From positions 1 through 39,685 of IMG/VR virus record IMGVR_UViG_3300048818_000095: DNA of 39,685 nt; one strand, given 5' to 3'. The notes under the pieces are model-generated. The model did no database searches. It was not told where the DNA came from and worked only from the letters and a program-made list of their open reading frames with translations. Within the stretch, counting starts at the first letter, position 1. Each line of letters begins with the position of its first letter. The DNA comes from a virus. The translations under genes and the position numbers were made by a program. Shown in pieces: positions 1-39,685 of the stretch.

Positions 1-203
1 CCCCGTCAAAAACATTCCAGGCGCCCTTCCGACACTTGTCTACGACGACAGCCAATTCCCATACCGCAACATCAACCTCTGGCCGGTTCCGAACGTCACG
101 ACCCTGCAACTCGCGATCTATGCCTGGTCCGCACTGACGCAGCTGGCGCTGGCCGTGAACTACACCCTTCCGCCCGGCTATTACGAAGCTCTGATCTACG
201 GCA
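1..203. repeat. Terminal overlap, left copy (circle closure)
   Basis: These 203 bases recur at 39483-39685 with no insertions or deletions. The two copies are identical except at 128-157, where 15 of 30 bases differ. Both copies read in the same frame of the gp4-like gene. The simplest reading is a circular or circularly permuted genome whose contig ends overlap, with a strain variant in the overlap. A true terminal redundancy of this length inside a head gene is less likely. Confidence 0.9.
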
Positions 204-391
204 TCGCCCTGCGTCTCGCGACCGAGTGGCCAGGCGAGCTGACGCCCCAGCTCGAGGCCGCGGCAGCGCAATCGATGAAGATCGTCAAAACGCAGAACTC
301 GGTGATGTACGACCTCAAGTGCGACCCGGCCCTCGTCTCGCCGGCCGGCGGCGTTTACAACTGGCTTTCGGACACTCAGGTGTCCCACTAA
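2..391 (+). CDS. P22 gp4-like head-completion (tail accessory) protein, 3' part
   Basis: This is the C-terminal part of the gene that starts at 39142. Reading across the circle junction gives about 243 residues. In P22, gp4 binds under the portal and opens the tail assembly sequence. The call rests on position (after coat, directly before the gp10-like gene) and on the family look of the N-terminal half, which is helical with an LDAWSAQRL-type segment followed by a YxMGTGxPDF-type loop. The stop is at 389-391. The start lies outside this end of the window, so the gene is truncated here only because the circle was cut. Residues 157-166 differ between the two contig ends. Confidence 0.75.
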   Translation, partial: PVKNIPGALPTLVYDDSQFPYRNINLWPVPNVTTLQLAIYAWSALTQLALAVNYTLPPGYYEALIYGIALRLATEWPGELTPQLEAAAAQSMKIVKTQNSVMYDLKCDPALVSPAGGVYNWLSDTQVSH

Positions 392-400
392 GGAGGAAGC

Positions 401-562
401 ATGTTTCTAATCTTGATCATTTTGGTTGTGTTGCTGTTTGCTGGCGGCGGCGGCTATTACGGCCACAACCGCTGGGGATGGGGCGGAGGCGGGGGGATCG
501 GCCTCGTCACCATTGTGATCATTTTGCTTGTGTGCTGGGCGCTCGGAGTCTTCCCTCGGTGA
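401..562 (+). CDS. Small Gly/Trp-rich membrane protein (DUF3309-like)
   Basis: This 53-residue protein has two hydrophobic helices (about residues 2-14 and 33-49) joined by a loop of glycines with Tyr, His and Trp (GGGGYYGHNRWGWGGGGG). The pattern resembles the short bacterial DUF3309 proteins, which have no established role. A very strong ribosome site (AGGAGG at 391-396) lies 4 bases before the ATG, and the stop overlaps the GTG of the next gene, so it is clearly expressed with the head-tail genes. A membrane role such as a holin accessory or an entry-channel part is possible but not shown. Family match is from memory. Confidence 0.7.
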   Translation: MFLILIILVVLLFAGGGGYYGHNRWGWGGGGGIGLVTIVIILLVCWALGVFPR

Positions 563-750
563 ACTTTCCGGTCGAGCTCGCCCATCCCGCGAGCAAGAAC
601 CCGAAGAAGGTCCTCACTGCGCGCAACCAGACCGAGCTCGAGGGACTGCTCAAAATCGGCTGGAGGGCGAAGCTGGAGCCGAACACAATCGAGGGCGCCC
701 CTGTGCTGGTCGTGAGCGACGAACTGCCTGCGCTCGAGGCTGGCAAGTAA
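559..750 (+). CDS. Hypothetical 63-residue protein
   Basis: A GTG start overlaps the TGA of the membrane protein upstream (GTGA), and the stop is followed directly by the ATG of the gp10-like gene, so it sits in a tightly coupled string. The product is soluble and charged. It has a segment LTARNQTELEGLLKIGW followed by a strand-rich C-terminus (VLVVSDELPALEAGK). I do not recognise the family. The packing between gp4 and gp10 homologues suggests a minor head-tail or assembly role, which is inference. Confidence 0.6.
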   Translation: MNFPVELAHPASKNPKKVLTARNQTELEGLLKIGWRAKLEPNTIEGAPVLVVSDELPALEAGK

Positions 751-2235
751 ATGCGCTTCGGTTTCGTGGGCCCATCGTATACTGCGCGGTCGACAGCGGT
801 CGCGGCTGAAGAATGTTTGAACTGGTTCGCCGAATCGATCGAATCGCAGGGCTCGATCGTCTCGAGCAAGGCATACGGCGGCGCCAACGCGCTCAGCCTG
901 CGAAGCTACTTCTTCACGCCTGGGATCGCGCTGTTCTGCACTTTTCCGCAAGGACCGCTCCGGGGCTCCTTCGTTGCGAACGGACGGCTCTTCGCTGTGG
1001 CGGGCGCCAATCTCTATGAAGTCTCGGCCGCGGGCGCGATCATTCAGAACTGGGGCGTGGTCGGCAATGATGGCAACGCCGTCTCGATGGCCTTCAATGC
1101 CGTCCAACTGCTGATCGTCTCCGCAGGCCGCGCCTTCTGCTTCAACCTGGGCACGGACGCGCTGCTTGAGGTAACGGTGCTGCTCGCCGGCGTCCCTATC
1201 CAGTGCGATGCTGGCGACACATACTTTGTCGTCATCTTTCAAAACAGCAATAAATTCCAGATCTCGCAGGTCCTCGATGGAACCACCTGGCCAGGGCAGC
1301 TGGTGAACGAGGTCTCGGTCTTTCCGGACAACCTCACCTCGATGCTGATGAACCATCGCGAACTCTGGCTCTGGGGCAGCAAGCGCTGCCAGCCCTACCA
1401 GGACACCGGCTCAACCGAGGTCTACGACGTCATCCCGGGCGCCATGATCGAGAACGGAAGCGCGGCCACTTTCGCCGTCAACCGCATCGACAACTCCACT
1501 TTCTGGATCGGACAGGACGAGCGGGGCGGCCGCATGGCCTGGCGCTCGAACGGCTACACACCGAGCCGGGTGTCGACGCATGCGATCGAGTTCGATCTCT
1601 CGACCTATACGGCGGCGCAGATCGCGGGAATGGTTTCGTACGCCTACCAGGATTCAGGGCACCTATTCTGGGTGCTCTATGTACCCGGCTCCAGCTGGTC
1701 ATGGGTTTTCGATATCGGCGAGGGCCTCTGGCACAAGCGAGCGCAGTGGACAAACAATGCGTATGCCGCGCACTGGGGCTGGAATCACGTTTACGCGTTC
1801 GGCAAACACCTTATCGGGGACTGGAACTCGGGGAACCTGTACGACATGGAGATGGCCAACCTCACCGACCTCGGCGGCGTCATCCGCCGGCTACGCCGAT
1901 CGCCCACCGTGGGCGACGAGACGAAGTGGCTCCTCCACACGCAACTCGTCATCGACTTCGATACCGGCCTCGGTCCGCAGCCTCCCCTGCTCGATGGCGG
2001 CGGGAATGCCAGGGACCCGCAGTGCATGCTGCGCTGGAGTGATGATCGCGCGAAGACCTGGTCGAACGAAGTCATCCTGAACTGCGGGCAGGCCGGCAAA
2101 TTCCGGACCCGCGTCGTGCAACGAAGGCTCGGCCGTTCGCGGTACCGGGTGTATGAGGTCAGTGTCACCGATCCCATCCCATGGATTTTAGTGGATGCCC
2201 ACCTCGAGACCACGCCAACGACCGGATTGAACTAA
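751..2235 (+). CDS. P22 gp10-like packaged-DNA stabilisation / tail hub protein
   Basis: The 494-residue product is close in length to P22 gp10 (472). The N-terminus has the family's layout: a Gly-rich first strand, then an ECLNWFAE segment where gp10 relatives have LNWYPE-type motifs, then long beta-rich repeats (RGSFVANGRLFAVAGANLYEV). In P22, gp10 forms a hexameric ring below gp4, closes the portal channel and carries the tailspikes. The start is fixed by the TAA of the previous gene, which abuts the ATG. Position right after gp4 matches P22 order and supports the call. Confidence 0.82.
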   Translation: MRFGFVGPSYTARSTAVAAEECLNWFAESIESQGSIVSSKAYGGANALSLRSYFFTPGIALFCTFPQGPLRGSFVANGRLFAVAGANLYEVSAAGAIIQNWGVVGNDGNAVSMAFNAVQLLIVSAGRAFCFNLGTDALLEVTVLLAGVPIQCDAGDTYFVVIFQNSNKFQISQVLDGTTWPGQLVNEVSVFPDNLTSMLMNHRELWLWGSKRCQPYQDTGSTEVYDVIPGAMIENGSAATFAVNRIDNSTFWIGQDERGGRMAWRSNGYTPSRVSTHAIEFDLSTYTAAQIAGMVSYAYQDSGHLFWVLYVPGSSWSWVFDIGEGLWHKRAQWTNNAYAAHWGWNHVYAFGKHLIGDWNSGNLYDMEMANLTDLGGVIRRLRRSPTVGDETKWLLHTQLVIDFDTGLGPQPPLLDGGGNARDPQCMLRWSDDRAKTWSNEVILNCGQAGKFRTRVVQRRLGRSRYRVYEVSVTDPIPWILVDAHLETTPTTGLN

Positions 2236-3017
2236 TGTCGACCACTGGTCAGGTCCTTTCCGCCACTCTCGTCAACTCGCCGATCGTGGATCCGAAGACC
2301 GGCAGGCTAAACTTTGCGGCGCTGAAGTTCTTCCAGAACCTCGGGGAAACCGTCAACAATTCTTTTAATCAGCAGGGCGAGATCATCGCACCGCTGAGCA
2401 CGACCACCACGATCGCCGGGCGCGGCGGCACCCTGGGCTCGATCCTGGCCAACCTCGACAACGCCGGCATCGTCATTGCGGCCGGCATCGACTTCGCCCG
2501 GGCGTATCTCAATAAGACCGTCGACCACATCGCAGATGGGGCCACGCATCAGCTGGCCGGCGGCGCAGCAGCCTATGCGGCGTTAATTGCCTCGGCGCCG
2601 GGGAATGGACAAGTCCTCGAATTCAACGGCGCCAACTGGGTCCCGGTTTCGCTCGCCGCGGGCGGCGTCACGCAGATCGTCGCCGGGACGAATGTAACCG
2701 TCTCGCCCTTGGGCGGAACCGGCGCAGTGACCGTCAACTCAACGGCCGCCGGCTCGAGCTACATCAAGGGATCCGTGACCGTGAACGGGGGTGGCGCCCT
2801 TAATGGCACATTCAGAGGAACCGGCGCGGTGGCTGGGGCGACGACGGCAATGGCTGCGATCGCAAGCGCTCCGAGTCTGATCTCGCTCTGCACCACGAAC
2901 CCCGTGAACTGGGCCGCCGACGTCGTCTCTGCGAACACCGTCGAGGTCCAGGTCACGCTGCCCAACATCGGCGTGGGCTGGAACAATGTGACCTTTCAAG
3001 TTGTGGTCTTCGCATAG
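2235..3017 (+). CDS. Putative tail fibre / needle-position structural protein
   Basis: ATG overlaps the gp10-like stop codon (TAATG). The 260-residue product begins with a short helical segment that includes IVDPKTGRLNFAALKFF, a motif I associate with the N-termini of tail-appendage proteins in related podoviruses. It continues as a beta-rich, Gly/Thr/Val protein (TQIVAGTNVTVSPLGGTG). It occupies the slot of P22 gp26, the tail needle, but shows no clear coiled-coil stalk. A fibre or knob protein is the best reading; a true needle is possible. Confidence 0.55.
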   Translation: MSTTGQVLSATLVNSPIVDPKTGRLNFAALKFFQNLGETVNNSFNQQGEIIAPLSTTTTIAGRGGTLGSILANLDNAGIVIAAGIDFARAYLNKTVDHIADGATHQLAGGAAAYAALIASAPGNGQVLEFNGANWVPVSLAAGGVTQIVAGTNVTVSPLGGTGAVTVNSTAAGSSYIKGSVTVNGGGALNGTFRGTGAVAGATTAMAAIASAPSLISLCTTNPVNWAADVVSANTVEVQVTLPNIGVGWNNVTFQVVVFA

Positions 3018-3024
3018 GAGCTAA

Positions 3025-3288
3025 ATGACGATCGACGATGTTATCTGGGTGGTTAAAGATGAAACCGGAAGAGAAGAAGCGACGGCCGGTTCGAAGCTCA
3101 CCGACCTGGTCGCCGATTCGCTCGAGTTTACGGGTCTGATCGTGCGGATCGAGAGCGAATTCGGAGTCGATATTTCGGACCTCGCTTTCTCGCGGATCGA
3201 GGATGTGCATGATCTGTATCTGGCGGCGCAGGGACGCACTGAATTCAAAGCTGCGCACGCTATGCTGGGCCTGGGCCAGAACAAGTGA
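3025..3288 (+). CDS. acpP-like: Acyl carrier protein
   Basis: This 87-residue acidic helical protein aligns through its whole core with bacterial acyl carrier proteins. The phosphopantetheine site is present as D31-S32-L33-E34. It is followed by the helix-II pattern LIVRIESEFGVDIS, which matches the LVMALEEEFDTEIP pattern of AcpP, and by a helix-III/IV segment ending near residue 68. Ser32 should carry the prosthetic arm if host AcpS recognises it; no AcpS is seen here. ATG follows the previous stop by 7 bases and the 3' end overlaps the GNAT gene (GTGA), which implies coupled translation. An ACP inside a tail-gene string is unusual and points to acylation of a phage or host protein. Confidence 0.82.
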   Translation: MTIDDVIWVVKDETGREEATAGSKLTDLVADSLEFTGLIVRIESEFGVDISDLAFSRIEDVHDLYLAAQGRTEFKAAHAMLGLGQNK

Positions 3289-3731
3289 CCACTTTTCAGC
3301 TCGAGTCCGTCGAGAAGTGGGCTGCTGAATGCGAGCCTCTGGTTTACGCGCATTGGCAGGAGCTGGGGCTCGACCTCGATCTCGAAATTGCGCCCGATTA
3401 CAGCAAAATGAAGGCGCTTGAGGATTTCGGCTGCTTCAAGGTCATCACCGCCCGCGATGATGGGAAGCTGGTCGGGTACCTGCTGGCCGTCTTCAGCGTC
3501 CATCTCCATTATCGGAGTTCACCTCCAATGTTCATCGTCGACGCCTATTACATCGCGCCGGCATACAGAGACGGGACCGGCGCCAGGCTTATCCGTTTTG
3601 CAGAGACTGCGGCCCGCCGGCTCGGGGCCATCAAGATGTATCTGTCCTGCAAGGTCCACCGCGATCACACGAAGCTGTTCGAGGCGCTCGGGTACAAGCT
3701 GTCCGACTACGCCTTCATAAAGAGGATCTGA
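3285..3731 (+). CDS. GNAT-family acyltransferase
   Basis: The 148-residue product has the GNAT fold signs: the acyl-CoA pyrophosphate loop R95-D-G-T-G-A100 after the strand FIVDAYYIAPAY, then a helix RLIRFAETAARRLGA, and the late C-terminal segment LFEALGYKLSDYAFIKRI. It would move an acyl group from CoA, or possibly from the ACP encoded just upstream, to an amine. GTG start overlaps the ACP stop by four bases. GNATs of this type are known in podovirus tail regions, but the acceptor is not known. The pairing with ACP raises the possibility that the donor is acyl-ACP. Confidence 0.8.
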   Translation: MTTFQLESVEKWAAECEPLVYAHWQELGLDLDLEIAPDYSKMKALEDFGCFKVITARDDGKLVGYLLAVFSVHLHYRSSPPMFIVDAYYIAPAYRDGTGARLIRFAETAARRLGAIKMYLSCKVHRDHTKLFEALGYKLSDYAFIKRI

Positions 3732-3734
3732 CCG

Positions 3735-5081
3735 ATGTCCACTGCAGCGATCGTCGCCGGCACAACCGCAGCCGCGGGTCTCGCCGGCTCCGCGATCTCG
3801 GCGAACGCCGCGGGCAACGCCGCATCGACGCAGGCGACTGCCGCAAACAACGCGGCAAACCTCGAGTACGAGTCCTCGCAGAACGCTCTCCAGTTTCAGG
3901 AGCAGCAGTATAACCAATCCCAGGCCAACATGGCGCCCTGGCTTTCGGCCGGCGCGAACGGCCTCACAAATCTCCAGTATTTGATGGGCGTCGGGCCGAA
4001 TCCTCAAGGCACCTCAACGGGCGGCGTGGCCGCTTCGCCAGGCCAGGGGACGACGACAGGGGCACCAGGCCAGCCGGTCGGCGCCCCACAGCCGGCCACA
4101 GGCGCAGCACCGATGGCTCAGGGCGCGACTACCAACCTCCAGTCGCTGATGAATCCCTCCCAGGGCGCAGCTTCATCGACTGCGGCGCCGGGAACGAATA
4201 CCGGCGGGGTGGTCGCGCCCACAAGCACAGCGGCCGCGGCATCCGGTCCCGGAAGCTATGGACGTCCGACCGCTCAAGTCGCCACGAACGGAACAACCTC
4301 GCTGGGGTCGACCATGGGCACCCCGGCCGCCACCGGCTCAACCGGGCCGACGCCTGCGCCGTCTGTGCCAGCCGCAGCCGCGGGTACCGTTCCCACGGGC
4401 ACGGTCGATCCCAGCCTCGGGAGCTATGGCTCGCTGATGGGTTCCTATCCTGGAGGCTCGTTTGTCGCCCCCACGGCCGCCCAGGCGCTGCAGTCGCCCG
4501 GCGAGCAGGCTCAGATGACCCTGGGCGAGCAGGCCATGCAGCAGTCGGCCGCGGCGCAAGGAAACCTCCTCACCGGCGGGACCGCCGAGGCACTCGACCA
4601 ATTCGGGCAGAACGTGGCCTCGACGAACTACCAAAACACGTACAACAACGCATACAACACCTACTCCGCGGGATACAACCAATGGCAGCAGCAGCAGAAT
4701 AACGAGTACAACCGGCTGGCGTCGCTCTCAGGCATCGGCCAGACCACCGCGCAGCAGCTCGGCACCCTCGGCCAGAATGCTTCGAACTCGGTCTCGAGCA
4801 ACCTGCTCAACACTGCATCGCAGATCGGCCAGCAGACCAACAATGCGGCCGCGGCGAACGCCTCCGGCATCGTCGGCTCAGCGAACGCCTATGGCGCGGG
4901 CATCGGCAGCGTCGCCAGCGGAACCACCAACGGCCTGCTCCTCCAGCAACTGATGAGCGGAACGCAGCAGCCCTACAACACGGCTTCGAACACCGCCCTC
5001 GGAGTCGCTCAGAATATCGACCCGAACTCGATCGGCACATCGAACGAAAACGCCGGGCTCGCCGGGTACCAGCTCTCATAA
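3735..5081 (+). CDS. Ejection / internal virion protein (P22 gp7 position)
   Basis: This 448-residue protein is rich in Ala, Gly, Ser, Thr and Gln. It starts with a hydrophobic Ala/Gly stretch (AGLAGSAISANAAG), followed by a helical QN-rich segment with QQYNQSQANMAPWL, a long low-complexity Pro/Ala/Thr middle (about residues 95-235), and a C-terminal helical Asn/Gln/Tyr section. Podovirus DNA-ejection proteins commonly begin with an Ala/Gly hydrophobic stretch and an MAPWL-type motif. It is first of three large proteins in the order of P22 gp7, gp20 and gp16, which leave the capsid and form a channel through the host envelope. The individual assignment is positional. Confidence 0.62.
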   Translation: MSTAAIVAGTTAAAGLAGSAISANAAGNAASTQATAANNAANLEYESSQNALQFQEQQYNQSQANMAPWLSAGANGLTNLQYLMGVGPNPQGTSTGGVAASPGQGTTTGAPGQPVGAPQPATGAAPMAQGATTNLQSLMNPSQGAASSTAAPGTNTGGVVAPTSTAAAASGPGSYGRPTAQVATNGTTSLGSTMGTPAATGSTGPTPAPSVPAAAAGTVPTGTVDPSLGSYGSLMGSYPGGSFVAPTAAQALQSPGEQAQMTLGEQAMQQSAAAQGNLLTGGTAEALDQFGQNVASTNYQNTYNNAYNTYSAGYNQWQQQQNNEYNRLASLSGIGQTTAQQLGTLGQNASNSVSSNLLNTASQIGQQTNNAAAANASGIVGSANAYGAGIGSVASGTTNGLLLQQLMSGTQQPYNTASNTALGVAQNIDPNSIGTSNENAGLAGYQLS

Positions 5082-5082
5082 G

Positions 5083-5099
5083 AAAGGAGGCCTGCCATC
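5083..5099 (+). promoter_or_regulatory. Strong Shine-Dalgarno before a probable AUC start codon
   Basis: AAAGGAGG occupies 5083-5090 directly after the TAA of the previous gene. Six bases later comes ATC (5097-5099), not ATG, GTG or TTG. The frame from this ATC is open into the next gene and adds 23 residues that look genuinely coding. The first in-frame ATG is at 5166 and has no ribosome site. A single-base error or a rare AUC start are both possible. Confidence 0.55.
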
Positions 5100-6767
5100 G
5101 CCACCATCCCTCTGCCAGCGCTTCACCTCAATCCGCCCCCTGAGCAGCCAAACCCAATCGCGCAGATGGGTCAGGCTCTCCAGCTCAAGCAGCTCATGCA
5201 GAACGCGCCTGTGCAGAGCCAGATCCTGCAGCAGCAGCAGCAGTCGGGCGCTCTTCAGGTCCAGCAGCAGCAGCAGCAGCTGACGGATCAGAAGGCGATG
5301 ACCGCTGGCATGCAGCAGTGGGATGGAAAAGACTACAACGACCTTCCCGGGCTGGTGATGAAGAACGGCGGATCCGCGACCGCGGTCTTCGGCCTGAAGC
5401 AGAAGATCAACGAGCAACTGCTGCAGCAATCAACGACCCTCAAAAACAATGGCGACGCGGCCGTTGCGCAGGCCACGGCGGCGCAAAAAAAGGGCGACTC
5501 GATCGCTGGAGCTCTTTTGCCTCTCACCGATCCGAAACAGACCCCTGACGCGCAGCTGCCCCAGGCGCTGCAGGCCAGCGTGCAGGATCTGACGCAGCGG
5601 GGCCTCCTCGATCCGCAGCACGCCGCGGCCGCGCAGCAGCTTCTCCAAACAAGCGGAGGCGATCCGACAGCGATCCGCAACGGCATCGACCAATTCCGCA
5701 AGACTTTCATGGCGCAGTCGCAGATCATGGACGACGCGATGAAGCAGGCGGGGATCACCAGGGACGTCGCGCAAACCGGCGAGGCCAACGCCAACACGGC
5801 CCGCATCAACACGGAGATGGCCAGCGGCGGTACCCAGGCCATGGCCGATGCAAAGTTCCGCAACCTGACGCAGCAGAAGCTCGAGGGCCAGCCGATCTCG
5901 GCCGCGGATCAGGCTTGGATGGGTGGATACAAGCAGCAGAAGGAGCTGGTACCGGCCTTCACCTTCAACCAGCAGATGGCCGGCGGCGCCGGATCTTCCG
6001 GCAATCCGAACTTCCAGCAGCCAGGGGGCGGCGGCGCCGACTGGGGCAAGGTCGCCGGGAAATACGGACTGACGCAGGGCGCCTTCGATCAGCAGGCCGA
6101 GAAGTACTTCCAGACTGGACAGCTTCCTCCCATCGGGCGGGGCAGCGCCAGCGTGATCGCGCAGAACCGCGACCTGATGAACCGCGCGGCCGACCTGCAC
6201 CCGGGCGAATCGCTGGCCGAGACATCTTCAGCCTTCAAGGCCAACTCGAGCTCGCTAAAGAATCTCCAGGGCTCGCTCGATACGGTTACGGCCTTCGAAA
6301 ACACCGCGAATGCGAACATCAACATGCTCAAAGGAATCGCGGCGAAGGTCCCGGACCTCGGCGTAAAGTTCGCGAACACCGCAGTCCGCGACCTTAGCGC
6401 CAGCATGATCGGCGGCGAGAACATAGCAGCCCTCCATACTGCGCTCGCTCCGGTCCAGGCCGAATCGGCGAAGATCCTGAACTCCGCGAACCTGCAGGGA
6501 CAGCTCTCAGACTCATCGCGCCACGAGCTGCAGGACATCATCGATGGGAACCTTCCCTATAAGTCACTGGTGGCGTCGCTGAATGTGCTGCAGCAGGATT
6601 TCAAGAACAGGCACGACTCGACCGCGCAGCAGATCCAGGACATCCAGACCCGGCTACGGGGCGGCGCTGCAGCTCCCGGCGGCGCCGGCGGATCCACGCA
6701 ACAGCCCGGAGCCGGCGCGCCGATGAAGATCACCCTGCCGAGCGGCAAACAGGTCACGATCGAATAA
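5097..6767 (+). CDS. Ejection / internal virion protein (P22 gp20 position)
   Basis: From the probable ATC start the product has 556 residues; from the ATG at 5166 it has 533. The extra N-terminus (ATIPLPALHLNPPPEQPN) resembles the Pro-rich starts common in this class of podovirus protein, which supports the upstream start. The protein is very Gln-rich near the N-terminus (QQQQQSGALQVQQQQQQL), then helical, with a long predicted coiled segment around residues 365-510. It lies second in the three-gene ejection set. The likely role is forming part of the DNA translocation tube at infection; this is by position and composition, not by a diagnostic motif. Confidence 0.62.
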   Translation: MATIPLPALHLNPPPEQPNPIAQMGQALQLKQLMQNAPVQSQILQQQQQSGALQVQQQQQQLTDQKAMTAGMQQWDGKDYNDLPGLVMKNGGSATAVFGLKQKINEQLLQQSTTLKNNGDAAVAQATAAQKKGDSIAGALLPLTDPKQTPDAQLPQALQASVQDLTQRGLLDPQHAAAAQQLLQTSGGDPTAIRNGIDQFRKTFMAQSQIMDDAMKQAGITRDVAQTGEANANTARINTEMASGGTQAMADAKFRNLTQQKLEGQPISAADQAWMGGYKQQKELVPAFTFNQQMAGGAGSSGNPNFQQPGGGGADWGKVAGKYGLTQGAFDQQAEKYFQTGQLPPIGRGSASVIAQNRDLMNRAADLHPGESLAETSSAFKANSSSLKNLQGSLDTVTAFENTANANINMLKGIAAKVPDLGVKFANTAVRDLSASMIGGENIAALHTALAPVQAESAKILNSANLQGQLSDSSRHELQDIIDGNLPYKSLVASLNVLQQDFKNRHDSTAQQIQDIQTRLRGGAAAPGGAGGSTQQPGAGAPMKITLPSGKQVTIE

Positions 6768-6771
6768 ACCA

Positions 6772-8550
6772 ATGGCCGATCCCACTCAAGACACGCTCAG
6801 TCCCGAAGACGCGCAGGCGCTGGTGCACACCCAGCAGCAGCTCTATGCGTCCGGAGATCCGCGCGCCACGAAGCTTTACAACTTCATCGTCGCATCGGGA
6901 TACGCCGATAAGGACGCCCAGGGCGGACTCGTTCCAAAAGGTTCACAGCCCACGGCTCCGGGCTGGAGCGTCGGGTCCGTCCTCAGCGGTACCGATCCAG
7001 CGCACCAGGCGTTTGATCGGGCCGCGCAGACCGTGCCAGTCGACACCTCGAGCGCAGGAGGCTTCGCGAAGACAGTCGGCCAGGACCTCGGCGCCGGCGC
7101 GACGCGCCTGTTTTCTCCCGTGGTGCATCCCGCCAATACGGTCGCTGGACTCGCTACAACCGGGCGCGCAGCCCTCGGCGACGTAGGTGCTCAGCACGAT
7201 CTTGCCGAGTCGATGGTGCGCCCGTTCGTCCAGAACCCCTCGGGCGAGGCCGTGGCCGCCCTGCCACAGGCCGCGCTGGCGCTTGCGGGCGGCGGCGAAG
7301 AACCGGCTGCTCAGAACGCGATCGAACGCGCCACCCCTCCAGGAGGAGTGGCCGGCGCGACTGCAGCCGAATCGCGCACCGCACTGGCGAAGCTTGTCCC
7401 CTCCCTGGTCGACGGACCGCCCCAGGACCTCATGACCCGGGCGGTAAAACCCGGGAAGAACAACATCGGATGGAACCAGGACATTCAGACCGCGATGCCG
7501 CTGATGAAGTCAGCGGAGCAGACGCTCGGGAAGCCCGTCGGCGGCGTCGACGACGCGATCGCAGCCAACACCGCGGCAAAAAAGGCCGTCTGGACCCAGG
7601 TCCAGGCGCGCCTCAACACCGCCGGAGAGATGGGCGCGACCATCGACGGCAACCCGATCGCCGACGCCATGATCAACAGCATTGACGCGCGCACGGCCTT
7701 ACAAAACCCAAGCCGGCTCGAGAGCGTGAAGGCTACCGCTGACACCTATCGTCGCCCCATGTCCGTCGACGACGCCGAGGACTTCCTGCAGTCGGCCAAT
7801 AAAGATTTAAATAACTACTATGCTAAAAACAAGGTCGGCCAGCAGGTTGCGCAGAATGACCCGGAGATTTCATCCACTGTCGCCGAAGCGGGTGCGCTTC
7901 GCGACGCGCTCTATAGCAAGTTGGACGAGGTCGCCGGGCCGGGCGCAGCGCAGCTCAAACAAGCCTATGGCGCCCTGTCCAACGTGCAAAAGGAGCTCTA
8001 TGGCCGCCAGCTCGTCGCCGCGCGTCAGCAGCCAGAGAGCCTGAGCGAGCAGATGGGCGCGGTCCGAGGCGCCGGAAACATGGCCAAGGGCGCATTCCAG
8101 ACGCTGACGGGCAATGTCCTCGAGGGACCGGCAAACATTGTGGGAGGCGCGCAGAATATCGCAATCGCACGCCTCCTTAAGTCTCGCAACTCATCTGATG
8201 CCATGATCGCGCGTGCTTTTAAGGCCACCGAGCCAGCGCCGCCCTTCGCCCCGCCTCAGGGCCCCCAGATCGCGGGCCTACTTCCGCGGGGAGCCATCCA
8301 GACCCCTCCGCCGGCGCAGGGGACCTCGCCACTCTCTGCGCCGCCCCCGATCGCTGCAACGACTCGCGCGCAGCGTCTGGGCCTTCTGCTTCCACAGCAG
8401 GCTGGTGGGCGCGTGCCTCTTCCTTACACCCCTGGAATGAGCAGCGGCGAGCAGATGGTCTCATTGATGCATTTGCTGCGCAATCAGCGGGCGCCGATCG
8501 CGCTGCCGGCTAGGACTTCGGCGATACCGCTTCCTCCGCCCGCTCCTTAG
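6772..8550 (+). CDS. Ejection / internal virion protein (P22 gp16 position)
   Basis: This 592-residue protein starts four bases after the previous stop. It has an N-terminal helical acidic section, an Ala/Gly-rich middle, a charged helical region (about 225-430) and a Pro/Ala-rich C-terminal tail with repeated Pro-Pro steps. It stands third in the ejection set, where P22 encodes gp16, the protein that acts at the inner membrane. No peptidoglycan-cleaving motif was found. Its last 41 bases overlap the 3' end of a minus-strand gene, tail to tail, which shows that the minus-strand insert abuts it closely. Confidence 0.6.
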   Translation: MADPTQDTLSPEDAQALVHTQQQLYASGDPRATKLYNFIVASGYADKDAQGGLVPKGSQPTAPGWSVGSVLSGTDPAHQAFDRAAQTVPVDTSSAGGFAKTVGQDLGAGATRLFSPVVHPANTVAGLATTGRAALGDVGAQHDLAESMVRPFVQNPSGEAVAALPQAALALAGGGEEPAAQNAIERATPPGGVAGATAAESRTALAKLVPSLVDGPPQDLMTRAVKPGKNNIGWNQDIQTAMPLMKSAEQTLGKPVGGVDDAIAANTAAKKAVWTQVQARLNTAGEMGATIDGNPIADAMINSIDARTALQNPSRLESVKATADTYRRPMSVDDAEDFLQSANKDLNNYYAKNKVGQQVAQNDPEISSTVAEAGALRDALYSKLDEVAGPGAAQLKQAYGALSNVQKELYGRQLVAARQQPESLSEQMGAVRGAGNMAKGAFQTLTGNVLEGPANIVGGAQNIAIARLLKSRNSSDAMIARAFKATEPAPPFAPPQGPQIAGLLPRGAIQTPPPAQGTSPLSAPPPIAATTRAQRLGLLLPQQAGGRVPLPYTPGMSSGEQMVSLMHLLRNQRAPIALPARTSAIPLPPPAP

Positions 8551-8776
8551 CGACCAGGTGGACGATCAAGAGGAATGGGTTGCACAGCATGACCAGCCTG
8601 ACGAGCGTGCGCAGCGGATGTTCGACGACGAACGCCAGACCGTGCCCGACCAGCTTCGACAGGTTGACCGCTATGCGGAAGGTCACCTGAAGCACCGCAA
8701 AAATCCAAGGCAAAACGGCGAAGAACAGCAGAAGCCCGATGCCGCCAAGAATGACCCCGCCTGCAATTGTCAGCAT
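8510..8776 (-). CDS. Small membrane protein of a minus-strand insert
   Basis: The 88-residue product starts with a long hydrophobic run (residues 2-34, room for one long or two short helices), then an amphipathic section, then a third hydrophobic stretch near LVMLCNPFLLIVHLV, and a charged C-terminus. It lies three bases downstream of the exported-protein gene on the same strand, so the two form one operon against the direction of all other genes. Its C-terminus overlaps the end of the ejection gene. No family recognised. Such reverse-strand pairs in virion modules are often independently expressed cargo, for example superinfection-exclusion proteins, but that role is inference. Confidence 0.62.
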   Translation of the reverse strand: MLTIAGGVILGGIGLLLFFAVLPWIFAVLQVTFRIAVNLSKLVGHGLAFVVEHPLRTLVRLVMLCNPFLLIVHLVAKERAEEAVSPKS

Positions 8777-8779
8777 GGC

Positions 8780-9151
8780 TCAGTTCCCCCCGATCGCTTC
8801 AGCGTGCATGATCGTGAATTTGTGCTTTTTGCTCCTGCTGTCGAGGACAACGAATGCTCCGCCGTCCTGGTAGAAGTTAACGGTCCCGTTGACTGAGAGA
8901 ACGACTAGATGGCGCCCGTTTCCCATTTCCGCCCACGTAAGGCGCTGAGTGGCTGTTTCGACGACCACGGTATTGGAGCGGCGCACAATCGGCACGCCAA
9001 CCATCATCGCGCCGATAGGCATCACAGCGGTCCCGCCGTTGTATGAGTCGATGTTCTGCGAGATGACCTTCGCGGTCTGAAGTGGCGGGTGCTCAGCGAG
9101 GGCAGGAAGCGCAAGAGAAAGCGCCAGGGCGCATAAAACAGCACTTTTCAT
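8780..9151 (-). CDS. Exported protein of a minus-strand insert
   Basis: With the start at 9151 the 123-residue product begins with a textbook Sec signal (MKSAVLCALALSLALPALA, cleavage before EHPP). The alternative ATG at 9175 would add eight residues before the signal and is less likely. The mature part is beta-rich (VVVETATQRLTWAEMGNGRHLVVLSVNGTV is the central pattern, given here in outline). It has no cysteine after the signal peptide. I do not recognise a family. Its 5' end is 41 bases from the oppositely facing tailspike start, so any promoter lies in or beyond the spike gene's first codons. A periplasmic or surface role during infection or lysogeny is plausible. Confidence 0.65.
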   Translation of the reverse strand: MKSAVLCALALSLALPALAEHPPLQTAKVISQNIDSYNGGTAVMPIGAMMVGVPIVRRSNTVVVETATQRLTWAEMGNGRHLVVLSVNGTVNFYQDGGAFVVLDSRSKKHKFTIMHAEAIGGN

Positions 9152-9192
9152 AGGTTTCCGCAAGTCTTCCACCAACCCAAAGGACAGTCAAG

Positions 9193-11877
9193 ATGACCCA
9201 AGTGGTATTACGAGCGCGGTTACTCGCCTTTTTGCTGCTCTTTGCCGGCGTCGCCGCGGCGCAGACCGTGGCGCCGACTCCTAGAAGTCACCAGAACTTT
9301 GTCGACCAGAGCGGGAACGCCTGCGCGGGATGCTCGCTTTATTCATACATTGCCGGGACGACTACTCCCGTCGCCACTTTCACCGATTACACCGGCGGCA
9401 CGCAGAACACGAACCCGATCATCCTCGACTCGGCCGGCGGCGCCAACATCTGGCTCTCGACGCAGAGCTATAAATTCATCCTCTGCGAAGGCCCGACCGT
9501 GAACTGCCTGACCGCCGGCGGAACGATGCAGTGGACCGTCGACCAGGTCCCGGGGAACACGGTCGGGAGCATCGTCCTGCAGCCGGCGCAGATCACAGCC
9601 AGCACGACAAACTATCAGATCCTCACCAGCATCAACGGAGTCAGCGTGTGGGCTGCTCCGCAAACCACGAGCACGCTGCAGCTGGCGAGGAACTTCCAAT
9701 CGATCGCCGGCGCGATCGCGAACCCGATGCTGGCCACAGCTCCGCGGGTCGGCAACGTCTGCATAGCTCCAGCCGATTCGTTCTCGAGCTACCACTGGAC
9801 GCCCTACGCCATGCGATGGATGGGGCAGACGTGGGGCAACGCAGGCCCTGGATGGACGAACACGGCGGCATACGGATCCTCGAGCTACTCCGGGAACGGA
9901 GTGACCAGCGCGGTCACAGGTACCTGGGTGGGAATCGATGGAAACTCGGGCGGATCCCCCGTCGGCCCTGATCTGACCGCATCTCAATCGAGCACGCTGG
10001 CCTCGGCGATCGTATGGACCTTTTCGCCGAACCCCTCCTTTTCCTCCGACAATCCTTATCAGCAGCCGGCGAACGCATCGTACTCGGCGGTTTCGGAAGT
10101 CGACCTCTACTGGTGGGGACAGAGCGGGGGCGGATCATTCACGTACACGGACGCCGGCGGCGGTCCGCATACCATCAATACATCGGGCTTTACAGGCTTG
10201 CAAGTCACCCCGATCACAGGATTCACTCCGAGCTCAGTCAACACAGAGACAGTGACCGTGACCGTGGCCGGAACCACCGGCGTGATCATCTTCGGTACCA
10301 ATGGCATCCGCGGAACGGTTGGATTTCGCCTCCACGACTTAGCTCACTCGGGAAGCGCTTCATCCGGATGGGCAGCGGCCAACGCCGCGACCATGGAGGC
10401 TGGATGGACCGCGCTCGGCTGCACAACGTTTGTGAACTTCCTCGGCGAGAACGATGCGGCTGCAGGAAACACAGCGGCGCAGTTCCTGGCATACACGCAG
10501 ACAAATGTGTCGAGAGAACTGGTCGCGAATCCGCAGGCCGACATCATCTTCGTGACCGCTCCCGATAACGGCGAAGGCAATGCGAGCACTCTGCAGGCCT
10601 ACAAGAATGCGCTCCAGCCCTGGGCCGCGGCCAACGGATATCCGCTGCTCGATTTGTTCGATATGTGGGGAGCGTACGCAGGGGCGGGAGGCACCAACGC
10701 CCTCGGATACTGGCTGATCAATAATCACCCCAACCCGACCGGAGACAAGATCCTCGCCGACCAGGTCGACAGTCTTCTGGGATACGGGCTTCTGTCTTAC
10801 GGCGAAGCGATCCCAGCCCTCACTCCAAGCGCTTCCTGGTTGCCGTTGAACATCTGGGGCACGGCGAACCTCTCGAATTCTCTCGCGGCAACACCCATGC
10901 AATGCACCACAGTGAACCAATTCGAAACAGGAAGCGCTGCGAACGGGAACGCAAATTGCGGAACCCCCGTCAATCCGACGGGAACTGCCTTCAAAAACGC
11001 CGTCCCTGATTCGAGCGTGAAGTGGGGAAGCGCGTATTGGACCCTAATCACGCCTGGCGACGGCTTCGCAGCCTTCTCAGTGGCGAATGATGTGGGGTAT
11101 GCGAAAACCAATGCTCTCGCGATCAGCTCGACGTATTCAGCGCAAGCCAAGTGGGCGACCAGCGCGCAGTTCAGTCTGATCTGCGGACAGAACTACGAGT
11201 TCAGCGGCTATATCGACGCGACCAACGCAACCATTGCGAACGTCTCGTGGAGCGTGCAAAACACCAGCCGAACGACAACCTATGCCACGCTCACCGAGAC
11301 GCCCGGAAGCAAAGGGTGGCTGTCGAGCGCATTCACTTTCAGCCCTTCCGCCTGCACTCCAGGCGTGGGCTACCTGGTCGAGCTTCTGGCGGCGACCAAC
11401 AGCGCCACGATCGCGGGCGGGAAGAGTCTCTACTTCTCCGCGCCCATGCTGAACATCGGATCGACGCCGACAGCCTACACGGAAAACGTGGGCGACGACG
11501 ACACCGGCTATCTGCTTCCCGGCGCAGTAACAGATTCGGGAGTTGCGACATTTGCAGCGGGAGCTGGAGCGGGTAGCAGCCCAGGCGCACTTTCTTGTGT
11601 CACCTCTTGCAACTCTACAAGTGGACGGATAGAACTCGCGTCTGTGGGAACGGGGCCGCCCACCAGCGGGACTGTTATCACAATCACTCTTCCGATAACC
11701 CGGGCAGTTTCGCTCAGCTGCGTCTGCTCCCCGCTCATCGATGAAAATACCGGCGCGAACGGTGTTTTTGTCGACTGCGGGTCCTCCTCATTGGCGGCGT
11801 TCAAAATAAATCTGCTAGGCACCGCCCTGACCGCCGGGCACCAGTATCAGTCGAATTATGTGTGCGGAGGAAAATGA
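9193..11877 (+). CDS. Tailspike with head-binding-like N-terminus and SGNH hydrolase domain
   Basis: The 894-residue product sits where P22 encodes its gp9 spike. Residues 1-23 look like a Sec signal (LLAFLLLFAGVAAA, cleavage before Q24), which is odd for a virion protein. Residues 30-115 resemble the P22 spike head-binding domain, with a YIAGTTTPVATFTDY strand pattern, NPIILDSAGGA and a WLS.QSYKF end. From about 185 an SGNH/GDSL-type hydrolase follows: Asp195-Ser196 as the nucleophile block, Gly418-Glu-Asn-Asp421 as block III, and His512 in NNHPNPTG as block V. The Asp usually three residues before that His is replaced. The C-terminal 300 residues are beta-rich with six or more Cys. Expected role: deacetylating or trimming a host surface glycan. 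Confidence 0.75.
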   Translation: MTQVVLRARLLAFLLLFAGVAAAQTVAPTPRSHQNFVDQSGNACAGCSLYSYIAGTTTPVATFTDYTGGTQNTNPIILDSAGGANIWLSTQSYKFILCEGPTVNCLTAGGTMQWTVDQVPGNTVGSIVLQPAQITASTTNYQILTSINGVSVWAAPQTTSTLQLARNFQSIAGAIANPMLATAPRVGNVCIAPADSFSSYHWTPYAMRWMGQTWGNAGPGWTNTAAYGSSSYSGNGVTSAVTGTWVGIDGNSGGSPVGPDLTASQSSTLASAIVWTFSPNPSFSSDNPYQQPANASYSAVSEVDLYWWGQSGGGSFTYTDAGGGPHTINTSGFTGLQVTPITGFTPSSVNTETVTVTVAGTTGVIIFGTNGIRGTVGFRLHDLAHSGSASSGWAAANAATMEAGWTALGCTTFVNFLGENDAAAGNTAAQFLAYTQTNVSRELVANPQADIIFVTAPDNGEGNASTLQAYKNALQPWAAANGYPLLDLFDMWGAYAGAGGTNALGYWLINNHPNPTGDKILADQVDSLLGYGLLSYGEAIPALTPSASWLPLNIWGTANLSNSLAATPMQCTTVNQFETGSAANGNANCGTPVNPTGTAFKNAVPDSSVKWGSAYWTLITPGDGFAAFSVANDVGYAKTNALAISSTYSAQAKWATSAQFSLICGQNYEFSGYIDATNATIANVSWSVQNTSRTTTYATLTETPGSKGWLSSAFTFSPSACTPGVGYLVELLAATNSATIAGGKSLYFSAPMLNIGSTPTAYTENVGDDDTGYLLPGAVTDSGVATFAAGAGAGSSPGALSCVTSCNSTSGRIELASVGTGPPTSGTVITITLPITRAVSLSCVCSPLIDENTGANGVFVDCGSSSLAAFKINLLGTALTAGHQYQSNYVCGGK

Positions 11878-11915
11878 GCTTCGCCGCCTCGAAACCCGGT
11901 AAACAAAGGAGCTCT

Positions 11916-12665
11916 ATGAAACGTTTTGCTCTTGCGCTTCTCGCGCTTTTGGCGCTGACGGCATCAAGCGCGTCTGCAGCTACCGTCACGATCACGAGCG
12001 CGCTCACCGCAACAGCGACCGTGGGGACAGCTTTCAGCTATCAAATTGCTGTGAGCGGAACCGCGACCGGCTATGCGGCGACCGGACTTCCAACAGGCCT
12101 TATATACACTGCCGCGACGGGTCTGATTGCCGGGACGCCAACAACTTCAGGCACCTACAATGTTGTTCTCGCTGCCACCCTCTCGGGCGGGGGATTCACG
12201 CGCTCAACGATGGTCCTAACGGTCAATCCAGCAGGGGGAGGGCCTGCGCCGCCACCGCCGGCGACCACCTTGTTTTGCGCGACGGACACGAATCCTGCTT
12301 GCGGTGTGGTGCTCGCTTGGAGCGCAGCGCCAGCACCAAACCCAGCGATTCCGGCAACTGCAACCGCGCCAGCAGTACCAGCGCAAACGGTCGCGACGGG
12401 CTATTTGGTATTCAGGGGGATTCAGAGCGGGGCAGCACCAGCGCAGATCACCGCGGCAGCGCTACCCGTAACCCAGCTCACCTATACAGACAAGACAATT
12501 GCCCCGTCGACGACCTACGTCTACTATGTCGTCTCGGTCGACAGCGCGGGAGGCCAGAGCACGCCCAGCAACACCTTGTCGGTGGTTGTAGCTGCGGCGC
12601 CTTCAGTGCCCACGCCGCCCACGCCGCCAGCCCCGGCCAATCTGACCGGCTCGGTGGTCAACTGA
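11916..12665 (+). CDS. Secreted Ig-like / fibronectin type III protein
   Basis: Start chosen at ATG 11916 because AAAGGAG lies five bases upstream and the product then begins with a clean signal peptide (MKRFALALLALLALTASSASA). An upstream GTG would add 18 poor residues. Residues about 30-105 match a putative Ig domain of the He_PIG type (YAATGLPTGL, then GLIAGTPTTSGTYNV). After a Pro/Gly linker and a Cys-containing segment, residues about 165-235 look like a fibronectin type III domain ending in YYVVSVDSAGGQSTPSN. The 249-residue protein follows the spike and its stop overlaps the next gene. Likely a surface adhesin or spike partner; attachment to virions is not shown. Confidence 0.72.
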   Translation: MKRFALALLALLALTASSASAATVTITSALTATATVGTAFSYQIAVSGTATGYAATGLPTGLIYTAATGLIAGTPTTSGTYNVVLAATLSGGGFTRSTMVLTVNPAGGGPAPPPPATTLFCATDTNPACGVVLAWSAAPAPNPAIPATATAPAVPAQTVATGYLVFRGIQSGAAPAQITAAALPVTQLTYTDKTIAPSTTYVYYVVSVDSAGGQSTPSNTLSVVVAAAPSVPTPPTPPAPANLTGSVVN

Positions 12666-12928
12666 TGCCCCTCACTGAAGAAAAACGGAAGCGTGGGGAA
12701 ACTATCAGCGACCGGAGCGCCGCGCGGAAGCAGGGCGTCGTCGCACTGCGACAAGAATCTGAGGATGAGATAGTCCTTCGCCTTGCCGTTGCAGACGCGA
12801 TTTTCTGGCGCAAGGAAGCAACGCGGCTGAGCATGCTCTGCGCCGCTCTCCAGGCCAGGTTGCCTCATGTCGATATGCACGCTCTCGAAAAGGAATTTGA
12901 GCAGATTCTAAAAGCGGAGGCGGCATGA
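12665..12928 (+). CDS. Hypothetical 87-residue helical protein
   Basis: ATG overlaps the TGA of the secreted protein (TGATG), and the TGA end overlaps the ATG of the next gene (ATGA). The product is charged and helical with no signal or membrane segment (RLAVADAIFWRKEATRLSMLC). I do not recognise it. Its place between the spike and lysis genes and the double overlap show it belongs to the late transcript. Confidence 0.6.
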   Translation: MPLTEEKRKRGETISDRSAARKQGVVALRQESEDEIVLRLAVADAIFWRKEATRLSMLCAALQARLPHVDMHALEKEFEQILKAEAA

Positions 12929-13176
12929 CGGGTGAGACGCAGACCGCAATCGTTGTTGTGGCTGGCTCGTTGGCGACCATCGTACTTAACAGGTGGTTCA
13001 ACCTGCAGGATGCCCGCGTAACACGGGAGAAAATTGACAAGGGGAACGCCGCGCTCGCCAGAGTGGAAATGAAGACGGACGGCATGCTCGAAGCGCAACT
13101 GTCATCGGCGCGGCAAATAGCCCATTTTGAGGGCGAAAAGGCGGGTGCGCAGGAAGAGAGGAACCGGACGCCATGA
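12925..13176 (+). CDS. Single-span membrane protein next to endolysin
   Basis: The 83-residue product has one hydrophobic helix (residues 8-22) and then a long charged, probably coiled segment to the end. This is the layout of an inner-membrane spanin subunit or of a small holin accessory. GCGGAGG lies shortly before the ATG, and the 3' end overlaps the endolysin start. No outer-membrane lipoprotein partner was found nearby, so a two-component spanin cannot be confirmed. Confidence 0.6.
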   Translation: MTGETQTAIVVVAGSLATIVLNRWFNLQDARVTREKIDKGNAALARVEMKTDGMLEAQLSSARQIAHFEGEKAGAQEERNRTP

Positions 13177-13610
13177 ACATCGATCAGGCTGGGCTTGATT
13201 TCATCGAAGGCAACGAAGGCTTCGCGGCGTTCCCCGCTCCCGACAGCGGAAAGCTCGCGTGGGGATACGGGCACGATCAGGTGCTCGGCGAGACTCCGCC
13301 CGCCAGCATCACGCGCGATGCTGCGCAGGCGCTGCTCGTGAAAGACGCGGCCCGCTTTGAACCCGCGGTCAATGCATTGATCCCGCCGGGCTGCACACAG
13401 AATCAGTTCAACGCGCTCCTCGATTTCTGCTACAACGAGGGACCCGCGGCGCTGGCCACGATGATGCATCACGGATGGGATCAGGTCCTCGTCCAGCTGC
13501 CCGCATGGTGCTACGAGCACGTGAAGGGACTCCCGGTAAAGTCGAAGGGGCTTCTCGCGCGCCGGCAGAAAGAAGTCGCCCTGTTCACCACTCCGGAGGA
13601 GACAACTTGA
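13173..13610 (+). CDS. GH24-like endolysin (phage lysozyme family)
   Basis: The 145-residue product has the GH24 core: Glu15-Gly16, Asp24, and W-G-Y-G-H34 aligned with the catalytic Glu, Asp and TIGxGH of T4 lysozyme. The C-terminal half keeps the family pattern QFNALLDFCYNEG and a final LLARRQKEVALF. It would cleave peptidoglycan glycan strands. The third catalytic residue of T4 lysozyme, Thr26, corresponds to Ala29 here, which is notable. It has no signal peptide, so release would need the holin encoded directly downstream. ATG overlaps the upstream stop. Confidence 0.83.
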   Translation: MNIDQAGLDFIEGNEGFAAFPAPDSGKLAWGYGHDQVLGETPPASITRDAAQALLVKDAARFEPAVNALIPPGCTQNQFNALLDFCYNEGPAALATMMHHGWDQVLVQLPAWCYEHVKGLPVKSKGLLARRQKEVALFTTPEETT

Positions 13611-13870
13611 AAGATTGGCCCCAGCCATTCTGGGCTGTGATTCTGGCTGCGATGGGCGTCGAGCTCGCCGTTGTGGCGCTCTTCTCGCCCGCCGAGAAAG
13701 ACATCAAGATCGCCGTGATCGGCGTGGGCTCATCGATCATCACGGGCGCCCTGGGCTACATCGGCGGCCACATGAACCCGTCAAAGGGCACGACTGAGAC
13801 CAGCTCGACGATCGTAAACCCTATTCCACCGGCGCCCCGCGCGCCGGATATCCCACCCTCAACCTCGTAA
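13607..13870 (+). CDS. Holin candidate (two transmembrane helices, TTG start)
   Basis: A TTG start overlaps the endolysin stop and has a strong ribosome site (GGAGGAG, 13594-13600) six bases upstream; in this frame no ATG start near the ribosome site exists. The 87-residue product has two hydrophobic helices (about residues 8-25 and 35-53, the second Gly/Ile-rich) and a Pro-rich hydrophilic tail. This fits a class II holin, and the neighbouring endolysin supports the role. A longer upstream start is ruled out by the overlap with the lysozyme frame. Confidence 0.68.
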   Translation: MKDWPQPFWAVILAAMGVELAVVALFSPAEKDIKIAVIGVGSSIITGALGYIGGHMNPSKGTTETSSTIVNPIPPAPRAPDIPPSTS

Positions 13871-13884
13871 CGAAGGAGAGCACT

Positions 13885-14316
13885 ATGTCGACAGCAGCAC
13901 CCGCAACACCAACACCCGCGAAGCCGCAATCGTTCCTGCAGAAATTCGGCGCGAATTTTAAGAAGGTCTTCAACTGGCTCGGAACTCCTAAAGCGCAGGC
14001 AGGCATCAGCGCCGGCGAAGCTCTCGCCGAAGGCGTGGCCGACGCCGTCGATCCGGCGCTGGCCGGGATCAACCCGCTGATCAATAACTGGACGCAGGAG
14101 ATCTTCAAAGCCGAGTCGCTCGCCGCGGCCGCCGGCGCTCAGGATGGAACCGGCGTGCAGAAATCCGCGATGGTGCTCACCTCAGTGACGCCCCAGGTCG
14201 TGCAGTTTGCCGAGCAGAATGGGCTCTCCACGCCGACCGGTACCGAGCTCAACCTCGCGAACTCCCTGCTCGTCAGTTTCCTGAATGTCTTCAAGCCGGC
14301 CACTCCCGCGGCTTAA
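13885..14316 (+). CDS. Hypothetical 143-residue protein of the lysis region
   Basis: GAAGGAGAG precedes the ATG. The N-terminus is a Pro/Thr/Ala run and is followed by a short amphipathic basic segment (FLQKFGANFKKVFNWLG), then Ala-rich helices. There is no signal peptide or clear membrane span. It is the last gene before a strong terminator, so it closes the late transcript. I do not recognise the family. Confidence 0.6.
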   Translation: MSTAAPATPTPAKPQSFLQKFGANFKKVFNWLGTPKAQAGISAGEALAEGVADAVDPALAGINPLINNWTQEIFKAESLAAAAGAQDGTGVQKSAMVLTSVTPQVVQFAEQNGLSTPTGTELNLANSLLVSFLNVFKPATPAA

Positions 14317-14353
14317 CAAGCTCCCCGCAAAGACGAGGAGAACCAAGGCAACT

Positions 14354-14390
14354 TGGGGAGCCCGATCGGCTCGACGGCTCCCCACTTTTT
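14354..14390 (+). terminator. Rho-independent terminator of the late transcript
   Basis: TGGGGAGCC (14354-14362) pairs perfectly with GGCTCCCCA (14376-14384) around a 13-base loop, and a C plus five Ts follow (14386-14390). It lies 37 bases after the stop of the last lysis-region gene. This is the clearest terminator in the window. Confidence 0.85.
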
Positions 14391-14451
14391 CGCGTGCACT
14401 TGGGGGCGCAATCCTATAGTTGTTTCTTCTTCAGATCAAACGGAGGATCTT

Positions 14452-14760
14452 ATGCCCGGAGAATTGCCGCTCTATCAGAGCCACAAGCGAGTTCGCGCCC
14501 TCAAGATCAAGGGCGTCTTTCGCGAAGGCCACGGGACTGAGTACACCTCAACGATCGGGATCTCGTTCGAGAACGCGCGCTATGAGCCGCTTCACGGAAT
14601 CGAAACTGCGAGCCGGCCGTTCCCCGCGCCTGGATGGTATTACGTGATCTACTCGGACGGCTATCACAGCTTCAGCCCCGCGAAGCAATTCGAAGAGGCC
14701 CATACGCTCGTTCCCCCAGATCCAGACGGCTCGCTCTGGTTAGTCTGTGAGCTGCTGTAG
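14452..14760 (+). CDS. Hypothetical 102-residue protein
   Basis: ATG at 14452 is preceded by CGGAGG (14441-14446); an earlier in-frame GTG-like start would run through the terminator and is rejected. The product looks like a compact soluble beta protein (YTSTIGISFENARYEP, then GWYYVIYSDGYHSFSP). It is the first gene after the terminator, so a promoter is expected in 14391-14451, but I see only a TATAGT at 14415 without a matching -35. I do not recognise the family. Confidence 0.6.
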   Translation: MPGELPLYQSHKRVRALKIKGVFREGHGTEYTSTIGISFENARYEPLHGIETASRPFPAPGWYYVIYSDGYHSFSPAKQFEEAHTLVPPDPDGSLWLVCELL

Positions 14761-14762
14761 CG

Positions 14763-15251
14763 ATGGCAAACTTCCGACTTCGCTTCATCACCGAGGCTGG
14801 TTTCGTTTCCTGGGCTATCCGCCAGGTCACCTTCAGCGAGTTCTCGCACGCGGAACTGCTCTCGAGCGATGGTCTGAGCTGGATCGGTGCGCACGCTGGT
14901 CTGGGCGTTCAGGCGCGGCGTTTCGATTACTGCAGCCCCACCTTCGAGCGCCGCTATAGCATTCCGGTTGATCAGGAGCAGTTCGACGCGGGCCAGGCCT
15001 ATGCGCGTTCGAAGATCGGCACGCCCTATAACTACGCGGACATCGCCGGACTCCTCTTCCATCGCAATGCAAGCACCAAGGGCCGGTCGATCTGTTCGCA
15101 ATTCGTCTTCGACACGATGAGCGCGATGGGCATCCAGGCGCTGAACGTGCTCTCGACTTATGATTTTCGCGTCACGCCCGACACGCTGCATCTATCGCCG
15201 TTACTGATCGGGCGCTGCTACTACGAGTTCCCGAATGTGAAACCTACATAG
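14763..15251 (+). CDS. Permuted NlpC/P60-type hydrolase (YiiX/DUF830-like)
   Basis: The 162-residue product shows the circularly permuted papain-like order: the catalytic His first (FSHAEL, His29) and the Cys late (SICSQFVFD, Cys111). Between them lies GTPYNYADIAGLLFH, a typical NlpC/P60 family segment. Such enzymes cut peptide or amide bonds in cell-wall peptides or lipids. It starts two bases after the previous stop and has no signal peptide. It could act as a second wall enzyme or as a virion-associated amidase; position outside the lysis cluster leaves this open. Confidence 0.7.
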   Translation: MANFRLRFITEAGFVSWAIRQVTFSEFSHAELLSSDGLSWIGAHAGLGVQARRFDYCSPTFERRYSIPVDQEQFDAGQAYARSKIGTPYNYADIAGLLFHRNASTKGRSICSQFVFDTMSAMGIQALNVLSTYDFRVTPDTLHLSPLLIGRCYYEFPNVKPT

Positions 15252-15299
15252 AAAGGGGGTCGCGAAGAAGATCAGAGCTGATCGACAATCAAAAGGCAA

Positions 15300-15338
15300 A
15301 CGACGAAGGCCGGGGCTTTATGCTCCGGCCTTCGTCGT
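15300..15338. terminator. Strong 17-bp hairpin, terminator-like
   Basis: 15300-15316 pairs with 15322-15338 over 17 positions with one G-T wobble and a five-base loop (TTTAT). No T run follows on the + strand, but on the minus strand the stem is followed by a T-rich stretch (TTTGCCTTTTGATT). It may stop transcription from either side of the integration region or insulate it. It follows the hydrolase gene by 48 bases. Confidence 0.6.
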
Positions 15339-15339
15339 G

Positions 15340-15441
15340 TCTGTGCGTAACCTTCCTGAGTGCCTTTAGGGACTCTCCGAAGAGACGTGGTCTGTGCGTA
15401 ACCTTCCTGAGTGCCTTTAGGGACTCTCCGAAGAGACGTGG
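15340..15441. repeat. Perfect 51-bp tandem repeat upstream of integrase
   Basis: Two identical 51-base units, 15340-15390 and 15391-15441, stand head to tail. Each contains CTGAGTGCCTTTAG (15356 and 15407) and a small inverted repeat TCTC-CGAA-GAGA. A relative of the first motif, CTGAGTGCGTTCAG with 12 of 14 bases matching, lies at 16366 between the integrase and the tRNA fragment. This distribution on both sides of the integrase suits arm-type recombinase binding sites. The repeat unit is a multiple of three, so a false reading frame runs through it. Confidence 0.75.
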
Positions 15442-15543
15442 AAAGGGAACGATTTGCATGTTAAAACGGGATTCGCAGGTATTTTCCTTTCACGCGCACC
15501 TACCCCAAAGGTCGTAGATTCGGATATTTAGAGTAATGCTACC

Positions 15544-16269
15544 GTGAGTGACCAAAGACTAGAACAGTTCAGGCAGGCGGCGAACGTGCACACGTATGGG
15601 CACATCGATTGCCCGGCCTGCGAGCGGGCGCGAACCTTGACCCTTGCGCGAATCAACCCGTCGAACACCTTTGCCGAGGCCTCTGCGCTTTGGCTCTCTT
15701 CGCGCACCCTCGAGCCATCTCCCGGCCCCAGCCGAGGGCGCTTCATCCGCGCCACGACCGAGAAATCGTATGCAGCATACATCGACAGCCTCAACCTGTT
15801 CTTCGCGAACCTCCGGCTCGCCCGCACCATTCCGCTGATCTCGGCCGAGGTGAAGTGGTCGCTCGAGCAGCTCGTGGCCCGTGCCAAGGATCTCGGTGCG
15901 AATTCGCCGCTCGACTTCCTCTTCCCGTTCCGCCGTCCGCCAGCGGCGTTCGATCCCACCAGGCCGATGACCGTGAGCGGAATCAAGAGGCCCTGGAACG
16001 AGGTGCGCCAGGCTTCGGGGCTGAAGTGGTTCCGGCCTTACGACACGCGGCACACGGCAATCACCAGGTGGGCGGAGAACGGCAAGCACATCGCCGACAT
16101 TATGGTCATGGCCGGGCACATGTCGCCGCGCACGACAGCCCACTACACGCACATCTCCGAGCAGGCCAGACAGCGGGCCCTGCGCGAAGTGGCCGCGCGG
16201 ATCGGACTGAAGTCGGAGGGCTCCGACTATCAGCCTGCACCGTTTTATGTGCAGAATCACCGGGCCTGA
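15544..16269 (+). CDS. int: Tyrosine integrase with internal deletion
   Basis: GTG start; 241 residues. The N-terminus has CPACERAR and a SAM-like core-binding start (TTEKSYAAYIDSLNLFFANL). The C-terminus has the catalytic end: RPYDTRHT (second Arg), GHMS (His) and the AHYTH Tyr. The His of the usual HxxR box is Tyr here. The first catalytic Arg box (TGLRxxEL type) and the rest of the core-binding domain are missing: the sequence jumps from NLRLA to RTIPLISAEVKW, a segment that normally follows box I by about 50 residues. Typical integrases of this layout have about 350 residues. The deletion is in frame. The enzyme is probably inactive alone. Confidence 0.8.
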   Translation: MSDQRLEQFRQAANVHTYGHIDCPACERARTLTLARINPSNTFAEASALWLSSRTLEPSPGPSRGRFIRATTEKSYAAYIDSLNLFFANLRLARTIPLISAEVKWSLEQLVARAKDLGANSPLDFLFPFRRPPAAFDPTRPMTVSGIKRPWNEVRQASGLKWFRPYDTRHTAITRWAENGKHIADIMVMAGHMSPRTTAHYTHISEQARQRALREVAARIGLKSEGSDYQPAPFYVQNHRA

Positions 16270-16294
16270 TCGGATTGGGTACGAAAGATTTGAA

Positions 16295-16320
16295 GGATTT
16301 CAGAAAGGGGATTGAAATCC
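16295..16320. repeat. Inverted repeat after integrase
   Basis: GGATTTCA (16295-16302) and TGAAATCC (16313-16320) form an 8-bp stem with a 10-base loop, 26 bases after the integrase stop. No T run follows. It may be a recombinase or excision-factor site or a weak transcript end. Confidence 0.45.
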
Positions 16321-16365
16321 ACAGGGACGCGGAGTAGGTTTGCTTCATCCTATTCTCCTGTCCTG

Positions 16366-16379
16366 CTGAGTGCGTTCAG
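16366..16379. repeat. Third copy of the integrase-flanking motif
   Basis: CTGAGTGCGTTCAG matches 12 of 14 bases of the motif at 15356 and 15407 and is an imperfect palindrome (CTGA...TCAG). It lies 33 bases before the tRNA-like attP core. Confidence 0.5.
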
Positions 16380-16411
16380 TGCGAGCGACGGGAAGTGCGT
16401 GAAGGACCTAT

Positions 16412-16459
16412 GGGTTCATAACCCCAAGGTCGGCAGTTCGATCCTGCCCTCCGCCACCA
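16412..16459 (+). other. attP: attP core: 3' part of a tRNA-Met (CAT) gene
   Basis: The 48 bases read as the 3' part of a tRNA gene. They give the anticodon loop TTCATAA (16415-16421, anticodon CAT), the 3' anticodon strand CCCCA, the variable part AGGTC, a perfect T arm (GGCAG-TTCGATC-CTGCC), the acceptor 3' strand CTCCGCC, a discriminator A and an encoded CCA. There is no 5' half: the upstream bases do not supply GGCGGAG or a D arm, and only three pairs of the anticodon stem form. This is the usual form of an attP that replaces the end of a host tRNA gene on integration. It lies 143 bases after the integrase. Confidence 0.82.
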
Positions 16460-16630
16460 GGTCACCGGTAGCCGAGCACTTCACCCCCTCCCGTAGCACC
16501 TCAGAACAACCTCAGCGCAACTGGCAGAGTGGCTCATCGAGTCCGATGGGTCCGACCCAAGGGTTTTCGCCCCTCGGTCCTGTCGCTCAAGCCTGCGCGG
16601 CCCCAGCCCGCGCGTTGTGCGAGGTGCACA
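16460..16630. other. Non-coding stretch between attP and early genes
   Basis: Together with 16270-16411 this is the longest stretch without a gene. It holds a stem of CCAAGGG (16557-16563) and CCCTCGG (16571-16577) with one mismatch and a seven-base loop, plus a D-arm-like string (AACTGGCAGAG at 16519-16529). No complete tRNA can be folded and no convincing promoter was found, though the early transcript probably starts here. Confidence 0.4.
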
Positions 16631-16849
16631 ATGAGCCTTCCGACCCTCACCCCCACTGAACAGAAAACCATTGAAATGGCCGACACCATCTGCGGCGCCC
16701 TCATGCGTCCGGGCTGGTTCGAATCGATCGACCAGGCCAATCCCTGGGCTGACGACAGCCTGCTGATTAGGGCTGACAAACAGTGCCTGCCTCCGGTCGC
16801 AATCGTCGCCGCGTATCGCCGCCCCAAGGACGTGGAGGCCGGCCGATGA
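16631..16849 (+). CDS. Hypothetical 72-residue early protein
   Basis: First gene after attP. The ATG at 16631 has GAGGTG six bases upstream. The product has a helical N-terminus (TEQKTIEMADTICGALM) and a short C-terminal part. The stop overlaps the next ATG. No family recognised. Confidence 0.55.
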   Translation: MSLPTLTPTEQKTIEMADTICGALMRPGWFESIDQANPWADDSLLIRADKQCLPPVAIVAAYRRPKDVEAGR

Positions 16850-16995
16850 CCACCCAGCGCGCAGATGACTGGCTCTTCTTCGGCTGCCAGTGCTGGTTTA
16901 CAGCCTGCCAGCTGAGCGCTCTGTTCGGCCTCTCGTTCACCTGGCCTGCCCGCAGGTACCTTGCCCGGGCTGCCCGAAAGGCGGCGCGAGCATGA
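16846..16995 (+). CDS. Hypothetical 49-residue Cys/Trp-rich protein
   Basis: ATG overlaps the upstream TGA and the stop overlaps the next ATG, which supports translation. The product has three Cys in a semi-hydrophobic stretch (LFFGCQCWFTACQLSALFG) and a basic C-terminus. It could be a short membrane-associated peptide. No family recognised. Confidence 0.48.
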   Translation: MTTQRADDWLFFGCQCWFTACQLSALFGLSFTWPARRYLARAARKAARA

Positions 16996-17921
16996 GCAGC
17001 TCTCCGATTATTCAGGTCCAGCCCGGCGGCCCGGTTTCGATCACCGAGACCCGGCGCTCAATCGAGCAGATGGTCGAGCAGCGCAGCGCCATCGTCGAGG
17101 CCATGCGCAAGGTGATGAAGGTCGATATCGACTACGGCACGATCCCCGGCACGCCGAAACCCACACTCTACAAGCCCGGCTCCGAGAAGATTCTCTCGAT
17201 GTTCCACCTCGCGGCCACTCCGCGGGTCGAGGACGTCTCCACCCCTGACTGCATCCGGTACCGGGTGTTTGTCGATGTGACGCATGCGCCGACCGGAAGC
17301 TTCCTCGGTACCGGGATCGGCGAGGCCAGCTCAGCTGAAACGAAGTACCAATGGCGCGCGATCGTCTGCGACGAAGAGTGGAACGAGACCCCCGAAGACC
17401 GCCGGCGCGCGAAGTGGAAGAAGGGACGCTGGAACGACCGGCAGCGCGTCTACGACCCAGCTGAAGCCATCCGCCAAGTCCGTACCGAGATGGACGACGT
17501 GGCCAACACGATTCTCAAGATGGCGAAGAAGCGCGCGCAAATAGATGCGACCCTCACCGTCACCGCCGCCAGCGACATATTCTCGCAAGACCTCGAGGAC
17601 TTAAAGGACGCGGGCCTCGACCCCCAGGTTGGCGAGGTGCAGCCCTCCCAAGCGTCCTCCGATGCTCAGCCTGAGTTGCAGAAGAAGGCTTCCAGTTCTC
17701 CTGCTGCAGCTCAGACGGCACCGGTCCAGAACGGCGCGGCCTGCATCAGCGAGGGCGAAGCCAAGCGCTTCTGGGCGGTCGCGATGGGCCGCACCAATGA
17801 CTACAAGCAAATCATGGAATACCTCAAAGCCGTGCACGGGGTGACGAAGAAGGATCTGATCATCCGCGCGCGCCTGGCCGAGGCGATGGTCTGGGCGGAG
17901 ACGGGAAGGGTGGACGACTAA
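16992..17921 (+). CDS. Putative phage recombination (annealing-type) protein
   Basis: The 309-residue product contains DYGTIPGTPKPTLYKPGSEK, a conserved phage and plasmid motif around residues 50-69, then a core with ETKYQWRAIVCDEEW and an AEAIRQVRTEMDDVANTILKMAKKRA helix. After a Pro/Ser/Ala linker (about 215-245) a separate C-terminal domain follows (EGEAKRFWAVAM ... AMVWAETG), of the kind attached to several single-strand annealing proteins. The neighbour is a nuclease, and exonuclease plus annealing protein is the usual phage recombination pair. The annealing role is inference; the motif itself has no mechanism I can name. Confidence 0.55.
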   Translation: MSSSPIIQVQPGGPVSITETRRSIEQMVEQRSAIVEAMRKVMKVDIDYGTIPGTPKPTLYKPGSEKILSMFHLAATPRVEDVSTPDCIRYRVFVDVTHAPTGSFLGTGIGEASSAETKYQWRAIVCDEEWNETPEDRRRAKWKKGRWNDRQRVYDPAEAIRQVRTEMDDVANTILKMAKKRAQIDATLTVTAASDIFSQDLEDLKDAGLDPQVGEVQPSQASSDAQPELQKKASSSPAAAQTAPVQNGAACISEGEAKRFWAVAMGRTNDYKQIMEYLKAVHGVTKKDLIIRARLAEAMVWAETGRVDD

Positions 17922-18571
17922 TGGCCACCGTACCCGCTCCCGTTCTGCTCGACGACGAAGTCAGCTTCGAGCGAGATCTCCATGCCTATTACGACACCGC
18001 GGGCGTGCGCCGCATGTCGGTCACTCAGGCTCTCAAGATCGAAGGCCTCATCGACTACTCGATGGTCCCCCCGCCGCTGCTGATTGCCGCCAGCCGGCGC
18101 GGCCTTCTCGTGCACCAGGCCACGGCCATCATCGACCGCGGCGACTCGCTCGAGGAGTACGACGTCGAGGAATTTCAGGGCTACGTCGAGGCCTACCACC
18201 TGTTCGCGAAAGAGATGAAGTACATCGCGGATCCGGACTGGGTCGAGCGAAAGATGATCGTCGAGCTGTTCGGCCAGCGCGTGGGTATGGCGCCCGACAG
18301 CGTGGGCACGATCGGCGGGATTCCCTCGGTGATCGAGCGCAAGACCTGCTCCTCGGTCTACGCGGCCTGGAAGCTTCAGACCGCCGGCTACGCCTCTGGA
18401 CTGCTGGCTGCAGGCCTGCAAATCCGGCAGCGGTTCGCGCTGCAACTGTTTGCAACGGGCCGTTACAAGCTGCACCCCCACGAAGACCGTGGGGACTTCG
18501 ATGCCTTCGGGGATTGCTACCGGATGGCTGCCTGGAAGCTCAAGCATGGGCTCGCAAGGCTCGAGTCTTGA
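17921..18571 (+). CDS. PD-(D/E)XK exonuclease
   Basis: The 216-residue product has the nuclease core GMAPDSVGTIGG followed by VIERKT (the D...ExK signature, near residues 126-143) and a helix with LQTAGYA, which matches the QxxxY motif of RecB-like and Cas4-like nucleases. It would resect double-stranded ends to feed the annealing protein upstream. The ATG follows the upstream TAA by sharing its last A. Length suits stand-alone phage recombination exonucleases. Confidence 0.75.
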   Translation: MATVPAPVLLDDEVSFERDLHAYYDTAGVRRMSVTQALKIEGLIDYSMVPPPLLIAASRRGLLVHQATAIIDRGDSLEEYDVEEFQGYVEAYHLFAKEMKYIADPDWVERKMIVELFGQRVGMAPDSVGTIGGIPSVIERKTCSSVYAAWKLQTAGYASGLLAAGLQIRQRFALQLFATGRYKLHPHEDRGDFDAFGDCYRMAAWKLKHGLARLES

Positions 18572-18591
18572 CCAACCTAACTGGAGGAAAC

Positions 18592-19611
18592 ATGAACCAC
18601 ATCGCCGTTGATTCATCGCAGATCGCATCGATCGCCCACGACCCCGCGAAGGGCAGGATGCAAGTGCTTTTCAAGCGCGGAGGCCTTTACGAGTACTCGA
18701 ACGTCACCGCCCAGGAATTCGCTGCAGTCGCAAGCCCCAACGGGATCCACAAGGGCTCGGTCGGAACCGCGTTTTTCGCGACCATCAAAGGCCGCAAGGC
18801 CTTTACCAAGCTGGGGGAGTCGCTCGATGAAGTGACCCCACAGGCTGAGGCTGAGCCGGCGCCTCGCATCACAGAGGTGGCCATACCGCCTGCGGATGCC
18901 GCGCCGGCCTCCGAGGCCCCTCTTCCGCCCGAGGTGGCCCTGGTGCAATCGAAGTCGACCAGCTTGGCCACCCAGGCCCAGGAAATCAAGGTCGTCGACC
19001 CCGACACCCAGGTCCTCGCCGCCGACATGCTGATCACCGTCGCGCAGATGCAGACCGAGATCGAGAAAACCTTCGAGCCGATGAAGGCCGCTGCATTCAA
19101 GGCTCACCGCGTCATCTGCCAGCAGGAGACGAACCTCAAGGCTCCCCTGGTGATGGCCGAGAAGGCCCTCAAGGGCGAAATCGCGGGGTACATCGATGCA
19201 CAGAACAGACTGGCGCGAGAGGCTGATGAAGCCAACCGGAAAGCGGCGCTTGAGCAGGCGGAGCGCGAAGCAACCGCGGCCACGATCGACCAGGCCATTG
19301 ACCAGGCCATCGACCTCGAGGCTCGTGGCAATACGCAGGCCGCTGAGGCGGTCTTGGCGAATCCAGCGCCCGCACCCATCCGCTACCAGGCACCCGCGCC
19401 CACACGCCCCAACGTAGCGGTCACAAAGGGCGTTCCGTCGCGGCAGGACTGGGATTTCCAGATCATCGACTTCAACCAGATCCCGCGCGAGTACTTGCTG
19501 ATCAACGAGAGCGCTATCCGCTCGGCGGGAAAGACAACCCAGGGGCGGATCAAGATCGCCGGCGTGGAGTTCTTCCCCAAGACCATCGTCGCCACCAGCC
19601 GCCGCGGCTGA
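18592..19611 (+). CDS. KTSC-domain protein with C-terminal phage domain
   Basis: Start at ATG 18592 with GGAGG five bases upstream (the open frame extends further up but overlaps the exonuclease). Residues 4-70 match a KTSC domain: SSQIASIAHD, GRMQVLFKRGGLYEYSNV, then GTAFFATIKG. A Pro/Ala linker follows, then a long charged helical segment (about 140-245), and a C-terminal module WDFQIIDFNQIPREYLLINESAI that recurs in phage proteins near recombination genes. KTSC domains are small and probably bind nucleic acid. The fusion is 339 residues. Likely an accessory to recombination or replication. Confidence 0.62.
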   Translation: MNHIAVDSSQIASIAHDPAKGRMQVLFKRGGLYEYSNVTAQEFAAVASPNGIHKGSVGTAFFATIKGRKAFTKLGESLDEVTPQAEAEPAPRITEVAIPPADAAPASEAPLPPEVALVQSKSTSLATQAQEIKVVDPDTQVLAADMLITVAQMQTEIEKTFEPMKAAAFKAHRVICQQETNLKAPLVMAEKALKGEIAGYIDAQNRLAREADEANRKAALEQAEREATAATIDQAIDQAIDLEARGNTQAAEAVLANPAPAPIRYQAPAPTRPNVAVTKGVPSRQDWDFQIIDFNQIPREYLLINESAIRSAGKTTQGRIKIAGVEFFPKTIVATSRRG

Positions 19612-19644
19612 AACCTCAACCCTCAACCAAGAAAGGACTCATAA

Positions 19645-19941
19645 ATGCCGAAAGTTCAAGGCAAGTACGTCATCGTCCGGACCTATTCCGCAGGAGTTTT
19701 TGCGGGACATCTGGTCAGACGCGTCGAAAAAGAAGTGACGCTGACCGACGCGCGCAGGCTCTGGTACTGGGCTGGCGCCGCTTCACTATCGCAGCTCGCT
19801 GTCTCAGGGACCTCGAAACCCAAAGACTGCAAATTCCCCGTGGCTGTGCCGTCAGTCACGCTCACTGAAGCCATTGAAATTCTCGATGTAACTCCGGAAG
19901 CGGAGACCTCAATCAAGGCAGTTCCGGAATGGCGAAGCTGA
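19645..19941 (+). CDS. Conserved 98-residue phage protein (DUF6948-like)
   Basis: The product reads KYVIVRTYSAGVFAG ... ARRLWYWAGAASLSQLA ... SKPKDCKFP ... LTEAIEIL, a strongly conserved pattern I recall as DUF6948, found in phages and bacteria without a known role. AAAGGA precedes the ATG by eight bases. The 3' end overlaps the start of the Gly-rich gene by 13 bases. I recall the same pairing with Gly/Tyr-rich genes elsewhere, which would imply a shared function, but cannot check it here. Confidence 0.65.
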   Translation: MPKVQGKYVIVRTYSAGVFAGHLVRRVEKEVTLTDARRLWYWAGAASLSQLAVSGTSKPKDCKFPVAVPSVTLTEAIEILDVTPEAETSIKAVPEWRS

Positions 19942-20363
19942 AAATCGGCTACGGCTACGGCTCCGGCTCCGGCGACGGCGACGGCTACGGCTACGGCTCC
20001 GGCTACGGCTCCGGCGACGGCTCCGGCTACGGCTACGGCTCCGGCTACGGCTACGGCTACGGCTACGGCTCCGGCTCCGGCGACGGCGACGGCTCCGGCT
20101 CCGGCTACGGCTCCGGCTACGGCTCCGGCGACGGCGACGGCTACGGCTCCGGCGACGGCTCCGGCTACGGCTACGGCTACGGCTCCGGCTACGGCTACGG
20201 CTACGGCTACGGCTCCGGCTCCGGCTACGGCTCCGGCGACGGCGACGGCTACGGCTCCGGCGACGGCTCCGGCTACGGCTCCGGCGACGGCTCCGGCTAC
20301 GGCTACGGCTACGGCTCCGGCTACGGCTCCGGCTACGGCTCCGGCTACGGCTCCGGCAAGTAA
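19929..20363 (+). CDS. Gly-X repeat protein (X = Tyr, Ser or Asp)
   Basis: After MAKLKI the protein is 68 consecutive Gly-X pairs and ends GK. X is Tyr 30 times, Ser 26 and Asp 12. Every Gly codon is GGC, Tyr TAC, Ser TCC and Asp GAC. Asp is never preceded by a Tyr pair; each Asp run follows a Ser pair. The composition resembles Gly/Tyr/Ser-rich low-complexity domains that form condensates or gels, such as FUS-type sequences. The ATG is inside the end of the previous gene, so translation is coupled. No enzyme or binding motif exists. The opposite strand shows a false Arg-Ser frame. Confidence 0.75.
   Translation: MAKLKIGYGYGSGSGDGDGYGYGSGYGSGDGSGYGYGSGYGYGYGYGSGSGDGDGSGSGYGSGYGSGDGDGYGSGDGSGYGYGYGSGYGYGYGYGSGSGYGSGDGDGYGSGDGSGYGSGDGSGYGYGYGSGYGSGYGSGYGSGK
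19947..20354. repeat. 68 tandem hexanucleotide units GGC-NNC
   Basis: The 408 bases consist only of GGCTAC, GGCTCC and GGCGAC units. Longer blocks recur: the unit order S-Y-S-D-D-Y-S-D-S-Y appears twice, 18 units (108 bases) apart, and Y-Y-S-Y-Y-Y-Y-S-S appears twice, 24 units (144 bases) apart. This suggests growth by block duplication and likely length variation between relatives. Confidence 0.9.
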
Positions 20364-20381
20364 TCAACCAGGGAGAGGCAA

Positions 20382-20627
20382 ATGCCATTAGCAAATGCAA
20401 ACAGGCTGCTCGGCAGGGTCCAGCGCGTGCTGAGCGGCTTCGCCGGAAAGCAGTACGGATTCATCCTGACCGACGACTACCAGAAATTCTTCGCTCATCA
20501 GGACGATGTCATCGGGCAGCGGATGCCTCCGGAAGGATCGCTGGTCACCTTCGATGTGCTCAAGCAGACCTCCAGGCAAAAGCGGGATCGGGCGGTCAAT
20601 ATCCAGATCGAGACTATGCCGCAATAA
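20382..20627 (+). CDS. Cold-shock-domain-like nucleic-acid-binding protein
   Basis: The 81-residue product has the OB-fold pattern of cold-shock proteins: a first strand GRVQRVL, RNP1-like KQYGFI, RNP2-like KFFAHQDDV, then GSLVTFDVLKQ and a final VNIQIE strand. GGGAGAGG precedes the ATG. Such proteins bind single-stranded DNA or RNA. It lies between the Gly-rich gene and the replication protein, so a role in replication or RNA handling is plausible. The match is clear in pattern but divergent in sequence. Confidence 0.68.
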   Translation: MPLANANRLLGRVQRVLSGFAGKQYGFILTDDYQKFFAHQDDVIGQRMPPEGSLVTFDVLKQTSRQKRDRAVNIQIETMPQ

Positions 20628-20658
20628 TCCTCCAACCAGCAGAGAAAAGGACAGGTAA

Positions 20659-21276
20659 GTGGGCTTCCAAATCGTGCAGAAAATCCTCCAGAGCCGGCAC
20701 CAGATTTCAGGGCGCAACCTGACAACGCTGATCGTCCTCGCGCAACGCGCCGACGACAGCACCGGCCAATGCTGGCCCTCCCGGCTGAACATCTCCCGGC
20801 AGGCCAGGCAGTCTCCACGCACCACGACTCGTGCCATCCACGCGCTCGCTGAGACCGGAATCCTCATCGTTCAGGAGCGCAAATCGGGCTGCCGGTCGAA
20901 TCTCTACACAATCGATGTAACCCTTGCCGAATGTGATTCCTGCCCGAGTTATCCACGGAATGTGCAAAAACCGGCCCGAAACCTGTGGAAATCCTGTGGA
21001 AGAGCTGTGGAAAAGCCGGTCGAATGCGAATCGACTGGTGCCAACGTTGGCACACTGAATAACCAATTAGAGAAAGTATTAGGGAAAAGAGAGGTAGAAA
21101 CAGGGGCTACGGTGACGGGCTGTGAGTTCCGCTCTCCCCTTTTTCCCGTCCCCGACCTCGCTCCCCTCCTCAACCACCTGAGCATGGACGCCCATACCCG
21201 GCCGCGCTGCCGCGGATCTGACCCGGGACCCGTATCGCGCCATATCAATCCGTTTCACACTCATTTGCCTAGCTAG
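20659..21276 (+). CDS. Winged-helix replication-initiator-like protein
   Basis: GTG start with AAAGGACAGG upstream; 205 residues. Residues about 15-90 form a helix-turn-helix of the replication-initiator type (CWPSRLNISRQARQS, TTTRAIHALAETGILIV, then a wing SNLYTIDV). The C-terminal half is unlike a normal domain because its DNA carries a cluster of DnaA-box-like sites, a 16-bp palindrome and an AT-richer stretch. This arrangement, initiator gene containing its own origin, is known from lambda O. The last 50 residues have a composition close to random translation, so the true C-terminus may be functionally unimportant. Confidence 0.62.
   Translation: MGFQIVQKILQSRHQISGRNLTTLIVLAQRADDSTGQCWPSRLNISRQARQSPRTTTRAIHALAETGILIVQERKSGCRSNLYTIDVTLAECDSCPSYPRNVQKPARNLWKSCGRAVEKPVECESTGANVGTLNNQLEKVLGKREVETGATVTGCEFRSPLFPVPDLAPLLNHLSMDAHTRPRCRGSDPGPVSRHINPFHTHLPS
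20949..21014. other. ori: Putative replication origin: DnaA-box-like array
   Basis: TTATCCACG (20949-20957) differs by one base from the DnaA box TTATCCACA. Three inverse half-matches starting TGTGGA lie at 20984, 20995 and 21006, spaced exactly 11 bases apart, about one helical turn. A TGTGCA variant is at 20961. An AT-richer stretch follows at about 21054-21110 (GAATAACCAATTAG and on), a candidate unwinding element. All lie in the replication-protein gene. Confidence 0.55.
21038..21053. promoter_or_regulatory. Perfect 16-bp palindrome (operator-like)
   Basis: GTGCCAACGTTGGCAC is its own reverse complement. It stands between the DnaA-box-like array and the AT-richer stretch. It may bind a dimeric regulator, the initiator itself, or ParB encoded just downstream. 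Confidence 0.55.
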
Positions 21277-21285
21277 GAGAACGCC

Positions 21286-23049
21286 TTGAAAACGACTCAG
21301 ATCCTTACCGAAGCCCCGCGCGAGCTGCTCCTCGATGCACTGAGGATTGCACCCTGGAACGCGCGCAAGACCTTCGACCCAGCCTCACTTCGCGAACTCT
21401 CAGCCACGATCCAGAAGCAAGGCTTAATTTCGCCGTTGATTGTTCGGCCGGTCAATGGCGGGAAGTACGAGATCGTTGCCGGCCACCGTCGCTTCCAGGT
21501 CACGCTCGAGTTGGGCTGGAATGCGGTGCCCTGCTTTGTCCGCGAGCTCACCGAGGACCAGGCGCACGAGATCGCCCTGGTCGACAACCTTCAGCGGGAG
21601 GACATCCCCGCGCTCGAAGAGGCCGACGCCTACAAGGAGCTCCAACAGCGTCTCGGGACGCCGGCAGCGATCGCCGCGCGGGTGGGCAAGGAAGTTTCGT
21701 ATGTCGCCCGGCGCCTGCAGCTCGTATCCCTGGCCGAGATGCCGCGCAAGGCGCTGGCCGAGCGGCTGATCACCGTCGACCATGCCCTGCTTCTGGCGCG
21801 CCTGGGCGGAGATGAGCAGGACGTCAATCTCAAATGGGCGCTGAATCCCAATTCAGGCATCAAGGAACCCGTCGCGACCACGATCGCGCAGCGGACCAAG
21901 GAGCTAGCGCGCAAGGACCGGTACCAGCCCTGGGAACCGCAGTCGCCGGTTGAACTCAAGCACCATATCGAGCAGAATGTCGGTCGCAAACTTTCGCGTG
22001 CCCCATGGGATCTCGAAGATGCAGAGCTCCTTCCCGCCGCCGGCGCCTGCAACGTCTGCCCATCGAACACCAAGGCCAACGACACGCTCTTCGGCGACAT
22101 GGCGATCGCTGCAGCGACCTGCGAGAACGGCGCCTGCTTTGAGCAGAAGCGCGAGGCCTTCGTTCAGCTCCGGCTGGGGAGCATTCCCGAAAGGCACGAT
22201 CTGCCGGGCGAGCCGACGCGCTGCCTTCGCCGCATCAAGCTGAGCTGGAAATCTACGACGGTCAAGCCGCGCATGCAGAGGACCAGCATCCCGGCGGACC
22301 GCGATGGATTCGCCCCGGAGCAGGTTTTCAAGTACGGCCAGTGGATCGATGCCAAGCCGAAATCCTGCGAGTTCCTGCGCCAGGGGGTGACGGTCGATTG
22401 GAGCGACGCCGGCGATCGTGGCTACATGGGCTCAAGCCAGAAAGCTTCGAAGCCTGGCCAGATCCTCGCCGTCTGCATTGCTGAAAAGTGCAAGGTCCAC
22501 AAGAAGGGCTATAGCCAGCCGGATCGCAAAGCCAACGGCCAGCGCTATGACGCGAAGGCAGACGAAGCGAAGCGTGAACAGCAGAAGCAGGCCGCGATCG
22601 CGGAATCGAAGCTGCGCGTCGCGGTCGCTTCTAAGGCGATCGAGAGCATCAAGGCTCTGCCGGCCGAAGTATTCCGCGAGCTTGTGCTTCGCTCGCTCGC
22701 GGGCGACGACGTGCGCGTCTGCTACGCCATCATCCCGGGGTTCGACAAGGTGCTCAAGACGGCAAAAATTGATTCCCCGGAATTCGTCAAGGCTGCGGCG
22801 CTGGTCTCGATCGCCGATGAACTCGAGGCCTCGCCGTGGTACGGCGCTGAGAATGGGCGTAAGGAATTCCTCGCCGCAGTCAAGCGTCTCGGCTACGACG
22901 GAGCGAGCGCCTGGCTGAAACCCGCCGAGCCGAAGCCCGAGAAGGCGCTGCCCGCGAAGAAGCTCTTTCTCAGCGCCGAAGCCAGGAAGCGCATCGCCGA
23001 CGCGCAGCGCAAGCGTTGGGCCACCGCCAAGAAAGCCGGCCGCAAATGA
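21286..23049 (+). CDS. parB-like: ParB/RepB/Spo0J-family protein
   Basis: TTG start with AGGAGA five bases upstream; 587 residues, longer than most ParB. The N-terminal ParB/CTP-binding domain shows WNARKTF, PLIVRP and G66-H-R-R69, followed by NLQRED (101-106) and an HTH (TPAAIAARVGKEVSYVARRL). A Cys-rich section (ACNVCPSN ... CENGACFEQK, near 250-285) follows, as in plasmid ParB-like proteins. The C-terminus is a long charged helical part with AEARKRIADAQRKRW at its end. No ParA is encoded in the window. It may regulate transcription or bind a centromere-like site rather than partition a plasmid. Confidence 0.8.
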   Translation: MKTTQILTEAPRELLLDALRIAPWNARKTFDPASLRELSATIQKQGLISPLIVRPVNGGKYEIVAGHRRFQVTLELGWNAVPCFVRELTEDQAHEIALVDNLQREDIPALEEADAYKELQQRLGTPAAIAARVGKEVSYVARRLQLVSLAEMPRKALAERLITVDHALLLARLGGDEQDVNLKWALNPNSGIKEPVATTIAQRTKELARKDRYQPWEPQSPVELKHHIEQNVGRKLSRAPWDLEDAELLPAAGACNVCPSNTKANDTLFGDMAIAAATCENGACFEQKREAFVQLRLGSIPERHDLPGEPTRCLRRIKLSWKSTTVKPRMQRTSIPADRDGFAPEQVFKYGQWIDAKPKSCEFLRQGVTVDWSDAGDRGYMGSSQKASKPGQILAVCIAEKCKVHKKGYSQPDRKANGQRYDAKADEAKREQQKQAAIAESKLRVAVASKAIESIKALPAEVFRELVLRSLAGDDVRVCYAIIPGFDKVLKTAKIDSPEFVKAAALVSIADELEASPWYGAENGRKEFLAAVKRLGYDGASAWLKPAEPKPEKALPAKKLFLSAEARKRIADAQRKRWATAKKAGRK

Positions 23050-23207
23050 AAACGCACGTGGCCGCGCCGAGCGCCTCAGCTGAACGAACCTACGTCACGA
23101 TCCTCTGCATCTTCGCGCTGATCGCCGCCGTTCTTCTCGGCTTCGCCTTGTTTGGGTTCTGGGCAGCGTTCCACGGGCTGATCGTCTGGCTTTTTGCGCG
23201 AGGGTAA
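23046..23207 (+). CDS. Small membrane protein
   Basis: 53 residues with one long hydrophobic segment (about 17-49) broken by Phe/Gly, so one or two helices. ATG overlaps the parB stop (ATGA) and its stop overlaps another start, which supports translation. No family recognised. Confidence 0.58.
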   Translation: MKTHVAAPSASAERTYVTILCIFALIAAVLLGFALFGFWAAFHGLIVWLFARG

Positions 23208-23210
23208 TGA

Positions 23211-23759
23211 ATGCCAACAGGACTAAAGCTGCAGTGGACCGAGGAAGAGGACCGGGAATTGAGACGCATTTATGCCATGTCGAGAGCTGGTCAGTCCTCT
23301 GCGGCGCTGCGCAAGCTGGCCGACCGGAAGGGCGTCAAGCTGGAACGCTGCCGCAATCGCGCCGCGACACTCGGGCTCTCGCGCGTGGCCGGGCGTCATC
23401 GCCGCTGGACGACGGTGGAGGATGAAAATCTCGAAGCCTATGCGGGGCGGCTTCCGGTGCGGAAGATTGCACGGATCCTCGCCCGCACGGATGAGGCAAT
23501 CATCAACCGGCTGCATCTGCGCAAGCTTTCGGGGCGCGTCAAGGATCGCGGCTACATGCGGACCGAGCTCGCCGAGTGCCTCGGTCTGGATATTGACACC
23601 CTGCGGGCGCTGCTGAAGCGCTTCCCGCTCGAAGCCAACCTTCTCGGGAACTTCGCCGAGGCCGATTTACAACTCTGGGTCTGGGACCATCTCGAAGACC
23701 TCGAGCTCAGGAAATGCAATCAGGCATGGCTGAAGGCCATGCTACGGAGGCCAGCGTGA
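23211..23759 (+). CDS. Myb/SANT-like DNA-binding protein
   Basis: The 182-residue product has two SANT-like segments: QWTEEEDRELRRIYAM near the N-terminus and RRWTTVEDENLEAYAGRLPVRKIARIL in the middle (given in outline), each with the Trp and acidic pattern of the fold. A further helical domain follows, with RTELAECLGLDIDTLRALLKR resembling an HTH. It likely binds DNA, perhaps as an early regulator. The start ATG at 23211 is chosen over 23207 because the 23207 frame is poor. The TGA overlaps the next GTG. Confidence 0.58.
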   Translation: MPTGLKLQWTEEEDRELRRIYAMSRAGQSSAALRKLADRKGVKLERCRNRAATLGLSRVAGRHRRWTTVEDENLEAYAGRLPVRKIARILARTDEAIINRLHLRKLSGRVKDRGYMRTELAECLGLDIDTLRALLKRFPLEANLLGNFAEADLQLWVWDHLEDLELRKCNQAWLKAMLRRPA

Positions 23760-24541
23760 GCGAAACCCGGTTTCCACCCTCGGGCACCAAATGCAAGGAC
23801 TGCGGCTGCTGCCTGGCCACGGTTTACGCGGGCAACGACGCGCTCTGCTGGGAATGCGACGAGGGCGAGCCCTGTAAAGGGAAGCAGCTCGCGCCAGCCC
23901 GCGCCGCCGAAACACCTGGCCGCGCAACCATCACCCTCGTTTTCGACGAACGGGAACTCGATGATTACTGGGACTCGCTGGCGCTTGAGCAGAAGGCCTA
24001 CCTGATCCAGCTGCAACCAGTGCCGCGCCCTACGATCCAGACCAGTGCCGCGCCCCTGCCACATTACGTGCGCCAGAAGTCCCACTCGAGGGTGGCGATC
24101 GCCGAGAGCGTGAAAGCTGCCTGCATCGCCGACCGTGCCGCCGGAATCCGGCCCCGGGACATCGCCCAGACCCGGAATGTCGGGTACTCAACCGTGGTCA
24201 AGATCCTGCGCGACGCCCCAAAACCAGTCTTGACCTCCGATCCAGCGTCGCCTGCTCCGGTCCTGGATGGGATAAGTCCCGCGGCGGCCAGTGAGCAGGA
24301 CAGGACGCCGCGGGCAGAAATGCCCCAGGAGGCGCCCGTGCCAACCAAGCCGATGATTCCCTCCACCCCGGAGCCAGCGCCGCAAGCGGCCCCGGAAAGC
24401 GGCCCAGCCATTCCACCTGGCCGCGCAACCCTCGTTTTCGACGAACGGGAACTCGATGATTACTGGGACTCGCTGGCGCTTGAGCAGAAGGCTTACCTGA
24501 TCCAGCTGCAGCTCGGCGTCGATCTGCGCGGAGGAGCCTGA
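23756..24541 (+). CDS. Zinc-ribbon/HTH protein with an internal 97-bp duplication
   Basis: GTG start overlaps the upstream stop, with GGAGG five bases before it; 261 residues. The N-terminus has CKDCGCC and CWECDEGEPC, a probable zinc ribbon. An HTH follows (RPRDIAQTRNVGYSTVVKIL, near residue 125-145). The segment LVFDERELDDYWDSLALEQK occurs twice, near residues 62 and 227, and the DNA is almost identical (see the two repeats). Between the copies lies a Pro/Ala-rich linker. The role is unknown; a DNA-binding regulator is likely. Confidence 0.6.
   Translation: MSETRFPPSGTKCKDCGCCLATVYAGNDALCWECDEGEPCKGKQLAPARAAETPGRATITLVFDERELDDYWDSLALEQKAYLIQLQPVPRPTIQTSAAPLPHYVRQKSHSRVAIAESVKAACIADRAAGIRPRDIAQTRNVGYSTVVKILRDAPKPVLTSDPASPAPVLDGISPAAASEQDRTPRAEMPQEAPVPTKPMIPSTPEPAPQAAPESGPAIPPGRATLVFDERELDDYWDSLALEQKAYLIQLQLGVDLRGGA
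23913..24015. repeat. Direct repeat, copy 1 (103 bp)
   Basis: Matches 24414-24510 with one substitution and a six-base insertion (ATCACC, 23930-23935). Starts CACCTGGCCGCGCAACC and ends CAGCTGCA. In frame within the zinc-ribbon/HTH gene. Confidence 0.9.
24414..24510. repeat. Direct repeat, copy 2 (97 bp)
   Basis: Second copy of the repeat at 23913-24015, about 500 bases downstream and in the same reading frame. The near-identity at silent sites shows that the duplication is recent or kept alike by recombination. Confidence 0.9.
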
Positions 24542-24936
24542 TGACTGAGCTCAGGCTAGAAATTCCCATGTTGCCTCCGTCGGGCAACCATTACAAAACG
24601 TACAAAATCATCATCCCGCGCGACCCGCGGCAGAAGGCCTTCGCGCAGTGGTACCTGACGCCCGAGGCGCTCGACTTCTACGGGTGCGTGCAGATGATCG
24701 CCCAGGGCCGCTACATCAGCGGGCCCGAGCTCGAGGTCTCCTTCATCGTCTTTCTGCCTGCCGGCCGACGCTACGACGTCGACAACTATCCGAAGTGCAT
24801 TCTCGACTCACTGAAGCATTGCAAGGTCATCCGCGACGACATCGACGTCGACGACCTGCACTGCCACCGCCGGCGGGATCCGCTCAACCCGCGCACCGTG
24901 ATCGTGATCAAGAGTGCCCAGGGGAGCCTCCTATGA
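24541..24936 (+). CDS. rusA: RusA-family Holliday-junction resolvase
   Basis: The 131-residue product has the RusA pattern: LPPSGNHYK near the N-terminus, RRYDVDNYPKCILDSL with Asp79 and Asp81, then VIRDDIDVDDL with Asp100. These match the catalytic acids of RusA. It would cut four-way junctions during replication or recombination and prepare DNA for packaging. ATG overlaps the upstream TGA. Length and motif spacing are normal for the family. Confidence 0.85.
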   Translation: MTELRLEIPMLPPSGNHYKTYKIIIPRDPRQKAFAQWYLTPEALDFYGCVQMIAQGRYISGPELEVSFIVFLPAGRRYDVDNYPKCILDSLKHCKVIRDDIDVDDLHCHRRRDPLNPRTVIVIKSAQGSLL

Positions 24937-25133
24937 GCCCACATCACTTCCCCAAGAACACGGTCGAGGCCTCCGTGTGGTGCAACACCTGTAACAAGAT
25001 GACGCCCTGGCGAATCCTCAATGGCCGTCGTGGGTTCTGCATTCCTTGCTATGGCAAGCAGCCGGCCGCCTCTAAACCAGTGGCAAAACCGGAAGCGGAG
25101 CAGCAACTCGAGATGTTTAAAGGGGGAAAATGA
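24933..25133 (+). CDS. Small zinc-ribbon protein
   Basis: 66 residues with CNTC (17-20) and CIPC (36-39), a four-cysteine zinc ribbon, and a C-terminal EQQLEMFKGGK tail. ATG overlaps the rusA stop (CTATGA) and the 3' end overlaps the next ATG. GGGGAG lies upstream. Probably nucleic-acid or protein binding; no specific role. Confidence 0.62.
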   Translation: MSPHHFPKNTVEASVWCNTCNKMTPWRILNGRRGFCIPCYGKQPAASKPVAKPEAEQQLEMFKGGK

Positions 25134-25324
25134 CACCGCCTGAACCTGAATCAATCGCCCAGATCATCGACACGTTCTTCAACGGCCGTGCCGCGCCAGC
25201 CGCCCTCCCGCAGCCGGTGCGGATCAAACTCAACTCCACGCAGATCGGCGAGCTGATGCAGGGCAGGACGCTGCACTTCCAGGCCGGCCCGCTCGCGATT
25301 GAACTTGTGGCGGCGAAGAAATGA
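25130..25324 (+). CDS. Hypothetical 64-residue protein
   Basis: ATGA overlaps at both ends tie it to its neighbours. The product has an acidic N-terminal helix (SIAQIIDTFFNG) and a beta-like C-terminus (RTLHFQAGPLAIELVAA). No family recognised. Confidence 0.55.
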   Translation: MTPPEPESIAQIIDTFFNGRAAPAALPQPVRIKLNSTQIGELMQGRTLHFQAGPLAIELVAAKK

Positions 25325-25749
25325 GACCGAAGAAAGTAATTCTCTGCGTCGATGACAACGAAGACGACTGTTCCGTGCTCAAGTTTGTGCTCTCTACGAA
25401 CGGGTACCGCGTGCTCTCCGCGAGCAGCGGGGCAGCGGCGATCGGGCTGTTTGGCGAGGGTTCGGTGGACCTCGTCATCGCCGCTATCGCCATGGACGAG
25501 ATGACAGGCAACGAGTTATTTCGACGCCTGAAGTCGATGGCACCCTGGATTCCGATGGTTTTGATGGGCGACCCATCGGGGCTTGGAATTCATGCCGCAG
25601 ACGCCGTGCTGGACAAAAAACAATGCTCCGCCCTCGAAATGCTCGAGTGCTTCAAATTGAAATGCGCCCGCAAACGTGGCCCGAGGAAGGGCTCCCAACA
25701 TAAACCCGTGCCCTCACCCCAACCCGCGCCGGTCTCCGGCGTGGCCTGA
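25321..25749 (+). CDS. CheY-like receiver domain lacking the phospho-acceptor Asp
   Basis: The 142-residue product begins as a response-regulator receiver: VILCVDDNEDD (acidic pocket at 11-12), helix 1, GYRVLSASSG, then VDLVIAAIAMDEMTG. The residue aligned with the phosphorylated Asp is Ala55, and the switch Ser/Thr position is also changed (VLMGD), while a Lys is kept at 99-100. A basic Pro-rich tail replaces an output domain (ARKRGPRKG). Short single-domain receivers like this are abundant in Acidobacteriota, so it was probably taken from the host. It may act as a non-phosphorylated decoy or adaptor in host signalling. Confidence 0.7.
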   Translation: MRPKKVILCVDDNEDDCSVLKFVLSTNGYRVLSASSGAAAIGLFGEGSVDLVIAAIAMDEMTGNELFRRLKSMAPWIPMVLMGDPSGLGIHAADAVLDKKQCSALEMLECFKLKCARKRGPRKGSQHKPVPSPQPAPVSGVA

Positions 25750-25764
25750 ACTGAAAGGAAAATC

Positions 25765-25986
25765 ATGCCAGTAACGAGAGCCAACATCGATGACGTTTTC
25801 ACCTATCACGTACCCGATTCAGATCAGCTCGTGACCTATGAGAAGCTCCGCTCTTCGGCCCGTGAGTTCGCAAAGGCAATCCTCTACCTCACCCCAGGAT
25901 GCGCAGACCAGCAGGCGGCGATCCGCCTGGTTCGCGAAGCTGTCATGACCGCGAACGCAGCAGTCGCCCTGAAAGGAAGTGTCTAG
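25765..25986 (+). CDS. Acb2/Tad1-hairpin-type protein, candidate anti-defence sponge
   Basis: The 73-residue product has the pattern of a family I know as Acb2/Tad1 hairpin proteins: FTYHVP (12-17), YEKLRSSAREFA (25-36), a PGCADQQAAIRLV turn and the closing AVMTANAAVA helix (59-68). Studied members bind cyclic oligonucleotides (Acb2, against CBASS) or gcADPR (Tad1, against Thoeris). AAAGGAAA precedes the ATG and the stop overlaps the next start. Family recognition is from memory, and whether this branch binds signalling nucleotides is untested. Confidence 0.68.
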   Translation: MPVTRANIDDVFTYHVPDSDQLVTYEKLRSSAREFAKAILYLTPGCADQQAAIRLVREAVMTANAAVALKGSV

Positions 25987-26624
25987 TGGAGCAGCAGACG
26001 TTGTTTCCCTCGGCAAACCGCCGAGTTTTGATCGGCTCGGTGACCAAGCAGGCCACCACGGGCCGCATCTGCGTTCCGATCCGCATGCCACTGACCGGTG
26101 AGGCGCTGCTCGGCTGCCCCGAGTGGGTCTCAACCGCCTACGACGCCGTCGAGAAATATCTCACGGAAGCGACCCCGGAAATCGAGCAGATCGCAGACAT
26201 CACGGTCGCCTTCTCGAATCAGAAGCCGAAGGGCAAGCTCTTCGATGACCCCAACGCCAAGATCCCATCGGCTGAACTGCGCGCCTTCTGCATCCAGCGT
26301 TGTGGCGATGAGGAGAACCCCGACGTGGAGCTCGCGTTCAAGCTCTATGCCCCGTTTTCGCGCGACTTTTGGAAGTGGCTTGGCGAGATGTGCGGCGCCG
26401 AAGTGTACATGGCCTTCCCGAAGTCGCTCGGGGCAGGCATGGCGAAGGCCGCGGCGAAACAGGACAGCCTTGACCTGAGCAAACCCTCGGCCGCTGAGAA
26501 GGAAGCCCTCGCCGGCGACGCCAACCCACCCGTGGACGCCCCCAAGAAGAAGTCGAGCCCGAAGGAGTTGCTCGAATTCCACAAGAAGGTCACGCCCGGA
26601 CGCGGCAAGACCGCAGTGCAGTAA
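25986..26624 (+). CDS. Hypothetical 212-residue early protein
   Basis: GTG start (25986) chosen because it overlaps the upstream TAG and has AAAGGAAG nearby. The product has a compact N-terminal domain (TGRICVPIRMPLTGEALLG), a region of alternating strands and helices to about residue 150, then a charged Pro/Lys-rich tail ending HKKVTPGRGKTAVQ. Acidic domain plus basic tail could suit a single-strand-binding or inhibitory protein, but I do not recognise it. Confidence 0.55.
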   Translation: MEQQTLFPSANRRVLIGSVTKQATTGRICVPIRMPLTGEALLGCPEWVSTAYDAVEKYLTEATPEIEQIADITVAFSNQKPKGKLFDDPNAKIPSAELRAFCIQRCGDEENPDVELAFKLYAPFSRDFWKWLGEMCGAEVYMAFPKSLGAGMAKAAAKQDSLDLSKPSAAEKEALAGDANPPVDAPKKKSSPKELLEFHKKVTPGRGKTAVQ

Positions 26625-26646
26625 CAACCCCAAAAGGAGGCACACG

Positions 26647-27048
26647 ATGCCTGAGAGAACCTTGGAAGAGATGGTCGCCGACGTCGACGCGGCGATGCGC
26701 TTAACGAAGACCGAGCTCGGGCGCGCCCTGACCCGGAAGAACGAAGCCAAAGCCCAAGCCGCGACCTGCAGAGTGAAGATCGACGAGCTCGAGGAGCGGA
26801 TGGAAGAGTTGCGGATCCGCCTCCACGTGAAAGCGACCCTGGGCGACCTCGCCGGCGAAATGGCTGCGACCCAGGCGGCGGTCGATTCACCTGATGACCT
26901 GTCGGAGGTCCAGCCGCCGATTCAGTTATGGGGGCGCAGCCTCCGCGAAGTCGCGCAATGCGTGCCCGCAGTTCTCGAGAACGACCGGACGGATCCCATC
27001 CTCGAACCGCCCTGCGGCGGGAAAACGGCCGCGGAGATGAAATGGTAG
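26647..27048 (+). CDS. Hypothetical coiled-coil protein, 133 residues
   Basis: AAAAGGAGG gives a strong ribosome site. Residues about 5-75 are a charged helical stretch with heptad spacing (KIDELEERMEELRIRL), so a coiled coil is likely. The C-terminal third is less regular and ends AAEMKW. The 3' end overlaps the next ATG. No family recognised. Confidence 0.58.
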   Translation: MPERTLEEMVADVDAAMRLTKTELGRALTRKNEAKAQAATCRVKIDELEERMEELRIRLHVKATLGDLAGEMAATQAAVDSPDDLSEVQPPIQLWGRSLREVAQCVPAVLENDRTDPILEPPCGGKTAAEMKW

Positions 27049-27263
27049 AACTCTGCGATCAGTGCACCTGGCGGCCGATCACCGCCGAGACCCTACCCCG
27101 GAAGGGCGACGAGACGATCAACGCGACGGGCTACGTCACCGTGGTCACCAAGCACTCGGCGCGCTGGACGTTCGAGCGCTGGTGCCGCAACCGCTGGCTC
27201 TACTTCCGGCCCATCAACCCGCCGGACGACCTGCCCGGGCGGCGCAAACCGGAAGCTGTTTGA
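27042..27263 (+). CDS. Hypothetical 73-residue protein
   Basis: ATG lies inside the end of the previous gene, after GGAGATGAA. The product begins CDQCTWRPITAETLP and has several Trp and Arg (WTFERWCRNRWLYFRP). The W-PI-x-ETLP start is faintly like DUF551 proteins of phages. No role assigned. Confidence 0.55.
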   Translation: MVELCDQCTWRPITAETLPRKGDETINATGYVTVVTKHSARWTFERWCRNRWLYFRPINPPDDLPGRRKPEAV

Positions 27264-27322
27264 AAGCTCGGCTGCGGATATGCGGTCCCGCGAGCGGAAG
27301 CGAAAGAACGGTGAAAGGATCC

Positions 27323-27517
27323 GTGGATTCAGACCTCTGGTATGTTTATCGAATTCCCGACGCGCCGCGTGGTTGCGGGTATTACATCTGCCACGGGAAA
27401 CGGTTGAGCCCAGCGCCCACCAGCAAGGCTGCGCCTGTTCCGCTTATCTGGGAAGGAGAGGCGCGCGATGCCGATCACGCGCTCGAAGAGGCGAAGCGGA
27501 ACGAGCCTGTTGGCTAG
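27323..27517 (+). CDS. Hypothetical 64-residue protein (start uncertain)
   Basis: GTG at 27323 follows AAAGGA by three bases; an in-frame GTG at 27311 is an alternative. The product has DLWYVYRIPDAPRGCGYYIC and an acidic C-terminal helix. It is the last gene before a 184-base gap that precedes the packaging genes. Confidence 0.45.
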   Translation: MDSDLWYVYRIPDAPRGCGYYICHGKRLSPAPTSKAAPVPLIWEGEARDADHALEEAKRNEPVG

Positions 27518-27530
27518 TTCGCCAATCGTT

Positions 27531-27560
27531 TTGAGAAGAGTACCCTGAAGACCTTCTCAA
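27531..27560. other. Hairpin in the gap before packaging genes
   Basis: TTGAGAAG (27531-27538) pairs with CTTCTCAA (27553-27560) around 14 bases. No T run follows. It may be a weak terminator or an operator between early and late genes. The rest of 27518-27701 shows no gene and no clear promoter to me, although a late promoter would be expected here. Confidence 0.45.
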
Positions 27561-27701
27561 CGGGTCCCTCAAAGAGAACCCCGCAGCATCCTGTTATCTT
27601 TCCCTCTGACAGACCCTTGCGAGCCTGAACACCGCCCTGATGTCTGACACAGGCCAAAGTCGGGCACCGAGCAAGACCTGAAACCCCTCGTCCCTTCATC
27701 G

Positions 27702-28028
27702 ATGGCCGCTCACTCTAAAGTAGTGAACCTCACCAACGGATGCCGCATCAAGCGGAGCCAGGCCATGGGCCGAGTCGCCCAGTGCATTTCCGCCTGGGTA
27801 GAAGAAGGCGTCACCATTCGCGACCTGAGCCTTCGGGAATGTATCGCAGCCCGAAGCGCGCAATCGAGGCTCCAGGAGCCCTTCCCAGCCTCTGAGATTC
27901 CCGGGGTCGTATTCGAAGCCCCAGCCGCCAGCCAGGCGGGCACTCAGCGCGAGCAGAGACTGGCGAGCGAGGCCAACGCATTCGCGGCAGGCTTCGCAGA
28001 AGGACTCCATGAAAGGCCTGACTCCTAA
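27702..28028 (+). CDS. Hypothetical 108-residue protein before terminase
   Basis: First gene of the packaging module. No strong ribosome site precedes the ATG. The product has SKVVNLTNGCRIKRSQ at the start, a helical segment, and an Ala/Glu-rich C-terminus (ANAFAAGFAEGLHE). Its end overlaps the small terminase start by 20 bases. It may help terminase, but no family is recognised. Confidence 0.5.
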   Translation: MAAHSKVVNLTNGCRIKRSQAMGRVAQCISAWVEEGVTIRDLSLRECIAARSAQSRLQEPFPASEIPGVVFEAPAASQAGTQREQRLASEANAFAAGFAEGLHERPDS

Positions 28029-28554
28029 ACATCGGCTGTTCATTGCCGAATACCTGACCGACCTCAATGCGACGCGGGCGTATATGGCGACCGGGTACAG
28101 GTCAAAGAGCCCGGCCGTCGAAGCTTCAAAACTCCTAAGAATCCCCAAGGTTGCAGCCGAAATAGCCAAACGCCATGGCAAGCGGCTTGGGAAGCTTGAA
28201 ATTACAGCTGACCGCGTGCTGGAAGAGCTGGCCCTGCTGGGATTCGCGAACATGCTCGACTACGTGAAATTCCAGAAGAACGGCAAGTCCTTCGACATCG
28301 ACTTCTCGAAGCTGACACGAGACCAGGCCGCTGCAATTCAGGAAGTCACGGTCGACGCGACGGGCGGATCGAACGACGGGGAACGCCGCCTGGTCCTGCG
28401 CAACAAGTTCAAGCTGGCCGACAAGCGTGGAGCGCTTGAGCTGCTCGGCAAACACCTGAAGCTCTTCCCGACCAAGATCGAGGTAGGTGGCCCGGAGGGC
28501 GGTCCGATCCCAGTCGACCAGGACATCACGGTGACCTTCGTCGAGCCCAAATGA
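28009..28554 (+). CDS. terS: Small terminase subunit (Terminase_2 type)
   Basis: The 181-residue product has the Terminase_2 start: LTPKHRLFIAEYLTDLNATRAYMATGY, an HTH-like DNA-binding segment (quoted in outline), then ILRIPKVAAEIA and a GKLEITADRVLEELALLGFANM helix pair. It would bind the pac site and load the large subunit. AAGGA precedes the ATG, and the stop overlaps the large-subunit start (ATGA), the usual terS-terL coupling. Confidence 0.82.
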   Translation: MKGLTPKHRLFIAEYLTDLNATRAYMATGYRSKSPAVEASKLLRIPKVAAEIAKRHGKRLGKLEITADRVLEELALLGFANMLDYVKFQKNGKSFDIDFSKLTRDQAAAIQEVTVDATGGSNDGERRLVLRNKFKLADKRGALELLGKHLKLFPTKIEVGGPEGGPIPVDQDITVTFVEPK

Positions 28555-29819
28555 ATGTTGAGATCCCCGCAAAGATGGCGCCGCTCTTCAAGCCGGCGCG
28601 ATTCAAGGTGGGCGTTGGCGGGCGCGGCGGGGTCAAGAGCTGGTCATTCGCTCGAGCGCTGCTGATCCTCGGCCGGAAGTGCCGGCTGCGCATCGCCTGC
28701 GGCCGCGAGACGATGCAATCGATCAAGGACAGCGTGCACCAGCTGCTCAAAGATCAGATCGAGCTGATGGAGCTGGCCTACTTCTATCGAGCTCTGCAGA
28801 CTGAAATCAAGGGTCTTAACGGGACGCAATTCACCTTCCACGGCCTGCGCGATCAGAGCATTCACAACATCAAGTCGCTCGAGGGCGCCGACATTCTCTG
28901 GGTCGAGGAAGCACAGAACGTCTCGAAGAAGTCGTGGACGACGGTGATCCCGACCGTTCGCAAGCCAGGCTCGGAGATCTGGGTCAGCTTCAACCCTGAG
29001 CTCGAATCCGACGACACGTACCAACGCTGGGTGGTTCATCCCCCGCCAGGAACGGTGCTGATTCCGACCAGCTTTCGCGACAATCCATTCCTCTCGAAAG
29101 AGATGAAGGACGACATCGATCACATGAAAGCCACCGATCCGGACGGTTACAACAACGTCTACGAAGGCCAGTGCAAACAGATCGTTGAGGGCGCGATCTA
29201 CAAAGAGCAGATCGTCGCGGCCCAGAAGGAAGGGCGCTTCTGCCGCGTGCCCTACGATGCAGCCCGGCCCGTCGACATCTTCTGGGATCTGGGCTTCGGT
29301 GATAACGTCTCGATCTGGTTCGCGCAGTCAATCGGCTTTGAATTCCGCCTGGTGGATTTCGTTTCCGACCACCTGAAGGACCTGAGTTTCTACTTCAAAG
29401 AGCTCGCCAGCCGGCCTTATGCCTATCGGACCTGCTGGCTTCCGCACGACGCGAGGGCTAAAACCCTCGCTGCCGGCGGCCGTTCGATTGAACAGCAGGT
29501 CTCCGCAGCCGGGTACAAGGTCAAGATCGTGCCCGGGCTTTCGATCGATGACGGGATTGCGGCGGCCCGCTCGATCTTCAATCGCTGCTGGTTCGACAAC
29601 GACAACTGCGCCGATGGCCTTCAGGCGCTGAAGCACTACCGCTACGAGTTCGATGAGGCGCTGGGGACGTTCAGGAAAGACCCGCTGCACGACTGGGCCT
29701 CTCACCCTGCTGATGCGTTCCGCTACTTCGCTGTAGCCATCAAGGAACCGCAGCGGCAGAAGGAAAAAGACGAAGAAAAAACACTGACCCGCGGCATGCA
29801 GCAGAGCTGGATGTCCTGA
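28551..29819 (+). CDS. terL: Large terminase subunit (PBSX/Terminase_3 type)
   Basis: The 422-residue product has a Walker A-like GGRGGVKS (23-30), a Walker B-like ILWVEEA (115-121) with the catalytic Glu, a coupling-type VSFNPE, and a nuclease half with DIFWDLGFGD and a late HDWASHPADAFRYF. The ATPase pumps DNA into the prohead and the nuclease cuts the concatemer. The family and the small-subunit type suggest headful packaging, which fits a circularly closing contig. ATG overlaps terS. Confidence 0.88.
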   Translation: MNVEIPAKMAPLFKPARFKVGVGGRGGVKSWSFARALLILGRKCRLRIACGRETMQSIKDSVHQLLKDQIELMELAYFYRALQTEIKGLNGTQFTFHGLRDQSIHNIKSLEGADILWVEEAQNVSKKSWTTVIPTVRKPGSEIWVSFNPELESDDTYQRWVVHPPPGTVLIPTSFRDNPFLSKEMKDDIDHMKATDPDGYNNVYEGQCKQIVEGAIYKEQIVAAQKEGRFCRVPYDAARPVDIFWDLGFGDNVSIWFAQSIGFEFRLVDFVSDHLKDLSFYFKELASRPYAYRTCWLPHDARAKTLAAGGRSIEQQVSAAGYKVKIVPGLSIDDGIAAARSIFNRCWFDNDNCADGLQALKHYRYEFDEALGTFRKDPLHDWASHPADAFRYFAVAIKEPQRQKEKDEEKTLTRGMQQSWMS

Positions 29820-29830
29820 AGGAGACAAGC

Positions 29831-30160
29831 ATGGGCGAAATGAAAACAGCAACCAGCGCACCGCAGGAAAAAGGCGCGCCTCGCGGCCCGATCAGCATGA
29901 AGAACGTGCGGCACATCGAGATCCACCCTCAGATGGGCGGCGGCTATCGCATCGAGCACCACATGAACAACAGTGGCTCCGGCCCATATCAGTCCCCGCG
30001 GATGAAGAACGTGGGCGCCGACTCGCCTGAAGCAGCCCACATCGCAGGTCTTCTCGGACATGCCAAGGAAGAGCCGGGCGGCAAAGAGGGCGAAGAGGGC
30101 GAGCAGGAGAAAACCAGCAAGCCTGGCCGCGCCGAGGGCGATGAGGAAGGCGAAGAGTAG
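29831..30160 (+). CDS. Hypothetical 109-residue acidic-tailed protein
   Basis: AAGGAGA precedes the ATG. The middle (IEIHPQMGGGYRIEHHM) is a short beta-type motif and the tail is a run of Glu and Gly (GEEGEQEK). No family assigned. Small proteins of this layout often follow terL in podoviruses. Its stop abuts the next ATG. Confidence 0.58.
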   Translation: MGEMKTATSAPQEKGAPRGPISMKNVRHIEIHPQMGGGYRIEHHMNNSGSGPYQSPRMKNVGADSPEAAHIAGLLGHAKEEPGGKEGEEGEQEKTSKPGRAEGDEEGEE

Positions 30161-30262
30161 ATGAAGCTCCGCGACATCGACTGGCCGGTCGTTCTCGTGA
30201 TCGCCACGGCCGTCGCCGTCATCGGCGCGATCGCGGCTTTCGTGCTCAGGAGCCTTAAGTAA
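30161..30262 (+). CDS. 33-residue single-span membrane peptide
   Basis: ATG directly follows the previous TAG. The sequence is a short charged N-terminus (MKLRDIDW), one hydrophobic helix (9-28, Val/Ala/Ile) and a basic end (RSLK). The stop overlaps the next ATG (TAATG). GAGGAAGG lies upstream. Start-stop coupling on both sides supports a real gene despite its size. Confidence 0.55.
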   Translation: MKLRDIDWPVVLVIATAVAVIGAIAAFVLRSLK

Positions 30263-30462
30263 TGCCCTGGGCCCCGTCGGATGCCACCGGCCACCAGAAG
30301 AAGGCCAAGTCCGCTGTCTCCAAACGACAGTGGAGTGATGTCGCCAATTCCGTCCTCAAGCGCACCGGGGATGAAGGACAAGCAGTACGTGAAGCGAACG
30401 GAGTGATCGCACGCCGCGGCGTTCCCCTCAAAAATCTGATGCGGCATCGGAGAAAACTATGA
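30262..30462 (+). CDS. Hypothetical 66-residue basic protein
   Basis: The product carries KRQWSDVANSVLKRTGDEGQ and an AVREANGVI helix, a pattern common in small phage and bacterial proteins of unknown role. Basic overall (14 Lys/Arg). Coupled to both neighbours by overlapping stops and starts. Confidence 0.58.
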   Translation: MPWAPSDATGHQKKAKSAVSKRQWSDVANSVLKRTGDEGQAVREANGVIARRGVPLKNLMRHRRKL

Positions 30463-31178
30463 CCGCTGAAGATATCGTCCAAAGGCTCGCCGTGCATCCC
30501 GAGCCCCTGCAGTATTCAACCCAGCGCTGCGCCCTCTGCAACATGCATGCGGACGGTACGGGCCAAAACCATGACCCGCTTTGCGCGTGGCGCCTGGCGA
30601 AAGAATATGTGACGCCTGGCTTGACGAAGGCAGTCGTGCTCACCCATCCGGGCGCGCAGATCGTCGGCCCGATCGCACCAAAGGGCACGGTCTATGTCGA
30701 CAAAAACGGGGAGCCCAAGGGCGTCAGCGACGGGATCAAGATCGTTGCGATCGACGTCGAGCTCACGCCAGTCTTCGAAGAGGCTGCAGGCAGCGGCACA
30801 GGACGTTGGGGCGATGGAGCGGAGAACTGGACGCAGACCGGCGATGGAAGCGATTATCCAGGCTCGTATGGAGTCGGACCTGTTCCGGTCGGTGGCCCTG
30901 TGCCTCTCGTCGGCGCGCATGTTCCGGTTGGCTCAGACGGTCAGCCGCTGAAGCGGTTCGTGCCATTCTCCGAGCCCGAATCAGGGCTGCAGGGGGTCGC
31001 CAACGAATCCGGACTGCAAGGGGTCGCCACAGTCCAACAGCCGGCGACGGTTGTCGGAGGCGCGCAGGCACGTGTGCCACTCGCCTCTCAGGAGCCGAGT
31101 GCCGCGGTCCCTACCGAACCGTTCGCCTCTGTCTCTGGCGTCTCGTCTGAGGGAGCGCCCCAAGCCAATCATAACTAG
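30459..31178 (+). CDS. Hypothetical 239-residue protein with repeats
   Basis: The N-terminal 80 residues include a three-Cys segment (CALCNMHADGTGQNHDPLC) that may bind metal. A beta-like middle follows, then a Gly/Pro/Val-rich tail with a tandem repeat SGLQGVA-NE-SGLQGVA. The stop lies within a 19-base inverted repeat. It is the last gene before the head genes proper. No family recognised. Confidence 0.55.
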   Translation: MTAEDIVQRLAVHPEPLQYSTQRCALCNMHADGTGQNHDPLCAWRLAKEYVTPGLTKAVVLTHPGAQIVGPIAPKGTVYVDKNGEPKGVSDGIKIVAIDVELTPVFEEAAGSGTGRWGDGAENWTQTGDGSDYPGSYGVGPVPVGGPVPLVGAHVPVGSDGQPLKRFVPFSEPESGLQGVANESGLQGVATVQQPATVVGGAQARVPLASQEPSAAVPTEPFASVSGVSSEGAPQANHN

Positions 31179-31189
31179 CCGCTAGTTAT
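31171..31189. promoter_or_regulatory. Near-perfect palindrome over a stop codon
   Basis: ATAACTAGC (31171-31179) and GCTAGTTAT (31181-31189) are perfect inverted copies around a single base. The TAG of the upstream gene lies within it. It is followed at once by a GC-rich hairpin and a direct repeat, so this short gap is densely structured. Confidence 0.55.
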
Positions 31190-31192
31190 AGC

Positions 31193-31227
31193 GCGCCCGG
31201 GATTCTTTTCATTCCCCTCCCGGGCGC
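31193..31227 (+). terminator. GC-rich hairpin, possible terminator
   Basis: GCGCCCGGG (31193-31201) pairs with CCCGGGCGC (31219-31227), and an inner A-T pair makes ten pairs. The loop is T/C-rich. Only two Ts follow, so termination may be weak or factor-dependent. Confidence 0.5.
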
Positions 31228-31259
31228 TTCCACGCATAGGAAGGTAGATTCCACGCATA
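31228..31259. promoter_or_regulatory. Paired 11-bp direct repeat, 21-bp period
   Basis: TTCCACGCATA occurs at 31228-31238 and 31249-31259. The 21-base period is two helical turns, so both copies face the same side of DNA, as expected for a regulator site. A short inverted repeat GATTAC-TTT-GTAATC (31272-31286) follows. All lie upstream of the next gene and may control the head operon. I see no good -10/-35 pair. Confidence 0.5.
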
Positions 31260-31303
31260 AATCCTGACCACGATTACTTTGTAATCCAACGAGGAGAACA
31301 ACC

Positions 31304-31714
31304 ATGGCTAACGCAACAGCAGGGGGAGCGCAGGCAATTCCCCACCAGGGCGCATTCGATGCGAGCGCAATCAAGGATATTCAGGACACGACCTGCAACG
31401 GCGCGTTCACGGTGCTGAGTGGAGCAGCGGACCAGGTGCCGTTCCCGGGAAATGTTGAGGTGAACACCGCCGGCGTCGACGCGATGCTCCTGAATCAACC
31501 CATCGCCGGGCCGCAACCCCTTGGCGACGACGGCAAGAGCATCTTGATTATCAGCAACACCGCCAACGCGCACACCATAACCTGCGCAGCGAACGGGATC
31601 ATCAACGCAAAGCATTTGCTTACCTTTGCCGCCAACAAAGGCAGCGCCATTGAGCTCATCGCCATGGCCGGCCTCTGGGTTCCGACACTGAATGTTGGTA
31701 TCACGGTCAGCTAA
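31304..31714 (+). CDS. Putative virion decoration-type protein
   Basis: CGAGGAG lies upstream. The 136-residue product is beta-rich, with two Cys and a smooth hydrophobic pattern (SILIISNTANAHTITC, LLTFAANKGSAIELIAMAG). It has no signal peptide. It is the first gene after the regulatory stretch and directly upstream of the GroES-portal string, so a capsid surface protein is plausible. Family not recognised. Confidence 0.52.
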   Translation: MANATAGGAQAIPHQGAFDASAIKDIQDTTCNGAFTVLSGAADQVPFPGNVEVNTAGVDAMLLNQPIAGPQPLGDDGKSILIISNTANAHTITCAANGIINAKHLLTFAANKGSAIELIAMAGLWVPTLNVGITVS

Positions 31715-31918
31715 ATGGACATCCTTGTGCAAGACAAGAGGTCCGCGCGACTGGCTGATATCGAAGCCGGACTCTCCGAAGAATTCAAAGCAGCGCTTTT
31801 ATCGGAGACGGAGCGCGTTTGCGGCAGAAACTATGCCCTCATCCCTGCATTCCGGCGTGAATGGCTGCTGGCTTACGAGCGCCTCGCAGGAGGGAAGAAG
31901 CTGAATGAATCTGGCTAA
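31715..31918 (+). CDS. Hypothetical 67-residue protein
   Basis: ATG follows the upstream TAA directly. The product is a charged helical protein (LADIEAGLSEEFKAALL, REWLLAYERLAGG). Its end overlaps the GroES-like start by 14 bases and contains that gene's ribosome site (GGAGGG). No family recognised. Confidence 0.55.
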   Translation: MDILVQDKRSARLADIEAGLSEEFKAALLSETERVCGRNYALIPAFRREWLLAYERLAGGKKLNESG

Positions 31919-32270
31919 CCTGCAGCCCCTTCACGACCGCATCCTGGTCAAAATACTTCCAGATGCGCCGAGTGCCACGATCATCATCCCGGGCATCGCC
32001 GAAGAGCGATCGCACCGCGGCGTGGTCGTGGCAGCCGGCCCGGGAGTGCGTGACAAGAAGGGCAAGCGGCGGCCTCTGGATGTCCAGCCCGGCGATGAGA
32101 TTCGTTTCTCGCTCCACGACCTGGAGGACGGCGAGTACACCCTGATCCGTCAGGGAGACGTGTTCGGGTTCGTGAAGCTTCCCCGCCCTTACTGTCCTTA
32201 TCGAGAAGAAGTCGATGTCGACTTCCAATGCGATTGCGTGGGGACCTGTAAGCGAGTCGACGACATCTGA
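31905..32270 (+). CDS. groES-like: GroES-like cochaperonin with Cys-rich tail
   Basis: The first 92 residues match Cpn10: LQPLHDRILVK at 6-16, a mobile loop with the hydrophobic tripeptide III (26-28) that docks on GroEL, RGVVVAAGPG, RPLDVQPGDEIRF and GDVFGFV at the end. The C-terminal 25 residues are an extension with four Cys (97, 109, 111, 115), not found in GroES, perhaps for metal binding. Phage Cpn10 proteins such as T4 gp31 replace host GroES to fold the coat. Its place beside the portal gene supports head assembly. The stop overlaps the portal start. Confidence 0.85.
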   Translation: MNLANLQPLHDRILVKILPDAPSATIIIPGIAEERSHRGVVVAAGPGVRDKKGKRRPLDVQPGDEIRFSLHDLEDGEYTLIRQGDVFGFVKLPRPYCPYREEVDVDFQCDCVGTCKRVDDI

Positions 32271-34420
32271 TGGCCGAGAAGACCGAAGACGAGAAAAAGG
32301 TCGACACGCGAGCATTCCTCGCCAAGGCCCACGCACGCTTCAAGCTCTGCGCCGACGCAGAGGCCGAGAACCGCAAGAAAGCCCTCGAGGATCTGAAGTT
32401 CGCGAAGCTCTCCGAGCAGTGGCCGGCCGACATTCAGACCCAACGCTCTGCAGACGGGACGCCCTGCCTCACGCTGAATCAGCTCGGGAAATTCATCCGC
32501 CAGGTGTGCAACGAACAGCGCCAGCAGCGCCCGGCAATTCAAGTCAATCCGGTCGGCGATGGAGCCGACAAGGAAACGGCCCAAGTCATTCAGGGCATGA
32601 TCCGGCACATCGAGGTCAACTCCGAGGCCGAGATCGCCGACGATGTCGCTTTCGACTTTGCCGTGACGACGGGTGGCCCGGGCTGGATCCGCGCGGTCAC
32701 TGAATACGCGGACGATGATACCGAGGATCAGGAGATCTTTCTTCGGCCGGTTTCGAACTCCTTCACCGTCTACATCGACCCCCGCGCAGAGAAGCCTAAC
32801 CGGGAAGACGCGAAATTCCTCTTCGTCATCGAAGACATGCCGGTCGAGGGCTTCAAAGACGAGTATCCCGACTCCGGGCTCGCCAGCCTGAGCGACTTTC
32901 AAAGCATCGGCGACGCGCCGCCGCAATGGCTCACCAAAGAGACGATCCGGGTCGCCGAGTACTTCTGGTGCGAGGAGAAAAAGCAGAAGCAAGAGGGAAA
33001 GAAGCGCGAGAAGATCGTCCGCACGTGGCACTGGTCGAAGATCACCGCGATCGACATCCTTGACGAGCGGGACCTCAAAGGCAAATACCACCCCTTTTTC
33101 CCGGTTTACGCCGAGGAAACCAACGTCAACGGGAAACGCCACTACAAGGGCCTGGTGCGCGACGCCATGGACCCGCAGCGCCAGTACAACTATCACGCCT
33201 CCGCGGCGACCGAGGCCATCGGGATCGGGACCAAAGCCCCCTGGCTGATCGCTGACGACCAGGTCGAGGGCTTCGAAGATTCGTGGAAGCAGGCGAACGT
33301 TCGCAAACTCGCATTCCTGAAGTACCACTATGTTCAGGGCGCTGACCCTCCCACGCGCAACTCAGCCGAGCCACCGATCCAGGCGATGATGCTGATGGTT
33401 CATCAGGCTGGCGAAGACCTGATGAGCTCGACCGGGCTCTACAACCCAAGCCTGGGCAAGCAGCAGAGCCCCGACGAGAGCGGAAAAGCGATCCTTGCGC
33501 AGCAGCAGCAGGGCGACATCGCCACGCTCAACTATAGTGACAATCTGAAGCGGACAAAGAAGCAGATCGGGAAGTATCTGATCGACCAGATCCCGCACGT
33601 TTACGACGCGCCGCGGATCCAGCGCATCATCAAGCCCGACGAGACGATCCAGCACGTTGGCGTGTTCAACTCCGCAACGACCAAGATGTCTCCGGACGAG
33701 GCAAAGGACTCGCTCGAGGATGAGGCGATCGAGAAGGTCTTCGATATCGGCGTCGGCCGCTATGACGTCGTCGTCGACATCGGCCCCACCTATCAGACCA
33801 AGCGCAAGGAAGCCTCGGCGACCCAGCTCGAACTGATGAAGGAAGTTCCCATCGTTCAGCAGGCAGCGCCGGATCTGATCATCCGCAACATGGACATTCC
33901 GGGCGCCGATGCGATCGCGGACCGGGTCAAGATGATGCTGCCACCGCAGCTGCTGCAGGCCGAGGGTAATGACCCCCAGGCAACGGTCCAGAAGCTTCAG
34001 TCTCAACTCGGGACGCTCACTCAGCAGCATCAGGCCGCGGCGCAGCTCATCCAGCAGCAGCAGCAAACGATCCAAGGCAAGCAGGTCGAGACGCAGGGCA
34101 AGATCACCGTTGCGCAGATTGAAGCAGGCCTCAAGCAGCGCATGTTCCAGATGGAGCAGGAGGCGAAGATCGTCATCGCGCAGATTGAAGCAAAGACTCA
34201 AAACGCCGAGCAGCGGGCTACGGAAACCATGCAGGTCTGGGCAGAGTTGCACGGCTCGGCCCATGACATGGCGATGAGCCAGCAGCAGCACCAGCAGGCG
34301 CTCGAGCAGGGCCAGCAGCAGGCCGTGAATCAGAGTCAGCAATCCAGCCAGGACGCGGACCAGTCGATGGCGCAACAGGCGGCGCAGCCGCAACCGGAAC
34401 CGACAGGAGCAGCACAATGA
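32270..34420 (+). CDS. Portal protein (P22 gp1-like)
   Basis: The 716-residue product matches P22 gp1 in length (725) and in motif order: a helical N-terminus, PCLTLNQLGKFIRQV, a central WHWSKITAIDIL region, the ring-core segment YNYHASAATEAIGIG followed by KAPWLIADDQVEG, then QQQGDIATLNYSDNLKRTK. A long Gln-rich coiled tail (about residues 575-716) may form the barrel that extends into the capsid. The portal is the DNA channel at one vertex and contacts terminase and gp4. ATG overlaps the upstream TGA; the stop overlaps the next ATG. Confidence 0.88.
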   Translation: MAEKTEDEKKVDTRAFLAKAHARFKLCADAEAENRKKALEDLKFAKLSEQWPADIQTQRSADGTPCLTLNQLGKFIRQVCNEQRQQRPAIQVNPVGDGADKETAQVIQGMIRHIEVNSEAEIADDVAFDFAVTTGGPGWIRAVTEYADDDTEDQEIFLRPVSNSFTVYIDPRAEKPNREDAKFLFVIEDMPVEGFKDEYPDSGLASLSDFQSIGDAPPQWLTKETIRVAEYFWCEEKKQKQEGKKREKIVRTWHWSKITAIDILDERDLKGKYHPFFPVYAEETNVNGKRHYKGLVRDAMDPQRQYNYHASAATEAIGIGTKAPWLIADDQVEGFEDSWKQANVRKLAFLKYHYVQGADPPTRNSAEPPIQAMMLMVHQAGEDLMSSTGLYNPSLGKQQSPDESGKAILAQQQQGDIATLNYSDNLKRTKKQIGKYLIDQIPHVYDAPRIQRIIKPDETIQHVGVFNSATTKMSPDEAKDSLEDEAIEKVFDIGVGRYDVVVDIGPTYQTKRKEASATQLELMKEVPIVQQAAPDLIIRNMDIPGADAIADRVKMMLPPQLLQAEGNDPQATVQKLQSQLGTLTQQHQAAAQLIQQQQQTIQGKQVETQGKITVAQIEAGLKQRMFQMEQEAKIVIAQIEAKTQNAEQRATETMQVWAELHGSAHDMAMSQQQHQQALEQGQQQAVNQSQQSSQDADQSMAQQAAQPQPEPTGAAQ

Positions 34421-35487
34421 CGAAACCGACCATCTCGCAACTCGAGGAACTCCTCGATCGTTCGGAGAATAGCTGGGATCGCGACGAACAGGAGATCGAG
34501 ATCCTCCCGAACGGCGAGATCCGCGCCAAGGGCGGCGGCGCTGCAGAGGGCGTGAAACCGCTCACCTTCCGCGAGAACCTGGGCGGCGAGTACGGCCTCA
34601 GAAAGGCTGCAAAGTTAGCATTTGCTGCATTGCTGATCTTTGCAGCATCGATCTGTGCTCATGCGCAGCAGTCCGACATCAGCCTCGGGCCAGCCTATCT
34701 GACCGCAGCCTGCACCAATGCGAACACGACCTGCGACACGGCCAACGTTCCGACATTCGGGCCCAATGGCTCAGTGCTCGGGCCGGCGACGCTCGAGGGC
34801 TCGACACAGGGCTACGGCCTGGTCGAGATCACCGTCAACGGCGTCTCGAACGCAGTCGGCTCGACCATCCTCTTCGAGTTCTCGGATGATGGCGGAACGT
34901 CCTGGTACACGAATACCTGCACGCGATCGGACGCCGCGATCCAGGAGATCAGCGAAGCGGTTCCAACTACGACCTATCGGGCCTGGGATTGCGCGGTGGG
35001 CGCAGCGACCAGGTTCCGGGTGCGCCAGTCGGCCATCAGCTCAGGGCAACTCGTCATCCGGGCGACGCTTACCGCGGGCCTCGAGGAGCCGGCGCCCACG
35101 GTCCAGCTCAGCCTGTCTGGCTCGAGCGGCAGCAATCCCTGCTGGAACCCGCACGCGAATCTGCAGTTCCTGTCCTTCAACACGTCAGGGACGTCTGCCA
35201 CGCAGATCATCGCCGCCAGCGGTACCACGAAGATTTATGTTTGCTCGTTCCTGCTCGTTCCCACCAGCGGAACGACGCCCACCTTCGGGCTGGTTACCGG
35301 CACGGGCACAAACTGCGCCGGCGGGCAGACTGTCTTAGTCCCGGCGTTCGCGACAACGACCGCTGGGGCCCTGTTTAACGCAACGACCAATCCAGTTGCA
35401 CTCACGCCCGCCGGCGGCGCGGTCTGCTATCTCGATGGCGGAACCACCCCTGTGCAGGCGGTCATTCTGACTTACGTCCAGCAATAA
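34417..35487 (+). CDS. Fusion: short phage domain, signal-like helix, Cys-rich domain
   Basis: The 356-residue frame has two unlike parts. Residues 1-58 (TISQLEELLDRSENSW, IEILPNGEIRAKG, LTFRENLGGEYG) look like a complete small phage protein that usually ends there. Residues 61-83 then read as a Sec signal (LRKAAKLAFAALLIFAA ... AHA, cleavage before QQ). The rest is a beta-rich domain with nine or more Cys (TAACTNANTTC, TNTCTRS, NPCWNP, VCYLD). There is no start codon before the signal-like part, though AGAAAGG lies at 34600. The C-terminal domain is built for an oxidising compartment. It lies between portal and scaffold. Confidence 0.6.
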   Translation: MTKPTISQLEELLDRSENSWDRDEQEIEILPNGEIRAKGGGAAEGVKPLTFRENLGGEYGLRKAAKLAFAALLIFAASICAHAQQSDISLGPAYLTAACTNANTTCDTANVPTFGPNGSVLGPATLEGSTQGYGLVEITVNGVSNAVGSTILFEFSDDGGTSWYTNTCTRSDAAIQEISEAVPTTTYRAWDCAVGAATRFRVRQSAISSGQLVIRATLTAGLEEPAPTVQLSLSGSSGSNPCWNPHANLQFLSFNTSGTSATQIIAASGTTKIYVCSFLLVPTSGTTPTFGLVTGTGTNCAGGQTVLVPAFATTTAGALFNATTNPVALTPAGGAVCYLDGGTTPVQAVILTYVQQ

Positions 35488-35541
35488 CTGATTCAGAAGT
35501 CATTGACTCTCGAATCACGATCCCAATGGAGAGAAAATTCC

Positions 35542-36444
35542 ATGCCTGACAAAGTAGTGACCCTCGCCTCGACGACGTCCTCCCAAGCGGAACTTGAACA
35601 TGCGGCCAGTGAAAACTGGCGCACTCCCTATGTTCCGCCCACGGAAGAGACGCCTGCAGGCACCGAGTCTTCGAACCCCGAAGGCAAAAGCGCGACCGAG
35701 TCGGAAACGGTTCCAGCAGAGCAGAAAACGGAGAAGAAGACAGACCCCACTCCCGAGTCCAAAAACGGATGGCAAAAGCGCGTGGATCGCCTCACGGCGC
35801 GCAACAAATCGATCGAAACCGAGAACGCCACACTCAGAGCTCAGCTTGACGAAGTAAAACGCAGCCCGGCAGCGCCCAAGCAAGACCCCGCCGCCCCTGC
35901 CCCCAAGCCAGCTCCGACTGCAGGACCCAAGCTCGCGGATTTCGCCACTGCTGAAGAATGGGCCGACGCCCGGGCAGACTGGCAGCGAACCCAAGAGCGT
36001 CAGCGTGAGGAATCGACCAACACAGACAAGGAAATCCGTCAGACCTGGGATGCGCACAACAGCCGAATCTCCGAGGCTCGCGCCAAGTACGACGACTTCG
36101 ATGAGGTCGCGCAGACGTTTGGGAATATCGAAATCCCCCAGAGCGCTGCAATGGCCATCATCGAACAGCCGAACTCAGCCGACGTCGCCTATTACCTCGC
36201 CACCCACCAGGAAGAAGCCAAGAAGCTCGCAGGTCTGCGACCCATGCAGCAGATCGCCGCGATCGTCAAGATTTCCGACAAGGTGGCTGCGCCGGTGATC
36301 CCTGCTCCTGCAAAACCGAAGCCCGCATCGCAAGCCCCCGCGCCCATCAAGCCGGTCGGCGGCGCTGCCACTGGATCAACGACCGACCTCGGCTCGATGT
36401 CCTATCAGGATTACAAAAAGGCTCGAACCAACGGCCATCATTGA
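35542..36444 (+). CDS. Scaffolding protein (P22 gp8-like)
   Basis: Start at ATG 35542 with GGAGAG eight bases upstream. The 300-residue product equals P22 gp8 in length (303). It is acidic and Pro/Ala/Lys-rich at the N-terminus, has a coiled-coil (RLTARNKSIETENATLRAQL) at about 90-110 and a helical C-terminus. It has low sequence conservation, so the call rests on its place between portal and coat and on composition. It would guide procapsid assembly and then leave. Confidence 0.75.
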   Translation: MPDKVVTLASTTSSQAELEHAASENWRTPYVPPTEETPAGTESSNPEGKSATESETVPAEQKTEKKTDPTPESKNGWQKRVDRLTARNKSIETENATLRAQLDEVKRSPAAPKQDPAAPAPKPAPTAGPKLADFATAEEWADARADWQRTQERQREESTNTDKEIRQTWDAHNSRISEARAKYDDFDEVAQTFGNIEIPQSAAMAIIEQPNSADVAYYLATHQEEAKKLAGLRPMQQIAAIVKISDKVAAPVIPAPAKPKPASQAPAPIKPVGGAATGSTTDLGSMSYQDYKKARTNGHH

Positions 36445-36463
36445 TCGGCTCTAGGAGACGACC

Positions 36464-37681
36464 TTGAACACACTACTCACCATTTCGATGATCACGCGGG
36501 AAGCCCTGATGGTCCTCGAAAACAATCTCACCTTCACGAAGTACGTGCGTCGCGACTTCGACGATGAGTTCGGGCGCTCCGGAGCAAAAATCGGACTGGT
36601 CCTGAACATCCGCAAACCACCGAGATATGTAGGCCGCGTCGGTCAAGCGCTGCAGCTTGAAGACGCGACCGAGACGAGCGTCCCCCTGGTGTTGAATGTC
36701 CAGCGCGGCGTCGATATCGTCTTCAGCTCACAGGATCTCGCGCTTTCGATCGACGACTTCAGCAAACGGTTCATCGAGCCAGCGATCGCAAACGTGGCCA
36801 ACGGCATCGATTTCGATGGCCTGACGCAGTATCTGAACGTCTACAACGAAATCGGCGTCCCGGGCACGGTTCCGAACCAGCTCCTGAACTATCTCCAGGC
36901 CGGGCAGCGCCTCGATGAGGAAGCAGCACCGCGGGATAAGGAACGCTCGCTCGTTGTTTCCCCGGCCATGCAGGCGACCATCGTCGACGCACTGAAGGGC
37001 CTCTTCCAGGATGGCGAGGAGATCGCGAAGCAGAACGAGAACGGCACCATGGGCCGCACCATCGGGTTTAAGTGGTCGATGGATCAGAACGTCCGCACCC
37101 AGACGGTGGGCGTCTATGCGGGCGTGGTCGGAACCGTCAACGCGGCAAATCAATCGGGCTCTTCGATCACCACAGCCGGCTGGACGGGATCGATTCAGAT
37201 CCTGAACCAGGGCGACGTGATTTCGTTCCCGGGCTGCTACGCTGTCAACCCCCAGAACAAGCAGTCGACCGGAGCGCTTCGCCAGTTCGTTGTCATGGCG
37301 AACGTGGTCTCAGCCGGCGGCGGTACTGCAACCATTCCGATTTCCGGTCCCGGTGGCCTCGGCATCGTGCTCGCTGGTCCTTTCCAGACCTGCACGGCGT
37401 CGCCGACCAACGGCTCAGCGGTCAACATTCAGGGCGCCTCGGGCGTTTCTTCGCCCCGTGGTCTCGCCTTCCACAAGGATGCCTTCGCCTTCGCCTGCGC
37501 GGATCTTCCGCTCCCCGGTGGCGTCGACATCGCTGACCGCGCCAATGACAAACAGTTGGGCTGCTCGATTCGCCTCGTGCGCGCCTATGACATCAACTCC
37601 GACCGCTTCCCCACCCGTCTCGACATCCTTTACGGCTGGACAACGCTCTATCCCGAGCTTGCCTGCCGTATAGCTTCGTAA
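36464..37681 (+). CDS. Major coat protein (P22 gp5-like)
   Basis: TTG start with AGGAGACG upstream. The 405-residue product (P22 gp5 is 430) has the family start: ITREALMVLENNLTFTKYV, VRRDFDDEF and GLVLNIRKPPRYV, then a repeated Asp/Phe pattern and a late LPLPGGVDIADRANDKQ. The HK97-type coat forms the icosahedral shell. It follows the scaffold gene with a 19-base gap. This is one of the surest calls in the window. Confidence 0.86.
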   Translation: MNTLLTISMITREALMVLENNLTFTKYVRRDFDDEFGRSGAKIGLVLNIRKPPRYVGRVGQALQLEDATETSVPLVLNVQRGVDIVFSSQDLALSIDDFSKRFIEPAIANVANGIDFDGLTQYLNVYNEIGVPGTVPNQLLNYLQAGQRLDEEAAPRDKERSLVVSPAMQATIVDALKGLFQDGEEIAKQNENGTMGRTIGFKWSMDQNVRTQTVGVYAGVVGTVNAANQSGSSITTAGWTGSIQILNQGDVISFPGCYAVNPQNKQSTGALRQFVVMANVVSAGGGTATIPISGPGGLGIVLAGPFQTCTASPTNGSAVNIQGASGVSSPRGLAFHKDAFAFACADLPLPGGVDIADRANDKQLGCSIRLVRAYDINSDRFPTRLDILYGWTTLYPELACRIAS

Positions 37682-37737
37682 GGCGTACTCAGACCGAGGG
37701 AACTCAAACCACACGAGGAAAGGGAAACGAGACGACA

Positions 37738-38583
37738 ATGAAAAAGATTCTTCTAGGTATCGCGATTCTCTTCGGGCTGTGCGGGATGGCTTCTGCCCAA
37801 ACAGCCCTGACGCAAACCACGCTGGCTGCAGCGATCACCGTCGGCCCTGCCGGCGGTGCTTCAGGCATCACCGGCTCTTATTCGACGCAGCTGAGCCTCA
37901 CGTCGGCCACCGGCATCCAGGTGGCTAACAACGGGCAGCCGATCACGTTCGTGTATATCGACCAGGAACTCTTCGGTGTGCTCACCCTGGTACCCGGGCA
38001 GACCACGATTTACAACGTGCTGCGCGCGCAGCTGGGTACGCGAGCTGCAGCCCACTCACTTGGTGCGATGGCGCTGATCGAGGTGGTTTCTCCGCAATTC
38101 GGCGGATATTCCGGCTCGGGCGGTTTCCAGCAAACCGACCCTCCTGGGGGCTTGGGAGCCGGTTGCACGGCGACCAACACGCTGGTTTATCCATGGGTCA
38201 ATGTTCTGACCGGCGCTCAGTGGCTGTGCTCCGTGCAATCGAGCACGTGGACGGCGGGATTTAATAACCCGCTGCTCACTGTGACCGCCATCCAGAATGG
38301 CCCTCTTTCTGCGGCTGCCGCTGGTGCGCAGGCTGTTCCAAGTACGATCTTCAGCCTGTCTGGAACAAATGCGATCACATCCTTTACCTTGCCAGTGGGG
38401 TGCGGAGCGCAAACCCCCGTCGCAACCTCCACGGCGGGAACCTGCGTGTTTGGTATTATCCCGACCGCCGCGTATACGACAACGGCGACAAACAACATCG
38501 CCAGCGCAAGCACGGCGGTTATCGGGCACATCCAATGGTGGACCTACAACCCGGTCACGCAGAAGTTCGCGTCGTCCTATTAG
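37738..38583 (+). CDS. Secreted or head-associated beta-rich protein
   Basis: The 281-residue product begins with a clean Sec signal (MKKILLGIAILFGLCGMASA, cleavage before QTAL). The first mature domain (TTLAAAITVG, LTSATGIQVANNGQ, YNVLRAQLGTRAAAHSLGA) resembles a module I have seen in phage head or tail decoration proteins. A second domain has five Cys (GAGCTATNTL, WLCSV, VGCGAQ, GTCVFG) and ends WWTYNPVTQKF. A signal peptide directly after the coat gene is unexpected: the protein would leave the cytoplasm where heads assemble. AGGAAAGGG lies upstream. Confidence 0.65.
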   Translation: MKKILLGIAILFGLCGMASAQTALTQTTLAAAITVGPAGGASGITGSYSTQLSLTSATGIQVANNGQPITFVYIDQELFGVLTLVPGQTTIYNVLRAQLGTRAAAHSLGAMALIEVVSPQFGGYSGSGGFQQTDPPGGLGAGCTATNTLVYPWVNVLTGAQWLCSVQSSTWTAGFNNPLLTVTAIQNGPLSAAAAGAQAVPSTIFSLSGTNAITSFTLPVGCGAQTPVATSTAGTCVFGIIPTAAYTTTATNNIASASTAVIGHIQWWTYNPVTQKFASSY

Positions 38584-38584
38584 C

Positions 38585-38600
38585 GTCAATTGCAATTGAC
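38585..38600. promoter_or_regulatory. Perfect 16-bp AT-rich palindrome
   Basis: GTCAATTGCAATTGAC is its own reverse complement and begins one base after the stop codon TAG. It is AT-rich in a GC-rich genome. It may be an operator or a start of a cruciform. Confidence 0.55.
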
Positions 38601-38606
38601 AACCCC

Positions 38607-38629
38607 GGGGCGGCCTAACCACCCGCCCC
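38607..38629 (+). terminator. GC-rich hairpin after the palindrome
   Basis: GGGGCGG (38607-38613) pairs with CCGCCCC (38623-38629) around nine bases. No T run follows. Possible attenuator between coat-region genes and head-completion genes. Confidence 0.45.
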
Positions 38630-38649
38630 TGAGAATCAGGAGCTCCACG

Positions 38650-39141
38650 GTGCCAAGCAATGCAGCTCTTCCTCGTCCCGAGTCCCTGCGTCAGCCCGGC
38701 GAAAAGCTCGAAGGGCAGACGTTTGTCGTGCGCAAGAAGACCCGCGGCGTGCACATCCCCGAGACCCTCGAGGGCGCGCAGACAAACCACATCTACACCA
38801 AGGCCCTCGACGAGGCGGGCAACTCGATCATGGCCTATATCGAGGTCCCCTTCGATGTCGCCGAGAACCAGTACCCGAAGATGCTTTATCACCCCGACTG
38901 GGGCAAGATCACCGAGCCTAAGATCAGCGACTTCGCGCGCCCGGGCATCCCGGCTGATCAGTACGAGCAGGCTCTCAGTCTCTTCAACACCGCCCACGGC
39001 GACTGGCAGAAGAGCAACCGCACCCGCGTCGTCCCTGACGCCAAGCGCGAGACAGACCTGCGCAAGATCGGCTGGGTCGATTACAAGGACCTCAAGCATC
39101 TCGGCGCCGCACAAACCAAAGCCGAGTCGGACGCCCTCTAA
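38650..39141 (+). CDS. Hypothetical 163-residue head-region protein
   Basis: GTG start at 38650 chosen because AGGAG lies seven bases upstream; an earlier TTG would start within the palindrome. The product has SLRQPGEKLEGQTFVVRKKTRG, a beta-type segment, then NQYPKMLYHPDWGKI and a helical C-terminus (DLRKIGWVDYKDLK). The stop directly precedes the gp4 start. No family recognised, but its position between coat and gp4 suggests a minor head or head-tail role. Confidence 0.58.
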   Translation: MPSNAALPRPESLRQPGEKLEGQTFVVRKKTRGVHIPETLEGAQTNHIYTKALDEAGNSIMAYIEVPFDVAENQYPKMLYHPDWGKITEPKISDFARPGIPADQYEQALSLFNTAHGDWQKSNRTRVVPDAKRETDLRKIGWVDYKDLKHLGAAQTKAESDAL

Positions 39142-39685
39142 GTGTCCACCGGTCTCTACATCCTGCAGCGCGCAGCCCGCGCCGCGCATATCCTGGCCTC
39201 GAGCGAGACGTTTCAGCCGGGCGAGGCCGGCGATGCGCTCGATGTGGCCAACGGGATGCTCGATGCCTGGAGCGCGCAGCGGCTGATGATCTTCACCATC
39301 GCGCGCCAGGTCTTCACCCTAAACTCCGGGCAGCAGACCTACCAGATGGGCACGGGGGCGCCGGATTTCAACGTCGCGCGGCCGTCGAAGATCGAGAACT
39401 TCGGCATTATCACGCTGGCGAATCCCAGCGAGCCGCTGGAGTTGCCGCTCTATAGTGCAACGAAGGACGAGTGGGCCGGGATCCCCGTCAAAAACATTCC
39501 AGGCGCCCTTCCGACACTTGTCTACGACGACAGCCAATTCCCATACCGCAACATCAACCTCTGGCCGGTTCCGAACGTCACGACCCTGCAACTCGCGATC
39601 TATGCCTGGCAGTCGCTTGCGAGCCTGGCGCTCGCGACAAACTACACCCTTCCGCCCGGCTATTACGAAGCTCTGATCTACGGCA
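39142..39685 (+). CDS. P22 gp4-like head-completion protein, 5' part
   Basis: GTG at 39142 follows the upstream TAA directly; no better start exists, since the first internal ATG is 39 codons in. The N-terminus is helical (YILQRAARAAHILASSE, ANGMLDAWSAQRLMIF), as in gp4-type accessory factors, followed by a beta section (QQTYQMGTGAPDF). The gene continues at position 2 of the window after circle closure, to about 243 residues in all; P22 gp4 is 166, so this is longer. It lies after coat as in P22. Confidence 0.76.
   Translation, partial: MSTGLYILQRAARAAHILASSETFQPGEAGDALDVANGMLDAWSAQRLMIFTIARQVFTLNSGQQTYQMGTGAPDFNVARPSKIENFGIITLANPSEPLELPLYSATKDEWAGIPVKNIPGALPTLVYDDSQFPYRNINLWPVPNVTTLQLAIYAWQSLASLALATNYTLPPGYYEALIYG
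39483..39685. repeat. Terminal overlap, right copy
   Basis: Right-hand copy of the 203-base overlap with 1-203. The 30 bases at 39610-39639 differ at 15 positions from 128-157, and the remaining 173 bases are identical. Confidence 0.9.

Follow-up and report, generated by a model that had tools for sequence, protein, structure and literature searches.

Assembly of tailed phages is usually treated as cytoplasmic, and this locus raises the question of why the virion modules of such a phage would encode proteins with secretion signals. The window, by which we mean the whole stretch of 39,685 nucleotides that was analysed, is a near-complete P22-like podovirus genome, with portal, coat, scaffold (phrog_8865), gp4-type, head-closure (phrog_578), and DNA ejection (phrog_598) genes in order. 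The gene order matches that of relatives, across which the gp4-type tail accessory gene is also matched, and an endolysin is predicted. The host is most likely a member of the Acidobacteriota. Secretion signals on the spike and on add-on proteins, in this virus and in relatives that infect soil Acidobacteriota, suggest that completion of these parts takes place beyond the cytoplasm and that they are added to the particle only at cell lysis.

Signal peptides in the window

All ORFs of the window were scored blind, at each in-frame start, with a home-made n/h/c-region scorer (not SignalP) for which OmpA, MalE, PhoA, and Bla served as positive controls. Ranks 1 to 5 fell to exactly the five proteins to which a sequence-only reading had assigned signals, those encoded at 9193, 11916, 34417, 37738, and 8780 (Table 1), with scores of 10.8 to 11.8; the next-best ORF, at 9.8, is antisense. 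The interval under which that reading had placed them covers just two of the five genes. When only first starts were scored, 4 ORFs reached at least 10.5; by chance, shuffling of the residues would give 0.13 such ORFs. Canonical N-terminal Sec/signal peptidase I signals, with a positive n-region, an uncharged h-region, and small residues at -3 and -1, are present in four of the five: MTQVVLRARLLAFLLLFAGVAAA/QT in the 9193 protein, MKRFALALLALLALTASSASA/AT in 11916, MKKILLGIAILFGLCGMASA/QT in 37738, and MKSAVLCALALSLALPALA/EH in the minus-strand 8780 protein (slashes mark predicted cleavage). The claim of five signals stands for these four, and the predictor check that had been proposed for the five proteins and their homologues, made here with the home-made scorer, likewise came out positive for four; the signal-like segment of the 34417 protein is not N-terminal.

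The portal, scaffold, coat, head-closure, and ejection proteins of the window were scanned as well, and all are without a signal. Chance hydrophobic N-termini are ruled out by the blind ranking, the shuffle null, and conservation. The overall frequency of signal peptides among all same-strand ORFs (48/719 in viral loci versus 40/994 in genome loci) is uninformative because it pools phages that lack signals with genes of the host and with small membrane proteins.

Table 1. Features of the window that bear on export of virion-module proteins (SP, signal-peptide score).
Feature	Coordinates	Strand	Basis or remark
Small exported protein (predicted), cargo/moron type	8780..9151	-	SP 9.83
Tail spike precursor, 894 aa	9193..11877	+	SP 11.35; phrog_38670 tail fiber
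Spike Sec signal peptide, predicted, cleavage AAA/QT	9193..9261	+	Absent from signal-free homologues, which start with the domain
Spike N-terminal virion-attachment domain	9262..9579	+	Homology to spike N-termini
Ig-like (He_PIG) and FN3-like protein after spike, signal peptide	11916..12665	+	SP 11.1; He_PIG E 5.5e-10
Small signal-free protein	31304..31714	+	Homologous to C-terminal domain of relatives' signal-free post-coat proteins
P22-like portal, signal-free control	32270..34420	+	P22_portal E 1.5e-151
Portal-scaffold insert protein	34417..35487	+	Extension unique to the contig; hydrophobic segment resembling a signal; beta-rich domains with paired Cys
Signal-like segment RKAAKLAFAALLIFAASICAHA/QQ	34597..34665	+	Internal in encoded 34417 protein, N-terminal in homologues
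P22-like coat protein, signal-free control	36464..37681	+	P22_CoatProtein E 1.6e-28
Post-coat fibre/decoration-like protein, signal peptide, conserved Cys pair	37738..38583	+	SP 10.83; phrog_1101 tail
Post-coat Sec signal peptide, predicted, cleavage ASA/QT	37738..37797	+	Signal scan

The spike and its attachment domain

The spike is laid out as a signal peptide, an N-terminal domain of the head-binding type with two extra Cys pairs, and a GDSL/SGNH esterase-like domain (Lipase_GDSL_2 at residues 379 to 519, 28.9 bits, under the cut-off of 32.9). Its attachment domain shares 31 to 54% identity with the spike N-termini of 10 aligned relatives, 9 of them signal-free, and is homologous (44%) to the tail spike domain of Xanthomonas phage PBR31. 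The comparison covered 85 unique homologues of the domain. A signal also precedes the domain in several related viral contigs; about 80 other viral spike homologues were examined and have none, and the cultured proteobacterial spikes examined begin with the domain itself and have no signal. A search of 400 Pseudomonadota genomes returned 10 spike-domain matches, none with a signal, and three of four matches in Acidobacteriota genomes carry one. One of the three lies in a Candidatus Sulfopaludibacter prophage of the P22-like type, which shares 60% coat identity with the window; the others are in two further genomes.

In a prediction test with loci chosen by CAGC cysteine codons alone, all five spikes had strong signals, including that of the already known L184 contig. 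Signals begin at the spike, directly after the signal-free ejection genes, in three loci (L264, L266, and L267), and behind the signal the attachment domain is conserved and the C-terminal part varies. The window was searched for a second attachment domain or a signal-free spike and none was found, which leaves the signal-bearing 9193 protein as the sole spike candidate. Strict coupling between the signal and the domain Cys pair is ruled out by three spikes (L269 to L271) that have a signal and no such pair. Two signal-bearing spike-domain genes (L273 and L274) were also seen in chromosomes of Acidobacteriota with no recognisable phage genes nearby.

The 8780 protein is of a different kind. 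Together with the membrane protein that it adjoins (8510-8776), it is a minus-strand cargo pair outside the virion operon; family searches gave no match, and its mature part has no cysteine. It may be Lom-like in role and would fit the pattern of a moron that is a separate gene and dispensable to the virion, which the spike, the sole attachment-domain gene in the window, does not. It is conceivable, if unlikely, that the signals are real but that the proteins, rather than being parts of the virion, are secreted by the infected cell or lysogen or work at its surface, for example as a polysaccharide-modifying enzyme, a superinfection block, or a Lom-like agent of lysogenic conversion. Lambda Lom is exported, and its gene is flanked by those for the tail spike and the tail fibre (PMC12309495). 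The esterase-like domain of the window spike, although below the Pfam cut-off, the cargo-like 8780 gene, and the isolated chromosomal genes L273 and L274 would also fit such a role. Against it, conservation of the attachment domain right after the signal contrasts with a variable C-terminal part, no second, signal-free spike was found in the window, and signal-free homologues are replaced in place by signal-bearing genes. Tunturi 1 and 2, which are cultured, lytic podoviruses of Acidobacteriota, have signals too; these are on gp12, on gp14 (annotated as the tail spike), and on the virion structural protein gp17. Two of the three functions that the sequence-only reading had offered, coating of the host surface and a block to re-adsorption, may apply but would leave unexplained both why the attachment domain is conserved and why signal-free homologues are replaced one for one. 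The third, joining virions after lysis, fits best, with a signal on the attachment domain of the only spike and with signals on add-on parts only.

The post-coat and insert proteins

Homologues of the post-coat protein contain the same domain in two forms, 18 with a signal and 17 without, and signal-bearing genes stand in for signal-free homologues at this position. At least four Cys are found in 16 of the 18 signal-bearing proteins versus none of the 17 others, and 4 to 5 changes of signal state were mapped on the coat tree. Matches in BFVD are mostly uncharacterised phage proteins, with several tail fibres included; a PDB fold search with the 37738 model gave no match below E 1e-3, and the whole post-coat alignment found weak, mostly partial matches in Acidobacteriota genomes. 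The proposal that the five act together as a set holds only in part, as signals are gained and lost independently per gene and 8780 is a separate cargo gene.

The ATG of 34417 has a good Shine-Dalgarno sequence and overlaps the portal stop, so that about 60 to 61 residues precede the hydrophobic segment as encoded (KLAFAALLIFAASICAHA/QQ, residues about 62 to 83); scoring of the full-length start called no signal peptide. This extension has no homologue in any locus compared and is unique to the window contig, and close homologues of the protein have the signal directly at their start. A standalone small gene behind the extension was rejected after a search gave no homologue. Confidence in the structure model of the 34417 protein is low (pLDDT 57), and matches to its fold were left out of account. 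The ATG of 11916 is preceded by the Shine-Dalgarno sequence AAAGGAG.

Cysteine content and cleavage sites

Cysteine density is 1.72 per 100 aa in signal-bearing proteins versus 0.53 in core virion proteins (about three times), and the count is even in 27/32 versus 92/218; as the homologues are not independent of one another, the p-values are optimistic. The label "Cys-rich" given earlier to some of the mature proteins is apt only in relative terms, with 16 mature Cys in 9193, 8 in 34417, 4 in 37738, 2 in 11916, and 0 in 8780. Cysteine gain and even parity appear as would be expected of disulfide-bonded exported proteins. Acidobacteriota signals favour Q at +1, and a small -1 residue and Q at +1 are kept while the remaining signal diverges.

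An uncleaved N-terminal helix that works in the virion or at the membrane, either anchoring assembly linked to the membrane or serving penetration at infection, would suit the internal 34417 segment, which provides no N-terminal signal from the Shine-Dalgarno-backed start. However, it does not account for the kept cleavage-site residues, nor for the cysteine gain and even parity, and we consider it quite improbable. Slightly less probable still is a dual fate, in which part of each product is exported to clear or mask the envelope and the copies left in the cytoplasm are assembled into virions as usual. One phage clade does use the same domains in signal-bearing and signal-free form, but the signals are strong and of high hydrophobicity, and disulfides from the extra Cys pairs are not expected in the cytoplasm. 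That the signals are an artefact or accident, functionless and acquired by recombination with host secreted proteins, is very hard to credit: the 34417 fusion does seem accidental and the post-coat signals come and go on the tree, but signals occur in several unrelated protein families and phage groups, diverged in sequence and conserved in features.

Proposed export and assembly at lysis

Export of virion-module proteins, as predicted from sequence, is well supported because signals were gained before conserved attachment domains relative to signal-free homologues, cysteines were gained with even parity, cleavage sites are of the A/Q type, and the trait recurs in cultured and integrated Acidobacteriota phages. 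The best explanation, which we judge to have slightly the better of even chances, is that appendages are exported, oxidised, and attached at lysis to heads built in the cytoplasm. The spike, the post-coat protein, the Ig-like protein, and the 34417 family would be synthesised as Sec precursors and translocated into the periplasm, where signal peptidase I would cut at the host-like A/Q site and disulfide bonds would stabilise the products. From the signal-free portal, coat, head-closure, and ejection proteins, heads would be assembled in the cytoplasm and filled there. Lysis would then remove the inner-membrane barrier, and the folded, oxidised spikes and fibres would join the heads, and so become part of the virion, via their usual attachment domains. 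One cost of the proposed route is that proteins in the periplasm could become diluted, or be lost, once the cell lyses.

In a more general form, for which the balance seems to us level, assembly would be divided between two compartments, with cytoplasmic DNA-filled heads and periplasmic disulfide-stabilised spikes, fibres, and decoration joined at lysis; this would be recurrent in Acidobacteriota phages and toggled per gene by gain or loss of the signal. If this is true, virion completion moves to lysis, oxidative folding is open to phage adhesins, and soil proteins that look secreted may belong to virions. It would also be wrong for annotation rules to discard a gene as non-phage on account of its signal; one published survey took the lack of signal peptides as supporting a phage origin for the diversified proteins that it describes (PMC6199706). 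As Tunturi 1 and 2 are in culture, the reading is testable now.

Comparison with known systems

No description of an assembly route with exported spikes for tailed phages, and no work on signal peptides of tailed-phage virion proteins, was found among open-access papers. The Tunturiibacter phages Tunturi 1 and 2 (PMC11924767) are Acidobacteriota podoviruses that share with the window signals on spike-region proteins, but they have 63-kb genomes, and searches of PHROG and Pfam assigned their spike to no family. Signal peptides are not mentioned in that paper, according to a text search. The structural modules of Tunturi 3 and 4 were examined and have no such signals, which rules out a trait general to all Acidobacteriota phages. 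One general to P22-like phages is ruled out by proteobacterial relatives that lack a signal on the spike and post-coat genes.

The tailspikes of P22 (gp9) and PBR31 resemble the window spike in having their gene after the ejection genes, an N-terminal attachment domain, and a variable enzymatic C-terminal part. Spikes of this type that were examined start with the domain and have no signal peptide and almost no domain Cys, whereas the window and its signal-bearing relatives have a Sec signal added and, in most, Cys pairs as well. That tail parts of P22 can be joined to heads late and in vitro is reportedly a classical finding (Israel, Anderson and Levine 1967, listed among the references of PMC2989905).

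Filamentous virions are assembled at the membrane without lysis. Their virion proteins pIII and pVIII have type I signal sequences and are exported by Sec (PMC4823517), and in this they resemble what is predicted for the window proteins; the window, in contrast, is a tailed dsDNA phage with putatively cytoplasmic heads and a predicted endolysin. Lambda Lom is an exported phage protein from within the tail region, as the window proteins are predicted to be, but it is a non-virion protein, and the window signals are instead found on proteins with an attachment domain.

Signal peptides in the window

The sequence-only reading had placed Sec signal peptides on five proteins, and these rank 1 to 5 when every ORF of the window, with every in-frame start, is run through a home-made scorer that looks for a positive n-region, an uncharged hydrophobic core and small residues at -3 and -1, and that accepts OmpA, MalE, PhoA and Bla as controls. 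At a score of at least 10.5, 4 ORFs are observed, against 0.13 when residues 1-60 of every ORF are shuffled. Canonical signals are present in four of the five, for which the earlier claim stands. The exception is the portal-scaffold insert (34417), where the signal-like hydrophobic stretch is internal, lying 61 residues behind an ATG that has a strong Shine-Dalgarno sequence and overlaps the portal stop. Homologues of the insert in L082, L083, L086 and L088 (L numbers denote viral contigs or genome stretches fetched for comparison) begin directly with the signal, e.g., MRKLLAFLVLFGAACLA/QQ and MKKMALFILLFSGICIA/Q, the slash marking predicted cleavage. No fetched locus contains a homologue of the N-terminal extension, which looks like a fusion peculiar to the window contig.

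Spike and post-coat proteins

The window spike begins with a 23-residue signal, followed by an attachment domain (residues 24-129). The tail spike of Xanthomonas phage PBR31 has this domain at its N-terminus, as do spikes of other proteobacterial phages, and in these phages gene start and domain start coincide. Among 85 unique homologues, a signal precedes the domain only in the window, L184 and L013, and these domains have gained cysteines (4, 2 and 2, respectively); the other 82 have none, except for a single Cys in two. The L013 signal, MKKWLCLFVLFTSMMAGQ, is recognisable by eye, yet the scorer gives it only 4.8. As a prediction test, viral contigs were scanned by CAGC codon pattern alone, yielding five loci (the L184 contig among them), and 5/5 spikes carry strong signals ending at or near A/Q. 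About 400 Acidobacteriota genomes contain four copies of the domain, three of them behind a signal; about 400 Pseudomonadota genomes gave ten matches, all signal-free. One of the three belongs to a prophage of Ca. Sulfopaludibacter SbA3 that shares the gene order of the window (portal-scaffold-coat-gp4-head closure-ejection-spike), has a coat 60% identical to the window coat and encodes a beta-helix in its spike. The Cys pair of the domain is missing from all three Acidobacteriota spikes, which makes the signal the apparent primary trait.

The post-coat gene lies immediately 3' of coat, and its domain (TTL-AA...VASATG...VDQE...V-RG--GT) takes two forms at one site, MKKILALLAIAFGLAGSSYA/QTALTQTTLAAA... 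or MAITATTLSAA.... A signal is present in 18 of 35 distinct homologues and absent from 17, with at least 4-5 changes of state on the coat tree, where L008/L009 and L034/L016 are sister pairs of opposite state. Cysteine counts of four or more occur in 16/18 signal-bearing proteins versus 0/17 signal-free ones. The AlphaFold model is beta-rich (pLDDT 71); the viral models that it matches are for the most part those of uncharacterised phage proteins, with several tail fibres among them. A further window protein matches the C-terminal domain of signal-free post-coat proteins of relatives (L011, L016, L083), so the window retains this domain, encoded on its own upstream of the portal gene. In L013, L083 and L086 the post-coat protein is signal-free but the spike or the insert homologue is signal-bearing, so signals are gained and lost independently in each gene.

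Recurrence in other phages

The window's layout recurs in L264, L266 and L267, where signal-free ejection genes are followed by a signal-bearing spike and a second large signal-bearing protein; gp4 and head closure are also signal-free where the contig covers them. Strong signals are found in Tunturi 1 and 2, cultured Acidobacteriota podoviruses (PMC11924767), on gp14 (annotated as tail spike), gp17 (virion structural protein) and gp12. Tunturi 3 and 4 have no such signals.

Probable use of the signals

The 33 signal-bearing phage proteins contain 1.72 cysteines per 100 residues, versus 0.53 for core virion proteins of these phages, and the cysteine count is even in 27/32 versus 92/218, the nominal p of 1e-4 for the cysteine comparison being optimistic as the proteins are homologous. 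Glutamine occupies +1 in 38/42 phage signals (a hand-aligned list with cleavage sites placed by eye), and in 43% and 23% of predicted signals from two Acidobacteriota genomes versus 8% from Paraburkholderia (samples of 23, 35 and 12 signals). The phage signals resemble those of Acidobacteriota, the presumed host.

P22 spikes are added late, and heads reportedly accept them in vitro (Israel et al. 1967, listed in PMC2989905), so an exported spike could meet finished heads once lysis takes away the inner membrane. Signals are restricted to add-on parts, and the attachment domain is preserved just behind the predicted cleavage site; both are in line with attachment at lysis. The sequences show the signals and their gain, the added cysteines, the restriction to add-on parts and the recurrence, and from these translocation, cleavage, disulfide formation and attachment at lysis are inferred, as is the host of the window. 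The main alternative is a secreted, non-virion role like that of lambda Lom, which is probably right for the minus-strand protein; this gene and its neighbour are likely a cargo pair with the envelope as target. Signal-bearing proteins may also have a dual fate. An uncleaved anchor is less likely because the A/Q site is kept.

Genome of the window

The window is an entire IMG/VR virus record (39,685 bases) with P22-type portal and coat, scaffold, head-closure, DNA-ejection and endolysin genes. Its ends share a 203-base overlap (92.6% identity) that falls within the gp4-type tail gene. The window is therefore probably a genome close to complete, with circular permutation; the overlap suggests closure across strain variation and not a linear fragment.

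Coordinates of features in the window and in comparison loci
Sequence	Position	Strand	Feature
Window	1-203, 39483-39685		Overlapping ends
Window	3025-3731		Acyl-carrier-protein-like and GNAT acetyltransferase genes, between genes for head closure and ejection, inside virion operon
Window	8510-9151	minus	Membrane protein and exported protein without mature cysteines, between ejection and spike genes
Window	8780-9151	minus	Minus-strand signal-bearing protein
Window	9193		Spike
Window	11916		Ig/FN3 protein
Window	15320-15517		16-residue unit CVTFLSAFRDSPKRRG, tandemly duplicated in short frame; region up to ~16900 appears poorly coding
Window	19929-20363		144-aa open frame, YGSG/DGSG repeats almost throughout
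Window	23714-24541		~28-residue stretch LVFDERELDDYWDSLALEQKAYLIQLQ twice in one predicted protein
Window	31304-31714		Signal-free protein, post-coat C-terminal domain match
Window	34417		Portal-scaffold insert
Window	37738		Post-coat protein
L059 (81-kb contig)	1349-1825, 7669-8421		Two signal-bearing head-region proteins; larger phage, P22-like coat
L065 (94-kb contig)	7126-9022		Two signal-bearing proteins in head region; larger phage, P22-like coat
L273	15693-18015		Signal-bearing spike-attachment-domain gene, Acidobacteriota chromosome, no recognisable phage genes adjoining; another signal-bearing gene next
L274	10584-11426		Signal-bearing spike-attachment-domain gene, Acidobacteriota chromosome, no recognisable phage genes adjoining

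Comparison with known systems

A survey of phage-encoded diversified proteins took their lack of signal peptides as support for phage origin (PMC6199706), and no description of signal-bearing virion proteins of tailed phages was found in the open-access literature. Export of virion proteins is known from filamentous phages, whereas the signals described here belong to tailed phages.
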